Shown: positions 1-64,000 of the stretch, in pieces
How the letters are laid out: every line of letters starts with the position of its first letter
Numbering within the stretch: the stretch's first letter is position 1
Origin: Baia soyae
Lineage (GTDB): Bacteria > Bacillota > Bacilli > Thermoactinomycetales > Thermoactinomycetaceae
NCBI RefSeq assembly: GCF_004341445.1
Contig: NZ_SLXV01000008.1
Coordinates: 1 to 64,000, forward strand
Reading direction: 5' to 3'
DNA: 64,000 nucleotides
Program-made: the position numbers and the translations under genes
Notes under the pieces: model-generated
Told to the model about the DNA's origin: nothing
Databases searched by the model: none
What the model saw: only the letters and a program-made list of their open reading frames with translations

Positions 1-370
1 CCGTCCGCACCCGAAGGTCCAGTAGCACCGGTCACGCCGTCTGCACCCGAAGGCCCAGTGGCTCCCGTTAAGCCGTCCGCACCCGAAGGTCCAGTGTCGC
101 CGGTCACACCGTCCGCACCCGAAGGTCCAGTAGCCCCCGTTAGGCCGTCCGCGCCTGAAGGCCCAGTAGCGCCAGTAACACCGTCTGCACCCGAAGGCCC
201 AGTAGCCCCTGTTAAGCCGTCCGCGCCTGAAGGCCCAGTAGCGCCAGTAACACCGTCTGCACCCGAAGGTCCAGTAGCCCCTGTTAAGCCGTCCGCGCCC
301 GAAGGCCCAGTGGCCCCCGTTAGGCCGTCCGTGCCCGAAGGTCCCGTAGCGCCGGTTGCTCCCGTCACGC
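1..370 (-). repeat. Tandem 36-bp Gly-X-Y coding repeats
   Basis: The segment repeats a unit of about 36 bases coding for the twelve residues [12 protein letters not shown], with small substitutions (GVT or GLT, GAT or GDT). It lies inside the collagen-like gene and runs to the window edge. Such arrays change copy number easily by slippage. Confidence 0.8.
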
Positions 371-1241
371 TAGCGCCCGTAGCGCCCGTAACTCCTGTAA
401 TCCCAGTAAGACCGAGTTGCTCGACGATTCCTTTAATGATGTTCGCGAAGGTGCCCGAAGGCCCAGTAGCCACGTTTATATGCACATTTGCCGATCCAGG
501 AGTTACTAAAATTTCTAATGTATTGGATAGAAAGTTTAGTGTGTCTCCGAAACCGAGTGGCACACTTCCGCTTGCGCCTGAATTCCCTTGAACCAAGAAT
601 AAAAAATCACCTGTAGTAAAAGCTCCCGTGTTCCCTTGAGGTCCCTGAGGTCCTTGGGGTCCTTGAGGTCCTTGAGGTCCCTGAGGTCCAAGAGGCCCTG
701 TGCCTCCCGTACCGCCTTGAGGCCCTTGAGGCCCTTGGGGTCCAGAAGGCCCTTGAGGTCCTTGAGGCCCTTGGGGTCCCGAGGGTCCTTGAGGTCCTTG
801 AGGTCCTTGAGGTCCAGAAGGCCCTTGAGGTCCTTGGAATCCTTGAAGTCCTTGAGGCCCTTGAGGTCCTTGAGGTCCAGGAGGACCTCCAGATGATCCA
901 GTGGTCCCTGCAGGTCCTTGAGGTCCTTGAGGTCCTATCGTAACGTCAGTTTCTAATACATTTACTAACTTCTCATTTAAAATCCATTCTTTCTTCCCGA
1001 TGACATTAATCGTGTCGCGAACGCTGTCGTTAATGCGAAGTAGATCGCTTATGGTAGGTTGGAAGTTGGTTGACACTCCTGGTAGAGTTCCTAGAACGTA
1101 CTGTAGCTTTTCCCCCTCAGCATTAATGATATGACTTAGTCCTAGCTCTTCTAACGCAATCGATGATAGTAGCAGATTCACTGCATCTTCTCTTGTAATG
1201 GAAATGTTAGGTGAAATGTTAGGTATATTGGCTTGAGACAT
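1..1241 (-). CDS. Collagen-like spore-surface protein, partial (C-terminus beyond the window)
   Basis: The gene starts at the ATG at 1241, behind an AAGGAGG site 7 bases upstream, and stays open to the left edge, so its end is not visible. The product opens with an N-terminal domain of about 100 residues ([19 protein letters not shown]...) nearly identical to those of the two neighbouring collagen genes. A Gly-X-Y tract (GPQ, GPA, GPS triplets) follows, then a non-collagen island of about 70 residues, and then a second Gly-X-Y tract of the [12 protein letters not shown] type. Known proteins with this layout in spore formers are exosporium or spore-surface filaments such as BclA, and the role here is inferred from that. 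No frameshift was found at the points checked. There is no signal peptide, as expected for a protein made in the mother cell. Confidence 0.85.
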
Positions 1242-1368
1242 GTTTATACCTCCTTGTAAAGAATATTTCTATTATGAATGTGAAGATTTCAAATAACTGT
1301 ACTAATGTATTTATCCAAATTCGATTTTATGTGTAAAAAAACTCTCGTTATTAGCTTTCATAACAGCT

Positions 1369-1412
1369 AAAAAAAGGCCTTTAGACAAGGGAATCTTTGT
1401 CTAAAAGCCTTT
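1369..1412 (-). terminator. Rho-independent terminator of the frameshifted collagen gene
   Basis: The arms AAAAGGCcTTTAGACAA and TTTGTCTAAAaGCCTTTT form a long stem with one bulge. Read on the minus strand, it is followed by a run of T. It sits about 13 bases past the stop codon at 1425. Confidence 0.75.
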
Positions 1413-1424
1413 TCGGATGTTTTT

Positions 1425-2623
1425 CTATCCATACCAGAATTGTAGCCATTGAGGGTTATTTCCAACGGTAATGATGCTAAAGATGTTGTTTGTGATCTGA
1501 TCGACGAGCGCTACGGTTCCTGGATTCCCATTTGATGACTGTGTTGGTATTCGCATCAATCACGGTGACTTGGTTTCCGTTATTATTTGCGACATAGTAA
1601 CGTCCGGCTGCTGGATTTACTGCAATTTGATGATCTCCAGAAGATGTGGTGACCGTGGCGACAATGTTGTTCGTATTACCATCGATGACGGAGACTTTGG
1701 CGCTTGAGGTATTCACTGCATAAATCTGATTGAGAGCTGTGTCTACGGATACTGCCCATTTATTCCGTCCTGTGGTAATCGATGTGACGACCGTATTATC
1801 TCTGCTATCGATTACAATGACTCGGGCTGGCACGGTATTAATACTGACATAGACTCGATTGGTTAAGGGATTGATTGCCAATCCAGTTTGATTGTTCGTT
1901 CCGATTGGAATCGAGGGGGCTAACTGATTCGTATCTTTATCGATGACTGAAACGGAAGTACTACCACTATTCGAAACGTAGACTTGGTTTGTAGTGGCTC
2001 TCGGTCCCTGAGGTCCTGTGTTTCCGGTGGGTCCTGTAATACCTCCCCTGTAATGCCGTCCGCACCCGAAGGTCCAGTAGGTCCGGTGACGCCGTCTGCG
2101 CCCGTCTGTGCCCGTCGTGCCAGTGATGCCATCTGTGCCCGTCGGTCCCGTAGCCCCGGTGACGCCGTCCGTGCCCGTCGGTCCCGTGGCGCCAGTAATG
2201 CCGTCCGTGCCCGTCGGTCCCGTAGCGCCGGTAACGCCGTCCGCACCAGTCGGTCCAGTGGAGCCTGTCGCCCCGTTGGTCCTGTGGCTCCCACTGGTCC
2301 AGGAGGCCCCGTGGGTCCCCTTGATATGTCTGTGCCTAATACGTTTTCTAATTTTTGATTTAAGATCCATTCTTTCTTCCCAATGGTATTAATCGTGTCA
2401 CGAACACTTTGATTGATTGTAAGTAGGTCGCAAATGGAGGGCTGAAAGGTTGTTGATATTCCGGGGAGGGTTCCTAGAACGTACTGGAGTTTTTCCCCTC
2501 GGCATTCAGAATATGGCTAAGTCCTAGCTCTTCTAAGGCAATGGATGATAGTAGCAGATTGATTGCATCTTCTCTCGTAACGTTAATATTAGGTGAAATA
2601 TTAGGGATATTGGCTTGAGACAT
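1425..2623 (-). pseudogene. Frameshifted collagen-like protein with a YVTN-type beta-propeller C-terminus
   Basis: The ATG at 2623 follows a GAGGAGG site. The N-terminal domain ([19 protein letters not shown]) matches the two neighbouring genes, but the frame breaks at about 2493, where a run of five G in the homologues is four G here. Further breaks fall at about 2275 (again a short G run), about 2100, about 2045 and about 1530. When the frames are joined, the product reads: N-terminal domain, 36-bp-type Gly-X-Y repeats, then about 180 residues of YVTN-like beta-propeller repeats ([49 protein letters not shown]), ending at the TAG at 1425. The sequence shows at least five frameshifts. Whether this is true decay or homopolymer sequencing error cannot be settled here, but the equally repetitive intact neighbour speaks for decay. 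Confidence 0.8.
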
Positions 2624-2645
2624 GCTATACCTCCTCGCAAAAAAG

Positions 2646-2664
2646 ATTCCTACTATAGGTATGC
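2646..2664 (-). promoter_or_regulatory. Conserved upstream block of the collagen genes, putative sporulation promoter element
   Basis: On the minus strand this 19-base block (GCATACCTATAGTAGGAAT) is identical to the block upstream of the intact collagen gene at 4491-4509. Related CATAnnTATAG forms precede the gene at 5361 and a relic at about 4601-4619. The CATA core recalls the -10 element of sigma-E/sigma-K promoters, but the spacing of the final TA differs by one base, so the assignment is tentative. Confidence 0.4.
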
Positions 2665-2720
2665 TGGAGTCCGTATTCATGTACTGATGCATTTGTCTAT
2701 ATTTTATGGAGCAATTGAAG

Positions 2721-2757
2721 AAAGAAAAAATTGCCTGATAGCATAGCTATCAGGCAA
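2721..2757 (-). terminator. Rho-independent terminator of the intact collagen gene
   Basis: A perfect 12-bp stem (TTGCCTGATAGC / GCTATCAGGCAA) has a 3-base loop. On the minus strand it is followed by TTTTTTCTTT. It lies about 50 bases past the stop of the gene at 2808. Confidence 0.9.
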
Positions 2758-2807
2758 GAGAAATATTTTCATAACCGAATTGAGCAAGATCATCGATTAT
2801 TCATTTA

Positions 2808-4469
2808 TCAACGTAACATGATGACAGAAAGTCCACATTGAGGTCTTACTAATGTTCCTGTAGTCTGGACTACAACTTGCATCGTTGCAGCAGGACCTGG
2901 TGGTACTTGAACAATCGCTACTGCGGAGTTAGAAGAGTTGGTGTTATTCGATTGTGCTACTTGTGTTCCTTGAATCAGAGCTCCGTTTAATTGCAACTCA
3001 AATGTAGCGTTATTCGTATTATTTCTTGCAGAATAATTTACTTCGTAATAATGGTCTGGAGCTAAGGTAACAACGCCTGTTCCTGTATTAAGTGTTATTT
3101 CACCACTACCAAGTTGAGTGAGAATAGTATCATAAGGTATAGGGTTACCCGCAGTAATGTTAGCAGTATTTCCAGCTCCAGTGATTGTAGCAAACAAAAA
3201 GCTACTTGCTAGTACTCCTGTGGCTCCCGTAGGTCCTTGAGGTCCTTGAGGCCCTTGAGGTCCTTGAGGCCCTTGAGGTCCCTGAGGTCCAAGCGGCCCT
3301 GTGCCTCCAGTACCGCCTTGAGGTCCTTGGGGTCCTTGAGGTCCCTGAGGTCCAAGCGGTCCTGTGCCTCCTGTACCGCCTTGAGGTCCTTGGGGTCCTT
3401 GAGGCCCCTGAGGTCCAAGCGGTCCTGTGCCTCCTGTATCGCCTTGAGGTCCTTGGGGTCCTTGAGGCCCCTGAGGTCCAAGCGGTCCTGTGGCTCCTGT
3501 ATCGCCTTGAGGTCCTTGAGGCCCCTGAGGTCCAAGCGGTCCTGTGGCTCCTGTATCGCCTTGAGGTCCTTGGGGTCCTTGAGGCCCCTGAGGTCCAAGC
3601 GGTCCTGTGGCTCCTGTATCGCCTTGAGGTCCTTGGGGTCCTTGAGGCCCTTGAGGTCCAGTGAGGCCGAGTTCTTCAAAGAGTTCTTGAATGATATCTG
3701 CAAAGGATCCAGAAGCCCCAGTAGGTACACTGATATTCACGATAGCGGAACCAGGTATTACTTCAATTTCTAATGCATTGGAGATAAAGTTTAGTGTATC
3801 TCCCAAGCCCATAGAAGCAGTTCCGCTTGTTCCTGTGTTTCCTTCAACAAAAAATAAGAACTCACCTGTAGCAAAAACTCCCGTAGGTCCCGTAGGTCCC
3901 GTAGGTCCTGTAGGTCCTTGAGGTCCTTGAGGCCCTTGAGGCCCCGTAGGTCCCGTAGGTCCTTGAGGCCCTTGAGGTCCTTGAGGTCCTTGGGGTCCTT
4001 GAGGTCCTTGGGGTCCTTGAGGTCCTTGAGGTCCCGTAGGTCCCGTAGGTCCTTGAGGTCCCTGAGGCCCTTGAGGTCCCTGAGGCCCTTGAGGTCCTTG
4101 AGGCCCAGGAGGTCCTCCTGATGATCCGGTGGTCCCTGCAGGTCCTTGAGGTCCTTGAGGTCCCGTCGTAACGTCGGTTTCTAGTACATTTACTAACTTC
4201 TCATTTAAAATCCATTCTTTTTTTCCGATTACATTAATCGTGTCACGAACGCTTGCATTGATCGTAAGCAAGTCGGTAATGGAGGGTTGAAAGGATGTTG
4301 ATACTCCGGGGAGCGTTCCTAGAACATATTGGAGCTTTTCTCCCTCAGCGTTGATAATATGACTTAGACCTAGTTCTTCTAAGGCAATCGATGATAGAAG
4401 CAGATTGACTGCATCTTCTCTTGTGATGCTTATGTTAGGTGAAATATTAGGGATATTTGCTTGAGACAT
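2808..4469 (-). CDS. Collagen-like protein, BclA-like spore-surface filament
   Basis: The product has 553 residues and starts at an ATG behind GAAGGAGG. Residues 1-102 form the N-terminal domain shared with both neighbours ([21 protein letters not shown]). Residues about 103-195 are Gly-X-Y triplets, mostly GPQ and GPT. Residues about 196-270 are a non-collagen island ([10 protein letters not shown]...FEELGL), followed by a second Gly-X-Y tract to about 420. The last 133 residues resemble the C1q/TNF-like C-terminal trimerising domain of BclA-type proteins. Known members coat spores as hair-like filaments, and that role is inferred here. An upstream CATA-type block (4491-4509) and its own terminator make it a single-gene unit. 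The abundant Pro in the Y-adjacent position is notable given the prolyl-hydroxylase-like gene at 10445. Confidence 0.92.
3313..3680 (-). repeat. Tandem 63-bp collagen-coding repeats
   Basis: The junction base pattern recurs at 3378, 3441, 3504, 3558 and 3621, giving a period of 63 bases with one 54-base unit that has lost a 9-base Gly-X-Y block. Each unit codes for about 21 residues ([12 protein letters not shown] plus GPQ triplets). Indels in multiples of nine keep the frame. Confidence 0.85.
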
Positions 4470-4490
4470 GTGTATACCTCCTTCAAAATA

Positions 4491-4509
4491 ATTCCTACTA
4501 TAGGTATGC
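4491..4509 (-). promoter_or_regulatory. Conserved upstream block of the intact collagen gene
   Basis: This 19-base block is the same as the one at 2646-2664 and lies at the same distance from its start codon. It is a candidate mother-cell sigma-E/sigma-K type -10 region (CATA core), not a textbook match. Confidence 0.4.
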
Positions 4510-4564
4510 TTGAATCCGTGTGCATGGAACTAGTCATTTATTTATATTCCGTTTGATTTATAAA

Positions 4565-4625
4565 AGTTGGGCTTGAGGTATGCTATACCTTCTTCAAAAT
4601 GTTCCTGCCTATAGATATGAATATG
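4565..4625 (-). other. Relic of a collagen-gene start region
   Basis: The stretch contains a degenerate copy of the start-site block of the collagen genes: GCTTGAGgtATG in place of GCTTGAGACATG, a changed ribosome site (CCTTCTTC in place of CCTCCTTC) and a CATATCTATAGGCAGGAAC version of the upstream block. No collagen reading frame follows. It looks like the scar of a fourth array member. Confidence 0.5.
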
Positions 4626-4628
4626 TAT

Positions 4629-4716
4629 AAAAAATAGGGGTGAAGACTTGAATAGAAATGGGCAATCACTCTTCTTTATAAAGAGGACAGCCCTTCTTTC
4701 AAACCTTCATCCCTAT
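4629..4716 (-). terminator. Long imperfect hairpin, likely terminator of the 4750 gene
   Basis: Outer arms AGGGGTGAAGACTTGAA and TTCAAACCTTCATCCCT and inner arms GGGC / GCCC pair imperfectly. On the minus strand the stem is followed by a short T run. It lies 34 bases past the stop codon. Confidence 0.5.
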
Positions 4717-4749
4717 CCTATCTAGATTCGATAGATGTAGTTTCTGAGA

Positions 4750-5361
4750 TTATACAATCGGACCTAATCTTTTTAATGTCATAGAAGCATTGCTGTATGG
4801 TGCACCCACAATTAGGGTTTCTAGTAATGGAATCGCTACACCACTTACATTTCGCAGTGTGATCGTTGCGTTTGCAGGGACATCGATGATGACAGAGCCG
4901 GATATTTGTGCCGCGAGACCTAGAATCCCGGTTAAGTTAATGGCAAAAGTAGATTGCGGGACGACTATGCCGTTTACGGTTATGGCAAAAGATGCTAGTA
5001 AACCAAGAAGTGCTCCTACTGCACTCACTTGGAAGTTGACTTCATACTGGCCTGCTTGAGGTAGGATGATGTCAGCGGATCCAGCAGTATGTGTAACGTT
5101 ATTTAATACCCCATTATTACTAAATGGTACATTTCCACCTGCTGGAATGGATAGTGCTATACCAGTAGATAGGTTATACACTTGGCCATAAGCAGATAGC
5201 CCACCTTGCGATGTTCTGGTCTCTAAGACTCCGATACGTCCTCTCAGATCTGCGATACGGTTTCCAAGTGCCTCAAGTCTTCTTAGGATTCTTCGGATAA
5301 TAGAACAATCTGGTGACGGACATGGATAATGATCTCTCACTCCAGCTGCTTTATTCTTCAT
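4750..5361 (-). CDS. Exosporium-type protein with a BclA C-terminal-like domain, no collagen stalk
   Basis: The ATG at 5361 (MKNKAAGVRDHYPCPSPDC) is chosen because GAAGGGGG lies just upstream. A TTG/ATG 27 bases earlier has no ribosome site. The product has 203 residues: a short Cys/Pro-rich head, a predicted helical or coiled-coil stretch (IIRRILRRLEALGNRIADLRGRI), then about 140 residues of beta-rich sequence (YGQVYNLSTGIALSIPAGGNVPFSNNG...) like the C-terminal domain of BclA-type spore filaments. It lacks Gly-X-Y triplets. Position in the collagen array and a CATATGTATAG block upstream suggest co-expression on the spore. Function is inferred. Confidence 0.8.
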   Translation of the reverse strand: MKNKAAGVRDHYPCPSPDCSIIRRILRRLEALGNRIADLRGRIGVLETRTSQGGLSAYGQVYNLSTGIALSIPAGGNVPFSNNGVLNNVTHTAGSADIILPQAGQYEVNFQVSAVGALLGLLASFAITVNGIVVPQSTFAINLTGILGLAAQISGSVIIDVPANATITLRNVSGVAIPLLETLIVGAPYSNASMTLKRLGPIV

Positions 5362-5423
5362 AATTAACCCCCTTCTGCTTCTATACATATGGTGGACAAA
5401 TTGGTTTGGCTTGGATCATTCAT

Positions 5424-6170
5424 CTATTCTTTCGCGAATGCACGTCTAGTTTTGGTTATTCTTTGGTATGCATTTGGATTAAATATCTGAAATACTTGTA
5501 TAGAGGGATGGATGTTTACTTCATAAATCCAGATGCGACCGTTTTGAGCGATCCCCATATCGATGCCAAATTCATTCCACTTGGGATAGGTATGGCTGAT
5601 GATTTGAATAGCTTGGAGGGAGAGTGTGTGGATTTTTTCTACGGTTTTCTTTGCTTTTGGAGGCAGGTAATCTAAATCATTTTTTAGTAGGTTCATAATG
5701 GGTTTGTATTCGACACCGTGTTGATAGTTGGTCACAATCAGGTGTTCAGAGGCAATGCGACCTGCGATTCCTGCAATTCTCCATTTTTCTTTCCAACGGA
5801 CAAGATGGACTCGTAGATCAAATAGATTATGATTTTTTGTCAGGCTATCGATGCCTTGTTGAATTAGATAAGGGCGATCCATACGCAGTTTTTGAATATG
5901 CCGGAAGATTTTCTGGGCATGCAGGGGAGCCGTAAATGTATGACCGTTGTCGCTTGCCATAAGGGTCACGCGATGTGGCCTGTGACGTTCGATTCGAATG
6001 ATTCCTTTTCCTTGACAGGAGTTGGTTGGCTTGATATAGAGCATTTTATATTTATCTAGCATTTCATGAAGAGAACGCAAGGTAAGTACTTGTGTGTCAG
6101 GTATGTTTTTTGCAAGAAGAGGATTTTTCTTCAATAAATGGCTATTTGAGATTTTACTAATGACGCTCAA
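5424..6170 (-). CDS. YheC/YheD-like ATP-grasp protein, spore-coat associated family
   Basis: The product has 248 residues and starts at a TTG at 6170 with AAGGGGG upstream. The sequence resembles the YheC/YheD family of Bacilli (LYIKPTNSCQGKGIIRI; LIQQGIDSL...FDLRVHLVRW; EFGIDMGIAQNGRIWIYEVNIHPS), an ATP-grasp fold in which the glycine-rich lysine segment and the acidic plus Asn segment bind ATP and metal. The ligase substrates of this family are not established, and several members are found in spore coats. It lies 62 bases upstream of the exosporium-type gene on the same strand, consistent with a spore-surface locus. Confidence 0.8.
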   Translation of the reverse strand: MSVISKISNSHLLKKNPLLAKNIPDTQVLTLRSLHEMLDKYKMLYIKPTNSCQGKGIIRIERHRPHRVTLMASDNGHTFTAPLHAQKIFRHIQKLRMDRPYLIQQGIDSLTKNHNLFDLRVHLVRWKEKWRIAGIAGRIASEHLIVTNYQHGVEYKPIMNLLKNDLDYLPPKAKKTVEKIHTLSLQAIQIISHTYPKWNEFGIDMGIAQNGRIWIYEVNIHPSIQVFQIFNPNAYQRITKTRRAFAKE

Positions 6171-6370
6171 TGCTACATAACCCCCTTCGAGCTATATGGA
6201 GAGTACTGGATGATACACTTTATTCACTTATATGAAAAAGGCAACGTTATCAGGAGCGCATTTTACTAGTTTGAGAGTGGTAGTTGAACCAAATAATGTA
6301 ATACACGGAGGTATGCTACCGGGATAAAAGTATAGTATACTGAATGAATAATAATTTTAGTGAGGTGTTT

Positions 6371-6392
6371 GGCATCCGCAAGAACGGGTGCC
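6371..6392 (+). other. Hairpin in the leader of the DUF1934-argS unit
   Basis: GGCATCCG and CGGGTGCC pair across a short loop, followed by ATTTCCTTT. It precedes the ATG at 6402 and would lie inside any coding extension from the GTG at 6360. It may be a weak terminator or a translational control hairpin. Confidence 0.35.
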
Positions 6393-6401
6393 ATTTCCTT
6401 T

Positions 6402-6845
6402 ATGAGCCAACTACAAATAAGTGATTTGCGCAATGTTCAAGTACGAGTGGTTTCGATCATTCATTCTGATCCAGTCGGGGAGGCAGAAAGGATTGAACAG
6501 AAGATGTCTGGTTCGTTTGAGCAGTCGGGGACAGATTGGAAGATCCGTTATAAAGAAAATTCGGGTACCCCGGAAGAAGTAGCCACGATGGTGAGAGCGG
6601 GAGAAGACCAGCTTGTTATCATTCGGCGCGGTGGTATTTCGTATCGCCAGGTATATCGTCCAGGTGAGATAACGATTAGCGCCATGACGACGCCGGGTGG
6701 ACGGATGGAGATGGAAGTACATACCCATGAGTATCGCCGAGAGATGGGACAAGGCAAGGGAAAGATTGAATTCACATTTGAGTTATCGATGAGTGGGCAG
6801 TTATTAGGATTATACGAGCTGATGATTGCCTGGTTGGAGGGGTAA
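6402..6845 (+). CDS. DUF1934 family beta-barrel protein (YwiB-like)
   Basis: The product has 147 residues from the ATG at 6402. A GTG at 6360 would add 14 residues that lie across a hairpin and show no conserved pattern. Neither start has a convincing ribosome site, so the start is uncertain. The sequence follows the YwiB/DUF1934 pattern: VQVRVVSIIHSD near the N-terminus, an acidic GSFEQSGTDWKIRYKE strand region, then RMEMEVHTHEYRREM and GKIEFTFELSMSGQLLG. YwiB lies next to argS in Bacillus too, and the stop here is only 2 bases before argS, so the two are surely co-transcribed. The fold is calycin-like and the biochemical role is unknown. Confidence 0.85.
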   Translation: MSQLQISDLRNVQVRVVSIIHSDPVGEAERIEQKMSGSFEQSGTDWKIRYKENSGTPEEVATMVRAGEDQLVIIRRGGISYRQVYRPGEITISAMTTPGGRMEMEVHTHEYRREMGQGKGKIEFTFELSMSGQLLGLYELMIAWLEG

Positions 6846-6847
6846 AG

Positions 6848-8518
6848 ATGAGTGTATTAACGCAGATGAAGGAAACGTTAAAAGAGCAGATTAAACAAGC
6901 GATTATACAGGCGGAACTGGTAGCAGAGGAGCAGATTCCCGATATTTTACTAGAGGTGCCGAAAGAGAAGAGCCACGGAGATTGGGCGACCAATGTGGCG
7001 ATGCAGCTGACACGGATTGCCCGTCGTAATCCGCGTGAGATTGCAAATGTGATTGTAGAGAAGTTGGACCAATCGAAAGCACAGATTCGCAAGATCGAGA
7101 TTGCGGGCCCGGGTTTTATTAACTTTACGATGGATCGCTCTTTTTTAACGGGCGTGGCGCTTGAGATTCAAAAGCAAAAAGAGGCGTTCGGAAGAAGTGG
7201 TGCAGGTAAGGGCGAGCGTGTAAATGTGGAGTTCGTCAGTGCCAATCCCACGGGTAGCCTCCATCTCGGACATGCGCGCGGTGCGGCGGTTGGTGATGCA
7301 TTGTGCAATGTACTGGATGCGGCTGGTTATGATGTAACCCGTGAGTATTATATTAATGATGCGGGCAATCAGATGAACATGATGGCGTTATCACTGGAAG
7401 CGCGTTATTTCGAAGGCTTGGGGATCGATTGGAAATTCCCAGAGGATGGGTATCATGGACAGGATATGGTACAGATTGCGGAGCAGATTATCGAGGCTGA
7501 CGGAAAGAAGTGGGCCGAGGTAGATGGTTCTGAGCGTTTGGCTTATTTTCAGGAAGTGGGTCGTGAGAAGCTACTTAACAAGATTGAGACGGATCTAAAA
7601 GGGTTCCGTGTCGGTTTTGATAAGTGGTTTAGTGAGAAGTCTCTCTATGAAACGAATGTGATTGAGCAAACATTAGAAGAGTTACAGAAGCAAGGCTGTA
7701 CGTATGAGCAAGACGGTGCGCTCTGGCTTCGTTCCACGGATTTTGGGGATGATAAGGACCGTGTGCTAGTGAAGCAAGATGGTTCGTATACGTATCTTAC
7801 GCCTGATATTGCGTACCATCGGAATAAGCTAAGCCGTGGTTTTGATCGCTTGATTAATATTTGGGGTGCGGACCATCACGGTTATATCGCCCGGATGAAG
7901 GCGGCTCTGCAAGCGCTAGGACATTCGGCTGATACGCTTGATGTGATGATTATCCAGCTTGTGAAGCTGTTCCAAGGTGGAGAAGTAGTGAAGATGTCGA
8001 AGCGTACGGGGAAAGCGGTCACGTTGGTCGATTTGATGGAAGAAGTGGGAGTGGATGCGACTCGCTATTTCTTCGCGATGCGTAGCCAGGACACCCATCT
8101 AGACTTTGATATGGATTTGGCGATGAGTCAGTCGAACGAGAATCCGGTTTACTATGTTCAATACGCCCATGCGCGGATTCATAGTGTGTTTCGTCAAGCT
8201 GGCGAGAAGGGGATTTCGATTTCGTTTGACCCTGCGATTTTGAGCCGGTTAGTGGAAGATGCGGAGTATGACTTGTTGCAGAAACTAGCTGAGTTCCCAG
8301 ATGAAATTGCATCTGCAGCGGCGGCAATTGCTCCGCATCGGGTGATTCGTTATTTGTATGATTTGTCGACGCAGTTCCATAGTTACTACGGTGCGCATCG
8401 GGTTGTGACGGAGGATGTAGAGTTGTCGCAGGCGCGTTTGGCTTTGCTTCAGTGTACGGCGCAGGTGATTCAAAATGGGCTGGGGCTTGTAGGGGTGACA
8501 GCTCCGGAGCGGATGTAG
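6848..8518 (+). CDS. argS: Arginyl-tRNA synthetase
   Basis: The product has 556 residues, the usual length for bacterial ArgRS, and starts at an ATG behind TTGGAGGGG. It charges tRNA-Arg in the cytoplasm. An N-terminal Add-1 domain (about residues 5-90) is followed by the class I HIGH signature in SANPTGSLHLGHARGA (about residue 130-145), the catalytic ENPVYYVQYAHARI segment and a KMSKR form of the KMSKS loop (VVKMSKRTGKAV, about residue 380). The C-terminal DALR-type anticodon-binding domain ends in RLALLQCTAQVIQNGLGLVGVTAPERM. It is co-transcribed with the DUF1934 gene and is followed at once by a fragment of the interspersed repeat and a terminator. Confidence 0.97.
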   Translation: MSVLTQMKETLKEQIKQAIIQAELVAEEQIPDILLEVPKEKSHGDWATNVAMQLTRIARRNPREIANVIVEKLDQSKAQIRKIEIAGPGFINFTMDRSFLTGVALEIQKQKEAFGRSGAGKGERVNVEFVSANPTGSLHLGHARGAAVGDALCNVLDAAGYDVTREYYINDAGNQMNMMALSLEARYFEGLGIDWKFPEDGYHGQDMVQIAEQIIEADGKKWAEVDGSERLAYFQEVGREKLLNKIETDLKGFRVGFDKWFSEKSLYETNVIEQTLEELQKQGCTYEQDGALWLRSTDFGDDKDRVLVKQDGSYTYLTPDIAYHRNKLSRGFDRLINIWGADHHGYIARMKAALQALGHSADTLDVMIIQLVKLFQGGEVVKMSKRTGKAVTLVDLMEEVGVDATRYFFAMRSQDTHLDFDMDLAMSQSNENPVYYVQYAHARIHSVFRQAGEKGISISFDPAILSRLVEDAEYDLLQKLAEFPDEIASAAAAIAPHRVIRYLYDLSTQFHSYYGAHRVVTEDVELSQARLALLQCTAQVIQNGLGLVGVTAPERM

Positions 8519-8520
8519 TT

Positions 8521-8556
8521 GGGGCTATTGAGCTGTGGCCAGATACATTGCCCCTA
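8521..8556 (+). repeat. Fragment of the interspersed hairpin element, subfamily A
   Basis: GGGGCtATTGAGCTGTGG followed by CCAGATACATTGCCCCTA matches the terminal arm of the full elements at 14216, 38116 and 59489. Only one arm is present. It starts 3 bases after the argS stop. Confidence 0.7.
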
Positions 8557-8594
8557 GTCAGTCTATTTGCTGGTTGAGAGTTTAAAAAGAATAA

Positions 8595-8648
8595 TGCCCT
8601 TCTGGTAGTCTAGTTAGTAGACACGGGAGGGCGTTTGTTTATTGTTTT
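8595..8648 (+). terminator. Terminator of argS
   Basis: GCCCTTCTGGTAGTCTA pairs with TAGACACGGGAGGGC, followed by GTTTGTTTATTG and a T run. The right arm overlaps the last codons of the convergent lipoprotein gene, so transcription from both sides meets here. Confidence 0.75.
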
Positions 8649-9236
8649 TTTGGCTTTTTTTATTTTGGTGGTTAAGAGGGATAGTTTCATTTCTAGTGGA
8701 GGGAATGTTTTTTGGTCGGTGGCGCTTAGGTGTGAGGTGATTCGCTTGGCACGGTTGCCTTTGATATGGAATTGTCCTTGGAATCCACCTACGCTGGTAT
8801 AGTAGTCTTTCGATAGAAGGGAGTCTTTTGGATGGTATCGACCGAATAATATGATTTTTTCTGATGTTTTCATGGTGTTAAATCCTAGAAGGGTGATAAA
8901 CGAGACGGTTTCGCCTACTTGTATTTCCCCGCTTAGGGCTTTTGTTACTTTTACGGTGAATTTTATATAGGCAATTCCCTCGGATTGAAAGGTGTTTCGA
9001 TGGATCACCACTCCTTGAATGATGATGGAAGACGCTTTACTTAAGCTTTCAACGGAAGGGTAAACTTCGCCAATACCTAATGCATGTTGAATGATGGAAT
9101 CAGCGGAAGGCGTCTGTTTGATGGAGGCTTTTACGATTTCTGTTCGCTTTGCTTGCTGAGCCTCTAACGCTGAACTACAACCCGTCCCCATTAGCAAAAC
9201 GCCAATCACACACAGGAAAAACATTTTTCTCATCAA
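8610..9236 (-). CDS. Predicted lipoprotein of unknown function
   Basis: The product has about 207 residues. The TTG at 9236 sits 9 bases after GAGGAG. The ATG one codon later is equally possible. A basic start, a hydrophobic stretch and the lipobox LMGTGC (Cys at about residue 20) predict lipid-anchored export. The mature part is rich in beta strands, with the pattern SIIIQGVVIHRNTF...YIKFTVKVTKALSGEIQVGETVSFITLLG, which is reminiscent of small cardosin-like or OB-like domains in Bacillales lipoproteins, and it ends in a Lys-rich tail. It is convergent with argS. No function is assigned. Confidence 0.75.
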   Translation of the reverse strand: MMRKMFFLCVIGVLLMGTGCSSALEAQQAKRTEIVKASIKQTPSADSIIQHALGIGEVYPSVESLSKASSIIIQGVVIHRNTFQSEGIAYIKFTVKVTKALSGEIQVGETVSFITLLGFNTMKTSEKIILFGRYHPKDSLLSKDYYTSVGGFQGQFHIKGNRAKRITSHLSATDQKTFPPLEMKLSLLTTKIKKAKKTINKRPPVSTN

Positions 9237-9385
9237 AACTCAATTCTCCTCTTTAATTCTCTTATTCTATTAATGTGACATCGAGGAGGGAATTTCCTGC
9301 AATATGGGAAATGGAATGAACCCCTGACATCTGATACAATTTGGTTGGAAGTACATATGGAAGACAAAATAGGAGGTACATAAAT

Positions 9386-9709
9386 ATGAGCGGTCAGTCT
9401 AATAGTGTAGATCCATTTCTAGGAAAGTGGGAAACGGAGATTGCTAGCCCGATGGGGAAATTTCCGGTTTCGGTGGAGTTCACTTCTCAAGATGGACAAT
9501 TAGTAGGAAATGCAAAGCAGGGCGAGGATACTTTTACGTTTCATCCTACGATAGACGGCGATAAGCTAAAGTGGTCGATGAAGATTACGAAACCGATGAG
9601 TATTAGTTTGAACTTTGTCGTATCGGTAGACGGAGATAACATGAAGGGTGAGGCGAAGGCTGGATTTTTCGTTTCCTCTAAGTTAACAGGGCACCGCGTT
9701 TTATCATAA
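9386..9709 (+). CDS. Small beta-rich protein of unknown function
   Basis: The ATG at 9386 (MSGQSNSVDPFLGKWE) is preceded by AGGAGG with a good gap. An upstream in-frame start at 9341 lacks a site. The 107-residue product has a repeated pattern of short strands (VSVEFTSQDGQLVGNAKQGEDTF, DGDKLKWSMKI, VSVDGDNMKGEAKAGFF) and opens with DPFLGKW, a layout seen in lipocalin-like small domains. It has no signal peptide or catalytic motif that I recognise. It is a single-gene unit followed directly by a strong hairpin. Confidence 0.7.
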   Translation: MSGQSNSVDPFLGKWETEIASPMGKFPVSVEFTSQDGQLVGNAKQGEDTFTFHPTIDGDKLKWSMKITKPMSISLNFVVSVDGDNMKGEAKAGFFVSSKLTGHRVLS

Positions 9710-9714
9710 AGAAG

Positions 9715-9754
9715 AACCCCCACCTATGCTACGGCTTAGAGGTGGGGGTTTTTG
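9715..9754. terminator. Bidirectional terminator
   Basis: AACCCCCACCTA pairs with TAGAGGTGGGGGTT and is followed by TTTTGG. It serves the small gene at 9386. Its right arm lies in the 3' end of the convergent methyltransferase gene. Confidence 0.85.
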
Positions 9755-10319
9755 GTTTACCTGCATCTACGATGAGTGAGGTAAATCCCATGTTTCCATC
9801 TTGATTTCGATGGTCAAATCGTTTGGAACGATAGATGAATCCGTCTTGTTCATTCCAGTCGTGATACTGGAACTGGCCGTTTTTGTCGAAGTATTCTAAG
9901 AGGGTTACATCGAATCCGGCTGCTTCGAACATGGCTGTAATGGTTGTATGGGTGTATACGATTTGATGGCTAGCGGCTGGGTGGTCTGGGGGACCGGGTC
10001 CGCCGACTTGTACGATTTGTTGATATGCTGGATCTGGGAAGTGGCCGTCTGGTACGGCGCATCGAATAAAGCCTCCTGGTTGGAGGAATTCGTGGCATAT
10101 GATGGCGGCTTGTATGCCTTCTTCATAGGTCAAATGTTCCCATACGTGTTCAGCGAGAATGGTATGGATTGAGTTAGGAGAGAAGCGTTTTATCCAATCG
10201 TTTCGATTTAGTAGGCTTAGCTCATGCTGATCGGTGTGAATCCATCCAGGGTTATTGTTGATTCCTTCTGCGCCTATAACGACTTTTATATTTTCTGAGA
10301 TGTGGTCTATCGTGATCAC
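9729..10319 (-). CDS. SAM-dependent methyltransferase-like protein
   Basis: The product has 196 residues and a GTG start. It follows the pattern of predicted class I methyltransferases of the COG4627 type: KVVIGAEGINNNPGWIHTD in place of the usual glycine-rich loop, then ILAEHVWEHLTYEEG and ICHEFLQPGGFIRCAVPDGHFPD (the HVLEHL and LxPGGxxRxxxPD motifs), and a C-terminal YHDWNEQDGFIYRS. These proteins often act on sugars or cell-surface substrates, and the substrate here is unknown. The last codons lie within the bidirectional terminator. Confidence 0.8.
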   Translation of the reverse strand: MITIDHISENIKVVIGAEGINNNPGWIHTDQHELSLLNRNDWIKRFSPNSIHTILAEHVWEHLTYEEGIQAAIICHEFLQPGGFIRCAVPDGHFPDPAYQQIVQVGGPGPPDHPAASHQIVYTHTTITAMFEAAGFDVTLLEYFDKNGQFQYHDWNEQDGFIYRSKRFDHRNQDGNMGFTSLIVDAGKPKTPTSKP

Positions 10320-10350
10320 TGCTTTCTATTTATGAAGAGATAGAAGAATA

Positions 10351-10387
10351 GCCCTTATATGTAAGGTTTCATCTTACATGCAAGGGC
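10351..10387 (-). terminator. Terminator of the oxygenase gene
   Basis: GCCCTTATATGTAAG pairs with CTTACATGCAAGGGC across a 7-base loop. It lies about 60 bases past the stop of the minus-strand gene at 10445. The following T run on the minus strand is interrupted (TATTCTTCT). Confidence 0.7.
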
Positions 10388-10444
10388 ATTTTCATTGTAT
10401 ATGATTTTGGATTTGCCGACAATGTTGTCTAGATTGACAGTGAG

Positions 10445-11065
10445 TCAGACTAGCGGTCGCTCATGGAACCAGAGAGTGGCGATGTATTTAATGCCTTCCT
10501 TTAGTGGATGGGAGCCGTGTAGAGAAAGCGGGTGCGGGTTAATGCTTCCCTTTTCACAGTTTTGAAATACAAGTAGGGTTCCTTGTTGGGGGACGATTTC
10601 TAGGCCTAGGTTGGGGAAGAACGTTTCTCCTCCGACTCCAGCAGGAAGTGTATTTAAGTAGAGTAGAGCCGTATAAGTACGTTGGCCTCCCTGGGCCATG
10701 AATTGATAACTCGCGTCTTTATGAAGCTCAAAAGCATCAAAGTGAGCACCAAAATGCCCTCCAACTGGATATTCTCCTACTTGCATATGTTCGGCGTGGC
10801 TGAGGGGTTGTCTCGTAATAGTAGCGATTCGCTCACATATTTCAGTGGTGAATGGATTGGTATGATGGGGAATCCAACCGGTATTGCAGACTCGGAAGTC
10901 CGAATAGACCAGTCCTTCTTCCCCTACAATGGTAGACGGATTAAGTTGAGGCTGCACGATTTGAATGAGTTCTTGGCATTCCTCGGGTGTAATGATCTGT
11001 TCATACGTAACAATTAATGGGTCCAAACAAAGGATCGTTGCGGACCTGTGAATCATATGTTCCAC
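10445..11065 (-). CDS. Prolyl 4-hydroxylase-like 2-oxoglutarate/Fe(II) dioxygenase
   Basis: The product has 206 residues. It carries the full 2OG-Fe(II) set: iron ligands H108 and D110 in GAHFDAF, the distal H183 in SLHGSHP, and K193 ten residues later (GIKYIATLWFH), which is the 2-oxoglutarate-binding position in the P4H family. LNTLPAGVGGETFFPNLG matches the P4H core GGxTxFP. The family hydroxylates prolines in collagen, or in collagen-like and elongation-factor peptides in bacteria. The first residues (MEHMIHRSATILCLDPLIVTY) show no signal peptide, so it acts in the cytoplasm. The collagen-like genes lie 6 kb away on the same strand, which makes them attractive substrates, though this is inference. 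Confidence 0.88.
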   Translation of the reverse strand: MEHMIHRSATILCLDPLIVTYEQIITPEECQELIQIVQPQLNPSTIVGEEGLVYSDFRVCNTGWIPHHTNPFTTEICERIATITRQPLSHAEHMQVGEYPVGGHFGAHFDAFELHKDASYQFMAQGGQRTYTALLYLNTLPAGVGGETFFPNLGLEIVPQQGTLLVFQNCEKGSINPHPLSLHGSHPLKEGIKYIATLWFHERPLV

Positions 11066-11247
11066 CCCGTTTCTAAGCTATAAACAATATATTACTTAGT
11101 AGGGATGAACATGATTAGGAAAATGATATTCGAGATAGCGCCTAGCATAATAGGTAGAAAACATATACAATTATAAATATAAGTCAATGCCGACTATTGA
11201 TCTTTTTCTGCTTATTTTTCAGCATAAACTAATCTGGGGGGATTCCG

Positions 11248-12651
11248 TTGATTCAACATGGGGGGCAAGGTGAATGTAGTGAGCATGTCTTTCAAGAGGT
11301 GTTGCATGGGATCCAAGAGGGTGTACATATTGTTAATGAGCAAGGAGTTACGATTTTTTATAATCAAGCGGCTTCCCGTATCGATGGGATGGAATCGACA
11401 GAGGTGTTAGGGACGCATGTTTTGGAAGCGTTTCCATCTTTAACGGAGAAATCAAGCACGCTTTTATATGTGTTGGAGACAGGGGAACGGCTTCCGGATA
11501 CTCAACAAACCTTTTTGAATCAAAAGGGAAAGCAGATTACTACTTTAAATCGAACATTTCCCGTTCATGTCGAAGGGCGGTGCTTGGGTGCGGTAGAGAT
11601 ATCTCGCGATTATACACAAGTGAGAGAGTTATCCGAAGAGGTTCATGCATTGCGTGAGCAGGTGTGGAAAACGGTGCCCTATAAGGAAAAGAAGGCTTGT
11701 TTGTACAAGTTTGAAGATTTTCTTACCCAACATCCCGCCTTAGTTGCAGAGGTGGGCAAGGCGAGAAAAGTAGCCCATTCGAAGGCGCCTGTCTTGATTA
11801 TTGGGGAGACAGGTACAGGGAAGGAGATTATATCGCAGTCTATTCATCAGTTGGGATTAGGGAAGAAAAAGCCGTTTATTGTCCAAAACTGTGCAGCCAT
11901 CCCTAGTTCTTTGCTAGAAAGCTACTTATTTGGAACGGAAAAAGGTGCTTTTACCGGCGCGGAAGATCGCGCGGGACTGTTTGAACTGGCGGATGGAGGG
12001 ACTCTGTTTTTAGATGAAATTCATGCGATGCCGATTGATCTGCAAGCAAAGTTACTAAGAGTGTTAGAAGATAGTTTTCTACGAAGAGTAGGTAGTTCAA
12101 AATTGCGGTCCGTTGATGTACGGGTGATTGCGGCTATTAATGAAGATCCGTGGCTGGCTGTCGAATCGGGGAAGTTTCGGAAGGATTTGTTTTACCGGCT
12201 ACATGTGGTGAGCATTCATCTTCTTCCCTTGAGGAAGAGAAAAGAGGATCTGCAACTTTTGACAAATTATTTCCTGGGAAATCTATCTCGGCAATATTCG
12301 ATTCCTTCGCTGTCGCTTTCTTTAGAAGTGGAAATGTTATTCAAGCAGTATGATTGGCCGGGAAATGTAAGGGAGTTGCGGAATGTACTAGAGGGAGCGG
12401 TTCATTTTATCGAGTCGAATTGTATCGAACTCCGCCATCTCTCTCGCCATATGACGAAACATTCTACCCAAGCTTTTCAAAGGAGTTCAACTGTGAGTTT
12501 AGTGGATCGATTAGCGGAGTACGAAAGCGAGATGATTACACAAGCGATGATTCAGACAGAGGGGAAGGTGTCTAGGGCGGCAGAAGTATTGCAGATTCCG
12601 AGGCAGACTTTGCAGTATAAGTTGAGGAAGTTGGGGATGCGGAGGGAGTGA
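11248..12651 (+). CDS. Sigma-54-dependent activator (PAS, AAA+, Fis-type HTH) for lysine degradation
   Basis: The product has 467 residues and starts at a TTG with GGGGGG upstream. A PAS domain spans about residues 12-120 (IQEGVHIVNEQGVTIFYNQAA). The AAA+ domain has Walker A GETGTGKE, the sigma-54-contacting GAFTGA loop (EKGAFTGAEDRAG), Walker B GGTLFLDEI, and the arginine-containing FRKDLFYRL. The C-terminal helix-turn-helix reads EGKVSRAAEVLQIPRQTLQYKLRKLG. The layout is that of RocR-like regulators of amino-acid catabolism. A clear -24/-12 promoter starts 75 bases downstream, directly before kdd, so its target is almost certainly the kdd-kam operon. The PAS ligand is unknown and may be lysine or an intermediate. 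Confidence 0.93.
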   Translation: MIQHGGQGECSEHVFQEVLHGIQEGVHIVNEQGVTIFYNQAASRIDGMESTEVLGTHVLEAFPSLTEKSSTLLYVLETGERLPDTQQTFLNQKGKQITTLNRTFPVHVEGRCLGAVEISRDYTQVRELSEEVHALREQVWKTVPYKEKKACLYKFEDFLTQHPALVAEVGKARKVAHSKAPVLIIGETGTGKEIISQSIHQLGLGKKKPFIVQNCAAIPSSLLESYLFGTEKGAFTGAEDRAGLFELADGGTLFLDEIHAMPIDLQAKLLRVLEDSFLRRVGSSKLRSVDVRVIAAINEDPWLAVESGKFRKDLFYRLHVVSIHLLPLRKRKEDLQLLTNYFLGNLSRQYSIPSLSLSLEVEMLFKQYDWPGNVRELRNVLEGAVHFIESNCIELRHLSRHMTKHSTQAFQRSSTVSLVDRLAEYESEMITQAMIQTEGKVSRAAEVLQIPRQTLQYKLRKLGMRRE

Positions 12652-12654
12652 GGG

Positions 12655-12684
12655 AAAAAGTGCCTAATAATGGGCGCTTTTTTT
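12655..12684 (+). terminator. Terminator of the activator gene
   Basis: AGTGCC and GGGCGCT pair with a G-T pair, followed by seven T. It separates the activator from the sigma-54 promoter. Confidence 0.65.
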
Positions 12685-12726
12685 GATGTGTGTAGTTATT
12701 TCCCTATAGACACGCTATTTTTTGAA

Positions 12727-12744
12727 TTGGCATAAAACTTGCAT
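12727..12744 (+). promoter_or_regulatory. Sigma-54 (-24/-12) promoter of the kdd-kam operon
   Basis: TTGGCATAAAACTTGCAT has GG and GC exactly 12 bases apart, the required spacing, and matches the YTGGCA-N5-TTGC consensus. It lies just before kdd and after the sigma-54 activator. Start of transcription is expected near 12755. Confidence 0.9.
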
Positions 12745-12769
12745 AAGGTAGGATGTGGAGGTGGAGAAT

Positions 12770-13813
12770 ATGCAACAGCGAAAAGGGGACCCGTTTGGAA
12801 CGCATCGAGTGATTGAACCAGAAGGTGTGCTCCCACAACCAGCTTTGAGACTTGATAGTGTATCTCCTTTATACGCAAATGAATGCCTCATAGACGTAGA
12901 ACGATTAAATATTGATTCCGCTTCCTTTGTACAGATCAAAGAAGCTTGTGAGCATGATGTTGATAGAGTGAAAGAAATGATTATCAAGATTATTACGGAT
13001 CGGGGCAAGATGCATAATCCTGTAACAGGCTCTGGTGGCATGTTAATCGGAAGAGTGAGCCAGATAGGGATTGAATTTCCTGCAAATGGCCTTCAAGTGG
13101 GAGATCAAGTAGCGACGCTGGTTTCGCTTACGTTAACACCGCTTTTGGTCGAAGAGATCCAACATGTGAATATGAATAACGGTCAAATCTCCATAAAGGG
13201 TAAGGCCATGTTATTTGCGAGTTGCCCTTTTGCGATTCTCCCAGATGATTTGCCGGAATCCGTTTCTCTGGCGGCACTGGATGTGTGTGGTGCACCTGCG
13301 CAAGTGGCTAGATTGGTTAAGCCTGATGATACGGTTGTCGTGTTAGGTGCGGGTGGAAAGTCTGGTTTATTAAGCCTTGCTGTTGCTTGGCAAGTGGCTG
13401 GTGAGCAGGGAAAGGTGATCGCGATTGAATCAAATCCGGCGGCTTGTGAAGTGATCAGGGAGTTAGGAATTGCCCACGAGGTGCAGTCGGTTAATGCCAA
13501 ACAACCACTTGCTGTTAAAGGGATGGTCGAGGTGTTAACAGCTGGGGAGTTGGCAGATATTACTGTAAATTGTGTCAATGTGCCGGATACCGAGCTTTCT
13601 TCCATCCTAGCAACTCGGGATGGTGGAACGGTCTATTACTTTAGCACTGCCGTAAAATTCACCGCCGCGGCTCTAGGTGCAGAGGGCGCAGGCAAAGATG
13701 TCCAAATGATGATCGGCAACGGATATACTCCTGGACATGCTGAGTTAACCCTTCAGCTACTGCGGGATCAACCAGCTTTAAAGGATATCTTTTATCAACG
13801 GTACCAAGCTTAG
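12770..13813 (+). CDS. kdd: L-erythro-3,5-diaminohexanoate dehydrogenase
   Basis: Start chosen at ATG 12770 (MQQRKGDPFGTHRV) behind GGAGGTGGAG. A GTG at 12755 would coincide with the expected transcription start. The 347-residue product oxidatively deaminates 3,5-diaminohexanoate to 5-amino-3-ketohexanoate with NAD(P) in lysine degradation. It shows the family's N-terminal FGTHRVIEPEGVLPQPALRLD, the GSGGMLIGRV segment, a Rossmann GAGGKSGLLSL loop (about residue 193) and NCVNVPDTELSSI. It is the first gene after the sigma-54 promoter. The next gene, kamA, is separated by about 640 bases filled with two hairpin elements. Confidence 0.93.
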   Translation: MQQRKGDPFGTHRVIEPEGVLPQPALRLDSVSPLYANECLIDVERLNIDSASFVQIKEACEHDVDRVKEMIIKIITDRGKMHNPVTGSGGMLIGRVSQIGIEFPANGLQVGDQVATLVSLTLTPLLVEEIQHVNMNNGQISIKGKAMLFASCPFAILPDDLPESVSLAALDVCGAPAQVARLVKPDDTVVVLGAGGKSGLLSLAVAWQVAGEQGKVIAIESNPAACEVIRELGIAHEVQSVNAKQPLAVKGMVEVLTAGELADITVNCVNVPDTELSSILATRDGGTVYYFSTAVKFTAAALGAEGAGKDVQMMIGNGYTPGHAELTLQLLRDQPALKDIFYQRYQA

Positions 13814-13860
13814 GTAACTAACAAAAGATTACGTTAGAAGGCCTGTTGCCTAGTGGCTTA

Positions 13861-14079
13861 TTGGGTGATCGAGGGCCTGAGAGTCTGTTCGATCACAGCT
13901 CAAATACCGATCCAGCAGGGAAGTAGAACTGTCCGCTCCGTAATCCTCCGCAGGGGCAGGTGCAAAACTCGCAAAAAACGCTCAAACATGTTGCACCAAA
14001 AGCGCCCCATGCTACGGATTGCTACGCTAAGTAGGATCGCTAACATCGCAATGATCGAACAGACATCTCCACTCCCTTC
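13861..14079. repeat. Interspersed hairpin element, subfamily B, copy 1
   Basis: An element of about 219 bases. The terminal inverted repeats include a 13-bp perfect pair, GTCTGTTCGATCA (13883-13895) with TGATCGAACAGAC (14052-14064). Inside, GGTGCAA (13959-13965) pairs with TTGCACC (13991-13997) around a 25-base loop starting AACTCGCAAAAAACGCTCAA, and GGGGC pairs with GCCCC outside that. Its nearest relative is the copy at 59182. No protein is encoded. It lies in the kdd-kamA gap. Confidence 0.85.
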
Positions 14080-14215
14080 AAGTCAACCAACAAACAAGAG
14101 AGCTAGCAATATCTCTAGCTACTGCGATGAATGAGCTACTTAGAGAAACATTCGCAGGTATGTTACCAAATCGTAAACAGGCTTATTCAATAACAAACCA
14201 GCAAACAAGAAGGTA

Positions 14216-14413
14216 CTAGGGGCAATGAATCTAGCCATTGCGATGTTAGTAAGCCTACCAAGCGTAGTTCTTTGTAGCAAGGGCGTTTTGTGGCAATGTC
14301 CCCGCGTGTTCTTCGCGAGTTTTGCCACTTGCCCGAAGCGAAGAAGGACGTAGCGGCCATGCATCACATCCTTGCAGGCTTACTATTGAGCTGTGGATAG
14401 ATACATGCCCCGG
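14216..14413. repeat. Interspersed hairpin element, subfamily A, copy 1
   Basis: An element of about 196 bases bounded by TAGGGGCAATG and CATGCCCCGG, whose ends are inverted repeats (ATCTA / TAGAT and so on). The core stem GTGGCAA / TTGCCAC (14292 region to about 14330) and the flanking GGGC / GCCC are kept, but the loop is the most diverged of all copies. It ends 43 bases before the kamA start, so transcripts from the sigma-54 promoter must cross it. Confidence 0.85.
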
Positions 14414-14456
14414 TACATTCGGCTTAGCAAACAAAAACCCAAGGAGGAATCCCCAC

Positions 14457-15773
14457 ATGAGAGACTGGCGCGAAATCGAACTATGGAAAGACGTTACCGA
14501 AGAGCAATGGAACGACTGGCTATGGCAACTCACCCACACCATTAAAAACTACGATGATCTTAGCAAAGTAATCGAACTAGCACCCGAAGAAATAAAAGGG
14601 GTCGAGATATCCAACCAAACGATCCCGCTCAACATCACCCCTTACTATGCATTACTAATGGACCCGAAAGATCCAACAGATCCAGTACGTATGCAATCCG
14701 TGCCAGTATCATCCGAGTTATACCGCACTCCGTATGACATGGAAGATCCGCTATTAGAAGATACCGATTCTCCTGTTCCGGGTCTCACGCATCGCTATCC
14801 AGACCGTGTTTTATTCCTGATTACTAACCAATGCTCGATGTATTGCCGTTACTGTACGCGCCGTCGTTTTTCTGGGCAAGTGGGCATGGGCGTTCCGAAG
14901 AAGCAGATGGATGCCTGTATCGACTATATCCGTCGTACGCCTGAGATTCGAGATGTGCTCCTTTCAGGTGGAGATGGCTTGTTAGTAAATGATCGTATCC
15001 TGGAGTATCTATTGAAGAACTTACGGGAAATTCCGCATGTGGAGATCATTCGCATCGGGACACGCGCTCCAGTTGTATTCCCGCAACGTATCACCGAAAA
15101 CTTGTGTAACATCTTACAAAAATACCATCCAGTCTGGTTAAATACGCACTTTAACCACCCACGCGAGATTACACCAGAGGCTAAAAAAGCTTGTGAGATG
15201 TTGGCTAATGCTGGGGTTCCGCTTGGTAACCAGTCAGTTATCTTAGCAGGGGTGAACGATTGCCCTCACGTGATGAAGAAATTGATGCATGAGCTAGTGA
15301 TGATTCGCGTTCGTCCGTACTATATCTACCAATGTGACTTATCGGAAGGAATCGGCCATTTCCGCGCACCGGTCTCCAAAGGAATCGAAATTATCGAGTA
15401 TCTAAGAGGCCATACATCCGGATATGCCATCCCTACATTCGTGGTAGATGCACCGGGTGGGGGAGGAAAAATCCCTGTGGCCCCTAACTACATTTTGTCG
15501 CAAAGCCCGACGAAAACGATTTTGCGGAACTTTGAAGGGGTTATCACATCGTATCCGGAGCCAGAAAATTATCGTCCAACCCAATGTAACTGTGAAGATT
15601 GCCAGCGTGAACGTCAGTTGGTTGGAGTTGCGGCTCTCATGAGTAATCAGCAGATCAATCTAGAGCCGAAGCAGCTAAACCGTGAAGAGCGCCGTCAACA
15701 GATGGAAGTGAAAGCTGCTGAGATTGAAGCCGCCTCTGCACAGAGCAATGATAGTGTGAAAGAGATTACATGA
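14457..15773 (+). CDS. kamA: Lysine 2,3-aminomutase
   Basis: Start chosen at ATG 14457 (MRDWREIELWKDV) behind AAGGAGG. Longer in-frame sequence upstream is the repeat element. The 438-residue radical-SAM/PLP enzyme converts L-lysine to beta-lysine. Cys126, Cys130 and Cys133 (CSMYCRYC) hold the 4Fe-4S cluster. SGG at 170-172 binds the PLP phosphate. K338 in GGGGKIPVAPNY is the PLP lysine. D294 and D331 match the substrate-binding aspartates of the clostridial enzyme, and C377, C379 and C382 match its zinc ligands. It overlaps kamB by ATGA. Confidence 0.96.
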   Translation: MRDWREIELWKDVTEEQWNDWLWQLTHTIKNYDDLSKVIELAPEEIKGVEISNQTIPLNITPYYALLMDPKDPTDPVRMQSVPVSSELYRTPYDMEDPLLEDTDSPVPGLTHRYPDRVLFLITNQCSMYCRYCTRRRFSGQVGMGVPKKQMDACIDYIRRTPEIRDVLLSGGDGLLVNDRILEYLLKNLREIPHVEIIRIGTRAPVVFPQRITENLCNILQKYHPVWLNTHFNHPREITPEAKKACEMLANAGVPLGNQSVILAGVNDCPHVMKKLMHELVMIRVRPYYIYQCDLSEGIGHFRAPVSKGIEIIEYLRGHTSGYAIPTFVVDAPGGGGKIPVAPNYILSQSPTKTILRNFEGVITSYPEPENYRPTQCNCEDCQRERQLVGVAALMSNQQINLEPKQLNREERRQQMEVKAAEIEAASAQSNDSVKEIT

Positions 15774-16786
15774 ACCAAATCATGAAGCAATGGAGCCAGC
15801 GAGAGGATTTGCAAGTTCTTTCGCTGGTTGGCATTTCTAAAAATGCGGGCAAAACCACTTTTTTAAATGGATTGGGCAGAGCATGGTCGGCAGAGTCGGT
15901 TGGCTTATTCAGCATTGGCGTAGATGGTGAGGCACAAGATGTGTGGAGTGGACGATCCAAGCCGGAGGTACGCATTTATAAGGGTTGGATTGTGGCTACA
16001 TCAGGTATTTGTCTCCAAAACGAAGCAGATGCGTGGGAGATTATCGAGGCTCTACCGATTGATTCGGTAGCAGGACGAGTCTATCTTGCTCGTGCGAATC
16101 GCGATACCTCTGTCAAATTAACAGGAGTGCCTACTCGCCAGTGGGCTTCTCTTTGTATTGAGCAATTAAAAAAGGTCGGATGTGCCAAAGTGATTGTCGA
16201 TGGGGCCTATAATCGGAAAGTGATGGCCAGCCCCGTTTGGAGTGATGGATTCGTATTAGTGGTGGGGGCTAGTTTTTCGCCATCGCTTCCTGCGCTAGTG
16301 AAAGAAGTAAAGGGATGGATGGCGAAATTGCTACTTCCTTCTACTACTGATGATACAGAACTTTATCAATCATTCTATCGACAGGAAGTTTGTGCACTCC
16401 AAATAGATGAGAGATGGGTGTTGTTTACTTCCCATGAGTGGATCCAATCCCAGGGGAGCCACATTTCAGCGGAAGATCTCAAACAAGCTACGAAACTTTA
16501 CTTTCATGGTGCACTGACAAAACGTGTTTTAGAACAGCTTCGGTGGAGTGGTTTTACAGGAGAGATTACGATCCCGGATTGGACCTATTTGTTTGATTTG
16601 CTAGTGAAAGGGTCCCAGATTCAGGTGTTGTTTCCTAGTAATCTACTTGCGGTTTCAATCAATTCTACTTCTCCAGATGGTGGGCAAGTAAATCCTGAGG
16701 AGCTTCGGACGCAGATTCAGCAAGTAGTAGGGGATATACCGGTTTGGGATGTATACCGAGAGGAGTGGAATCCAGATGTTTCTTGA
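15770..16786 (+). CDS. kamB: KamB, lysine 5,6-aminomutase reactivase subunit
   Basis: The product has 338 residues and starts inside the kamA stop (ATGA). It has a P-loop near the N-terminus (LVGISKNAGKTTFLNGLGRA, residues about 20-40) and SIGVDGEAQDVWSG. The order kamA-kamB-kamC-kamD-kamE is that of lysine-fermenting Clostridia and Fusobacteria, where KamB and KamC are held to reactivate the B12/PLP aminomutase KamDE. Its C-terminal half (YLFDLLVKGSQIQVLFPSNLLAVSIN) is of unknown fold. Function rests on order and similarity. Confidence 0.85.
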   Translation: MNQIMKQWSQREDLQVLSLVGISKNAGKTTFLNGLGRAWSAESVGLFSIGVDGEAQDVWSGRSKPEVRIYKGWIVATSGICLQNEADAWEIIEALPIDSVAGRVYLARANRDTSVKLTGVPTRQWASLCIEQLKKVGCAKVIVDGAYNRKVMASPVWSDGFVLVVGASFSPSLPALVKEVKGWMAKLLLPSTTDDTELYQSFYRQEVCALQIDERWVLFTSHEWIQSQGSHISAEDLKQATKLYFHGALTKRVLEQLRWSGFTGEITIPDWTYLFDLLVKGSQIQVLFPSNLLAVSINSTSPDGGQVNPEELRTQIQQVVGDIPVWDVYREEWNPDVS

Positions 16787-18413
16787 CTCAGAGACTGCGG
16801 AAGCGCTCCGTATTTCTGAATATCTCAAACGAGTTGCGCCCTATACTCCTTTAGGTAAGAAGTGGAAGGGCCGATTAAAACCTTATACGCATTCTCAAGT
16901 AGGAGAGTGGGAGCTAGATTTACACGATCAACAAGAAGTAATGGAGTTATTTTCGGAATCTCGTGCTACGTATTTTCTTACCTGTTGTGAATTAGTAGAT
17001 GACATCGATATTGCCTTACAGGAAGTGTTACAAGACCGATCTACTATGCTTACTTGGTTTCATGTAAAGAGATTCTTAGTGACATGGTTCAGGTGGGGTG
17101 AGTTTGTAAGTTGGGAATCAAGTCCACGCTTTATGAGGATGAATCCGGAAGAGCAGAGGAAGCTCCATTTCTTACTTCTCCTACTTCAAAAATCAGGTCG
17201 TTTTACGACTACCTTTGAAGTTTCGCAGTTAGGTGATTCGAAGTGGCTAGAGATGAATCGGCAGAAGAATCAGCTGATGAAAGAGATTCAGCAACTTCGC
17301 AAAGAGCGACAAAAACAGATTAGCGGGCGATTACAGAGAAATCCGAATTTCCAAGGAGAATGGGTGATCAGTAGGCACCAGGAATCGGCCAAGTTGTTTG
17401 CAGTGGACCCAGATATCAAGCTAGTACGGGAAACGATTTATGAACAGATTTACGAGCTTGTCCCGGATAAACAGGAGCATGTATGGCAAGAACAGTTGCT
17501 GAGCTTCCAGGAAAAGCTATCGATTCATGAACATTCGTTGTTTCGGCAGATCAATCGTCTATTTCGGGATCATATCCCCTTTTTACAAAGCCTCGTACAG
17601 CGCTGGACAAGACTTGATCTCTTATGGGCGAAGTGTCGCGCGGCCCAGAGTTGGAACGGGGTTAGACCGGTCTACTTGGAGAATCAAATTCGAATAATCG
17701 AAGGAACTCTGCCACTGGAACAAGAGGCTTGGAAGCAAAAAGGATATGAGATGACGCCGGTTACGCTTGCAATGAAGCCAGGGTGCACCTTACTGATCGG
17801 CCCCAATATGGGTGGGAAGACAACCGCCCTACGAGTAGTGGGTTTGTGTACCGTGTTAGCGCAATATGGTTTATATGTACCTGCTAAGGAGTTTCGTTTC
17901 CCCTTATTTCCGTGGGTTCGTACATGGATTGGGGATTATCAAAATGCGGAGCAAGGGCTTAGTAGCTTTGGTGCTGAGATGAATCGACTTGCGAAGTGGA
18001 TAGACCCGGATCCGGAAAACCAAGGGTTAATCTTATTAGACGAAATTGGACGAGGTACCAATCCGATCGAAGGCTCCGCGATTAGCTGTGCGATTACTCG
18101 CTATCTGCATGAGTGCCGGGCATGGGCGGTTCATGTCACCCATTTCCCAGAGGCCCTTCAGATTGAGGGAATTCAAGGATATCGTGTACGTGGACTTTCT
18201 ACCATTCCTAAGTGGGACCCAGATCACCCGAATCAAACAGATGATTGGATCCGATTGCTTTATAAGGCGATGGATTATCATCTCGATCCGATTGAGGACC
18301 AAGATGTGGTGGCGACGCAAGCTATCTCCATCGCAGAGATATGCGGACTACCTGAAAAGGTGATAGAACAGGCGCGAACAGCCGTAAAACAAAGAATACA
18401 GGAGGGGGATTAA
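16776..18413 (+). CDS. kamC: KamC, MutS-like ATPase of the lysine 5,6-aminomutase reactivase
   Basis: Start chosen at ATG 16776 (MFLDSETAEALRISEYLKRV) behind GAGAGGAG, overlapping the end of kamB by 11 bases. The 545-residue product has an N-terminal helical region with a charged coiled-coil stretch (residues about 165-200) and a MutS-type ABC ATPase at the C-terminus: Walker A GPNMGGKTTALR, the Q-loop region, Walker B ILLDEIGRGTNPIEG and HVTHF. It lacks MutS mismatch-recognition domains. It matches the KamC position and layout. It probably works with KamB to restore inactivated KamDE. Confidence 0.88.
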   Translation: MFLDSETAEALRISEYLKRVAPYTPLGKKWKGRLKPYTHSQVGEWELDLHDQQEVMELFSESRATYFLTCCELVDDIDIALQEVLQDRSTMLTWFHVKRFLVTWFRWGEFVSWESSPRFMRMNPEEQRKLHFLLLLLQKSGRFTTTFEVSQLGDSKWLEMNRQKNQLMKEIQQLRKERQKQISGRLQRNPNFQGEWVISRHQESAKLFAVDPDIKLVRETIYEQIYELVPDKQEHVWQEQLLSFQEKLSIHEHSLFRQINRLFRDHIPFLQSLVQRWTRLDLLWAKCRAAQSWNGVRPVYLENQIRIIEGTLPLEQEAWKQKGYEMTPVTLAMKPGCTLLIGPNMGGKTTALRVVGLCTVLAQYGLYVPAKEFRFPLFPWVRTWIGDYQNAEQGLSSFGAEMNRLAKWIDPDPENQGLILLDEIGRGTNPIEGSAISCAITRYLHECRAWAVHVTHFPEALQIEGIQGYRVRGLSTIPKWDPDHPNQTDDWIRLLYKAMDYHLDPIEDQDVVATQAISIAEICGLPEKVIEQARTAVKQRIQEGD

Positions 18414-20011
18414 TGGAAGAGAGATTGCATTTGGATCCACAGAAGATTAACCGTGGCCGGGAAGCGGCCCGCAAGATTGCACAGGATGTCGACCAATTTA
18501 TCGCTCCGCTTACTACGGTAGCGGTTGAGCGAACGGTAGCGCGTCTCTTTGGGATTGATGGAGTGGATGATGAATATGTTCCGCTCCCCAATCGGGTAGT
18601 AGATCATTTATTGGAGCAAGGTGTGCTCGGCAGAGGTGTTGCACCGTGGCTCATTCAAGCGATGATGAATGAGGGACAAGATGCGCAAACCATTGCGGAG
18701 CGTGTGGCACAGGGGACGCTTGATTTAACCAAAGTTCCGACTCGGTCAGAGGAAGAGATCAACCGCTTTGGCCAGCAATTTGCCGATCAACAACTTGACC
18801 GCATTGCCCAAAATCGAAAAAAACGGGATGAGTATCTGGCTACACTGGGTGAAGGGAAAAAGCCATACCTTTATGTCATCGTGGCTACAGGAGACATCTA
18901 TGAGGATGCGGTGCAAGCCCGTTCGGCCGCTAGACAGGGAGCCGATATCATTGCGGTGATTCGCTCAACGGGGCAGAGCTTGATTGATTATGTCCCTTAT
19001 GGCGCTACGAGAGAAGGGTTTGGCGGGACCTACGCTACGCAAGAGAACTTTCGGATTATGCGTCAAGCATTGGACGAAGTAGGCGAAGAGGTAGGTCGAT
19101 ATATTCGTCTCTGCAATTATTGCTCCGGGTTATGTATGCCAGAGATTGCGGTCATGGGTGCATTGGAACGGCTGGATGTGATGTTAAATGATGCATTATA
19201 CGGGATCCTTTTCCGCGATATTAACATGCAACGGACCTTAATCGACCAAGCGTTTTCCCGTATGATTAACAGTTATGCTGGCATCATTATTAATACAGGG
19301 GAAGACAACTATCTGACGACTGCCGATGCCGTAGAGGCTGCTCATACGGTGCTGGCTTCTCAGTTTATTAATGAACAGATTGCCTTACTATCCGGGCTTC
19401 CGGAAGAGCAGATGGGGCTGGGTCATGCTTTTGAGATGAGTCCAGAACTTGAGGATGGCTTTTTGCTCGAATTAGCGCAGGCGCAGATGGCTCGGCAAAT
19501 CTTCCCAGATGCCCCGCTCAAATACATGCCTCCCACGAAGCATATGACCGGAAATATTTTTAAAGGGCATATTCAAGATGCGCTGTTTAACCTTGTTAGT
19601 GTCATGACTGGTCAAGGAATTCAGCTACTTGGGATGATGACAGAAGCAATGCACACTCCGCATATCCACGATCGTCAACTCGCGATTGAAAATGCCCAAT
19701 ATGTGTTTAACAATGCGCGAAATCTAGGGGAAGAAATCCAATTCCGTCCCGGTGGTAAGATTGAGAAGCGGGCACAAGAAGTGCTCGATGAAGCAGTTCA
19801 GTTGCTCGAAGATGTACAGGAGACTGGCTTTTTTGAAGCCATCCATCGAGGCACCTTTGCCGATGTGAAGCGGGCTTTAGACGGTGGAAAAGGGTTAGTC
19901 GGGGTTATCCGGAAATCTGTCGACTACTACAATCCGATGGAACAAGAGTTACGCAAACGTCTGCAACTACCAAGTCGGGAGGAGGTGTCCCATGGCTACG
20001 GATCTTACTAG
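18413..20011 (+). CDS. kamD: Lysine 5,6-aminomutase alpha subunit
   Basis: The product has 532 residues. The ATG overlaps the kamC stop (TAATG) behind GGAGGGGG. The family's TIM-barrel subunit migrates the terminal amino group of beta-lysine (or D-lysine) together with KamE, using adenosylcobalamin and PLP. Recognisable segments are YLYVIVATGDIYEDAVQARSAARQGADIIAVIRSTGQSLIDYVPYG, NFRIMRQALDE, LCNYCSGLCMPEIAVMGA and PLKYMPPTKHMTGNIFKGH. Length and motifs are complete. Confidence 0.95.
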   Translation: MEERLHLDPQKINRGREAARKIAQDVDQFIAPLTTVAVERTVARLFGIDGVDDEYVPLPNRVVDHLLEQGVLGRGVAPWLIQAMMNEGQDAQTIAERVAQGTLDLTKVPTRSEEEINRFGQQFADQQLDRIAQNRKKRDEYLATLGEGKKPYLYVIVATGDIYEDAVQARSAARQGADIIAVIRSTGQSLIDYVPYGATREGFGGTYATQENFRIMRQALDEVGEEVGRYIRLCNYCSGLCMPEIAVMGALERLDVMLNDALYGILFRDINMQRTLIDQAFSRMINSYAGIIINTGEDNYLTTADAVEAAHTVLASQFINEQIALLSGLPEEQMGLGHAFEMSPELEDGFLLELAQAQMARQIFPDAPLKYMPPTKHMTGNIFKGHIQDALFNLVSVMTGQGIQLLGMMTEAMHTPHIHDRQLAIENAQYVFNNARNLGEEIQFRPGGKIEKRAQEVLDEAVQLLEDVQETGFFEAIHRGTFADVKRALDGGKGLVGVIRKSVDYYNPMEQELRKRLQLPSREEVSHGYGSY

Positions 20012-20738
20012 AGTCAAACCGTATGGAGATACGATGAACGATGGTGCGATGCAACTAAGCTTCTCTATGCCTGCCCCTTATGGAGAGGAGGCGAAGGAAG
20101 CGGCTAGGCAGCTCGTGATGAAGATGGGACTAACCGAACCACAAATCTATCATATGAAAGATCTAGGAGAAGGCTACACCTACTTCATTGTCTATGGAAA
20201 GTGCGAACACCATATCGATTACACGACTATTCAAGTCCCCAAAGTAGAAAGCCAAGTGATGAGTTTCTATGATATTAATCACTATATCGAAGAACATATC
20301 GGTCGCAAAGTTGTGGTCGTAGGGGCTTGTACAGGTACTGATGCCCACACTGTTGGCATCGATGCGATTATGAACATGAAAGGGTACAACGGCGAGTATG
20401 GCTTAGAGCGATATCCATGGGTGGATGCGTATAATCTCGGAAGCCAAGTCGAAAACGATGTCCTCCTTGCTAAAGCGCTCGAACTACAAGCCGATGTCCT
20501 CCTCGTCTCCCAAATCGTCACCCAAAAAGGCGTTCATATCACCAACCTAACCGATCTAGTCGAACTACTAGAAGCTGAAGGGCTACGGGACCGTTTCCTC
20601 CTCATCTGTGGCGGCCCCCGCATCTCGCATGAACTAGCCCTCGAGCTAGGTTTCGACGCCGGCTTCGGCCCCGGCTCCCTCGCCCCACACGTCGCTTCCT
20701 ACTTCTCACAAGAGATTGCGAAACGGGTGGAAAAATAA
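19992..20738 (+). CDS. kamE: Lysine 5,6-aminomutase beta subunit, cobalamin-binding
   Basis: The product has 248 residues. The ATG lies behind GGGAGGAGGTG and overlaps kamD by 20 bases. The N-terminal part (residues 1-95) is the dimerisation/PLP-lysine region. Residues about 98-240 form the Rossmann cobalamin domain, with the base-off/His-on motif DxHxxG in GTDAHTVGIDAI and the typical GGPRISHELALELGFDAGFGPGS near the end. It is the last gene of the operon, followed by a strong terminator. Confidence 0.95.
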   Translation: MATDLTRVKPYGDTMNDGAMQLSFSMPAPYGEEAKEAARQLVMKMGLTEPQIYHMKDLGEGYTYFIVYGKCEHHIDYTTIQVPKVESQVMSFYDINHYIEEHIGRKVVVVGACTGTDAHTVGIDAIMNMKGYNGEYGLERYPWVDAYNLGSQVENDVLLAKALELQADVLLVSQIVTQKGVHITNLTDLVELLEAEGLRDRFLLICGGPRISHELALELGFDAGFGPGSLAPHVASYFSQEIAKRVEK

Positions 20739-20740
20739 AA

Positions 20741-20796
20741 GATACCTCTATTAACTAGGTCGATCGAATCTAGTTAATAGAGGTATTTGTTTTTGG
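20741..20796 (+). terminator. Terminator of the kam operon
   Basis: ATACCTCTATTAACTAG pairs with CTAGTTAATAGAGGTAT (17 bp, perfect), followed by TTGTTTTT. Confidence 0.92.
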
Positions 20797-20848
20797 GAAT
20801 AATAGATAAAGCAAGTAACGTAGAGATATAAGCGATGGGGGTGGGAGA

Positions 20849-20929
20849 GTGAAGGGTCTAACTGTGCTCAAAACAGTGGTAGAAGTAGTTTTCAGCGTTT
20901 GGATCGGAAATGAGAGAGGCGGCATCTAG
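20849..20929 (+). CDS. Possible 26-residue hydrophobic peptide
   Basis: A GTG follows GGGGGTGGGAG. The frame encodes a short peptide with a hydrophobic centre (LTVLKTVVEVVFSVWIG) and a charged end (NERGGI), then a TAG and, 22 bases on, a strong terminator. A lone small ORF with a ribosome site and its own terminator is suggestive, but no family is recognised and it could be chance. Confidence 0.3.
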   Translation: MKGLTVLKTVVEVVFSVWIGNERGGI

Positions 20930-20951
20930 ATATGGAAGCAACCAAAATATG

Positions 20952-20990
20952 AGGGACATTCTATATTGAAAATAGAATTGTCCCTTTTTT
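20952..20990 (+). terminator. Rho-independent terminator
   Basis: AGGGACA(t)TCTAT pairs with ATAGA(at)TGTCCCT, followed by five T and CTTTT. No large plus-strand gene lies between this and the kam terminator, so it points to a short transcript in 20800-20950. It could alternatively end the minus-strand transcript of the acetyltransferase. Confidence 0.8.
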
Positions 20991-21007
20991 CTTTTGATTC
21001 GCTTAAT

Positions 21008-21562
21008 CTAGTTGCCAGTTGTCTCATCGTTACTCACATACTCTACTAACCAACAATCCTCATATACTCCCTCATGCAACTCATGTCGCGGTAGAAAAGA
21101 TACCTTCTTAAATCCACATTTCTCATAACAACGAATCGCTCTTTTATTACGAGCTTGCGGATCCATTACGATGGCTTTTGCACCCAGCTCTCGAGTTAGA
21201 TAATCGATCATGCAAGAAACCAGACGAGTTCCTACACCTTTGTTCCAATAATGAGTTTCACCAATGAATTGATCCATTCCCCATACATTTGTCTCTTTCC
21301 AATAACCAGTGCTTTTCTTTTCTTGATCGGTTAGAGGATAGAATTGAATATAGCCAATCGGCGTATCCTCATATTCTACGATGCAATTTTGATTTCGTTG
21401 ATCTTTGTGGTTCATGTATTGTTTCCGTACCTGTTCAGGAGATTGTGGCTGATCTCTTCCCTCATAAAAATAAAGAACGTCAGGGTTTGTAAGCCACTTG
21501 GAGAGAATGGCTACATCGTCTTCGCTAACGAGTCGTATCGTAATAGGACCTGATTTTATCAT
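21008..21562 (-). CDS. GNAT acetyltransferase, aminoglycoside 6'-N-acetyltransferase-like
   Basis: Start chosen at ATG 21562 (MIKSGPITIRLVSEDDVAIL) behind AGAAGGGAG. An earlier start at 21613 has no site. The 184-residue product shows the AAC(6')-like pattern: ILSKWLTNPDVLYFYEGRDQP, GYIQFYPL, WGMDQFIGETHYWNKGVGTRLVSCMIDYL with the acetyl-CoA loop (WNKGVGTR), and IVMDPQARNKRAIRCYEKCGFKKV. Members acetylate aminoglycosides. It is followed upstream by an ABC-F resistance-type gene and an APH-like kinase, so the three may form a resistance locus. Substrate not proven. Confidence 0.85.
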   Translation of the reverse strand: MIKSGPITIRLVSEDDVAILSKWLTNPDVLYFYEGRDQPQSPEQVRKQYMNHKDQRNQNCIVEYEDTPIGYIQFYPLTDQEKKSTGYWKETNVWGMDQFIGETHYWNKGVGTRLVSCMIDYLTRELGAKAIVMDPQARNKRAIRCYEKCGFKKVSFLPRHELHEGVYEDCWLVEYVSNDETTGN

Positions 21563-21599
21563 CGTTTTTCTCCCTTCTACGCTATCATAGCAAGATATA

Positions 21600-21633
21600 A
21601 GAAAAGCAGGCACATCTACTTGCGATGTACCTG
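21600..21633 (-). terminator. Terminator of the ABC-F gene
   Basis: CAGGTACATC pairs with GATGTGCCTG and is followed by CTTTTCTT on the minus strand. It lies 21 bases past the ABC-F stop. Confidence 0.75.
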
Positions 21634-21653
21634 TATAAAAATAAATATATTTC

Positions 21654-23225
21654 TTATCTGCATTTCTTTAGTGATTCAAGTATTTGATGATACCTCTTTT
21701 CCAATGCTTCTTTTTCCTCTTCCTTTAAGGAAAGGGAGAGCCGGCTTATTACCTCAGTCAGCTCGTATTGTAATAGCATTTGGTCGGGATTTGGACCTGA
21801 TAAGGAATTCGCTTTTTTCTTTTCTAGGTATTCCTCATAGGTTCCATCAAAACAAGTCGCAACTCCATCTTCTATTATAATGAGAAAAGTTGCTACGGCG
21901 GAAAGTAGTTGCCGATCGTGAGAAGAAAACAGGATGGTTCCTGGGTGAGAGATCAGCACCTTTTCTAATTCTTCTCGTGTCGAAATATCTAAAAAGTTGG
22001 TTGGTTCATCTAGTACGAGAAAGTTGGCATCGCTGAGAAAGATCTTTGCTAGTTGAACTCGTTGTTTTTCTCCGCCACTTAAGGAGGAGATACGTTGCCA
22101 TATGATATCTCCCGGGAAGGAGAGTCGAGCAAGGATGGTGCGAATCATAGACTCTGTATACCGACTCTGTAGGCTCACATTTTCTAAAATGGTGTGATTC
22201 GGCTTTAGGCCTTTTGACTTTTGATGAAAGTAGCCAATTTTCGCCTGAGGAGAAAGTTTTACACCCACTTCTTGATTTACAACCATGTCTAATAAAGTAG
22301 ACTTTCCTGCACCATTTTTCCCGATGACTGCTACCTTTGCACCAGTAGGGATCGAGCAGGTTAGCCCTTGAAAGAGCGAACGTCCCCCAATCGTTTTTGA
22401 AACGTTCTCCAGTCGAAGAGCAACTTTGCTTTCTAATGGATGATGATAATGTAAATCTAGGGGAATGGGTGATTGTTCCATTGACTTTTCTGCTTCTCCT
22501 AATTTCTCGATCCGACTCTCTATTGCTTTTACTTGTTTCTCTACTTTTGCCATCTGAGTCCCTTTCCCTGCTTTGTAAAGCCGGGCTTCAGACGTGCTCA
22601 TACGTGTAGGGATTTTCCCCATTTGCGTAGCTTGTAGCTTCTTCCTTCTAGCTGCATCCAACAGACGTTTTTTCTCTTTTTCTACTTGTTGGTATTCAAA
22701 CTGGATTCGATTGGTTGCCAGCTCTTTCTGCTCGAGATAGGATTGATAGTTTCCATTATAGATATGGATTTTTTCTCCATCGATCTCTAGTATCCTAGTA
22801 CAGATGGTATTTAGCAGTGCTCGATCATGAGAAACGATGAGGAGAGTCCCAGGATAATGGATAAGCTCCTTTTCTAGCCATTGAACACCTTGTGTATCCA
22901 AATGACTTGTAGGCTCATCGGCTAATAGCAACGAAGGTTGTTGGCTGAGAGCCTGTGTAATCCTGCGCTTCGTCTCTTCCCCGCCACTTAAGAATGACTG
23001 ATTTTGTTCCTCTTGCTTAATCCAAGATACCGTACCCTTCACGGTGAGACTTCCTTCATCGACTATTTCTTCATGACCCAACATGCGGAGCAAAGTTGTT
23101 TTCCCCGTACCGTTTCGCCCCGCGATGCCGATCTTCTCACCATGTCTAACTTGAAGCTTATCTATTGAAAACAGCAAACGATTTCCGAACCATTTCTTCA
23201 AGTTGTTCGCCTCTAAAATGAACAT
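21654..23225 (-). CDS. ABC-F ribosome-protection ATPase (Vga/Lsa/VmlR-like)
   Basis: Start chosen at ATG 23225 (MFILEANNLKKWFG) behind GGAGGGGG. The frame upstream is a structured leader. The 523-residue product has two ATPase domains without membrane spans: Walker A GRNGTGKTT and GKNGAGKST, signatures LSGGEE and LSGGEKQ, Walker B LLLADEPTSHLD and FLVLDEPTNFLD, switch SHDR. The interdomain linker (about residues 180-280) is long and basic, as in antibiotic-resistance ABC-F proteins that displace pleuromutilins, lincosamides or streptogramins from the ribosome. The leader carries a small ORF and an attenuator, typical of drug-inducible members. The exact drug cannot be read from the sequence. 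Confidence 0.9.
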   Translation of the reverse strand: MFILEANNLKKWFGNRLLFSIDKLQVRHGEKIGIAGRNGTGKTTLLRMLGHEEIVDEGSLTVKGTVSWIKQEEQNQSFLSGGEETKRRITQALSQQPSLLLADEPTSHLDTQGVQWLEKELIHYPGTLLIVSHDRALLNTICTRILEIDGEKIHIYNGNYQSYLEQKELATNRIQFEYQQVEKEKKRLLDAARRKKLQATQMGKIPTRMSTSEARLYKAGKGTQMAKVEKQVKAIESRIEKLGEAEKSMEQSPIPLDLHYHHPLESKVALRLENVSKTIGGRSLFQGLTCSIPTGAKVAVIGKNGAGKSTLLDMVVNQEVGVKLSPQAKIGYFHQKSKGLKPNHTILENVSLQSRYTESMIRTILARLSFPGDIIWQRISSLSGGEKQRVQLAKIFLSDANFLVLDEPTNFLDISTREELEKVLISHPGTILFSSHDRQLLSAVATFLIIIEDGVATCFDGTYEEYLEKKKANSLSGPNPDQMLLQYELTEVISRLSLSLKEEEKEALEKRYHQILESLKKCR

Positions 23226-23322
23226 AAAAAATCCCCCTCCAAATAATACCCAAATCGGGCATTTTTTCGTTAGAGAGGGTTGAAAGGATGACAATGAATG
23301 CCAACAACAACCTACTCTAACG
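23224..23322 (-). promoter_or_regulatory. Leader-peptide transcription attenuator of the ABC-F gene
   Basis: On the minus strand, CCCTC (about 23274-23278) pairs with GAGGG of the ribosome site, and an inner AAAAAATGCCC / GGGTATTATTT stem stacks on it. The stem is followed by GATTTTTTATG, making a terminator that also hides the ribosome site. The alternative antiterminator pairs CGTTAGAGtaGGTTG (23308-23322) with CAACCctCTCTAACG (23268-23282), 13 of 15 pairs. The 5' antiterminator arm overlaps the stop codon of the leader ORF, so a ribosome finishing the leader favours termination and one stalled earlier favours read-through. Confidence 0.75.
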
Positions 23323-23362
23323 TATTTGTTTGTTGTACACGTACTGATTGTTGTTTGTTCAT
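23312..23362 (-). CDS. Leader peptide of the ABC-F attenuator (16 residues)
   Basis: The ATG at 23362 has AAAGGATGG 10 bases upstream. The peptide is MNKQQSVRVQQTNTLE and stops at a TAG inside the antiterminator arm. Leader peptides of this kind sense ribosome-stalling drugs upstream of ARE ABC-F genes. Which codon stalls is unknown. Confidence 0.65.
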   Translation of the reverse strand: MNKQQSVRVQQTNTLE

Positions 23363-23396
23363 TGGTCACGTACCATCCTTTCGATTAGATAGAATG

Positions 23397-23402
23397 ATTA
23401 TA
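23397..23402 (-). promoter_or_regulatory. Putative -10 box of the ABC-F leader
   Basis: TATAAT on the minus strand, about 35 bases before the leader ORF. The -35 region is poor (TTTCTT at 17 bases). It overlaps the start region of the divergent kinase gene. Confidence 0.4.
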
Positions 23403-23453
23403 CAATAGAGGATGAAAAAAAGAAAACGAATGAGAGGGGACAACAGAGATACG

Positions 23454-24362
23454 ATGATAAATAATGAAGAGAATCTAGAACGCGCAAAAAAGTGGCTTTT
23501 ACAGACCACGCATCCTCGTAGCACAATCCGATCCTATACTCCTTTATTAGGAGCTACATCCTCTTCTCTCTATAAAGTAGAAGTGGATGATGATACGTAT
23601 GTTCTTCGTTTATATACGAATCAAGAGTGGAATGAGCAGGAACCTGATCTTGCCTTCCATGAAGCTAGCTCATTAAACAAGATGGGGAGTAGTTCCTTAC
23701 AAACTCCTCAGATGATAGCAGTCGATGAAATGGGTGAGCAAGCTGGATACCCAGCCGTTTTGATGACCAAGGTTCCAGGTAAGGCTCAACTATCCCCGAT
23801 GGATCAGAATGCCCTATCACAGTTAGCAAAAACATTACACTCTATTCATTCGATGGAGGTTGATTTTAAGTGGACGTACTCTTCTTATTATGAGATGGAG
23901 GCGCTTCAAGCACCTAAGTGGTCTTATCAGGAGAATGTATGGAAGAAAGCGATCGAATACACGAAAAGGGTTCAATCAGACTATACAGGGCAAGATGTTA
24001 CCTTTATTCACCGTGACTACCATCCGATGAATGTGTTATGGGATGATCAGAAAATCACGGGGGTGGTGGATTGGGTAAATGCATGTATCGGCCCTCGTGG
24101 GGTAGATGTAGGTCACTGTCGATTAAATCTTGCACTCTTGTACGGAGTAGAAATAGCTGACCAGTTTCTACTCGAATATGAGAAAGTAGCAGAATCTTTC
24201 ACCTACCACCCATATTGGGATTTACGAATGATCTTTGAATTCCTTCCAGGACCGCCAACGGTTTATCAAGGTTGGTTAGATGTCGGTGTGACAGGGCTAA
24301 CAGATAGACGAATAGAACAGCGCTTCGAAGCGTATATGCGGAGTGTATGGGAGAGAATATAA
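23454..24362 (+). CDS. Aminoglycoside phosphotransferase (APH) family kinase
   Basis: The product has 302 residues from the ATG at 23454 (MINNEENLERAKKWLL), with AGAGGGG 14 bases upstream. An in-frame ATG at 23412 would put GAGG directly against the start. It has the protein-kinase-like fold of the APH family: YVLRLY with the ATP lysine position replaced by Arg, VLMTKVPG hinge, catalytic loop FIHRDYHPMNVLW (H, D, N), and GVVDW as the metal-binding Asp motif. Such enzymes phosphorylate aminoglycosides, macrolides or small metabolites. Divergent from the ABC-F gene. Confidence 0.8.
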   Translation: MINNEENLERAKKWLLQTTHPRSTIRSYTPLLGATSSSLYKVEVDDDTYVLRLYTNQEWNEQEPDLAFHEASSLNKMGSSSLQTPQMIAVDEMGEQAGYPAVLMTKVPGKAQLSPMDQNALSQLAKTLHSIHSMEVDFKWTYSSYYEMEALQAPKWSYQENVWKKAIEYTKRVQSDYTGQDVTFIHRDYHPMNVLWDDQKITGVVDWVNACIGPRGVDVGHCRLNLALLYGVEIADQFLLEYEKVAESFTYHPYWDLRMIFEFLPGPPTVYQGWLDVGVTGLTDRRIEQRFEAYMRSVWERI

Positions 24363-24580
24363 AGTCTTATACTAGGATTTCCGTAATGTTTGAATACAAG
24401 TGAATGGATAAAAATACAGTAAGTAGATGAGAACACACGGAAATGAGTGTTGGGAGTGTACTGACTGATGCACGATTCACCAGATTCCTTCTTGCACAAC
24501 GACCAAACATTTGGCAGAGTTAAAATTAACAAGAGAAACACGAAAACCAAATGAACACGCCAAATAAATGAGGAATCATC

Positions 24581-25396
24581 ATGGTAGAGTTTAAGGAGAT
24601 AACATCCCGAACCATTTTAACGCCAGCGAATGGTTCGCTAGGTGGAAGCCAGTTTACATTTACCCTAAACCCATACGTAGGCTGTGTATTTGGCTGTAAG
24701 TACTGCTACGTTAGGGAGATGCCAGCAGCGAAGTACCGAGAGGCTGAGTGGGGAGAGTACGTCGATATTAAAACGAATGCGGCGGAGTTGCTAGAGAAAG
24801 AGATTCGGAAGGCGAGAAAAAGAGGGACACCCGTATCCATCTTTATGAGTACTGCGACCGATCCCTACCAAGGGGTGGAAGCGAAAACGGGATTAACACG
24901 CTCCCTTCTCGAAGCGATGTTGTCCCAGAAGGATGAGATTGATTACTTGATGATACACACGCGATCTCCCTTAGCAAAGAGGGACATCGATCTTTTCCGT
25001 GAGTTTGGTCAGAAGATCATTGTGAGTATGACGATTGAAACGGACTTAGAGAAGATTAGAAAAGTATTTACGCCAAGCGCTCCACCTATTCCTGCGAGGC
25101 TGGCGACTCTGAGAGAGATTACGGAAGCTGGAGTACCCACGAGAGCTTCCATTTCTCCGATGCTTCCACTAAGTAAACATATAGCCAAGACGTTAAAAGA
25201 GGTAACAGCCCAAGTAGCATTGGATGATTTCTTTATGGGAGATGGGAGCCGCGGTAGGCGAACGGAGCGAATGAATATCAAGAATCTCTATGAACAGCTA
25301 AACCTGTTGCAGTGGTTTGAACGAGGAGCGTATAAAAAGGTACTCGTCCTCTTACAGGAAGAGTTCGAAGAAGTGGATGTATTTAATGAAATATAA
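24581..25396 (+). CDS. Radical SAM protein, SPL/Rv2578c-like
   Basis: The product has 271 residues from the ATG at 24581. The cluster motif is CVFGCKYCYV (CxxxCxxC, about residues 34-41), followed by SIFMSTATDPYQGVEAKTGLTRSLLEAM and IIVSMTIETDLEKIRKVFTPSAPPIPARLATLREI, features of the spore-photoproduct-lyase-related radical SAM family found alone in many bacteria. It lacks the C-terminal Cys region of true SplB, so DNA repair is not certain. Single gene, followed by an inverted repeat. Confidence 0.85.
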   Translation: MVEFKEITSRTILTPANGSLGGSQFTFTLNPYVGCVFGCKYCYVREMPAAKYREAEWGEYVDIKTNAAELLEKEIRKARKRGTPVSIFMSTATDPYQGVEAKTGLTRSLLEAMLSQKDEIDYLMIHTRSPLAKRDIDLFREFGQKIIVSMTIETDLEKIRKVFTPSAPPIPARLATLREITEAGVPTRASISPMLPLSKHIAKTLKEVTAQVALDDFFMGDGSRGRRTERMNIKNLYEQLNLLQWFERGAYKKVLVLLQEEFEEVDVFNEI

Positions 25397-25400
25397 TGAG

Positions 25401-25443
25401 AGTAGCTAATTCGAATGGCATATGTCTATGGAATTAGCTACTT
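25401..25443 (+). terminator. Hairpin after the radical SAM gene
   Basis: AGTAGCTAATTC pairs with GAATTAGCTACT (12 bp, perfect) across 18 bases. The T run after it is weak, so efficiency is uncertain. Confidence 0.5.
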
Positions 25444-25542
25444 CACATCTACCATTGTTTTTCGATCGGAATAAATATTCATATATATAAATATTCATTA
25501 AAATATAATAGTATCTTTTATCAAAAAATACAATTTAGTCTA

Positions 25543-25571
25543 TTGTGCATATTATAATTGTTATGTATACT
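25543..25571 (+). promoter_or_regulatory. Sigma-A promoter of the 25.6-35.6 kb cluster
   Basis: TTGTGC, 17 bases, TATACT, in a very AT-rich stretch 40 bases before the first gene. No second clear promoter was found inside the cluster. Confidence 0.65.
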
Positions 25572-25610
25572 TTAATTCGTCAGTAAGAAATTTTCCTTAG
25601 GGGGAGAGTT

Positions 25611-26483
25611 ATGCTATCTCTACAAGCAACAGATTCTATACTCAATGGACTGAAAAGTATCGATATTCACGCAAATAACGTGGATGAATTAGTAAAACAC
25701 GGGATTACTCATATTTTGGACAAAGGAGATCGGGTCTCAACAAGAGCTGGAGATGCTTTGCAAGCGTATGATGTGAACTATCTTTTGCTAGACTCTAGAG
25801 ATCGGGTGCATACAGCTCGTCCTCAAGCAGTCAAATACTTTGCTAGAGAGCTATGTGCCTATTTCCAAGGAAGCCTAAAAGTGGATGGCGGATTATCTAA
25901 AGCTTCGAAATTTTGGAATCATCTAGCTGATCAGAATGGAAACATTAATTCGAATTATGGGTATTATGTGTTTTATCAGCCAGTTCCGGATGTAAAAATT
26001 AGTAGCCAATATGATTGGGTTATCAAACGCCTTTGTGATAACCGGGATTCAAGACGGGCTATTATCAATATAAATCAAGGTATGCACAAGACTGCAACAA
26101 AAGATTTCCCATGCACAGTGGCAATTAATTATTTCATTAGAGAGGGTTTTTTGTGTTCAAAAGTATTCTCTCGCAGTACAGATGTTATCACTGGTTTGCC
26201 ATATGACATGGGCTTCTTTTCGTTTCTAACAGAGTTAGTCTATCAAGATTTAGTAGATAGAGGCGTACCAGATTTGAAGCTAGGTTATACCATGATGGCT
26301 AGTAACTTTACTCAAATCTATGACCGACATGCCGATAAAGCGCTGGATATTTCGGACAGCTTCGTGCTTCAAGAGTCTGTTATGATGCCAAGGATCACAA
26401 ATGCAAGTGAAGTATTGGAAGATATCTACAACGGTACTTCAAACAGTGAAGTGATGAAGTGGGTTCACGAAAACGCGACGTAA
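25611..26483 (+). CDS. Thymidylate synthase-like enzyme, probable pyrimidine nucleotide C5-(hydroxymethyl)transferase
   Basis: The product has 290 residues and starts at an ATG behind TTAGGGGG. The TS fold is clear: R148-R149 in NRDSRRAIININ, nucleophile C168 in KDFPCTVAINYF, and the phosphate/base loop RSTDVITGLPYD (R188, S189, D191, G195). Two changes matter. The Asn that reads uracil in TS (GLPFN, Asn177 of E. coli) is Asp199 here, the change found in cytosine-specific hydroxymethylases such as T4 dCMP hydroxymethylase. The T-H-x-Y-S-N-H segment that contacts the deoxyribose is TMMASNF, losing His and Tyr. A CMP- or dCMP-modifying role, as for MilA of mildiomycin or the bacimethrin enzyme, is inferred. 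It opens the cluster. Confidence 0.8.
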   Translation: MLSLQATDSILNGLKSIDIHANNVDELVKHGITHILDKGDRVSTRAGDALQAYDVNYLLLDSRDRVHTARPQAVKYFARELCAYFQGSLKVDGGLSKASKFWNHLADQNGNINSNYGYYVFYQPVPDVKISSQYDWVIKRLCDNRDSRRAIININQGMHKTATKDFPCTVAINYFIREGFLCSKVFSRSTDVITGLPYDMGFFSFLTELVYQDLVDRGVPDLKLGYTMMASNFTQIYDRHADKALDISDSFVLQESVMMPRITNASEVLEDIYNGTSNSEVMKWVHENAT

Positions 26484-26502
26484 TGTAGATTGGAGATAAG
26501 TC

Positions 26503-27060
26503 ATGAGAATCCTACTAACCTCAACCAATGAGGCCAAACAGAAAGCACTACAAAATATAGTAGATCGATTTTACGATCAGGCTACCATCGAAACGATTTC
26601 AGTTGATTCAGGAGTGTCTAAAACACCAACCAATGATCAGGAAGCGATTCAAGGCTGTTGGAATCGAATTGATCTAGCAAGAGAGATCAAAGGAGATTAC
26701 GATGCCTATGTCTCGTTTGAAGGATTGATTTCCAATCATGAGTTCGGGATGTTCTTATACGGATGGTGCTTGTTTGTGGACGGTAAGAAAAACAAATACG
26801 GCTTAGGGGCTAGTTCTCAAGTGATGGTTCCTACATTTATCAGTAGCAAAATCTCGGCTGACGTAGAATTTAGCGACGTGGTAAAAGCGGATTACCCTTC
26901 GCCCCATCTTTCCAAGATGTCAGTGGTAGGAAGCAACGGTTTGTTTACCAATCTAAGCTATACGCGGGTTCAAGAGTTTGAGGATGCAGCTCTATGCGCG
27001 CTGGGATATCTTCATAATCCCACCAATGCAGGGGATCAACGCTTTGTACCTCAAAAATAA
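26503..27060 (+). CDS. YjjX/DUF84-like nucleoside triphosphatase
   Basis: The product has 185 residues, starting 19 bases after the previous stop behind TTGGAG. The N-terminus MRILLTSTNEAKQKALQNIV and SVDSGVSKTPTNDQEAIQGCWNRIDLAREI follow the inosine/xanthosine triphosphatase family (ITPase fold). The usual GIEGG active-site loop is VSFEGLI here, keeping the Glu. The family clears non-canonical NTPs. Placed right after a nucleotide-modifying enzyme, it may remove a modified triphosphate before it enters RNA, or supply the monophosphate to the pathway. Both are inference. Confidence 0.8.
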   Translation: MRILLTSTNEAKQKALQNIVDRFYDQATIETISVDSGVSKTPTNDQEAIQGCWNRIDLAREIKGDYDAYVSFEGLISNHEFGMFLYGWCLFVDGKKNKYGLGASSQVMVPTFISSKISADVEFSDVVKADYPSPHLSKMSVVGSNGLFTNLSYTRVQEFEDAALCALGYLHNPTNAGDQRFVPQK

Positions 27061-27081
27061 ACAGGCTAGGATGATCAGAAC

Positions 27082-28431
27082 ATGGATCTAGTCATCAAAA
27101 ACACTCATTTTCTGGACCGTCATTTTCAGATTCGCTTTGGTTCAATCGTGATGGAGAAGCAAAAGATAAAGCGGATTTTCTATAGCGAGTCGGAAGTGAA
27201 TACCTTTTTAGCAGAGAGTAGCTTTTCAGGTAGGGTTCTAGATGGTGAGAATCTTGTATGCATTCCTGGATTGACGAATGCTCATCTACATCCGAGTAAA
27301 GATTTATATCGAGGTCTTTTCTTAGGACAATCACTCCCAACCATTCTCTCTTTGATTCACCAGCAAAATGGCCAAGAGTCAGACGAAGATCAGTACTGGG
27401 CCTCCTTGTACAGCTATAAGCGAATGATTCAAATGGGTGTTACCACGACGGGTGTGTTTACCAGCCGCTACGAACCTGACTTAAAAGCGGCCGAGGCATC
27501 CGGGATTCGTTGCTTTATAACGTATGCTGTCAATGAGAAGTGGAACGGTAATGGCGTATCGCCCCAAGTGATTTCTGATGAACAGGCATTTGAGCGAGTG
27601 GATCAATTCTTAGCAAGTGACAGAAGTGAACGCATTTCGTTGTCCATTGGGACTTCTTCCGAACTAACTTCGTCTCCTCAGTTTATGAAGGATCTCTACG
27701 AGGTGGCAAAGCGAAATGAAGTATTGTTTTCCCTGCATGTGAGTGAAGGGGAAACACAATCGAACAAATGCAAAGAAGTACATGGTTTACACAGTGTTGA
27801 ATTTCTAAACAGTCTTAATATATTGACAGAAAACACTTTGTTAATTCATGCTTCTTTTCTAACTCCTAAAGAAGTCGAACTAGTAGCAAGCTTGCCTATA
27901 AAGCTAGTAAGCTGTCCATTGGCGAATGCCTTTGCACAGGCCGGATTGTTCGAGTTACTAAAATTGAGCGACGGAAAATGTAGCATAGGCCTCGGAACGG
28001 ATGCTGGGATGATCAATCCACAAAATAACTTGATGGCCGATGCGTTATTCTCCTATTTCTCGCAACGTGTGATGAGTAGAGAAAGACAAGTAGACTTCGA
28101 GAAAATTTTCAAACTGATCACGGTTGATGGTGCTAAGGCGCTCGGTTTAGACCAAGTTGGCGTAATCGAAGAAGGATGGACAGCAGACATTGCTATCTTC
28201 TCCGTCCCAGAACAAGCTCCGATCAACGAATTTAATCCGTTGCTCCTAGTATCCGAGGTCCTGATGACATCATCGGCCAGATATGTCGTGATCGGCGGCG
28301 AACTCGTCATCGACGATTATAAGTTTAAGCCGACGGATGAAGAGTTTCTAAACCAGAAATTCTACAGCATCAAATCAAGACTCACGGCACCACTTATGGA
28401 GCATTTGAAAGAATTGGAGTCTGTTAATTAA
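27082..28431 (+). CDS. Amidohydrolase, cytosine/guanine-deaminase-like
   Basis: The product has 449 residues. It has the metal site of the amidohydrolase superfamily: HxH in LTNAHLHPSKDLYRG (about residue 70), SLHVSEGE, LLIHASFL and GLGTDAGMINPQNN (metal Asp). The TDAG-N order and total length fit the ATZ/TRZ and MTA/SAH/cytosine deaminase group rather than peptidases. In this context, deamination of a modified cytosine-type base is a reasonable guess. Gap to the previous gene is 21 bases. It is followed by a short copy of the hairpin element. Confidence 0.8.
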   Translation: MDLVIKNTHFLDRHFQIRFGSIVMEKQKIKRIFYSESEVNTFLAESSFSGRVLDGENLVCIPGLTNAHLHPSKDLYRGLFLGQSLPTILSLIHQQNGQESDEDQYWASLYSYKRMIQMGVTTTGVFTSRYEPDLKAAEASGIRCFITYAVNEKWNGNGVSPQVISDEQAFERVDQFLASDRSERISLSIGTSSELTSSPQFMKDLYEVAKRNEVLFSLHVSEGETQSNKCKEVHGLHSVEFLNSLNILTENTLLIHASFLTPKEVELVASLPIKLVSCPLANAFAQAGLFELLKLSDGKCSIGLGTDAGMINPQNNLMADALFSYFSQRVMSRERQVDFEKIFKLITVDGAKALGLDQVGVIEEGWTADIAIFSVPEQAPINEFNPLLLVSEVLMTSSARYVVIGGELVIDDYKFKPTDEEFLNQKFYSIKSRLTAPLMEHLKELESVN

Positions 28432-28449
28432 TGAGATATTCGAGTTAGA

Positions 28450-28528
28450 CCGGGGCATGTATCTGCCCATAGCTCAAATAGTGAGTCTGCGAACACTAAC
28501 ATCGCAGTGGTCAGATACATTGCCCCTA
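28450..28528. repeat. Interspersed hairpin element, subfamily A, internally deleted copy
   Basis: About 79 bases. Both ends of subfamily A are intact (CCGGGGCATGTATCTGCCCA and CAGATACATTGCCCCTA), but the central stem-loop is missing. The remainder still folds as one hairpin through AGTG / CACT. It sits inside the biosynthetic operon between the amidohydrolase and the first ATP-grasp gene. Confidence 0.8.
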
Positions 28529-28607
28529 GCCTAATCCTGTCTACTAATTAATCAACAGACTGATATGAGTAGTGGTTAATATGAATGAAGCAAGGGAGTC
28601 GAACACA

Positions 28608-29873
28608 TTGAATCAAACTAAAAGAAAAATCATGATTGTCGAGCCAAACTGCTCAGGTGGCATTGAGCTATTGAAGAGTGCAAGAAGAATGGGCGCTGAA
28701 GTCCATGTTGTTACACATGAAGACTTATATCAGAAGAACTACCCAGCTGAGTTGAAAGAAATGATCGACTATACACTGTTTACGAACTTCTGCATTGAAG
28801 CAGAAGCGATCGCAGATATGGTTGCGTATAGCAAAAAAGTGGGAATTGAGGGAGTCGTAGCGGGTTTCGAGTTCGTGTCTGATATGACAGTGAAAGTAGC
28901 GAGCGAATTAGGACTACCTACTCATGATCCGCTTACATGTGAGGCACTTCGAAGAAAAGACTTGATGCATCAACGTTTTGTAGAGAATCAAGTTGCTTGT
29001 GCGAAGTCGATCATCGTTCAAAAGTGGGATGAGTGCACTGCGGCGGCGCTTGAACTGGGCTATCCTGTCGTGATTAAACCATCTTCCAATGCAGGATCAT
29101 GCAGTGTTTTTAAAGTAAACTGTGAAGACGAGCTAAAGAAAGCATTTGAAGTGATTCGTGAGAATAATGTGGAGTTCCCTCACGGTATGCCTCTAGATGA
29201 TCATATTTTGATCCAAGAGTTTCTATCTGGACCAGAGGTGAGTGTCGAAGTCGTTGTATTCAACGGTGACGTTAGCGTACTGGCGATTACAGATAAAACG
29301 ACTACTTCTGGAAATTACTTTGCTGAGATTGGTCACACTCTTCCGTCTAACTTAAATCCTCGTGAGCAGAAGCTCATTATGGATATGACGAAGCTGGCTG
29401 TGCACTCTCTCGGATTGAAAAACGGGATTGGTCATGTTGAGTTGAAACTGACGCAGGATGGCGTGAAGATTATTGAGGTAGGGGCGAGAATGCCAGGGGA
29501 TAAGATCCCGAATCTCTTATTACACGCTTGTGGAATTGATGAAGGCATCGTTTACATTCAAGCTTCGATGGGTCAATTTCCTGATGTGACACCAAGGAAT
29601 CATCAGTTTGCGGCGATCCAGTTTATCACGAGTGATCGAGAAGGTGTGATCGAATCGATCGGTCGACTGGAGGAGATCCAGAACATTTCCTCAAACGGGG
29701 AGGAAGGGATCGTTGACATCGAGATTTATGTGGAAGAAGGGCAAAAGATTGGTGTTCCGATCAACAATATTGACAGAATCGGTCATATCATTGCCGTTTC
29801 CAATAGCTATGAAAGAGCAGCGATTTTATGTTCGGAAGCATTAGAAAAAATTGAATTGCAAATCGCTGAGTAG
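28608..29873 (+). CDS. ATP-grasp ligase, copy 1 of a tandem pair
   Basis: The TTG at 28608 is chosen as start: AGGGAG lies 9 bases upstream, and the product (MNQTKRKIMIVEPNCSGG) then aligns end to end with the next gene, both 421 residues. GTG 28572 and ATG 28581 give an unmatched extension. It has the ATP-grasp core: VVIKPSSNAGSCSVFKV loop, LIQEFLSGPEVSVEVVVF, and VELKLTQDGVKIIEVGARMPGDKIP with the metal-binding Glu. The usual GG after GAR-x-x is GD here, but GG in the sister copy. ATP-grasp ligases of this kind join a carboxylate to an amine. Substrates unknown. Confidence 0.88.
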   Translation: MNQTKRKIMIVEPNCSGGIELLKSARRMGAEVHVVTHEDLYQKNYPAELKEMIDYTLFTNFCIEAEAIADMVAYSKKVGIEGVVAGFEFVSDMTVKVASELGLPTHDPLTCEALRRKDLMHQRFVENQVACAKSIIVQKWDECTAAALELGYPVVIKPSSNAGSCSVFKVNCEDELKKAFEVIRENNVEFPHGMPLDDHILIQEFLSGPEVSVEVVVFNGDVSVLAITDKTTTSGNYFAEIGHTLPSNLNPREQKLIMDMTKLAVHSLGLKNGIGHVELKLTQDGVKIIEVGARMPGDKIPNLLLHACGIDEGIVYIQASMGQFPDVTPRNHQFAAIQFITSDREGVIESIGRLEEIQNISSNGEEGIVDIEIYVEEGQKIGVPINNIDRIGHIIAVSNSYERAAILCSEALEKIELQIAE

Positions 29874-29923
29874 ATTGTATTTTAGTTGAGTTGAGTTTAG
29901 TTAGACGATGAGGAGCGGAAAAG

Positions 29924-31189
29924 ATGGATCAAGAGAGAAGAAAGATTATGATCATCGAACCCAATTGCTCAGGTGGCATCGAGCTATTGAAGAGTGCGAG
30001 GCGAATGGGTGTCCAGGTCCATGCAGTGACGCATGAAGACTTGTATCAACATAGCTATTCGGATGCAGTAAAGGAAATGATTGACTATACACTGTTTACA
30101 AACTTTTGTGAAGAAGTAGAAGCGATTGCAGAGATCGTCGCGTATGGCAAAAGAGTGGGGATTGAGGGGGTAGTAGCGGGCTTCGAGTTTGTGACCGATA
30201 TGACGGTGAAAGTGGCCAGTGAATTAAATCTACCTACTCATGATGTGACGAAGTGTGCGGCGCTTCGCAGAAAAGATTTGATGCATCGGTATTTTGCGGA
30301 GTGCGAGGTTGCTTGTGCCAAGACAATCGTGGTTCAAACATGGGATGAGTGTACTGCGGCCGCGCTTGAAATCGGTTACCCTGTCGTGATTAAGCCATCT
30401 TCGAACGCAGGATCATGTAGCGTTTTCAAGGTAAACAGTGAACAAGAGCTAATGGAAGCTTTTGAAGTCATAAGGCAAAATAATATTGAATTTCCACATG
30501 GTATGCACCTAGATGATCACATCTTGATCCAAGAGTATTTATCCGGACAGGAAGTAAGCGTAGAAGTGGCGATCTGTGAAGGGGAAGTCAGCGTACTAGC
30601 CATTACAGATAAGATGACTACTACCGGTAATCATTTTGCCGAGATCGGTCACACTCTTACTTCCCATTTAGATGATTGTAAACAAAAGCAAATCAAAGAT
30701 ATGACGGAATCAGCCGTTCGCTCCCTCGGATTGAAAAATGGCATTGCTCATGTGGAAGTGAAGCTGACGAAGGACGGTGTGAAGATTATTGAAGTAGGGG
30801 CAAGGATGCCGGGTGGGAAAATTCCTTGTCTCCTCTTACACGCTTGCGGAATTGATGAAGGGATTGTCTATATTCAGACTTCTCTGGGGCAAAATCCGGA
30901 TGTTACCCCTCGAAATAATCAATTCGCGGCTATCCGTTTTATCACGAGCGATAAAGAGGGAGTTATTGAATCAATTGGTCGGCTTGAGGAAATCCAGAAG
31001 GCTTCTTCGGATGAAGAGGAAGGCATTGTGGAGATCGAAATATATGCAAAAGAAGGGCAAAAGATCGGTGTCCCGATTAACAACATTGACAGAATCGGTC
31101 ATATCATTTCGGTTTCTCATCGTTATGAAAGGGCATCTGCTTTATGTTCGGAAGCATTAGAGAAAATTGAATTGCAAATTGCTGAGTAG
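29924..31189 (+). CDS. ATP-grasp ligase, copy 2 of a tandem pair
   Basis: The product has 421 residues and an ATG behind GATGAGGAGCGG. By eye, roughly three quarters or more of residues match the preceding gene over the whole length, including EPNCSGGIELLKSARRMG, VVAGFEFV-DMTVKVASEL and PSSNAGSCSVFKVN. The ATP-binding and metal-binding segments are intact (VEVKLTKDGVKIIEVGARMPGGKIP). Differences cluster in the N-terminal domain and in residues 280-300, suggesting divergence in the substrate joined. It is a recent tandem duplicate. Confidence 0.88.
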   Translation: MDQERRKIMIIEPNCSGGIELLKSARRMGVQVHAVTHEDLYQHSYSDAVKEMIDYTLFTNFCEEVEAIAEIVAYGKRVGIEGVVAGFEFVTDMTVKVASELNLPTHDVTKCAALRRKDLMHRYFAECEVACAKTIVVQTWDECTAAALEIGYPVVIKPSSNAGSCSVFKVNSEQELMEAFEVIRQNNIEFPHGMHLDDHILIQEYLSGQEVSVEVAICEGEVSVLAITDKMTTTGNHFAEIGHTLTSHLDDCKQKQIKDMTESAVRSLGLKNGIAHVEVKLTKDGVKIIEVGARMPGGKIPCLLLHACGIDEGIVYIQTSLGQNPDVTPRNNQFAAIRFITSDKEGVIESIGRLEEIQKASSDEEEGIVEIEIYAKEGQKIGVPINNIDRIGHIISVSHRYERASALCSEALEKIELQIAE

Positions 31190-31201
31190 AGGTGGACATC
31201 G

Positions 31202-32443
31202 ATGAGGATCGCATTTACTCGATCAGTAGATATCGGACAGGCGCAACCCTTTTTACGTTACATTAGCAAGTACGTTCAGAAAAATGAGCATCAGATAAAG
31301 CTTTTCTATACAGATGGTGAATGCAACGAAGAGATGTTTCCAGGTGAGATGGAAAAGGTTCCAGCGGATGTCTCCTGTGAAACACTCGTCGAAAAAATAG
31401 TGGATTGGAAAGCGGATGTCGTGATTTCGATTTCGCTTCCAGATGATAATAGTTTGCGTGATGCTTGTGTAAAGGAAATCTTAATGGAAAAGCATCAGAT
31501 TCCGATGATTATGCACTCGATGGAAGCAACCGCGATCATGTGCAATAAGTGGGAAACAAAGGGCTTCTTACGCAATTTGGGATATGCCGTTACCGATGGA
31601 TTCTTAATTCATGGTGACCTGATCAACGACCGGGGCATTCGTTACCACTCGTATCGTGATTTTATCTTTCATAAAGTGCAGAAAATGGGCTTCCCGATCA
31701 TCGTCAAACCACTGTGGGATTCGATGTCATGCGGCATTCAGATTATGGATACGGTAGAGGAATTACGAGACTACCTAACCACGAATCCTCCAACAGCGGA
31801 TGTTCTAGTAGAACAGTTTATCGAGGGAGAGCTATTTGGCATCGAAGTACTAGGGTGCGATGGGAATTATCGTTGCCAACCGTTGGTCAGAAAGTGCTCC
31901 AATTCAGTTCGGAATCTATTCCCATTTGACCACCTCCGATTTGCTCCATTTACCCATGAATCTTACCCGATTCAAGAATTAGAGGAAATGGTTTTAAATA
32001 TTGCCTCTAAATTAGAGGTAAGTGGGTCGATCGACGTAGAATTAATATATAAGGACGGAATTTTTTACATCATTGAGATTAATCCTCGCATCTCAGGTAT
32101 GACGAATTTGTCGTCGGCTGTTTCTGGGCATAATGCGTTCCAGTGCCTCCTTGAAATGGCAGAGGGTGAATGGGTAAACAAGCATCGTCTACCAAAGCAA
32201 GATCGTTTTGTAGCTGAGTTTCCGTTGGAAAATATAACGCCGGCCACTGCGGAGCGGATGCGGAATCGTGATGATGTGGTTTATGTAAGCTTTAACCGCT
32301 ACCACGACGGAAGAACACAGTACAAGATGATGCTGAGCGCAGTAGATGCAGAAGATTGCTTCTTTAAATTGATGGGTTTAAATGAGGAAAATAAGATTGT
32401 TCCCATTCATATCATCGAGGAATTACGAAGCAGTATGACGTAA
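31202..32443 (+). CDS. ATP-grasp ligase, third type
   Basis: The product has 413 residues, starting 12 bases after the previous stop behind AGAGGTGG. It is distant from the tandem pair. The central lobe shows FPIIVKPLWDSMSCGIQIM and DVLVEQFIEGELFGIEVLGCDG. The metal-binding segment is SIDVELIYKDGIFYIIEINPRISGM. The D-Ala-D-Ala-ligase-like N-terminal lobe has ADVVISISLPDDNSLR. It is likely another carboxylate-amine ligase of the same pathway. Followed by a perfect hairpin before the transporter. Confidence 0.85.
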   Translation: MRIAFTRSVDIGQAQPFLRYISKYVQKNEHQIKLFYTDGECNEEMFPGEMEKVPADVSCETLVEKIVDWKADVVISISLPDDNSLRDACVKEILMEKHQIPMIMHSMEATAIMCNKWETKGFLRNLGYAVTDGFLIHGDLINDRGIRYHSYRDFIFHKVQKMGFPIIVKPLWDSMSCGIQIMDTVEELRDYLTTNPPTADVLVEQFIEGELFGIEVLGCDGNYRCQPLVRKCSNSVRNLFPFDHLRFAPFTHESYPIQELEEMVLNIASKLEVSGSIDVELIYKDGIFYIIEINPRISGMTNLSSAVSGHNAFQCLLEMAEGEWVNKHRLPKQDRFVAEFPLENITPATAERMRNRDDVVYVSFNRYHDGRTQYKMMLSAVDAEDCFFKLMGLNEENKIVPIHIIEELRSSMT

Positions 32444-32446
32444 TAA

Positions 32447-32487
32447 GAATATATGGGACTATGAATCCAATCTAGTCCCATATATTC
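32447..32487 (+). terminator. Perfect hairpin inside the cluster
   Basis: GAATATATGGGACTA pairs with TAGTCCCATATATTC (15 bp, perfect) across an 11-base loop. No T run follows, so it may be an RNA-processing or partial attenuation site rather than a terminator. Confidence 0.45.
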
Positions 32488-32510
32488 ATTGTAGCGAATT
32501 GAGGTGTAGT

Positions 32511-33737
32511 ATGAAGAATCTCTTCAAGAATAATTTGCAACTATTTTTACTATCAGATTTAATATGTCAGTTTGGCGCTGGCATTACACTCGGAACCTTA
32601 AACTGGCTTGTACTCGACCACATGGGAAAGAATGAGCTGGTCAGTTTGGTATTCGGTGTAAACGTAGTTTGTGGATTGTTGATATCATTCTTTTCTGGAT
32701 TGATAGTCGACCGTTTTGATAAGAAGGCAGTTGTAATCTGGTCAAATGTGTTTCGGATTGCTTTGACACTGATTACGCTGTTGTTGTTTTTATTTACAGG
32801 TTTCCACTATAGTTACGTGTTCCTTTTAGCGATTAGCAATGGAATCGGGTGGAATATTTACTTTCCAGCTACTAAGGCGCTCTTGCAAAGCATTACGGCA
32901 AAAGGGGGCAATGTCCTAAAAGGAAATTCAGGCGCGGAAATCGCGATGCAAGTAGGGATGTTCTCAGCAGGTGCGGTTGGAGGATTACTCTATAAAAAAC
33001 TAGGATTTAATTCCATTTTGATTATCAATATTGTGATGTTTATCATCGCAAGCTTGTTAGTAAAACTCATCTCAGTTGAGACAACGGCAGCGAAAACGGG
33101 ATTAAAATTGGCTAATCTAAAAGAAGACTTTGTCAATGGATTCAAGTATTTCCGTCATCGTTCGGCGATCTTCTTACTCGGAATTACGATGTTTATCCCA
33201 TTTGTAGCGGCGGGCCTGATCAATGTATCGCTTCCAGGCTACGTGAGCACCTTTTTACATGAGGATTCTGTGAAATTCGGGCTGATTACCATGTGTTATG
33301 GGATTGGGGCCTGTATCTCTGGTTTGATTATTATGAATCTCTCTTCTAAAATCTCACGAAAAGGGTTAGTGCTGGTTGGGTTTATCATCGCGATCCTCTG
33401 CGGGGGACTCATGTTTGTGAATCATAGTGTTGCAGTCGCCTGTTTTATCAATATGATGTTTGGGTTCTGTGGTTCGGGGATTCGAATCATTATGTACTCA
33501 GAAGTGATGGAGAAATTGCCACCTGAGTACATCGGACGGGCGATGTCGATCTGGAATGTGATCGGGATGTCCCTACAAATCGGTTGTACGTATGTAGTAG
33601 GGAAATCGATGGATGCATGGGGTGCGCAATACGGCTTTTTAATTTTATCAAGTGTGATGACGCTTGGTTTCATCATCTATAGCCTCTCTTATCGAATGGA
33701 TAAGAAGAGTAGTAGCAGTAGCACAATGGCTGGATAG
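32511..33737 (+). CDS. MFS transporter, probable product exporter
   Basis: Start chosen at ATG 32511 (MKNLFKNNLQLFLLSD) behind GAGGTG. The 408-residue product has about 12 hydrophobic segments and a loop-2 motif GLIVDRFDKKAVV, as in the enterobactin-exporter-like/multidrug branch (MFS_3). It sits between ligases of a biosynthetic operon, so export of the product or self-protection is the natural reading. Substrate unknown. Confidence 0.85.
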   Translation: MKNLFKNNLQLFLLSDLICQFGAGITLGTLNWLVLDHMGKNELVSLVFGVNVVCGLLISFFSGLIVDRFDKKAVVIWSNVFRIALTLITLLLFLFTGFHYSYVFLLAISNGIGWNIYFPATKALLQSITAKGGNVLKGNSGAEIAMQVGMFSAGAVGGLLYKKLGFNSILIINIVMFIIASLLVKLISVETTAAKTGLKLANLKEDFVNGFKYFRHRSAIFLLGITMFIPFVAAGLINVSLPGYVSTFLHEDSVKFGLITMCYGIGACISGLIIMNLSSKISRKGLVLVGFIIAILCGGLMFVNHSVAVACFINMMFGFCGSGIRIIMYSEVMEKLPPEYIGRAMSIWNVIGMSLQIGCTYVVGKSMDAWGAQYGFLILSSVMTLGFIIYSLSYRMDKKSSSSSTMAG

Positions 33738-33748
33738 GGGGAACAGAT

Positions 33749-34330
33749 ATGATTGCGAAGCTCAAAGAAGAAAGCCCACCTTTAATTTGTTGCTTTTGCG
33801 GTGCTAGAACAGGTAACGATCCCATGTGGATGGAACAAGCTGAGATAGCAGGAAGGAAGCTAGCAGAAGCTGGCTTTGGTATCGTGTATGGTGGCGGTAC
33901 CATAGGCATGATGGGGAAATTAGCGAACGAAGTGGCTGTTGGTGGTGGCAAAGTCGTAGGGGTCTTGCCCGAGTTTCTCAGGCACCAAGAAGCAGAGGGC
34001 GGTGCACTCGCTTCTACGATCTTTACGCAGAGCATGCATGAGCGAAAAAATACGATGTATCAATTAGCATCTGGCTTTTTGGCTATGCCGGGTGGAATTG
34101 GTACCTTTGATGAATTATGTGAAACGATTGCATGGTTAAAGATTGGAATACACGACGCCCCTCTTTATATATGGAATATCCATCATTTCTTTGATCCGTT
34201 TATCCAGTTGATTGATAATTTGAAGCATCACGGATTTTTGAATGATGATGATATGACCAAAGTAAAGATTGTCGATGACATTGATACAATTGTTTCTTCA
34301 TTAAAAGTAGCAATTCCCGTTCATAAATAG
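33749..34330 (+). CDS. LOG family nucleoside 5'-monophosphate phosphoribohydrolase
   Basis: The product has 193 residues and an ATG behind GGGGG. It carries the two LOG signatures: GFGIVYGGGTIGMMG (about residues 44-58) and PGGIGTFDELCE (PGGxGTxxE, about residues 112-123), preceded by MHERKNTMYQLASGF. LOG enzymes cut the N-glycosidic bond of nucleoside monophosphates, releasing the base. Together with the TS-like enzyme this would give a free modified pyrimidine, the logic used in mildiomycin and bacimethrin synthesis with unrelated hydrolases (inference). It has no membrane segment. Confidence 0.88.
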   Translation: MIAKLKEESPPLICCFCGARTGNDPMWMEQAEIAGRKLAEAGFGIVYGGGTIGMMGKLANEVAVGGGKVVGVLPEFLRHQEAEGGALASTIFTQSMHERKNTMYQLASGFLAMPGGIGTFDELCETIAWLKIGIHDAPLYIWNIHHFFDPFIQLIDNLKHHGFLNDDDMTKVKIVDDIDTIVSSLKVAIPVHK

Positions 34331-34361
34331 TAAATTCCCTTGATTTGGCGGAGGTACAACA

Positions 34362-35576
34362 ATGAAAACGAATCAAAATATAGTGATTATGAACAGATGG
34401 AGCGATGATTACGGGAACTATGCGATTCTCCTTGACCATCATCAAAATAATGTTTCCTACATCGTAAATGCGGGTGGTGCAGTCTATCTAGACAATCACC
34501 CCGAGATCCCCAACTATGCACAAGTGGTTACCGATTTGAAAGATGTAGAGGAAGTAAGTTCGGCAATCGATAATATCATCAGTCGATTTGGGAAGATCGA
34601 TGTTCTCATTGCCTTGTCCGAAAATGATATTTTAGTTGCAGGGAAAATGAGAGATCGTTATGCGATCAAAGGTCTCAGTTTACAAGATACTCTACGATTT
34701 ATTGATAAAATTGAAATGAAGAAGAGTTTTGTGGGTACGAAGGTTGCGATTCCGCGATATCTGGAGGACCTAACAGAGAAAAGTTTGCTTGATTTTGTAT
34801 CTGAGACTGGATTTCCTGTTGTGCTAAAGCCGAGAACAGGGGCTGCTAGTGCAGGAGTAAAAATCATACCGGATATGGAACAACTAGAGGCTGCGATGAA
34901 AGAGATCGATATTCATACCTATGAGTGTGAGGAGTATATAGAAGGTCCTATTGTTCATATAGATGGCATTATGAAAAATGGCGAGCTTGTGTTTGTTAAA
35001 ACGTCTCGCTATCTAAACACCTGCTATGACTATACGCTAGGAAAATCAGTTGGCTCCATCATTATTTCTGACGAACAGAGATCGAAGAAATTTGGAGACT
35101 TTGCTGAAGAGGTGATGAAAACACTTAGGCTGGATAACGGTGTGTTTCATCTAGAGGCGATTCTGCGTGAGGGAGATGAGCCTGTATTCCTAGAGCTGGG
35201 TGCACGTCAAGGTGGCGGAGAAGTGGTGCCACTTATGAGACTTTTATATGATGTGGACTTAGTAAGGGCCCTCTTCCAATCCCAACTGGGTGAAGAAATT
35301 GAAGTATCCCCTAGAGAAACACCTTTTGTATCAGGGTTCTTGTTAGTCCCTGAGCCGAAAGAGGTTCCTTGTAAAGTGGTGAAGGTATCTAAAGTAGAAG
35401 GCTTATCAACTCTATCTTATCAATATATTCCAGAAGTAGATTCTATTCTCGATGGTAAAGGCGGGTACTATTTTAACGCTGGTAAATTTGCCTTTATTGG
35501 CCGTGAAGAAGACATCGAATCGGATCTTCTCCGAGCGATGAACGAATATGAAATCGTAACAGAGCCAATCGCATAA
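34362..35576 (+). CDS. ATP-grasp ligase, fourth in the cluster
   Basis: The product has 404 residues and an ATG behind GGCGGAGG. It has an ATP-grasp layout: FPVVLKPRTGAASAGVKII, ECEEYIEGPIVHIDGIMKNGELVF, and FHLEAILREGDEPVFLELGARQGGGEVVPLM with metal-binding Glu residues. This last form resembles BtrJ/L-amino-acid-ligase relatives that activate an amino acid carboxylate. It ends the operon, followed by a terminator. Confidence 0.87.
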   Translation: MKTNQNIVIMNRWSDDYGNYAILLDHHQNNVSYIVNAGGAVYLDNHPEIPNYAQVVTDLKDVEEVSSAIDNIISRFGKIDVLIALSENDILVAGKMRDRYAIKGLSLQDTLRFIDKIEMKKSFVGTKVAIPRYLEDLTEKSLLDFVSETGFPVVLKPRTGAASAGVKIIPDMEQLEAAMKEIDIHTYECEEYIEGPIVHIDGIMKNGELVFVKTSRYLNTCYDYTLGKSVGSIIISDEQRSKKFGDFAEEVMKTLRLDNGVFHLEAILREGDEPVFLELGARQGGGEVVPLMRLLYDVDLVRALFQSQLGEEIEVSPRETPFVSGFLLVPEPKEVPCKVVKVSKVEGLSTLSYQYIPEVDSILDGKGGYYFNAGKFAFIGREEDIESDLLRAMNEYEIVTEPIA

Positions 35577-35583
35577 AAAGGAA

Positions 35584-35645
35584 GACACCTCTTTGTTTCG
35601 GTTGATTTTTACTAACCATTTCGAAGTGGGTGTTTTTTCTTTTTA
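35584..35645 (+). terminator. Terminator of the biosynthetic operon
   Basis: ACACC...TTCG...CGAA...GGTGT form a long interrupted stem, followed by TTTTTTCTTTTT. Confidence 0.75.
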
Positions 35646-35764
35646 TATGGAAAATAAAAAAACTGAATGGCCACTCATTTTTGTGTTACAATGGAACCAA
35701 TTAGTAATGGTAAGATTATATATAGTTGCTGTAAATGAAATGTTTTGAAAGGAGCGAGCTAGCA

Positions 35765-37834
35765 ATGTCTACGTTACAAATTTTCAATATCATTGCACTT
35801 ATTGCTGTAGCTAGTTATGCGTTTTACTTGTTTGGTTACGTGATTTATCAACGTTATCAGTATATTCGATTGGGCAAACCAATTGAATTCCAATTGAACT
35901 TTGGAGAACGTTTCCGTGAGATTATGATTAATGTCTTTGGGCAAAAGAAGCTTTTTAAAGATATGAAAAGCGGAATTATGCACACCGTTATGTTTTATGG
36001 GTTTATTATTATTCAATTCGGTGCGATTGATCTTTTTTGGAAGGGCTTACAACCAGGTGGACATCTGCCCCTTGGTCCTGTTTATGGAGCTTTCACTTTC
36101 TTGCAAGAAATCACAACGTTCCTCGTGCTTGTCGCCACGATATATGCGTTTCATCGTAGGTATGTGGAGAAACTTGCACGCCTGAAGCGAAATTTTAAAT
36201 CAGGTCTGGTTATCATCTTCTTAACTTCGTTGATGTTTTCGATCCTGATGGGTGGCGCGTTTGAACAAATCGCTCTCCAACATCCATCTAGCTGGGCAAC
36301 ACCGATTTCATCTATGTTGGCAGTGCCGTTTTCAGGACTATCTGAAGGTGTAGCAGAGGCGGTATTCTATGTGTTTTGGTGGATGCATGCACTGGTACTC
36401 TTTACTTTCATGGTGTATGTACCGCAATCGAAACACTTCCACTTATTAATGGGACCTGTAAACGTCTTTATGAAGCGCCAACAACCACCCGGTAAACTCT
36501 CGTTAATCAATTTTGAAGATGAGACAGTAGAAGAGTATGGAGTCGGGAAGGTTACTGATTTTAACCAAAAACAATTGATTGACTTATATGCCTGTGTGGA
36601 ATGTGGCCGTTGTACCAATATGTGCCCTGCTTCTGGGACCGGTAAGATGTTATCCCCGATGCAGTTGATTGTGAAGCTGCGAGATCACCTAACAGAACAA
36701 GGTGCGGCAATTACACAAAAAGCGCCATGGGTACCGCAAGTTGCTTTTTCCAGTGCCAACCAAGCAGCGTTGGAGGTAGCGGTTGGAGAGAGCGGTCCTG
36801 CGATGATTGGAGATGTCATTACAGAGCAGGAAATTTGGGCTTGCACCACTTGCCGTAACTGTGAAGACCAATGCCCCGTTATGAACGAGCATGTAGATAA
36901 AATTATCGATATGCGCCGCCATCTTGTGATGACACAAGGGAAGATGAGTGCAGAAGCAGGTCGTGCTTTCTCCAATATCGAGAAGCAAGGAAACCCATGG
37001 GGAATTAGTAAAAAAGACCGTGACAAATGGGCGGCAGATGCAGTAGTGCCTGTACCAACGGTAAAAGAAGAGAAAGAATTCGAGTACCTATTCTTCGTAG
37101 GCTCCATGGGTGCTTATGATATGAGAAGCCAAAAAATTTCTCGAACCCTCGTGAAACTCTTGACTCAAGCGGGCGTGAAGTTTGCGATTCTCGGAAACAA
37201 AGAGAAAAACTCGGGTGATACACCGCGCCGTATGGGGAATGAGTTCCTGTTCCAGCAATTGGCGGAAGACAATATCAAACAGTTTCAAAAGAACAATGTC
37301 AAGAAGATCATTACCATTGACCCACACGCTTACAACACGTTTAAAAATGAGTATCCAGACCTTGGTTTGGAAGCGGAAGTGTATCATCATTCCGAAGTAT
37401 TAGCAGATCTCATCTCAGACGGGCGTCTCGTCCCAAGTAAGACAGTGACTGAGCGTATTACCTATCATGATTCCTGTTATCTCGGACGCTATAACGATAT
37501 CTACTCCGCTCCACGGTTCATCTTAAGTAAGATTCCGGGGATCGACTTGGTAGAGATGAAGCGTAGCTTTGAGGATGCGATGTGTTGTGGTGCGGGTGGT
37601 GGCATGATGTGGATGGAAGAGCACGAAGGAACGCGTGTCAACGTTGCACGTACCGAGCAAGCACTCGAAACCAAGCCGACTATGATTGGTAGCGCTTGTC
37701 CTTATTGCCTCACCATGCTGTCTGATGGAACCAAAGCAAAAGAAGTTGAAGAGTCGGTTCAAACACTCGACGTCGCTGAGATACTTGCTCTTTCCGTTGA
37801 ATTTACGATTGAGCAAGAAGAGCAAGCCTCCTAA
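35765..37834 (+). CDS. Membrane-bound (Fe-S) oxidoreductase, FadF/HdrD-like
   Basis: Start chosen at ATG 35765 (MSTLQIFNIIALIAVASYAF) behind GAAAGGAGCG. The 689-residue product has an N-terminal membrane part with about six spans (residues 1-230, NarI-like), two 4Fe-4S motifs (CVECGRCTNMCPASG and CTTCRNCEDQCPVMNEH), and two CCG cysteine-rich domains (SCYLGRYN...CCGAGGGMMW...ACPYCLTML). This is the layout of the B. subtilis FadF-type protein, thought to pass electrons from acyl-CoA dehydrogenation to the quinone pool. It lies 740 bases before a beta-oxidation-type operon. Confidence 0.9.
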   Translation: MSTLQIFNIIALIAVASYAFYLFGYVIYQRYQYIRLGKPIEFQLNFGERFREIMINVFGQKKLFKDMKSGIMHTVMFYGFIIIQFGAIDLFWKGLQPGGHLPLGPVYGAFTFLQEITTFLVLVATIYAFHRRYVEKLARLKRNFKSGLVIIFLTSLMFSILMGGAFEQIALQHPSSWATPISSMLAVPFSGLSEGVAEAVFYVFWWMHALVLFTFMVYVPQSKHFHLLMGPVNVFMKRQQPPGKLSLINFEDETVEEYGVGKVTDFNQKQLIDLYACVECGRCTNMCPASGTGKMLSPMQLIVKLRDHLTEQGAAITQKAPWVPQVAFSSANQAALEVAVGESGPAMIGDVITEQEIWACTTCRNCEDQCPVMNEHVDKIIDMRRHLVMTQGKMSAEAGRAFSNIEKQGNPWGISKKDRDKWAADAVVPVPTVKEEKEFEYLFFVGSMGAYDMRSQKISRTLVKLLTQAGVKFAILGNKEKNSGDTPRRMGNEFLFQQLAEDNIKQFQKNNVKKIITIDPHAYNTFKNEYPDLGLEAEVYHHSEVLADLISDGRLVPSKTVTERITYHDSCYLGRYNDIYSAPRFILSKIPGIDLVEMKRSFEDAMCCGAGGGMMWMEEHEGTRVNVARTEQALETKPTMIGSACPYCLTMLSDGTKAKEVEESVQTLDVAEILALSVEFTIEQEEQAS

Positions 37835-37882
37835 TAAGACTATAGACAAACTGAGAATATTCATAAGTTAGGGGTGAACACC

Positions 37883-38053
37883 ATGCATGTACGCAAAATT
37901 TCCGATAAGGGGCAAATCGTAATCCCAAGTGAGATCCGTCGAAAGTTAGAGATGAATGAGGGAGATCAGATCGCTTTTATCGAGACGAAAAAGGGTAATC
38001 TTTTGTTGGTAAATGTGAATAAGATTATGATTGATGAGGTGCAGGAGCTTTGA
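37883..38053 (+). CDS. AbrB/MazE/SpoVT family DNA-binding protein (56 residues)
   Basis: The ATG at 37883 follows GGGGTGA. The product MHVRKISDKGQIVIPSEIRR plus KLEMNEGDQIAFIETKKGNL is a typical swapped-hairpin AbrB domain (DKGQIVIPxxIRxxL). The C-terminal 10 residues are acidic. It may be a small transition-state regulator or an orphan antitoxin. No toxin gene follows, only a hairpin element. It is 49 bases after the Fe-S gene and may share its transcript. Confidence 0.85.
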   Translation: MHVRKISDKGQIVIPSEIRRKLEMNEGDQIAFIETKKGNLLLVNVNKIMIDEVQEL

Positions 38054-38115
38054 TGAGCCCGTCTAATGTTTACATGACAAGGGCAAAAGCAATTGATTAG
38101 CCTGTTGGAGCAATC

Positions 38116-38313
38116 CCGGGGCATGTATCTACCCACAGCTCAATAGTAAGCCCGCGAAGATGTGGAAAAGCAAGTCCGCTTCGTCTATCGATGCTTCGGG
38201 CAAGTGGCAAAACTCGCAAAGAACGCTCAAACATTGCCACAAAACGCCCTAGCTACGAAGGACTACGCTAAGTAGGCTTACTAACATCGCAGTGGTTAGA
38301 TACATTGCCCCCA
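38116..38313. repeat. Interspersed hairpin element, subfamily A, copy 2
   Basis: A complete element in reverse orientation to the copies at 14216 and 59489. Ends GGGGCATGTATCTACCCA and GGTTAGATACATTGCCCC are inverted repeats. Inner stems AGTAAGCC / GGCTTACT, AGTCC-TTCGT / ACGAA-GGACT, GGGC / GCCC and GTGGCAA (38204-38210) / TTGCCAC (38234-38240) enclose a 23-base loop beginning AACTCGCAAAGAACGCTCAA. It lies between the AbrB-like gene and the thiolase operon. Confidence 0.88.
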
Positions 38314-38486
38314 GTTTGTTTTATTTGTTGCTTAATCAATAGGCCCTCTATTACCAATATGCCAAAATCACTTTCTTTGTCCCTTTCTTTACTCTTTTAA
38401 ATAGTCAATATTACTATGTTTTCTTCCTTATTAGATCGAATCGAAATACTATTGTAAATAAAAATGCAATCCTGTATCCTTAGAAC

Positions 38487-38500
38487 TGTAAGCGTTTGCA
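38487..38500 (+). promoter_or_regulatory. cre-like catabolite repression site
   Basis: TGTAAGCGTTTGCA matches the CcpA consensus TGTAANCGNTNNCA at every fixed position. It lies 77 bases before the thiolase start, in keeping with glucose repression of acyl-CoA oxidation. Confidence 0.75.
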
Positions 38501-38520
38501 TATTTGTTGCAATCCGAAAA

Positions 38521-38538
38521 TGAACGAACGCTCGGTCA
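38521..38538. promoter_or_regulatory. Palindromic operator before the acyl-CoA operon
   Basis: TGAACGAACGCTCGGTCA is an 18-base near-palindrome (7 of 9 pairs; TGAnCGAnCG...TCGnTCA), the type bound by TetR-family regulators of acyl-CoA metabolism. The TetR gene at 43947, inside the same operon, is the likely binder. Confidence 0.65.
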
Positions 38539-38576
38539 AGGAAAACCATTGGGAATTCATCTGGAGGTGTATGTTT

Positions 38577-39755
38577 GTGAGAGAAACAGTAATCTTAGGT
38601 GGAGCTCGTACTCCATTTGGTAAATTTGGTGGGGCATTAAAAGATCAAACAGCTGCTCAGCTAGGCGGAGTGGCAATTCAAGGTGCACTGGAACGTTCGG
38701 GAGTGGCAGCGGACCAAGTAGAAGAACTGATTATGGGAATGGTGCTACAAGCAGGTGCTGGGCAGATTCCGTCCCGTCAGGCGGCTCGCCATGCAGGCCT
38801 TCCTTGGGAAGTGCGAACGGAGACGATTAATAAAGTATGTGCTTCCGGGATGAGAAGTGTAACTTTATCGGATCAAATCATCCGTGCAGGCGATGCGGAG
38901 GTTATGGTGGCAGGTGGTATGGAGAGTATGAGCAATGCTCCTTACATGCTCCCACAAGGTCGGTTTGGGATGCGTATGGGCAATGGTCAAGTTTTGGATG
39001 CCATGGTGCATGATGGCCTGTGGTGTGCTTTCCATGATGTTCATATGATTGTGCACGGTAGCGCAATTGCGAAAAAATACGAGGTTAGTCGAGAAGAGCA
39101 AGATGAATGGGCGGTTCGGAGTCATCAATTAGCCGCAGCGGCGATGGATGCAGGCAAGTTTGCTGATGAAATTGTGCCGGTTCACGTGAAATCCCGCAAG
39201 CAGACGATTGTGGTAGATCAGGATGAGGCGGTTCGGCGTGATACAAGCTTGGAAGCGTTGGCTAAGTTAAAGCCAGCTTACGTGGCAGACGGTACGATTA
39301 CGGCAGGAAATGCACCGGGTGTGAATGATGGAGCAGCGGCAATGGTACTGGCATCTCGTGAGAAGGCAAAAGAGTTAGATGTAGAGCCAATGGCAACGTT
39401 GTTAGGACATGCGGCAATCGGACTAGAGGCACCTGATTTCCCGATCACACCAGCGTATGCTGTTCAGAAATTATTGAAGAAACATAATCTCACAATAGAT
39501 CAGATTGATTTGTTTGAAATGAATGAGGCGTTTTCGGTAGTAGCTCTTGCTAATGCCAAAATCCTTGGCGTAAATCCAGATAAGATCAATGTAAATGGAG
39601 GAGCTGTTGCCCTCGGTCATCCGATTGGAGCCAGTGGCGCCCGCATTATTCTTACGTTGATTGAGGAGCTAAAACGCCGTGGCGGTGGCCTTGGTGTAGC
39701 AGCGATTTGTAGTGGAGCGGCGCAGGGAGATGCTGTATTGGTTCGAGTAGGTTAA
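38577..39755 (+). CDS. Thiolase (acetyl-CoA C-acyltransferase)
   Basis: Start chosen at GTG 38577 ([19 protein letters not shown]), 9 bases after GGAGG. The ATG at 38571 is only 3 bases from that site. The 392-residue product has the nucleophile Cys in [12 protein letters not shown] (about residue 88), [13 protein letters not shown], the His of [10 protein letters not shown]...[17 protein letters not shown] and the second Cys in [14 protein letters not shown]. It cleaves or forms 3-ketoacyl-CoA. First gene of an operon with hbd, two acyl-CoA dehydrogenases, meaB, TetR and icmF. Confidence 0.94.
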
Positions 39756-39772
39756 GTGGAGGAGGGACTTTT

Positions 39773-40627
39773 ATGTCAGTAAAATATGTGACGGTCATTG
39801 GTGCAGGCCAGATGGGAAGTGGAATTGCTCAGGTATTTGCCCAATCGGGATTTGAAGTGACTCTATTAGATCAACAGGAAGCGTTTGTACAGAAAGGCTT
39901 GTCTTCGATCCAAAAAAAACTAGGGCGCCAAGTGGAGAAGGGGCGTAGTACGCAAGAAGAGATGGACTCCATTTTAAGCCGAATTATGGGTACGACGGAT
40001 CTGAAGACGGCTGCTACGAAAGCTGATTTAGTGGTAGAGGCCATTATTGAACAAATGGAGGCAAAGGTTTCGTTATTCCAGCAACTAGATGAACTTTGCC
40101 CGGCGCACACCGTGCTTGCGTCCAATACTTCTTCTCTACCGATTACCGAAATTGCCGCAGTGACGAAACGTCCAGAGAAAGTGATCGGCATGCACTTTAT
40201 GAATCCAGTTCCGGTGATGAAACTTGTGGAGATTATTCGCGGTCTTGCGACGGATCAAGAAACGTATGACTTGGTTGAACAACTATCTAGGGAATTAGGT
40301 AAGCATCCAGTAGAGGTAAATGATTTTCCGGGCTTTGTGTCAAATCGGATTCTAATGCCGATGATCAATGAAGCCATTTATACCGTTTATGAAGGGGTGG
40401 CGACACCAGAAGCGGTGGATGATGTGATGAAACTGGGGATGAATCATCCGATGGGCCCTCTCACATTGGCTGATTTTATAGGGCTTGATACCTGTTTGTA
40501 CATTATGGAAACGTTACATGAAGGATTTGGAGATTCCAAGTATCGTCCGTGTCCCCTTCTTCGCAAATATGTAAAAGCAGGCTGGTTAGGAAGAAAAAGC
40601 GGCCGTGGATTTTACGTATACAAGTAA
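39773..40627 (+). CDS. hbd: 3-hydroxybutyryl-CoA dehydrogenase
   Basis: The product has 284 residues and an ATG behind TGGAGGAGGG. The Rossmann loop is [17 protein letters not shown] (residues about 9-25). The catalytic His lies in [16 protein letters not shown], with the [18 protein letters not shown] segment and a C-terminal [11 protein letters not shown] domain. It oxidises (S)-3-hydroxyacyl-CoA with NAD. Located 17 bases after the thiolase. Confidence 0.94.
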
Positions 40628-40647
40628 GATAGTTGGGAGTGAGACAG

Positions 40648-41787
40648 ATGCGATTTTCGTTTACAGAAGAACAAATTTTATTGCAGCAAATGGTACGCGA
40701 TTTTGCTCAGAAAGAAATCGCGCCAGAAATCGAACGGATGGAGACAGAGGACCGTTTTCCACTTGAAGTGATACGCAAGATGGGGGAATTGGGATTAATG
40801 GGGATCCCGATTGCCGAAGAGTGGGGTGGATCGGGAGCAGACTTCGTCTCGTATATCCTAGCGATTGAAGAGATTTCGAAAGTGAGTCCAACTGTAGGGG
40901 TTATCCTCTCCGTGCACACCTCAGTGGGAACGCTTCCTCTTTTGCGATATGGAACGGAAGAGCAGAAACGGCGTTATATCCCTAAGTTAGCTAGTGGAGA
41001 GTATATCGGTGCATTTGGTCTAACAGAGCCTCAGGCTGGATCCGATGCAAGTCAACTTCGTACGACAGCTAAGCGTGTGGGTGATGAGTACATTTTAACG
41101 GGAAACAAAATGTTTATTACCAACGCACAAGCGGCCGATTTATACACTGTTTTTGCTGTAACCGATCCGGGTCGAGGGAGCTACGGTATCTCTGCTTTCC
41201 TTGTACGGAAGGATACTCCGGGATTTTTAGTTGGGAAAAAGGAGCCGAAAATGGGGCTTCACGGTTCCAATACGTGTGAGTTGATATTAGAAGAAGCGCG
41301 GGTTTCAGCAGATCATCTGATCGGCCGTGAGGGGCAAGGGTATGAAATCGCTTTGGCTAATCTAGCTAGCGGTCGTATCGGAATCGCGGCACAGGGCTTG
41401 GGAATTGCACAAGGCGCTTATGCGGCGGCAAATGCCTATGCGAAGGAACGCAAACAGTTCGGGAAACCGCTTAATGCATTACAAGCGATTCAATTTAAAT
41501 TAGCTGATATGGCGACTCAGATTGAAGCGTCGCACCTGTTAGTTTACCGTGCGGCTGAACTCGTTTCACAGAAGTTGCCTTGTAAAAAAGAGGCATCTAT
41601 GGCGAAGATGTTTGCGACGGATACGGCGATGAAAGTTACGACAGAAGCGATTCAAGTGTTTGGTGGGTATGGGTATTCTCGGGAGTATCCGGTTGAACGT
41701 TTCTTCCGGGATGCGAAGGTGACGCAGATCTATGAGGGAACGAATGAGATTCAAAGGATTGTAATTGGGAATGAGATTGGGAAGTAG
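40648..41787 (+). CDS. Acyl-CoA dehydrogenase (first)
   Basis: Start at ATG 40648 (MRFSFTEEQILLQQMVRDFA) behind GGGAGTGAG. The 379-residue FAD enzyme shows the family signatures AFGLTEPQAGSDASQL, the catalytic Glu near the C-terminus in [31 protein letters not shown] and [21 protein letters not shown]. Pairing with a second copy suggests distinct chain or branch specificity, for example butyryl- and isobutyryl-CoA, given icmF downstream. Confidence 0.94.
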   Translation: MRFSFTEEQILLQQMVRDFAQKEIAPEIERMETEDRFPLEVIRKMGELGLMGIPIAEEWGGSGADFVSYILAIEEISKVSPTVGVILSVHTSVGTLPLLRYGTEEQKRRYIPKLASGEYIGAFGLTEPQAGSDASQLRTTAKRVGDEYILTGNKMFITNAQAADLYTVFAVTDPGRGSYGISAFLVRKDTPGFLVGKKEPKMGLHGSNTCELILEEARVSADHLIGREGQGYEIALANLASGRIGIAAQGLGIAQGAYAAANAYAKERKQFGKPLNALQAIQFKLADMATQIEASHLLVYRAAELVSQKLPCKKEASMAKMFATDTAMKVTTEAIQVFGGYGYSREYPVERFFRDAKVTQIYEGTNEIQRIVIGNEIGK

Positions 41788-41832
41788 GAACAGACAACTC
41801 GAAATGATAAAACCTAACAAAGGGTGAACAAC

Positions 41833-42975
41833 ATGCAATTCCGTCTATCAGAAGAACACGAAATGATGCGCCAAATGGTCCGCGATTTTGCCGAAAAGGA
41901 AGTAAAACCAAGTGCCGCAGAACGCGACGAACACGAGATTTTTGACCGCTCGATCTTTGATAAGATGAGCAAATTGGGCATGGCAGGAATCCCGTGGGGA
42001 GAGGAATACGGCGGCGTTGGTTCGGACTACCTTAGCTATGTGATCGCAGTGGAAGAGCTATCCCGTGTATGTGGCTCTACAGGTGTTACGCTATCGGCTC
42101 ATATCTCCCTTGCTAGCTATCCAATCTTCACATTTGGAACGGAAGAGCAAAAACAGAAGTATCTCAGACCGCTTGCAGAGGGTACGAAGCTAGGAGCATA
42201 TGGCTTAACAGAACCAGGTTCAGGATCAGATGCTGCCGCGATGCGTACGACTGCTACGAGAGACGGCGATGATTACATTTTAAATGGAAGTAAGATTTTT
42301 ATTACCAATGGTGGGGATGCAGAGATTTATGTCGTCTTTGCTGTTACGGATGCCTCGCTCAAACATAAGGGGATTACTGCATTTATCGTTGAAAAAGGAA
42401 CCTCTGGTTTTTTGATCGGGAAGAAAGAGAAGAAGCTAGGGATTCGTGCGTCTGCGACAACGGAGATTATTTTTGAAGATTGCCGAATTCCGAGTAGTCA
42501 GCGTCTGGGAGCTGAGGGAGAGGGCTTTAAGATTGCGATGAAGACGCTAGATGGCGGACGAAATGGAATCGCGGCACAGGCTGTGGGGATTGCTCAAGGA
42601 GCATACGAGGAAGCACTTGCTTATGCGAAGGAACGGAAACAGTTTGGTAAGCCACTTATTGCACTACAAGCGATTCAATTTAAACTAGCTGATATGGCAA
42701 CGAAGATCGAAGCGGCCCGTCTGCTTACGTATCAAGCGGCGTGGCTCGAAGCACAAGGCCTTCCGTACGGCAAAGCATCTGCGATGGCGAAGTTATTCGC
42801 AGGAGATACAGCGATGGAAGTGACGACTGAAGCGGTTCAGGTTTTTGGCGGATATGGCTATTCCCGCGAGTATCCAGTGGAGCGCATGATGCGTGATGCG
42901 AAGATTACCCAGATTTATGAAGGAACGAACGAGATTCAACGTGTTGTTATCGCTAAATATATTTCGAACGAATAA
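41833..42975 (+). CDS. Acyl-CoA dehydrogenase (second)
   Basis: Start at ATG 41833 ([20 protein letters not shown]) behind AAAGGGTGA. The product has 380 residues, clearly related to the preceding gene, with [48 protein letters not shown] and [27 protein letters not shown] intact. The two copies are a divergent tandem pair feeding the FadF-like Fe-S protein through an electron-transfer flavoprotein (inferred; no etf genes in the window). Confidence 0.94.
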
Positions 42976-42987
42976 GAGTGATATCAG

Positions 42988-43947
42988 ATGAAAGATTGGA
43001 TCGAAGGCATCAAAAATCGTGAAAGAAGGGCGATTGCGCGAATTATCACCTTCTTAGAAAATGATCACGCTGACTCAGAGTTTTTGGTACAAGAGTTGGA
43101 GCGACTAGCAAAAAAGGCATATGTTATTGGGATTACAGGCCCTCCCGGAGCTGGAAAGAGTACGTTGATTGATTGTTTGATCACAACACTCCGAGAAAAG
43201 GACCTACGCGTGGGGGTTATTGTAGTAGATCCAACAAGCCCCTTTACCGGAGGAGCAATTCTCGGGGACCGTGTCCGAATGGTTCGGCATGCGCTGGATG
43301 AGAATGTATTTATTCGTAGCATGGGGAGCCGTGGGAGTCTCGGTGGTCTTTCTCGTGCTACCAAAGATGCGGTTCGTGTACTGGATGCGGCTGGCTTTGA
43401 TGTGATCATCGTAGAGACTGTGGGTGTGGGGCAATCGGAGCTAGAGATTATGCACCTAGTGGACAGTGTGGCTCTGGTTGTGCATCCGCATAGTGGCGAT
43501 GTGGTACAGGTGTTTAAAGCAGGTGTGATGGAGATTGCCGATTTGTACGTGGTGAATAAAGCGGACATGTCGGGAGCGGCGAAGATGGTTGCCGAAATTG
43601 GGCAATATGTACATTTAACCCATGATCAAACCGAGTGGAACCCAACGGTATCTCAGACGATTCCGATACAGGGAAAGGGAGTCGTTGAATTATGGGAGCA
43701 ATTTCAACACCATCGCGCCTTTTTACAAGAAAGTGGTGAAGGAATTCGTCGCCGTAAGGAGCAAACGGTTCGCGAGGTAAAAGAGAGAATTGCCGCCGAA
43801 TTTCAAGCTTATCTCGAGCAATGCATTCAGGAATCTACTTTTCAAGAGCAGATGGAAGAGGTTTGGCAGGGGGCAAAGTTGCCTCATTCATTTGCTCGTG
43901 AATGGATCAAGAGTCACTTGATTAGACGGGATCGGGAGGGGATTTAG
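42988..43947 (+). CDS. meaB: MeaB-type G3E GTPase, acyl-CoA mutase chaperone
   Basis: The product has 319 residues. P-loop GITGPPGAGKSTLIDCL, VVDPTSPFTGGAILGDRVRM, FIRSMGSRGSLGGLS, VETVGVGQSE and NKADM are the MeaB/ArgK signatures. MeaB proteins gate cofactor loading and protect B12-dependent acyl-CoA mutases. The icmF product downstream already contains its own G-domain, so a free MeaB in the same operon is partly redundant or may serve another mutase. It overlaps the TetR start by one base. Confidence 0.92.
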   Translation: MKDWIEGIKNRERRAIARIITFLENDHADSEFLVQELERLAKKAYVIGITGPPGAGKSTLIDCLITTLREKDLRVGVIVVDPTSPFTGGAILGDRVRMVRHALDENVFIRSMGSRGSLGGLSRATKDAVRVLDAAGFDVIIVETVGVGQSELEIMHLVDSVALVVHPHSGDVVQVFKAGVMEIADLYVVNKADMSGAAKMVAEIGQYVHLTHDQTEWNPTVSQTIPIQGKGVVELWEQFQHHRAFLQESGEGIRRRKEQTVREVKERIAAEFQAYLEQCIQESTFQEQMEEVWQGAKLPHSFAREWIKSHLIRRDREGI

Positions 43948-44582
43948 TGATTAAGAAGCAAGAAGTTATTCCCTCTATGATTAAGAACCAGAGACTTGTA
44001 CAAGAGCGCCGGCAACAGATTGTAGAAGGAGCGGTTAGGCTGTTTATCGAGAAGGGATTCCATAAGACAACCACCCGCGAGATTGCCCGTGAGTGTGGTT
44101 TGTCGATTGGGACGATGTATGAATATATTCAGTCCAAAGAGGATGTTCTCTATCTCGTTTGTCACTATATTCACTCCTTATTACTCGAGAAACTTCATTC
44201 CATTTCTTCACATCATCTGACGGCCAAAGAAATGCTTGCCTCGAGCCTTACTCAGTACTTTCAAATCATGGATGAACTACGTCCATATGTCGTACTAATC
44301 TATCAAGAAACGAAATCTCTTCCTAGCGAACAGATGAAACTAGTACTAGCGAGAGAAGAAGAGATTACGCTCTTCTTCGAACAGATGCTAGTTAGAGGGA
44401 TCGAAGATGGTTCCTTTCAGATCCCACCCTCCTCTGTTCGACTAACAGCACACAATATCGTCGTACTCGGGCAGATGTGGGCTTTTCGCCATTGGGCACT
44501 CAGAAAAATGTACACACTCAAAGAATATACAGAAAAACAAGTTTCGCTATTAATGATAGAGATACAAGGGGTGAGACGATGA
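43947..44582 (+). CDS. TetR family regulator of the acyl-CoA operon
   Basis: The product has 211 residues from the GTG at 43947 (GGGAGGGG upstream, sharing a base with the meaB stop). The helix-turn-helix at residues 20-66 reads [50 protein letters not shown]. The C-terminal ligand-binding part resembles FadR-like TetR proteins that bind acyl-CoA. The operator at 38521-38538 is the natural target. It overlaps icmF by ATGA. Confidence 0.9.
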
Positions 44583-47500
44583 TGGAAACCGAGATTATAC
44601 GTCCCAAGCATGCTGTCCGATTCTTAACAGCTGCCAGTTTGTTTGATGGTCATGATGCTTCGATTAATTTAATGCGTCGTTTGCTTCAAGATTCAGGTGT
44701 CGAAGTGATTCATCTGGGGCATAATCGCTCGGTAGAAGAGATTGTCAGAGCGGCGATTCAAGAGGATGTGCAAGGGATTGCGATTTCGTCCTATCAAGGT
44801 GGGCATGTAGAGTTTTTTAAATACATGATCGACTTGCTCAGACAAGAAAATGCCGACATCAAAGTATTTGGCGGCGGTGGTGGTGTCATCATCCCGCGTG
44901 AGATTGAGGAACTGGAAGCGTATGGCGTGACGAAAATCTTCTCTCCACAAGATGGCCGGGCTTTAGGGTTACAAGGGATGATCAATTTCATGGTTCGTGA
45001 GACGGATTACCCATCTGTCCAAGAGCCAAATTGGTCGAGGGAATCTCTCGTGCAAGGTGATTTCCAAGCCGTAGCTAAGGCAATTTCGTATGTAGAGCAG
45101 ACATTTGAACAACGAAATGTGCTAAGTGAGGCGGCGGCAACATTATCTAAAAGTTGGCTAACAGATTTATTACCTGCTAAGAAGCATATCCCTATTATCG
45201 GGATCACCGGTACAGGTGGAGCCGGAAAAAGCTCGCTAACCGATGAGTTGGTACGTCGTTTTCTCGAGGATTTCCCAGATAAGAAAGTGGCGATTCTCTC
45301 GATTGATCCATCGAAGCAGAAGACAGGTGGCGCACTGCTTGGCGACCGGATTCGCATGAACGCAGTCCATCACCCGCGGGTTTATATGCGTAGTTTGGCA
45401 ACGCGTAAGACTCGTACCGAGCTAAGTGGAGCGATTCAAGAAGCGATCCAAGTCGTGAAGAGTGCTGGTTATGACTTAATCATTGTGGAAACAAGTGGGA
45501 TTGGGCAAGGGAATGCCGATATCGTTCCAATCAGTGATCTATCGATCTATGTGATGACGGCAGAGTTTGGCTCCCCTTCCCAGCTAGAGAAGATTGAGAT
45601 GCTAGATTATGCAGATCTCATCGCAATTAATAAGTTTGACCGTCGAGGCTCCTTGGATGCATTGCGTGATGTGAAAAAGCAGTATCGACGAAACCACCAT
45701 CTCTTTCATGCGCCTGAGGAAGAAATTCCAGTCTACGGTACGATGGCCTCTCGTTATAACGATCCTGGAACCAATCTATTCTATAAAAAGATGGTTGAAT
45801 CGATCGGTGCGAAGTGTGATGTGGATTGGGTCTCGACGATTGATATACCCGTTGGTGTCAGTCAGCTAGAGTATATTATTCCGCCAGAGCGAATCCATTA
45901 TCTAAGGGATTTAGCCCAGACCGTTCGCAAGTACTATGAAGACGTTGAGCAACAAGCAAAAGTAGCAACGGAACTCTATCAGCTATATGGAACTCGAAAT
46001 CTACTTGCTACTCACTCGATTGAAAGAGAAGTCGTACAAGGAATCGAGCAGGTCACCCAGCAAAAAGAGCTAGAGTTGTTGCCATACAATAAAAAAATGC
46101 TAGACGAGTGGGATCAGCTCCAGTCGATGTATCGTCAAGATTTCCTAGAATCTAAAGTAAGAGACCAAGTCATCCGAACTCCTTTATACAACGAAACCTT
46201 ATCCGGTAGTAAAATTCCGAAGGTCGCTCTGCCACGCTTTCAGGATTGGGGGGAGCGTTTGCGTTGGTTGTTAAGAGAAAACGTACCAGGTCAATTCCCA
46301 TATACAGCGGGTGTATTTCCTCTGAAGCGAGCAGACGAAGATCCGAAGCGACAGTTTGCTGGCGAAGGGTCTCCTGGTCGTACCAATCGACGTTTCCACT
46401 ATTTATCCAAAAATGATACGGCCAAACGCCTCTCTACCGCTTTTGATAGTGTGACGCTTTATGGCGAGGACCCAGCAGAGCGTCCTGATATTTACGGCAA
46501 AGTAGGCGAATCAGGTGTTAGTATTTGTACCTTGGACAACATGGCGGAACTCTTTTCCGGGTTTGATCTTTGTGCTCCTAACACCAGCGTATCGATGACG
46601 ATTAATGGTCCTGCACCGATTATCCTAGCCATGTACCTAAATGCGGCGATTAATCAACAGGTTACCTTGTTTACAGAGCGAGAAGGTATAGAGCCAAGCG
46701 AAGAGGAACGGAGTCAAATTCGCGAATTTACTCTGCGTACTGTAAGAGGAACCGTGCAGGCAGATATTTTAAAAGAAGATCAAGGTCAAAACACATGCAT
46801 CTTCTCTACCGAATTTGCTTTAAAAATGATGGGCGATATGCAAGAGTTTTTCATTCAAAATCAAGTGCGCAACTATTACTCGGTTAGTATTAGTGGTTAT
46901 CACATTGCCGAAGCAGGCGCCAATCCCATCTCCCAGCTCGCATTCACTCTCGCCAATGCGTTTACCTATGTCGAGTACTACAAGAGTCGCGGGATGAGTG
47001 TGGATGAGTTTGCCCATAATCTTTCCTTCTTCTTTAGCAATGGACTGGATGCAGAGTATACCGTTATCGGCCGTGTGGCTCGCCGTATCTGGGCGATTAC
47101 GATGAAACGTCTTTACGGCGCAAATGAACGAAGCCAGAAGCTGAAGTATCATATCCAGACCTCTGGACGCTCGCTTCATGCCCAAGAAATTGATTTTAAC
47201 GATATTCGTACTACACTACAAGCGTTGATGGCGATTTATGACCAATGTAACTCCCTTCATACCAATGCGTATGATGAAGCGATCACTACGCCGACAGAAG
47301 AATCGGTACGCCGTGCCATGGCGATTCAGATGATCATTACCAAAGAACTCGGATTAGCTAAAAACGAAAACCCACTGCAAGGTGCCTTCATCATCGATGA
47401 ATTGACAGATCTAGTGGAAGAAGCCGTATTGCAAGAGTTTGAACGAATTAGCGATCGCGGCGGGGTATTGGGAGCGATGGAAACCCAGTATCAACGTAGC

Positions 47501-47842
47501 AAGATCCAAGAGGAATCGATGTATTATGAGATGAAAAAGCACTCTGGAGAATTGCCTATCATCGGCGTGAATACATTTGAAAATCCCCATCCACCTGAAG
47601 AGACAGAGATTGAACTATCTCGGGCAGATAGCAGCGAAAAAGAATTACAAGTCGCTCACGTACAGAAGTTCCAACAACGCTATGCTTCCGAAGCTACCAT
47701 AGCTCTGCAACGTCTCAAAGAAGTGGCTCGTCACAATGGTAATATCTTCGCGGAGCTTATGAACACGGTTCAAGTTGCTTCACTAGGGCAGATTACGTCT
47801 GTGCTTTATGAAGTAGGTGGTCAGTACCGTCGTAATATGTAG
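44579..47842 (+). CDS. icmF: Fused isobutyryl-CoA mutase IcmF
   Basis: Start at ATG 44579 ([20 protein letters not shown]) behind AAGGGGTGAG. The 1087-residue product has three domains in order: B12-binding ([12 protein letters not shown] near residue 22, [23 protein letters not shown]), a MeaB-like GTPase ([17 protein letters not shown] near residue 210, [34 protein letters not shown]), and the mutase barrel ([51 protein letters not shown]). This is the IcmF fusion that interconverts isobutyryl- and n-butyryl-CoA (some relatives act on pivalyl-CoA). It links branched acyl-CoA, and butyrate from lysine, to the operon's beta-oxidation enzymes. Confidence 0.95.
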
Positions 47843-47883
47843 GGATTGAAAATGATTTGATTAGCCAAATATTGAATTCTCTT

Positions 47884-47917
47884 TTGCCTGATGGTTACGC
47901 TGTCAGGCAATTTTTTG
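47884..47917 (+). terminator. Terminator of the acyl-CoA operon
   Basis: TTGCCTGA pairs with TCAGGCAA, followed by TTTTTTG. Confidence 0.85.
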
Positions 47918-48037
47918 TCTTCTAGTAAGTGATTCAGCTGCTGTTTAACAATATAAATATTCATAGTAATATTCTGCTGAATAAGTGAATTTACTACTAT
48001 AAGAGAATATCAACGTTACATATGGAGAGGAATGTGT

Positions 48038-48076
48038 ATGGCTCAAACAGAACTGAACCTTCCTAGGAGGGATTAA
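48038..48076 (+). CDS. Short upstream ORF (12 residues) before the acetyltransferase
   Basis: The ATG lies behind GGAGAGGAA. The frame MAQTELNLPRRD ends at a TAA one base before the proposed ATA start of the next gene, whose AGGAGG site lies within this frame. The spacing suggests translational coupling. It may be a leader peptide or an accident of the ribosome-site sequence. Confidence 0.35.
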   Translation: MAQTELNLPRRD

Positions 48077-48077
48077 A

Positions 48078-48647
48078 ATAAATTCATTTTATAAACCGAA
48101 TGAATTGGCTAATATTGGATTTAAAGAAGTGGGAGAAAATGTGAATATCAGTAAAAAATGCAGTATCTACGGAGCTGAAAATATTTCGATTGGGAATCAT
48201 GTGAGGATTGATGATTTTTGTATATTAAGCTCTGGAGAAGGCAAGATAAAAATAGGCTCTTATGTACATATAGCTGCCTATACTTCTATATATGGATCTG
48301 GAGATGTAATGATCCACGACTTTTGTGGTATAAGTTCTAAGTGTTCATTGTATAGTTCGAGTGATGATTTTAGTGGTATATGCCTAACGGGTCCAATGGT
48401 TCCAGAACAGTTTAAACATATGATTAGTAAAAAAATAACTCTGTATAAACATGTTGTTATTGGATCTATGAGTACGATTATGCCGGGTGTCTCGATTGGT
48501 GAAGGGACAGCAATTGGAGCTTATAGTTTGATTTTGAATGACATAGAGCCGTGGGGCATCTTCGTTGGGGTACCTGCTAAGAAGCTTAAAGATAGGAAAA
48601 GAGATCTTTTGAAAATGGAGGAATCTTTGTACAGATTAACGGAGTGA
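48078..48647 (+). CDS. Left-handed beta-helix (hexapeptide) acyltransferase
   Basis: Homologues of this family usually begin M-NSFY-x-x-x-ELxxIGFK-x-VG-xN-xxISKKxSIYGAENIxIG. Here the same residues (NSFYKPNELANIGFKEVGEN) are preceded by ATA at 48078, seven bases after AGGAGG, so ATA is the likely start (189 residues). The first conventional start in frame, TTG 48105, has no ribosome site. Hexapeptide repeats run through GSYVHIAAYTSIYGSGDVMIHDF and HVVIGSMSTIMPGVSIGEGTAIGAYSLIL, ending with GIFVGVPAKKLKDR. It probably O- or N-acetylates a sugar of a surface glycan. Confidence 0.85.
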   Translation: MNSFYKPNELANIGFKEVGENVNISKKCSIYGAENISIGNHVRIDDFCILSSGEGKIKIGSYVHIAAYTSIYGSGDVMIHDFCGISSKCSLYSSSDDFSGICLTGPMVPEQFKHMISKKITLYKHVVIGSMSTIMPGVSIGEGTAIGAYSLILNDIEPWGIFVGVPAKKLKDRKRDLLKMEESLYRLTE

Positions 48648-48693
48648 AGAAGGGGAAAGTGATCCATTAGCAGTTTAAAGGGAGGAAGATATT

Positions 48694-50049
48694 TTGTTTC
48701 ATCCAACTCAAGCGCTAAATGAATTGCAAGTTAGAAAAGCGGATCGCACTCAACATAATAATGTTGAATCTACAATCAATAATCTTAAAATAGGATTGAT
48801 TTTTAATTTAGATGATTATAATACGTTAGAACAGCTTGGTTCCCTTACTTTTTCTATGGGCTATTTGGAAGATGCCAAGTTTTACTACTCAAAAGCGTTA
48901 GCAGTAGCACAGCCAACACAAGTGAATGAAGTGTATCATGAGTTGTTTTTAATCGAGACAGCCATGCAATTGAAGTATGATGATTTTATGGTAGATCGCC
49001 CCACTCGTTTTTTGGACCATTTTATTCGTTATTTGTATGAATGCTCCAATCAAAATCATGTTTTTAACCTAGATATTGATTGGCTTTCTTATATAGGGGT
49101 TTCCATAACAGATAGAGTGCTCATTGATACGAGCACGGAGTTGAGACAATTCTTTGATCATGTGGATGGCTTAATATACTTGTATGATCGTCTGAATAAT
49201 GAAGATTCACGAAATGTGTTGGTTAATGTCATTGCACTTCGAATTTGGGGGAGCAAAAGAGTAAAGTCAGTTCTTAGTAACTCTGCATATTGGAAGAGAA
49301 GAAGCTTAATCTACGGTTTATCACAACCAAATAATATCATTTACAACAATCATTGGGTGCTGACATTCTATGATCTTGGCAAGGTTGGTTATCCTATCCG
49401 TTTGTATTGTCTGAATGCTGGGATCAGCAATACTTTTATGGAGAAGCAGTACGAGTATACAGGATCCAATCATCGAATAAAAGTTCAGGCTGGAGATGTG
49501 GTAATAGATGCTGGCGGTTGTTGGGGTGATACAGCTCTTTATTTCGCTCAGGAAGCAGGAGCAGGCGGTCAGGTTTATTCTTTTGAATTTATCCCATCTA
49601 ATGTAAATACGATGAAGAAGAATCTTGATTTGAATCCACACCTAAAAGACAGGATCAAGATTATTGAACAGCCAGTTTGGAATACATCTGATGAATTATG
49701 CTATTATTTGGACAATGGGCCTGCCAGTATCGTATCAAATACGAAGATAGAAGGTGGGACTGGAGAAACAGTAACTTTGTCCATTGATGACTTAGCTATC
49801 CGACACGATATCAAAAAGGTAGATTTTATTAAGATGGATGTTGAATGTGCTGAGATGAAGGCCCTGCAAGGTGCTGTGAAGGTAATCACGAAATTCAAAC
49901 CAACTCTCGCGATTGCGGTGTATCATCATATGGCTGATTTTGGTGACATATGTCGTTTTATTTCGGACCTAAATCTAGGATATAAGTTCTTTTTAGGACA
50001 CTATACGATTACTAGAGAAGAAACGGTATTGTTTGCCGTCACAGAGTAA
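48694..50049 (+). CDS. FkbM family methyltransferase with N-terminal TPR-like region
   Basis: The TTG start at 48694 follows GGGAGGAAG. The 451-residue product has an N-terminal part (residues about 20-90) like a tetratricopeptide pair (LEQLGSLTFSMGYLEDAKFYYSKALAVA), a central helical region, and a C-terminal FkbM methyltransferase domain: GDVVIDAGGCWGDTALYFAQEAG (SAM loop, about residue 270), VYSFEFIPSNVNTMKKNLDLNP and DFIKMDVECAEMKALQGA. Such proteins O-methylate sugars on surface glycans or glycoproteins. Co-directional with the acetyltransferase and glycosyltransferase. Confidence 0.85.
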   Translation: MFHPTQALNELQVRKADRTQHNNVESTINNLKIGLIFNLDDYNTLEQLGSLTFSMGYLEDAKFYYSKALAVAQPTQVNEVYHELFLIETAMQLKYDDFMVDRPTRFLDHFIRYLYECSNQNHVFNLDIDWLSYIGVSITDRVLIDTSTELRQFFDHVDGLIYLYDRLNNEDSRNVLVNVIALRIWGSKRVKSVLSNSAYWKRRSLIYGLSQPNNIIYNNHWVLTFYDLGKVGYPIRLYCLNAGISNTFMEKQYEYTGSNHRIKVQAGDVVIDAGGCWGDTALYFAQEAGAGGQVYSFEFIPSNVNTMKKNLDLNPHLKDRIKIIEQPVWNTSDELCYYLDNGPASIVSNTKIEGGTGETVTLSIDDLAIRHDIKKVDFIKMDVECAEMKALQGAVKVITKFKPTLAIAVYHHMADFGDICRFISDLNLGYKFFLGHYTITREETVLFAVTE

Positions 50050-50107
50050 CAAGTTACTAGTAGTGTTCACTTTGTCGTTCTACTATCTCTAGATGGGTGG
50101 AGGATGT

Positions 50108-51184
50108 ATGTCAGAGACTAAAAAAAGACGCCTTGCGGTGATTGATACATACTTTCCATGGAAATTAAGTGGCTTTCGTTATTGGGAGAGTTATGAAATT
50201 TGGAAGCATAGGCCAGATACATTATTTTTTGCATCACAGTTGAATAGTGATGAGTTTCCGGCAAAAGTATTTCCTTTTTCCCAATTTCAACAAGTAGCTG
50301 AGGAAGAAGGGATTACTGACGTATATTGTGTTTTTCTGAATTTGACTTTGAGCCTACTAGGCCACCCGATAGCACCTGGATCGAATGCTTCGTTAAATAT
50401 CAGATCATTTTTAGACCAAAATCATATCAGATTACATTCCACTTTGTATCCTGGAGGAGGCTTAAACCCTTTTACACCCCAAGAGCATATCCTCCTTGCT
50501 GCAGATGGATGTGAGACGGTTTTCTCAAATATTAGAGAAGTTCTAGAGGTTGCGACCAAGTCAAAGCATGTTATAGCAGCAGTAAATACGGACCACTATT
50601 CGTACCTACCTAAGGCAGAAAAATTACCAATCGAACTGGTTTTCTGTGCCCATAATGCGCCTAGAAAAGGCTTTGACATGCTAGTTGAAGCTTTTAATCA
50701 ACTGGATTTGGATTTTCACCTTCATTTAATTGGTGATTGGGAAAATCAGCTGTATAAACTCCAAAATCCAAATTATACTTTCTATGGTCCTTTGAATCCT
50801 GCGGAACTACTACCTATTTATCGGAAATCCCATGTGTTTATGAATTGTAGCGTTCCAGATGAAGAAGCACTTGATGGCTTTCCGACGACTTCAGCATCAG
50901 ATGCTATGTCTACAGGATGCCTATTAATTACTACAAATCCACGTAACGATACGTATTTTGTCCAGGCTGATACTGATTATTTAAAAGTCTCTAGCTCTCA
51001 AGAAATAGTTGATTACCTTAATTGGATCAAAACAGACTTATCATCAGCACTTCAGATTGGAGTAAATGGGGCTAAGAAAATACATGAATATTATAGTTGC
51101 CAGGCAAATGTCCCTAAAAAGTTAGCCTGTATGTTTGGTTCTAATGAAAAAGTGAGCGCAGGATTTCATCAAATACCAGATTGA
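50108..51184 (+). CDS. Glycosyltransferase, GT4-like
   Basis: Start at ATG 50108 (MSETKKRRLAVIDTYFPWK) behind GGTGGAGG. The 358-residue product has a GT-B layout: N-terminal domain with an SGFRYWESYE acceptor-side loop, and a C-terminal domain IELVFCAHNAPRKGFDMLVEAF, FHLHLIGDW and VPDEEALDGFPTTSASDAMSTGCLLITTN (the E-x7-E region of family GT4 is only partly kept). With its two neighbours it likely builds or decorates a surface glycan, possibly glycosylating spore-surface or collagen-like protein. That link is speculation. Confidence 0.8.
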   Translation: MSETKKRRLAVIDTYFPWKLSGFRYWESYEIWKHRPDTLFFASQLNSDEFPAKVFPFSQFQQVAEEEGITDVYCVFLNLTLSLLGHPIAPGSNASLNIRSFLDQNHIRLHSTLYPGGGLNPFTPQEHILLAADGCETVFSNIREVLEVATKSKHVIAAVNTDHYSYLPKAEKLPIELVFCAHNAPRKGFDMLVEAFNQLDLDFHLHLIGDWENQLYKLQNPNYTFYGPLNPAELLPIYRKSHVFMNCSVPDEEALDGFPTTSASDAMSTGCLLITTNPRNDTYFVQADTDYLKVSSSQEIVDYLNWIKTDLSSALQIGVNGAKKIHEYYSCQANVPKKLACMFGSNEKVSAGFHQIPD

Positions 51185-51238
51185 AGTAGCCAAAAGACAA
51201 AAAAATAAATCTTTCCACGTCATCTACATCACTATACG

Positions 51239-51266
51239 TTGACTTCAACCGTTTTTTGGATAAAAT
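51239..51266 (+). promoter_or_regulatory. Sigma-A promoter of rpoE
   Basis: TTGACT, 16 bases, TAAAAT, about 60 bases before the delta-subunit start. Confidence 0.6.
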
Positions 51267-51324
51267 AATGACGAGAAGGTAGACGTGTAGTATCGTTTAC
51301 CTACATTGGAAGGATGTGTCCAGC

Positions 51325-51831
51325 TTGAGCGACAACCTCACTCTTGAGCAAATTAGAGAAACAGCTATGGTCGATTTAGCATACATAGCTTTAGAACAAA
51401 ATAGTGGTCAACCACTACTCTATCGTGATTTGGTCGAGTATGTATCGAAGACCAAAGGATTCACAGAAGAAGATGTAACCCAATACATCGCTCAATTCTA
51501 CACTGATTTAAACGTAGATGGTCGTTTTGTATGTGTAGGTCGTAGCTTATGGGGCTTGCGTGAATGGTACCCAACCGATCAAGCGACTGATTCTGCGATT
51601 GCAAGTAACATCCTAGACGATGATGACTTTAGTGATGAGTTATACGAAGAGGAAAGCGATGACTTCGCTCCAGAACCGATCGAAGAAGATCCACTGTACA
51701 CTGTAGGTTCTGAAGACGCAGATGAGCCAGACGATGATACAGCGGACGGTTTTACTGAGGAAGACTTAGATGGGGAAGAGGACGAAGACGAGGATGATGA
51801 GTTAGATCTCGAGAATGAAGACGAACTCTAA
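51325..51831 (+). CDS. rpoE: RNA polymerase delta subunit
   Basis: Start chosen at TTG 51325 (MSDNLTLEQIRETAMVDLAY), 11 bases after GGAAGG. The GTG at 51316 is too close to that site. The 168-residue product has the folded N-terminal HARE-HTH domain (ELARVEVAxxL-type sequence, YRDLVEYVSKTKGFT, QFYTDLNVDGRFVCVGRSLWGLREWYP) and a very acidic unstructured tail from about residue 92. It recycles RNA polymerase and displaces it from non-specific DNA in Gram-positives. Gene order rpoE-pyrG is conserved in Bacilli. Confidence 0.95.
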   Translation: MSDNLTLEQIRETAMVDLAYIALEQNSGQPLLYRDLVEYVSKTKGFTEEDVTQYIAQFYTDLNVDGRFVCVGRSLWGLREWYPTDQATDSAIASNILDDDDFSDELYEEESDDFAPEPIEEDPLYTVGSEDADEPDDDTADGFTEEDLDGEEDEDEDDELDLENEDEL

Positions 51832-51862
51832 GAACGCTTCGTAGGTACCTAAGGGAATAATA

Positions 51863-51906
51863 AAAACCGACATGACCGTATTCAATTGGAATGTCGGTTT
51901 TTTATG
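51863..51906 (+). terminator. Terminator of rpoE
   Basis: AAAACCGACAT pairs with ATGTCGGTTTT, followed by T. Confidence 0.88.
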
Positions 51907-51945
51907 AGTTTAAAAATAAAATGATATTTTTGACTAATGAGTTTA

Positions 51946-51987
51946 TTGACAGCGGTAGTGAATTTAGTTAGAATATTTTCTGGGCTC
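51946..51987 (+). promoter_or_regulatory. pyrG promoter and GGGCTC initiation site
   Basis: TTGACA, 17 bases, TAGAAT, then GGGCTC starting 8 bases after the -10 box (51982). In B. subtilis, pyrG starts at the same GGGCUC, and CTP shortage causes polymerase to stutter, adding extra G residues. The exact motif is kept here at the expected start point. Confidence 0.88.
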
Positions 51988-52026
51988 ATTAAAAATGGGT
52001 ACACAAAATCATGACGAAATCAACCG

Positions 52027-52057
52027 AGCGCCTCTATTTATTTAGGGGCGCTTTTTC
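52027..52057 (+). terminator. pyrG leader attenuator terminator
   Basis: AGCGCCTCTA pairs with TAGGGGCGCT, followed by TTTTTC. It lies 45 bases after the GGGCTC start. The pyrimidine-rich left arm can instead pair with reiterated G at the transcript's 5' end, giving antitermination at low CTP, as known for pyrG. Confidence 0.85.
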
Positions 52058-52101
52058 TGTTTTTCTGGAAGAATGTTTTTTAAAAAGGGAATGCTTTTTG
52101 A

Positions 52102-53742
<1,641 letters not shown>

Positions 53743-53748
53743 TATGAT

Positions 53749-53831
53749 AAAGAAGCTGTCTCCAGAGGGGATAGCTTCTTTAGATAAAAAGGACATCTCC
53801 CGTCATATATTCGTGGGGAGATGTCCTTTTT
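53749..53831. terminator. Two hairpins between the convergent pyrG and LTD-PLD genes
   Basis: The first stem (AAAGAAGCTgTC / GAtAGCTTCTTT) ends pyrG. The second (AAAAAGGACATCTCCC / GGGGAGATGTCCTTTTT) has A and T tracts on both sides and works in both directions. Confidence 0.88.
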
Positions 53832-53851
53832 GATGATCTTAAAAGCCTTAT

Positions 53852-56104
53852 TTATTGTTTCGGAGTTGGACTTCCTACAGCCCAATCTTTCACGGAATCC
53901 GTATCAATCATCGGATCAATCCGAGAAATCGACTTTCCTTTTCCTGCTGTAATATTCCAATCGGGGGCTTTTTCATAAGCGACAAAGTCGAGTGTGCTCC
54001 CGGACTTATCTTTCAGTGTAAGCTGGTCACCGTTATTATTAAGCGATAGCTTCATTCCTGTCACATCAGGCTGAATTCCGAATCGTACTTGGAAACCAGC
54101 TTGGTTTCGAGCGATTACGATTCGTTTTCCGGATGCTATAGTTGTGCCAGTGGGAATCTTGTAAGTGGCTACATCGTCTGTAAGGGAGTAGTCACTAAGG
54201 TTGAGTGATTGACTGCTATGGTTATATAACTCTACATATTCTTCCATCGCATCGTTGCCTGCGGTATCATAATGGACTTCAGAGATACGAAGCTTGCTTT
54301 TCCCTTCTCCTGGATCAGGTTTCTTGGCTCCGTCCGTAAAATCCCACCAAAAGACATCCTTGTAGAAGCTCGCTACCTCTGCGTTTTCGACAATGACACC
54401 CGCCTCTCGATTGTTTTCTGGACTATTTCGCGACCAGTTAATACTGGATACAAGCACCTTGTGATCGGCGATGATTCCTTTGTTATGAATCTTATCTACA
54501 TGAATGGCGGACTGATTAAAGAGCTTTGCTTCCATGTCGAGCTTTTCACGTGATGCGATTTCGTTGATATATTGGATCGTATATTGATTATCGCGTGGAT
54601 CTGATGCATCTAGGAAGGAAGCATCGAGTACCACGCGAACCTTCACCCCGCGTCTCGCCGCGTTGATCATTTCTTCCAGATAAATATTAGGTGTCGATTT
54701 AGGGGAGCCCGTTTTGGTATCGCCCCAGTGCTTATGAATATAGAGTTGTTCCACAAATAGCTCTGACTTCGCATTGCGCATCATTCCAAGGATCGCTTTT
54801 TCCTGTAGCATCGTAGAGTCTGGAGCAAATACAGGGGTTACAGTAAATGAACCGTTTATATCTTTGGCAGGGAAAAGGGCCGGGTAATTGCCAGTCGGAT
54901 TACTCGTATCAGGAACGAAGCCTACTGAAGGTTCCCCGTACTTGGTGCCAGGCGTATAAGGAAAACTATCTCGGAATGATGGATTCCAATCTGCTTCAAA
55001 AACCTTTTCTACGTAAGAAGCAAAGTCAGGGTTTTGGATGATGATTCCCCAGCCCCGATTCCCATACGTGTTGGTAGTAGGGACACCCGTGCTTTTCCAG
55101 TTTTCACTTTGCATCAATACGCGGGTACCATCTACAATGGCATACTTGGCATGATTAAATCGGTATCGTTTATACCGTTCATTTGCCGTATCGCTGATGA
55201 TAAAGCGGACCTGCCCACCCGCATTTGTGATTTGCTCTGCTACGTATTTTGATTGATCGAGGAGTCCCCCTACAGGTTGTCCTTCTAAGAAGACACGCAC
55301 TTTTACCCCACGCGCTAGAGCTTTTTTCATCGGTTCTAGCAAATAGGTGTTTTGAAACTCGTAGACATTTAAATCAATCGTTTTTTGAGCGCTATTTAGG
55401 TATTTTTCGAGCGTGCTAAAACTACTATCGGGAGAGGTATAAGGGGTGACCGTTCCATTGAATGAAAAGCTGGGTAAGTCAAACCGTGATTGCCCTGCTT
55501 GATAGACACGGAGTTGATTGAAATCAGCACGGGTATTGGTATCCTCCCAAGTACCGTTAGACTCTGTGCGATCCCGGACTGTCACGACTCCAGATGGTTT
55601 AGTGGGGACCGTTTCTCCTGACCAGCCAGTTCCGTTATAAGATGAGTTACCATAAACAACTGCATCCACCACGGTATTTCCATTTTGCAGGAGGACTTCT
55701 CCACCGCTATTGGAGAGGGCTCCGATACTTGAACTCATTTGCGGAGTGCTCGGACTACTATCTGCTCCGTATTCAAAGTCCGGGGTAATCGTTACAAATT
55801 CTTGCAGAAACTTACTCGCATTCTTCGTGATATACAGTGTTTGATTCGGGGAAACAGAGGTGCCACTTGGAAAAGACATACTATTTTTCCCACTCGTGAG
55901 CCGCCAGCCTGCGATATTCACCGAAGCACGAGTCGGATTCGTTATCGCTATGAACTCCTCAGGTTCATTAGGAAGATTGGTGTCCACATACACTTCCGTG
56001 ATCAGTACATGATCCACAGGAGAGGCTTGGACAACCGATGAACTAGGAAACACGACACTAGCCAACATAGCAACTGACGCAAACAGAATAGATAACTTTT
56101 TCAT
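53852..56104 (-). CDS. Secreted phospholipase D-like protein with two lamin-tail domains
   Basis: The product has 750 residues and starts behind GAAGGGAAC. The first 28 residues form a signal peptide (MKKLSILFASVAMLASVVFP, cleavage likely after VQA). Order: lamin-tail domain (about 30-165), PLD-like domain 1 with HxK motif FNHAKYAIVDGTRVLMQSENW (about 315-335), PLD-like domain 2 with IHNKGIIADHKVLVSSINW (about 555-575), lamin-tail domain 2 (about 615-740). The two HxK-x4-D motifs make one active site, so a secreted phosphodiesterase or nuclease is likely. The flanking lamin-tail domains may bind DNA or the wall. No cell-wall anchor is seen. Confidence 0.9.
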   Translation of the reverse strand: MKKLSILFASVAMLASVVFPSSSVVQASPVDHVLITEVYVDTNLPNEPEEFIAITNPTRASVNIAGWRLTSGKNSMSFPSGTSVSPNQTLYITKNASKFLQEFVTITPDFEYGADSSPSTPQMSSSIGALSNSGGEVLLQNGNTVVDAVVYGNSSYNGTGWSGETVPTKPSGVVTVRDRTESNGTWEDTNTRADFNQLRVYQAGQSRFDLPSFSFNGTVTPYTSPDSSFSTLEKYLNSAQKTIDLNVYEFQNTYLLEPMKKALARGVKVRVFLEGQPVGGLLDQSKYVAEQITNAGGQVRFIISDTANERYKRYRFNHAKYAIVDGTRVLMQSENWKSTGVPTTNTYGNRGWGIIIQNPDFASYVEKVFEADWNPSFRDSFPYTPGTKYGEPSVGFVPDTSNPTGNYPALFPAKDINGSFTVTPVFAPDSTMLQEKAILGMMRNAKSELFVEQLYIHKHWGDTKTGSPKSTPNIYLEEMINAARRGVKVRVVLDASFLDASDPRDNQYTIQYINEIASREKLDMEAKLFNQSAIHVDKIHNKGIIADHKVLVSSINWSRNSPENNREAGVIVENAEVASFYKDVFWWDFTDGAKKPDPGEGKSKLRISEVHYDTAGNDAMEEYVELYNHSSQSLNLSDYSLTDDVATYKIPTGTTIASGKRIVIARNQAGFQVRFGIQPDVTGMKLSLNNNGDQLTLKDKSGSTLDFVAYEKAPDWNITAGKGKSISRIDPMIDTDSVKDWAVGSPTPKQ

Positions 56105-56326
56105 AGATAGTTCCCTTCTATGATGGAATTGGATTACTACGTTATCATATAGTTTATGTACTAATGTGTAAATATTAATTACTATCTGTTAAGTTAAAAT
56201 AGTGTAAATATATCTTAGGCTGTAGGAAATCTTATTACGATTCACTATAGCAAGAGAAAGCCATTAACATCGCAACCTGTTCCATTTATGGATTAATGTA
56301 ATAGGACTCATAATCTTATAGTTCAT
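56105..56326. other. AT-rich intergenic stretch without a recognised gene
   Basis: This region holds the upstream area of the secreted PLD gene and the 3' side of ribU. No reading frame, repeat copy or clear promoter could be supported. Confidence 0.5.
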
Positions 56327-56358
56327 AAAAGAGGATGAATCTTAATAGACTCATCCTC
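56327..56358 (-). terminator. Terminator of ribU
   Basis: GAGGATGA pairs with TCATCCTC, with TTTTATG following on the minus strand. 56 bases past the ribU stop. Confidence 0.8.
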
Positions 56359-56414
56359 CAACTATGTTTATTAATATATCAATGAGAATCCTTATATAAC
56401 GTCCATAGCTACAC

Positions 56415-56969
56415 TTACAAAATCGAGCTACGACTTCTCAAATAAGGGACGATCTTCAAGTAAAATGGCACAAATACAATCGATACCAAAATCCCTTTTA
56501 TCAAGTTAAAAGGCGTAATAATATTGAGGATAAAGGTAGTCTTCGCTGTTGGATCGGTAATCGCTGCATAAAGCGGCAGGAAGACAAAGAAATTAGCCAT
56601 CGCCATAAAGAGCGTCATCATGAGGGTAGCAGCGATGAAGCCATATACAAAGCCCTTCCAGCCCTGAAATTTACGATAGATGATGGAGATGACAGAGACA
56701 AAAATACTTCCAGCTAGGAAGTTAGCTATGACTCCGATAATCTCGCCTCCTGCAAACATCAGGTGAAAAGCATTTTTGATAAACTCGATTACGATGCCTG
56801 CTAAGGGACCGAAGAGAATGGCTCCCACGAGAGCGGGAAGCTCACTGAAGTCTACTTTGAGAAAGATTGGTATAGTAGGAATTGGGAAGCTAATGTTCTC
56901 AATTAAAAAAGAGATTACACCTAATAGTGCGAGTAAAACCATCTTCGTTACCTTGCTTTTTTGTTGCAT
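56415..56969 (-). CDS. ribU: ECF transporter riboflavin-binding S component
   Basis: The product has 184 residues and starts behind GAGGAG. It has about five to six hydrophobic spans and the RibU signature FLKVDFSELPALVGAILFGPLAGIVIEFIKN (residues about 36-66), followed by GGEIIGVIANFLAG. It captures riboflavin and works with the shared EcfAA'T module encoded elsewhere. The FMN riboswitch directly upstream confirms the substrate. Confidence 0.95.
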   Translation of the reverse strand: MQQKSKVTKMVLLALLGVISFLIENISFPIPTIPIFLKVDFSELPALVGAILFGPLAGIVIEFIKNAFHLMFAGGEIIGVIANFLAGSIFVSVISIIYRKFQGWKGFVYGFIAATLMMTLFMAMANFFVFLPLYAAITDPTAKTTFILNIITPFNLIKGILVSIVFVPFYLKIVPYLRSRSSIL

Positions 56970-57030
56970 CAGAACAACACTCCTCTAGTGATTTGTGAAT
57001 TCTGATGACAACCGTACGAATCATGGCAAT

Positions 57031-57072
57031 AAAAAACCGAAGCAAAAAGGAGTGCGGTTCTCCTTGCTTCGG
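57031..57072 (-). terminator. Expression-platform terminator of the FMN riboswitch
   Basis: CCGAAGCAAGGAG pairs with CTCCTTtTTGCTTCGG, followed by TTTTTTA on the minus strand. It lies between the aptamer and ribU, so FMN binding should end transcription here. Confidence 0.9.
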
Positions 57073-57180
57073 GGTTGTGTGTACGCCAAATACGAACTAC
57101 GGAGTTTTCGTAAACTTAAGGGTAAAGTTATACTCAAAAAAGCCCGTAGATACTCTGTTTTTCAACAGTCGTACGAGTTA

Positions 57181-57316
57181 TCATCCTTCTCCCATCCAGA
57201 CTATACTGTCGGCCCCGGAGTTTCACCGAGTCAACCGCTATAAGCGGGTCACGGGCTGAGGTAGTGTAGACTACCATCACCGTCGGTCGGGAATTGCACC
57301 CTGCCCCGAAGGATCC
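57181..57316 (-). promoter_or_regulatory. FMN riboswitch (RFN element)
   Basis: The minus strand carries the conserved RFN blocks in order: GGATCCTTCGGGGCAGGG, TGCAATTCCCGACCG, GCGGTGATGGTAGTC-like pairing arms, CCCGTGACCCGCTT, GCGGTTGACTCGGTGAAA, CTCCGGGGCCGACAGTA, TAGTCTGGATGGGAGAAGGA. All stems P1 to P6 can form. It senses FMN and represses riboflavin uptake by ribU. Confidence 0.96.
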
Positions 57317-57347
57317 ATGAAATATATTCATTTTTCCATACCATATA

Positions 57348-57376
57348 ACTATAAAATGTTACAGAAGATAGGTCAA
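57348..57376 (-). promoter_or_regulatory. Sigma-A promoter of the riboswitch-ribU unit
   Basis: On the minus strand: TTGACC, 17 bases, TATAGT, about 30 bases before the aptamer. Confidence 0.75.
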
Positions 57377-57420
57377 CTTACTTATATTTAAAATCATAAT
57401 AAAAAATCTGGATACACACA

Positions 57421-57448
57421 TTGACATATCGAGAAATCGTGATATGAT
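57421..57448 (+). promoter_or_regulatory. Promoter and operator of the ArsR-type gene
   Basis: TTGACA, 16 bases, TATGAT. CATATC and GATATG form a palindrome spanning the spacer. The expected transcription start falls on or next to the ATG at 57455, so the mRNA is probably leaderless. The 13 bases AAATCGTGATATG recur, with one change, at 57840-57852 before the MFS gene. Confidence 0.75.
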
Positions 57449-57454
57449 TAAGTT

Positions 57455-57757
57455 ATGGAACCAATTGAGATCTTTAAAGCTCTAGCGAATGAATCAAGAT
57501 TGCAAATTTTACATTGGTTGAAGGAGCCCGATCGTCATTTTATGCCCCCTGAAGGGATCGATATGAATGTAACAGGGGTATGTGTTAGTCAGATAACAGA
57601 TAAATTGAAAATGACACAATCGACTGCTTCCCAATATCTCACCATACTTTTAAGAGCTGACCTGATCAAGGCGGCACGAATCGGAAAGTATACTTACTAC
57701 AAAAGAAATGAGGACACCTTTGAAAAGATTGCTGACATGATGAAATCAGAAATCTGA
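57455..57757 (+). CDS. ArsR family transcriptional regulator
   Basis: The product has 100 residues. MEPIEIFKALANESRLQILHWL and VSQITDKLKMTQSTASQYLTILLRADLIKAARIGKYTYYKR form the winged helix. A single Cys (GVCVSQ) is present, but there is no CxC metal site of the arsenic/cadmium type, so a non-metal signal is likely. There is no ribosome site and the promoter abuts the start, pointing to leaderless translation. It likely represses itself and the MFS gene downstream through shared operators. Confidence 0.9.
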   Translation: MEPIEIFKALANESRLQILHWLKEPDRHFMPPEGIDMNVTGVCVSQITDKLKMTQSTASQYLTILLRADLIKAARIGKYTYYKRNEDTFEKIADMMKSEI

Positions 57758-57787
57758 TCATACGAAAGTCCAGTTTCATATCGTTGT

Positions 57788-57822
57788 AAAATAGACATCT
57801 TTGGATGTAGGTGTCTATTTTT
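57788..57822 (+). terminator. Terminator of the ArsR-type gene
   Basis: AAAATAGACA pairs with TGTCTATTTT, followed by T. It separates the regulator from the MFS gene. Confidence 0.8.
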
Positions 57823-57839
57823 ACAAAACAACAAATCTA

Positions 57840-57852
57840 CATATCGCGATTT
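57840..57852 (-). promoter_or_regulatory. Second ArsR-type operator, upstream of the MFS gene
   Basis: Read on the minus strand, AAATCGCGATATG differs in one base from the block in the regulator's own promoter. It lies 39 bases before the MFS start, and AACAAATC / GATTTGTT pair around it. Confidence 0.6.
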
Positions 57853-57890
57853 GTTAAATAAAAATATAGTAAATGATAAGGAAGTAGATT

Positions 57891-59063
57891 ATGATGTCTA
57901 ATACTTGGAAAGTTTATATTTTAGCCTTAGCCAGTTTTTTAGTAGGAACCTCAGAGTATGTGATTTCGGGTACTCTAGATAAGATTGCTCATACACTTGG
58001 GATTTCCATCGGTGCTGCGGGCCAATTAATTACGATCTTCTCCCTTGTATATGCGATTTTCACCCCTATTTCGATGGCTTTGACAGCTAGTATGGATAGA
58101 CGAAAATTAATGATGTATGCTCTTGGCTTGTTTGTGGTAGGAAATATCGTAGCGTATACACTACCTGGATATGGATCGTTTATTGTGGCTCGGGTTATTA
58201 TGGCACTTGGAGCAGGTATTGTGGTGGTAAATGCATTAAGCATCGCAGCTAAAATCGCACCAGAAGGAAAGAGAGCTAGTGCCATTTCTACTGTTGTAAT
58301 GGGATTCACCGCTTCTCTTATTATTGGAGTTCCTATCGGAAGAACGGTGTCAGCAGCATTTGGCTGGAAGTCTGTATTTGGTGGAATTGCCGTATTGGGA
58401 TTACTCATCATGGTGGTTTTATACTTGATTCTTCCTCAAATCAAAGGGGATAAGCCTGTACCTTTACTGCAACAACTTGCTCTTTTTAAGAATCCTAAAA
58501 TTGTAACGGGATTATCGATCACCTTTTTCTCAATAGGTGGATATGCAATTGCTTTTACGTACCTGTCACCATACCTTCTTACGGTTTCTGGGATCAGTGA
58601 AAGCATGATGAGTGGAATTTTACTTATGTTTGGTATCGCAAGTTTGGTAGGATCCAAATTCGGTGGATTTAGCACCGATCGCTGGGGAGTATCTCCTACG
58701 TTGATCGGTAGCATGGCTTTGCATGTCATCATGTTAATTTTGCTATCTGTTGTAACCGGCTATATCGGAGTGATGATCATTCTGATACTATGGTCGTTCG
58801 CTGCATGGACTACAGGACCAACACAACAATATAATCTATCTACTTTAGAGCCAGAGGCATCCAGTGTATTGCTTGGTATTAATCAGTCTATGATGCAATT
58901 AGCAATGTCTGTAGGTGCAGGGGTGGGCGGTCTTTTCGTAGAGAAGGTATCCTTGTCTTCTGTTACTTGGCTCGGAGCATTTAGTGTTGCGATTGCGATG
59001 GTTGCTACTTTCATCTTGTTTAGTAAACAGAAAGCATCGAATTTGAAAGAAGTAAGCCAGTGA
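57891..59063 (+). CDS. MFS transporter, AraJ/YdhP-like efflux pump
   Basis: The product has 390 residues, ATG behind AAGGAAG. It has about 12 hydrophobic spans. The start LASFLVGTSEYVISGTLDKIAHTLGISIGAAGQLIT, the loop ASMDRRKLMM and GAGIVVVNALSIAAKIAPEGKRASAISTVVMGFTASLIIGVPIG fit the arabinose-efflux/DHA1 group. A linked ArsR-type regulator with matching operators suggests inducible efflux of a small molecule. Confidence 0.9.
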   Translation: MMSNTWKVYILALASFLVGTSEYVISGTLDKIAHTLGISIGAAGQLITIFSLVYAIFTPISMALTASMDRRKLMMYALGLFVVGNIVAYTLPGYGSFIVARVIMALGAGIVVVNALSIAAKIAPEGKRASAISTVVMGFTASLIIGVPIGRTVSAAFGWKSVFGGIAVLGLLIMVVLYLILPQIKGDKPVPLLQQLALFKNPKIVTGLSITFFSIGGYAIAFTYLSPYLLTVSGISESMMSGILLMFGIASLVGSKFGGFSTDRWGVSPTLIGSMALHVIMLILLSVVTGYIGVMIILILWSFAAWTTGPTQQYNLSTLEPEASSVLLGINQSMMQLAMSVGAGVGGLFVEKVSLSSVTWLGAFSVAIAMVATFILFSKQKASNLKEVSQ

Positions 59064-59101
59064 TATGGACTGAGTAAGTTATGATTTATGATTGAATGAT
59101 A

Positions 59102-59140
59102 AAGAGCCCTGTTTCTCATAGCGAGACTGGGCTTTTTGTG
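59102..59140 (+). terminator. Terminator of the MFS gene
   Basis: AGCCCtgTTTCTC pairs with GAGActGGGCT, followed by TTTTTG. Confidence 0.8.
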
Positions 59141-59181
59141 TGGAGAGAAGGTTTGCTTCTTAGCAAGACTGTTGAAATCAT

Positions 59182-59394
59182 TTGGGTGATCGAGGGCCGG
59201 AGAGTCTATTCGATACCTGCTCAGATACCGATCCTGCGAAGAAGTAAGGATGTCCGCTCCGCAATCCTTCGCTAGGGCAGGTGCAAAACTCGCAAAGTAC
59301 GCTCGAACAGGTTGCACCAAAAGCGCCCTACACTACGGATTGCTATGCTAAGTAGGATCGCTAACACCAATCGAATAGACTCTCCTTTCCCTTC
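59182..59394. repeat. Interspersed hairpin element, subfamily B, copy 2
   Basis: About 213 bases. GGAGAGTCTATTCGAT (59199-59214) and ATCGAATAGACTCTCC (59370-59385) form a perfect 16-bp terminal inverted repeat. The core stem GGTGCAA / TTGCACC encloses a loop starting AACTCGCAAAGTACGCTC. Compared with copy 1, a G-C pair of the terminal stem is A-T here, changed on both sides. Confidence 0.88.
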
Positions 59395-59488
59395 GTCCCA
59401 ATTTCTGATTCATCAACAGACTTCTAAGAATGTTGGATAGGGAGCAGTTTAGACTTATCATCTGAAGCAGAAGCCAGTAAAAGTGGAG

Positions 59489-59686
59489 TAGGGGCAATGT
59501 GTCTGACCATAGCGATGTTAGTGAGCCTACCGAGCGCAGTTCTTCGTAGCTAGGGTGTTTTGTGGCAATGTTTGAGCGTTCTTTGCGAGTTTTGCCACTT
59601 GCCCGAAGCGAAGAAGGACGGAGCGGACTTGCTTTTCCGCATCTTCGCGGCTCACTATTTGAGCTGTGGTCAGATACATTCCCCGG
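59489..59686. repeat. Interspersed hairpin element, subfamily A, copy 3
   Basis: About 198 bases from TAGGGGCAATG to CATTCCCCGG. The core GTGGCAA / TTGCCAC and the 23-base loop are the same as in the copy at 38116, seen on the opposite strand. As at 13.9-14.4 kb, a subfamily B element lies just before it, about 95 bases away. Confidence 0.88.
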
Positions 59687-59723
59687 GACACATTATCTCC
59701 GACAAGCCTAGTATTTGGCTTTT

Positions 59724-60644
59724 TTATTCCCCACGAGTTGCTTGATACGCCGACAACGCAGTATAGACCGTTTCAAGCGTAGGTGCCTCCATTTGCTCTG
59801 GTTTCACTCCTAACAAATATCCATGAAAATGATCCGTTTCAATCGGCTGTCCTTTTTCAATATCACGAGACATCGATGATTTCATACTCTCATGCAAATG
59901 TAGAGATCTCTTCATAACTTGTTGATAAACCTCATCAAAATCAAGCTGTGGTTCTTGAGATTGGGCAATCTGGATAATCTCTTGTGCCAGCTTGCGATAC
60001 GTTTGCTCACCCGTAGGTGTATTCCAGATGGTACCGATACTACTGCGAGTAAGGGATGTCATGCCACTCATGGTGGAGATAAACACATATTTTTTCCATA
60101 CATCAAGCCCGATCTGCGGGCTTTGGGTTACGTTACATGCTACACCTGAAAATAAGTCCGCCATCTGGTCCATACGCTTACTGGCCTGTCCAGACCATTC
60201 CCCATATACTAGATCATGAAAAGGGCTGTATTGCTCAATATGTCCCTTTGCATTTACGGTAGACTCGATAACGCAAAGCCCTCCGAGGATCTTCTCTTTT
60301 CCATAACGCTCTTGTAAGATAGGGAAGTGAGCAAAGCCATTTAATAAAGGGAGGATGGCAGTGTTAGATGATACGTAAGGATCTAAAGAAGTTAATACAT
60401 CCGTTAAGTGATATGCCTTTACAGATAAAATAATGAGATCAAAAGGCTTTGTCGATTGTCCATATGTAATGGTAGGTACAGCTAATGTGGCATCACCGTG
60501 AACGCTTTTCAAAATCAAGCCTTCCCTGTTTAACTGCTCTTGTCGCTTTGGACGGACGAGAAACGTAACATCCGCCCCTTTTTCAAATAATCTGCCTCCG
60601 AAGTAACCACCAACTGCGCCTGCGCCAACTACGAGTACTCGCAT
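59724..60644 (-). CDS. panE: 2-dehydropantoate 2-reductase
   Basis: Start chosen at ATG 60644 (MRVLVVGAGAVGGYFGGRLF) behind GGGGGAAGGAAG. The 306-residue product has the NADPH loop GAGAVGGYFGG, VRPKRQEQLNREGL, LPLLNGFAHFPILQERYG, the catalytic Lys in GLDVWKKYVFISTMSGMTSLTRSSIG and the C-terminal SMSRDIEKGQPIETDHFHGYLL. It reduces ketopantoate to pantoate in CoA synthesis. Some family members act on other 2-keto acids. It is a single gene. Confidence 0.9.
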   Translation of the reverse strand: MRVLVVGAGAVGGYFGGRLFEKGADVTFLVRPKRQEQLNREGLILKSVHGDATLAVPTITYGQSTKPFDLIILSVKAYHLTDVLTSLDPYVSSNTAILPLLNGFAHFPILQERYGKEKILGGLCVIESTVNAKGHIEQYSPFHDLVYGEWSGQASKRMDQMADLFSGVACNVTQSPQIGLDVWKKYVFISTMSGMTSLTRSSIGTIWNTPTGEQTYRKLAQEIIQIAQSQEPQLDFDEVYQQVMKRSLHLHESMKSSMSRDIEKGQPIETDHFHGYLLGVKPEQMEAPTLETVYTALSAYQATRGE

Positions 60645-60722
60645 ACTTCCTTCCCCCTTAAGCATTTTTCTCTATATTAACACTTTCCATAAAATGATGA
60701 GAAAAAAGAAAGTGGCTAAAAA

Positions 60723-60749
60723 GAAGGAAAAGATCTTGTTAAAACGAAT
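60723..60749 (+). promoter_or_regulatory. Sigma-H promoter of spo0F
   Basis: GAAGGAAAA, 11 bases, AACGAAT matches the sigma-H consensus RnAGGAwWW-N11-12-RnnGAAT exactly. B. subtilis spo0F is also sigma-H dependent. Confidence 0.8.
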
Positions 60750-60797
60750 TTAAGTACACGTAGGTAATGGACCGCAAGGAAAAACGGAGGGCAGTTA

Positions 60798-61163
60798 ATG
60801 GAATGCAAAAAAGTACTCGTTGTGGATGACCAATACGGAATCCGAATCTTAGTCAAAGAAGTCTTTTCCAAATATCCATTACAGGTACTTCAAGCAGCCA
60901 ATGGAATGCAGGCACTTGAAATTGTGCAGAGTGATCGTCCGGATTTGATCTTGCTAGATATGAAGATGCCGGGCATGGATGGATTAGAGATTTTACGTCG
61001 ACTAAAAAAGATGGATGAAACACTAAAAGTGATTATGATGACGGCCTATGGAGAATTGGATATGGTAGAAAAGGCCACTCATCTAGGAGCGTTGGCTCAT
61101 TTTACAAAGCCGTTTGATATTGAGGACCTGTGTAACGAAGTGATTCGTCAATTAGCATCATGA
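60798..61163 (+). CDS. spo0F: Sporulation phosphorelay response regulator Spo0F
   Basis: The product has 121 residues: a receiver domain with no output domain. D10, D11 ([11 protein letters not shown]), the phosphorylated D54 ([13 protein letters not shown]), the Thr in [10 protein letters not shown] and the Lys in [11 protein letters not shown] are all present. The DQYGIRIL and PGMDGxEILxR segments are near-identical to B. subtilis Spo0F. It carries phosphate from sporulation kinases to Spo0B. In Bacilli fba normally follows closely, but here kal and kce are inserted. Confidence 0.96.
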
Positions 61164-61185
61164 ATGGAAGTCAGGAGGAATGGGT

Positions 61186-61557
61186 GTGGAAGTGAAAATT
61201 CGATTGCGTATGAGCCAAGCGGATGCTCATTATGGTGGAGATTTAGTGGATGGTGCGAGGATGTTAGCCTTATTTGGAGATGTAGCTACGGAGCTACTGA
61301 TCCGAAATGATGGAGATGAAGGCTTGTTTGTGGCTTATGATGAAGTGGTATTTACGGGTCCAGTATATGCCGGAGACTACATAGAGGCAGTAGGAAAGAT
61401 TACGAAAATCGGGAATACATCTAGGAAAATGAGCTTTGAAGCGTATAAGGTCATTGAAGCAAGCCGTGATCCAGAGTGTCCCTATAAAGCATTTGTATTA
61501 GAAGAGCCAAAATTGGTTACCAAAGCATCTGGCACCTGTGTGGTACCTCCTAGGTAA
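61186..61557 (+). CDS. kal: 3-aminobutyryl-CoA ammonia-lyase
   Basis: The GTG at 61186 is preferred because the ATG at 61180 touches the AGGAGG site. The product is about 123 residues, a hotdog-fold protein with the family pattern [41 protein letters not shown] and [14 protein letters not shown]. It eliminates ammonia from 3-aminobutyryl-CoA to give crotonyl-CoA, the last dedicated step of lysine fermentation. The gene is separated by 40 kb from the kam operon but is paired with kce. Confidence 0.92.
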
Positions 61558-61622
61558 AACAAGGGCCTTTTTTGCATTGGAAAAAGAATAAAACAATCCA
61601 TATATCACAGGAGAGTATATTT

Positions 61623-62432
61623 ATGCAAAAGTTGATTATTACAGTCGCTTTAGTAGGTGCAGAGGTTCGCAAGGAAGATACGCCTCATCTACCGATCACG
61701 CCAGATGAAATAGCAGAGCAAGCACAAGAAGTGTATGAAGTAGGTGCCTCCATCGTTCATATCCATGCAAGGGACCGGGAGGGTAATTCAACACAAGATA
61801 GGGAAATATACAGGGAGATCATCGCGAAAATTAGAGAACGATGCCCCATTATCATCCAAGTATCGACAGGTGGAGCGGTAGGCATGACAGAGGATGAACG
61901 GATCCAGCCAGTAAGCCTAAAACCAGAGATGGCTACCTTAACGACCGGAACGGTTAACTTTGGGGAAGAGGTGTTTATGAACTCAGCTACTCAGATTCGT
62001 CGTTTTGCGTTAGAGATGAGGGAGAATGGAGTTCGTCCAGAGTTTGAAATTTTTGATACGGGGATGATTGAAAACGCTTACAAATTAGTTCGCGATGGCT
62101 ATGTTCGTGGGCACCTACATTATGATTTTGTGATGGGAGTTCCAGGAGCGATGCCTGCAACACCTGAACAGTTATTATTTGTGAGTAAACAGATTCCAGA
62201 GGGAGCGACGTGGACTGTTGCCGGAATTGGTCGTGCCCAATTACCAATGTCTACTATGGCGATTTTATTAGGTGGTCACGTTCGCGTTGGCTTAGAAGAT
62301 AATATATATTATAAAAAAGGTGAATTAGCGACAAATCGACAATTGGTGGAGAGAGTGGTGCGGATTTCCCGGGAAATAGGTCGGGAAATTGCGACTCCTG
62401 ACGAGGCGAGGAAGATCCTGCAAATTTCATGA
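61623..62432 (+). CDS. kce: 3-keto-5-aminohexanoate cleavage enzyme
   Basis: Start chosen at ATG 61623 (MQKLIITVALVGAEVRKED) behind AGGAGAG. The 269-residue TIM-barrel zinc enzyme (BKACE family) has the metal ligands in IVHIHARD (residues about 45-51) and RGHLHYDFVMGVPGAMPAT, plus AGIGRAQLPMSTMAILLGGHVRVGLEDN with the Glu ligand. It turns 5-amino-3-ketohexanoate and acetyl-CoA into acetoacetate and 3-aminobutyryl-CoA, which kal uses next. Confidence 0.94.
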   Translation: MQKLIITVALVGAEVRKEDTPHLPITPDEIAEQAQEVYEVGASIVHIHARDREGNSTQDREIYREIIAKIRERCPIIIQVSTGGAVGMTEDERIQPVSLKPEMATLTTGTVNFGEEVFMNSATQIRRFALEMRENGVRPEFEIFDTGMIENAYKLVRDGYVRGHLHYDFVMGVPGAMPATPEQLLFVSKQIPEGATWTVAGIGRAQLPMSTMAILLGGHVRVGLEDNIYYKKGELATNRQLVERVVRISREIGREIATPDEARKILQIS

Positions 62433-62440
62433 TCCCTCTC

Positions 62441-62461
62441 GCAGAAGAAGGACTCTTCTGC
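62441..62461 (+). other. Short inverted repeat between kce and fba
   Basis: GCAGAAGA pairs with TCTTCTGC across 5 bases. There is no T run, so it is not a standard terminator. It could be a processing site. Confidence 0.35.
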
Positions 62462-62501
62462 TAAGATGAATTTGTTGAAGTTAATTGAGGGGGTTGTACA
62501 T

Positions 62502-63356
62502 ATGGCATTAGTGTCTATGAATGCATTTTTACCACAAGCCAAAAAAGAAGGGTTTGCGGTAGGTCAGTTTAATATCAACAACCTAGAATATGTTCAAGCA
62601 ATTGTAGCGGCAGGGAAAGAATTAAATTCTCCCTTGATCTTTGGTGCCAGTGAAGGTGCGATTCGCTATATGGGCTTAAAAAATGTCGTAGCATTATCGA
62701 AGATCGCGGCAGAAGAATCCGGTTTACCGATCGCACTTCATTTGGACCATGGAAGTAGTTTTGACGTGGTTATGCAATGTATCCGTGAAGGATTTTCTTC
62801 TGTTATGTTTGACGGTTCTCATTATCCACTAGAAGAAAATATTCGTCTGACCCAAAAGGTTGTCGAAGCGGCTCATGCTGTAGGTATATCAGTAGAGGGT
62901 GAGCTTGGAACTATCGGTGGGGTAGAAGATGACTTGGACGTAGCTGACGAGGATGCAACCCTAGCCAATGCGAAGGATGCGATTCGTTTCTGGCAAGAGA
63001 CAAGAGTTGATGCGATGGCAATTGCCGTTGGGACTGCACACGGAATTTATAAAGGCGAACCAAAAATTCGTTTTGATATCATTGAAGAAGTAGCCAATGC
63101 AATCGATGCGCCTATCGTCCTCCACGGTGGTTCGGGTGTACCGGATGATGCGATCCGTAAATCTATCACCCGTGGTGTAGGGAAGATCAACGTAAACACA
63201 GAAAACCAAGTAACCAGTACGAAGCTTGTACGTGAACTTCTTACAAGTAATCATGAAATGATTGACCCACGTAAATACTTAGGTCCAGCACGTGACGCAA
63301 TTAAGGAGACGGTAAAAGAAAAAATTCGTCTCTTTGGTAGTGAAGGAAAAGCATAA
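62502..63356 (+). CDS. fba: Class II fructose-bisphosphate aldolase
   Basis: Start chosen at ATG 62502 (MALVSMNAFLPQAKKEGFAVGQFNINN) behind GAGGGGG. The 284-residue zinc aldolase has the catalytic and zinc residues in IALHLDHGSSFDVV, AVGTAHGIYKGEPKIRFD and VLHGGSGVPDDAIRKSI, and NVNTENQ near the end. It splits fructose 1,6-bisphosphate in glycolysis. It stands directly before fsa, as in other Bacilli. Confidence 0.96.
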   Translation: MALVSMNAFLPQAKKEGFAVGQFNINNLEYVQAIVAAGKELNSPLIFGASEGAIRYMGLKNVVALSKIAAEESGLPIALHLDHGSSFDVVMQCIREGFSSVMFDGSHYPLEENIRLTQKVVEAAHAVGISVEGELGTIGGVEDDLDVADEDATLANAKDAIRFWQETRVDAMAIAVGTAHGIYKGEPKIRFDIIEEVANAIDAPIVLHGGSGVPDDAIRKSITRGVGKINVNTENQVTSTKLVRELLTSNHEMIDPRKYLGPARDAIKETVKEKIRLFGSEGKA

Positions 63357-63432
63357 GCTCGCTTTCTGTCAGAGGTTGGATGCATAGTTTGAGGGCAATC
63401 GGGTACAATGGCAGTAGTTGAACAAGTAAAGA

Positions 63433-63478
63433 GTAGATAGATAGGGCGGGATATAGCCTTATTTATCTACCTTTTGTT
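63433..63478 (+). terminator. Hairpin between fba and fsa
   Basis: GTAGATAGATAGGGC pairs imperfectly with GCCTTATTTATCTAC, followed by CTTTTG. It lies 25 bases before the fsa start, so it may also act as an attenuator. Confidence 0.6.
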
Positions 63479-63502
63479 TCTTACATAAAGGAGTGGAAAT
63501 AG

Positions 63503-64000
63503 ATGAAGTTTTTTTTAGATACAGCAGTTGTAGAAGAAATTCGTGAAGTTCATTCATTAGGATTACTATCAGGTGTGACGACCAATCCGAGCTTAATCGC
63601 TAGTTCTGGTCGTGTATTTGAAGAAGTACTTGCTGAGATCACTAGCTTTGTAGAGGGTCCAGTGAGTGGGGAAGTTATGTCTCCTAACCATGAAGGCATG
63701 ATCGAAGAGGGCGAGCGCCTTGCTAAAATTGCCCCTAACTTAAATGTAAAACTTCCGATGACCTTAGAAGGGTTAAAGGCAGTTAGTCACTTTGCTAAAA
63801 AAGGAATTCAGACAAATGTTACCTTGATTTTCTCTGCTAACCAAGCCTTGATGGCAGCACGAGCAGGCGCGACTTTTGTTAGTCCGTTTCTAGGGCGTTT
63901 GGATGATATTAGCTATGATGGTGTGGAGCTCATCCAACAAATCCGTGATATCTTTGACACCCATGGCCTTGATACCCAAATTATCGCTGCTAGCGTCCGT
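63503..64000 (+). CDS. fsa: Transaldolase/fructose-6-phosphate aldolase-like protein, partial
   Basis: The ATG lies behind AAAGGAG and the frame runs open to the window edge (166 codons of an expected 210-215). [42 protein letters not shown], the Schiff-base Lys in [16 protein letters not shown] and [32 protein letters not shown] are the family signatures (Tal/YwjH subfamily). Located after fba as in B. subtilis. Confidence 0.94.

Follow-up and report, generated by a model that had tools for sequence, protein, structure and literature searches.

A candidate mobile operon for a small peptidyl-(5-hydroxymethylpyrimidine) antimetabolite in Baia soyae

Introduction

What might a bacterium produce from a single run of genes that joins a thymidylate synthase (TS)-like enzyme and several nucleotide-processing proteins to four ATP-grasp ligases and an exporter? 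Nine genes of Baia soyae, a soil-type member of the Bacillales related to Croceifilum, raise this question; they lie in the first 64,000 nucleotides of contig NZ_SLXV01000008.1, a stretch referred to here as the window. Polyoxin and nikkomycin are peptidyl nucleosides ligated by ATP-grasp enzymes, in which a modified pyrimidine is combined with amino acids. A first-pass annotation of the locus had proposed that CMP is modified at C5, that the base is freed by a LOG-type enzyme and perhaps deaminated, and that amino acids are then attached. Our follow-up partly supports this interpretation. As outlined below, we assign a probability of roughly one half to the reading that the genes form a mobile operon for a small, exported, sugar-free peptidyl-(5-hydroxymethylpyrimidine) antimetabolite.

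Materials and methods

Families were assigned by Pfam/NCBIfam profile searches of the nine translations. The promoter call relied on cross-species conservation, as a generic scan was uninformative. Residues of the TS-like protein were compared in an alignment against T4 dCMP hydroxymethylase (dCH), MilA, the ThyA of the same genome and the TS of Apilactobacillus kunkeei, while the YjjX subfamily assignment rests on residue comparison and bit scores.

Results

According to the ORF list of the window, nine co-directional open reading frames follow each other with intergenic gaps of 11–140 bp, and a G-rich ribosome-binding site lies ahead of most of them. Their order and families are as follows:

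25543–25610, + strand: candidate promoter region (TTGTGC-17-TATACT), with the Shine-Dalgarno sequence GGGGGAG before the TS-like gene
25611–35576, + strand: whole operon, nine genes
25611–26483, + strand: TS-family enzyme, predicted cytosine-reading pyrimidine C5-hydroxymethylase (PF00303; signature residues; MilA fold)
26503–27060, + strand: YjjX/DUF84-type nucleotide phosphatase of a cluster-specific subfamily (PF01931, 110 bits)
27082–28431, + strand: COG0402-type amidohydrolase, predicted deaminase of a modified pyrimidine (PF01979; HxH/HxxE/H/D invariant)
28572–29873, + strand: ATP-grasp ligase AG1, L-amino-acid-ligase type (PF13535 and LAL_C2, PF18603)
29924–31189, + strand: ATP-grasp ligase AG2, tandem duplicate of AG1 (PF13535 and LAL_C2)
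31202–32443, + strand: ATP-grasp ligase AG3 (Dala_Dala_lig_C and other ATP-grasp models)
32499–33737, + strand: predicted MFS exporter (MFS_1, PF07690)
33749–34330, + strand: LOG-type nucleotide phosphoribohydrolase (PF03641/TIGR00730; motifs; single copy)
34362–35576, + strand: ATP-grasp ligase AG4 (PF13535)
35577–35645, + strand: intrinsic terminator, hairpin with T-rich tail

Three species share about 55 bp 5' of the TS gene, including TTGTGC-17-TATACT, without a single difference; farther upstream, their sequences diverge. At the other end, the terminator hairpin (fold at 35570–35650: -26.7 kcal/mol, z = -6.0) is kept in two sister species. The generic promoter consensus scan had no entry at the operon start, and its total lay below the shuffle expectation; an Rfam search of the operon leader returned no RNA element. 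The operon-level observation of the first-pass annotation is confirmed, comprising every family it had named, the tightly spaced single run, the single end terminator and, though the generic scan was silent, the single upstream promoter.

The TS-like protein carries the residue signature defined for pyrimidine hydroxymethylases (PMC6400193), i.e., E80, S114, Y116 and an Asp (D165) three residues N-terminal to the catalytic Cys (C168), together with D199 as cytosine reader. D165-C168, S114 and Y116 are invariant in 14 aligned sequences, and the nearest PDB fold is that of MilA. Compared to ThyA, Asp165 replaces the Leu three positions before the catalytic Cys, and Asp199 the uracil-reading Asn177, which is kept in the ThyA of the same genome. 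Furthermore, the alignment revealed no ThyA-type C-terminal tail, the protein scores under all ThyA equivalog cut-offs, and a normal thyA is located elsewhere in the genome. A housekeeping dUMP methylase, a possibility raised in the initial annotation, was rejected on the basis of these residues and the separate thyA, and the assignment as C5-hydroxymethylase instead of thymidylate synthase is supported at the sequence level. The situation is different for the proposed substrate CMP, which is unproven: MilA recognises ribose via Ala176 and Lys133 (PMC5175136), and these positions are occupied by Ser189 and Arg148 in the TS-like protein. Asp179, Ser169 and Arg123 of the T4-type dCMP hydroxymethylase are kept as D199, S189 and R148, so that the sugar-site residues would favour a deoxynucleotide. 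A MilA-type CMP enzyme was thus rejected in spite of the similar fold. Finally, His216 of T4 dCH and MilA is replaced by an invariant Gln235.

The YjjX-type protein scores 92–128 bits to the copies in related enteric clusters vs. 25–40 bits to the housekeeping yjjX of the same genomes, and remains under the equivalog cut-offs (70 vs. 175 bits for PRK05074 and 50 vs. 117 bits for TIGR00258). In the amidohydrolase, H68, H70, H219, E222, H256 and D307 (HxH, HxxE, H, D) are invariant in 11 sequences; its fold is closest to MTA/adenosine and isocytosine deaminases, with a TM score of 0.85 between the AlphaFold model and an isocytosine deaminase. The LOG protein, the only PF03641 protein in the genome, lies 162.8 bits over the TIGR00730 cut-off and keeps the motifs PGGxGTxxE and RK in the form of PGGIGTFDE and ERK, but reaches only 108.6 bits with the cytokinin-nucleotide-specific model NF058542 (cut-off 300).

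Concerning the ligases, AG1 and AG2 are tandem duplicates, since each aligns at 77–79% identity with the locus of the other gene in sister genomes. Both pass the LAL_C2 (PF18603) cut-off, for which AG3 and AG4 gave no match, and both match the L-amino-acid ligases BL00235, BacD and DdaF below equivalog cut-offs. They resemble these bacilysin and dapdiamide ligases in LAL_C2, whereas the partner genes differ.

Croceifilum oryzae and Thermoactinomyces sp. DSM 45892 carry the identical nine genes in identical order, giving 3/3 sampled species of the genus; neither the remaining Thermoactinomycetaceae genomes that were examined nor a further 397 genomes of Bacilli contained them. The operon sits on an island missing from related genera. 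The synteny in sister species together with the absence elsewhere argues that the arrangement is not due to chance. Among the genomes searched, the full set was thereby seen in sister species only, with the genes co-inherited and not, as had been considered in the first-pass annotation, scattered among relatives. The statement made there that the gene set matches no known cluster holds for the full set in the genomes searched, and literature searches for the combination found no matching paper; each half of the cluster, however, exists elsewhere.

One half, the TS-YjjX-amidohydrolase core, is conserved in Enterobacterales on chromosomes as well as on E. coli and Salmonella plasmids, with identities to the Baia soyae proteins of 52–56% (TS), 33–42% (YjjX) and 29–36% (amidohydrolase). 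These clusters (TS-YjjX-(YjjG-type HAD)-amidohydrolase-PurN-like-MFS) share three orthologous genes with Baia soyae, but lack LOG and ATP-grasp genes, and their MFS protein is unrelated. A gene for a PurN-like formyltransferase or a carbamoyltransferase takes the place of the ligases, and the extra phosphatase, where present, belongs to the YjjG/PynA group of non-canonical pyrimidine nucleotidases. The amidohydrolase is present in every enteric and Croceifilum copy. Literature searches found no paper describing the enterobacterial cluster. A wider search of 395 genomes with the enteric-type TS gave a single match at E <= 1e-40, namely in the Baia soyae genome itself.

The other half recurs on the A. 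kunkeei plasmid pPKS (OX335326.1), where homologues of AG4 (39% identity across the full length), AG1 (38%, an ATP-grasp protein annotated as ddl), AG3 (32% across the full length) and the MFS protein (34%, 8e-52) were found. They form one run with a MilA-like hydroxymethylase-type TS and a DNPH1-like N-hydrolase acting on nucleotides; an enzyme named 5-hydroxymethyl-dUMP N-hydrolase is among the best PDB sequence matches of the latter. This TS is MilA-like and not of the enteric type, carrying the Ala/Lys ribose determinants, and shows Asn at the position taken by Asp in cytosine enzymes. By family and position, the N-hydrolase would fill the slot that LOG has in Baia soyae. Neither an amidohydrolase nor a YjjX protein is annotated in the pPKS cluster; the Asn of its TS and the missing deaminase annotation fit a scheme in which the two routes converge on 5-hydroxymethyluracil. 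The plasmid also bears a polyketide cluster, and the paper describing it mentions only three ATP-grasp genes and no thymidylate synthase (PMC9648514). Taken together, the two comparisons reveal a modular system, with a mobile core and a ligase/exporter set, and the pPKS combination supports the proposed logic of hydroxymethylase, nucleotide N-glycosidase, ATP-grasp ligases and export.

Discussion

From these data we infer product, substrates and target of the operon as follows. Judged by its motifs, the TS-like enzyme would hydroxymethylate C5 of a cytosine nucleotide, either dCMP or CMP. The amidohydrolase could convert the modified cytosine to 5-hydroxymethyluracil at the base or nucleos(t)ide stage, and LOG, by family and position, may release the base by cleaving the modified nucleotide at its N-glycosidic bond, thus taking the slot of MilB in mildiomycin biosynthesis. 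Modified NTPs accidentally made by cellular kinases would be hydrolysed by the YjjX-type enzyme, which would prevent their incorporation into nucleic acids or return them to the pathway as substrate. AG4, AG1/AG2 and AG3, a ligase set common to pPKS, might assemble a short peptide and couple it to the pyrimidine, and the MFS protein would export the product, probably a Trojan-horse antimetabolite. Action of LOG on a modified nucleotide, of the deaminase on a modified base, and an antibiotic as product are presumed here.

Several observations stand against this peptidyl-pyrimidine reading. Ribonucleotides are the main known substrates of LOG enzymes, which contrasts with the deoxynucleotide-type sugar site of the TS-like protein, and Gln235 departs from the His shared by T4 dCH and MilA. 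Moreover, 5-hydroxymethyluracil, as the deaminated base, has no amine, and an ester or another acceptor would therefore be needed.

An alternative option is that the operon yields a nucleoside or base antimetabolite (e.g., 5-hydroxymethyl-deoxyuridine or 5-hydroxymethylcytosine), while the ATP-grasp enzymes build a separate di- or oligopeptide that leaves the cell via the same MFS protein. Since the enteric relatives keep core and exporter without LOG and ligases, the product of the core itself may be a nucleoside. In another genome of the Bacilli (locus L126), a trio of ligases is found unaccompanied by any TS, so the ligases could be making a peptide of their own. The same ligases are, however, paired again on pPKS with a hydroxymethylase, an N-hydrolase and a homologous MFS protein in one run, and a pairing seen twice independently favours a single product, rendering separate products unlikely. 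Amino acids could also be attached at the cytosine stage (at N4 or the 5-hydroxymethyl group), with the amidohydrolase acting elsewhere or, by deamination, in self-resistance or recycling. This would fit the cytosine-reading D199, a cytosine amine open to acylation by a ligase, and the broad substrates of amidohydrolase folds in this group; we nevertheless regard it as quite unlikely, as the presence of the amidohydrolase in all enteric and Croceifilum copies is more like a core biosynthetic step and the pPKS TS appears uracil-type with no deaminase annotated beside it.

A DNA-modification system of the phage type (5-hydroxymethyl-dCMP), serving defence or left as a phage remnant, is suggested by the resemblance to T4 dCMP hydroxymethylase and by distant TS relatives common in phages. 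Yet the run contains ligases and an exporter, but no polymerase, glycosyltransferase or nucleotide kinase; no phage protein matched the cluster-type YjjX, and the listed phage TS are at most ~31% identical. Phage origin was rejected on these weak matches, and the whole explanation is very improbable. Even less credible is a second thymidylate synthase adjoining metabolic genes by chance: the TS, YjjX and LOG families all include housekeeping members, but this is countered by the replaced ThyA residues, the missing tail, the thyA elsewhere, the synteny in three species and the two other module combinations.

Among known systems, the early mildiomycin/bacimethrin pathway (MilA/BcmA CMP hydroxymethylase, MilB/BcmB N-glycosidase) shares the logic of a TS-family C5-hydroxymethylase followed by base release from the nucleotide. 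In Baia soyae, the ribose determinants differ, YjjX, amidohydrolase and four ATP-grasp ligases are additional, sugar-building genes are missing, and the nine genes include no PF05014 (MilB-type) N-glycosidase but the LOG-type PF03641. The peptidyl nucleosides polyoxin/nikkomycin and pseudouridimycin likewise combine a modified pyrimidine with amino acids via ATP-dependent ligases, as predicted here, but keep the sugar or are C-nucleosides, whereas the Baia soyae base is predicted to be released; no polyoxin-type genes building or modifying a nucleoside sugar are among the nine.

That the core also occurs on plasmids of E. coli and Salmonella suggests a family of small antimetabolites that has not been described so far. 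Tentatively, TS-YjjX-amidohydrolase could even be the core of a horizontally spread pyrimidine antimetabolite class in Bacillales and enterics, in which one C5-hydroxymethylpyrimidine receives interchangeable caps (peptide by ATP-grasp enzymes, formyl by PurN-like or carbamoyl by NodU-like enzymes) and a dedicated house-cleaning NTPase shields the producer. If true, a mobile antimetabolite system would have been overlooked on enterobacterial plasmids and in Bacillales, masked by labels such as thymidylate synthase, inosine/xanthosine triphosphatase, amidohydrolase and PurN. A TS-family hydroxymethylase would have been recruited at least twice to provide one ligase/exporter cassette with a modified base, and YjjX-like and LOG-like proteins would gain a defined biosynthetic role.

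On rhizobial plasmids, MilA-like TS relatives have no ligases as neighbours but genes of the NTP-pyrophosphohydrolase, nucleotide-kinase or defence type. Close matches on viral contigs (L039/L040) resemble the Dependentiae locus L011 in match spans and identity.

Organization of the operon

The cluster comprises nine open reading frames encoding proteins of 185–449 aa each:

25611–35576, + strand: genes for a thymidylate-synthase-family protein (TS-like), a YjjX-like protein, an amidohydrolase, the ATP-grasp ligases AG1, AG2 and AG3, an MFS transporter, a LOG-type phosphoribohydrolase (LOG) and the ATP-grasp ligase AG4, in this order

All protein families proposed in the first-pass annotation were borne out by Pfam and NCBIfam profile matches, and the LAL_C2 and ATP-grasp domains as well as the MFS domain are recognisable at sequence level. 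AG1 and AG2 are recent duplicates, each aligning at 77–79% with the locus of the other in the sister genomes. The ~55 bp immediately 5′ of the first gene, including TTGTGC-17-TATACT, are identical in three species, and the DNA farther upstream is divergent; a generic promoter scan was uninformative for the operon start. The last gene is followed by a hairpin (z = −6.0) that is conserved and runs into a T-rich tail.

A putative cytosine nucleotide hydroxymethylase

The TS-like protein matches PF00303 weakly and scores well under all thymidylate synthase equivalog cut-offs; a complete ThyA is encoded on a separate contig of the Baia soyae genome. Hydroxymethylases are marked by a Ser and a Tyr (Ser94 and Tyr96 in the phage T4 dCMP hydroxymethylase) plus an Asp at position −3 relative to the catalytic Cys, and cytosine specificity by T4 Asp179 (PMC6400193). 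The TS-like protein carries D165-C168, S114, Y116 and D199, all invariant across the alignment of 14 relatives, and ThyA has Leu and Asn in the columns of Asp165 and Asp199. The signature together with D199 thus lends good support, at the motif level, to hydroxymethylation of a cytosine nucleotide, CMP or dCMP. At the positions of the ribose determinants Ala176 and Lys133 of the mildiomycin CMP hydroxymethylase MilA (PMC5175136), the protein has the dCMP-type residues Ser189 and Arg148, and the His binding the 3′-hydroxyl (plus the 2′-hydroxyl in MilA) is replaced by an invariant Gln235. The best PDB match of its AlphaFold model (pLDDT 87.5) is MilA, with a TM of about 0.72.

A portable set of ligases

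Full-length homologues of AG3 and AG4 are found on the 33-kb plasmid pPKS of Apilactobacillus kunkeei, as part of a run of six genes:

L115 (pPKS), 14004–20342: homologues of AG4 (39% identity to the window's protein), AG1 (38%) and AG3 (32%), a nucleotide N-hydrolase, a TS-family protein and an MFS transporter (34%)

It forms a second run alongside the plasmid's polyketide cluster. In the publication on pPKS (PMC9648514), that cluster and three ATP-grasp genes are all that is mentioned. As nucleotide N-glycosidase, pPKS has a DNPH1-like protein, whereas the window has LOG. The former belongs to PF05014 and has its best PDB sequence matches in Rcl/DNPH1, named 5-hydroxymethyl-dUMP N-hydrolase in recent PDB entries; the latter has intact catalytic motifs and is the sole PF03641 protein in the Baia soyae genome. 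The pPKS TS, best matched by MilA, keeps the hydroxymethylase Asp and the Ala and Lys of MilA, and carries Asn where cytosine enzymes carry Asp. Judged by gene content, one ligase/exporter set thus accompanies two hydroxymethylated-pyrimidine sources of different build, each with a nucleotide N-glycosidase of its own.

The end of a contig from another Bacilli genome (L125) carries a similar ATP-grasp trio. A less closely related one, accompanied by an MFS gene, is found in the 5.6-Mb genome of a Bacilli member of a different family (L126, 7068–10971), among acyl-activating and SDR-like genes and with no TS gene in the cluster. Such trios argue that the ligases themselves are a portable unit.

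Proposed pathway and product

The HxH, HxxE, H and D motifs of the amidohydrolase are all invariant. Its AlphaFold model (pLDDT 77.8) best matches MTA/adenosine deaminases and an isocytosine deaminase (TM 0.81–0.85), which fits an aminohydrolase with a heterocyclic amine as substrate. No amidohydrolase is annotated beside the TS in the pPKS run, whose route is apparently uracil-type from the outset, and an economical reading is that both routes converge at 5-hydroxymethyluracil.

The hydroxymethylase signature, the LOG and amidohydrolase motifs, the ligase and MFS domains, co-inheritance and modular reuse are all evident from the sequences. In the proposed pathway, the TS-like enzyme would act on a presumed cytosine nucleotide and LOG on the modified nucleotide; a deamination, and the stage at which it occurs, are likewise presumed, as is the order of ligations by the ATP-grasp enzymes. 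The product would be a 5-hydroxymethylpyrimidine bearing a short peptide; it would be exported and probably harm competitors. In this mechanism the acceptor atom of the ligation is the least secure element. In kind, the proposed pathway resembles the hydroxymethylpyrimidine antimetabolite routes to mildiomycin and bacimethrin, from which it differs in its glycosidase and in the peptide ligases at its end; the gene combination was not found in the open-licence literature searched.

The Baia soyae genome carries a second, unlinked locus, listed here with L110:

L109 (contig C17 of Baia soyae), 8234–12580; L110, 7513–11884: genes for a DMT transporter, a YjjG-type HAD protein, an amidohydrolase akin to that of the cluster (34%), a PurN-like formyltransferase and an alpha/beta hydrolase

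Neither TS nor YjjX is among its genes. In gene content it is similar to the tail of the enteric cluster described below, and its substrates might be compounds of the same kind.

A mobile core in enteric bacteria

Relatives of the TS at about 50–56% occur in Erwinia persicina, Edwardsiella anguillarum, Trabulsiella odontotermitis, Dickeya oryzae and Ewingella americana, and in MAGs of Dependentiae and others. In all five enterics the same YjjX-like and amidohydrolase genes follow the TS gene, in some separated by a gene for a HAD phosphatase from the YjjG/PynA group of non-canonical pyrimidine nucleotidases, and a canonical ThyA is also present; next come a PurN-like formyltransferase and an MFS gene. 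E. coli plasmids carry the set as well, one being a 5.7-kb record obtained from an STEC isolate and others ~90-kb plasmids of IncFII type. It is rare, being found in 3 of 5,426 complete E. coli genomes, every time plasmid-borne. The Salmonella plasmid version is without the formyltransferase and has a carbamoyltransferase gene upstream. On the enterobacterial plasmids (L034, L035, L036), these TS-YjjX-amidohydrolase-MFS operons are annotated as housekeeping genes. The NodU-like carbamoyltransferase gene of the Salmonella plasmid (L036, 6354–7919) is broken by an in-frame stop codon in the record, and the TS-like gene of Dickeya oryzae ZYY5 (L010, 9880–10750) is probably non-functional because of a frameshift close to its start.

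The YjjX copies of the clusters score 92–128 bits among themselves versus 25–40 bits to the housekeeping YjjX of the same cells, and motifs common to them are missing from the housekeeping copy examined. In Dependentiae MAGs, the TS gene is followed by one for a Nudix protein near the pyrimidine (deoxy)nucleoside triphosphate diphosphatase family (NudG-like):

L008, 902–2282; L009, 9944–11288; L011, 9881–11246: the same hydroxymethylase in Dependentiae-type MAGs, with NudG-like Nudix neighbour

Since two unrelated nucleotide-cleaning enzymes adjoin the same hydroxymethylase, stray modified triphosphates may be a problem that cells must manage, and dealing with them would be the putative role of YjjX in the pathway. 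In these MAGs the hydroxymethylase is the only PF00303 protein found; it has a hydrophobic, signal-peptide-like N-terminus.

Distribution and genomic context

The cluster is present in the 2.9-Mb genome of Baia soyae and in both same-genus relatives, Croceifilum oryzae and Thermoactinomyces sp. DSM 45892. A close TS copy is missing from the genomes examined of other family members, and none was found beyond the genus in 399 Bacilli genomes searched. In three related genera (L067–L069), homologues of the genes at 18413–20738 of the window are followed within ~2.2–2.8 kb by a homologue of the gene at 35735; the window has ~15 kb inserted here, the latter part of which is the cluster. Ahead of it, the same segment holds:

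20739–25396: GNAT, ABC-F, APH-type phosphotransferase and radical-SAM (SplB-like) genes

The GNAT, ABC-F and APH-type genes could be resistance genes. At the window's start, 58–591 and 1477–2370 encode proline/glycine-rich repeat proteins, one of them collagen-like.

Apart from these loci, MilA-like TS genes on rhizobial plasmids (L121, L122, L124) adjoin NTP pyrophosphohydrolase, nucleotide kinase, uracil-DNA glycosylase or TIR genes, possibly forming nucleotide-modification defence islands. A run of TS, AAA ATPase, PqqD-like, phosphotransferase and ABC transporter genes on a Streptococcus salivarius megaplasmid (L123, 9941–18456) looks like another uncharacterised biosynthetic cluster.
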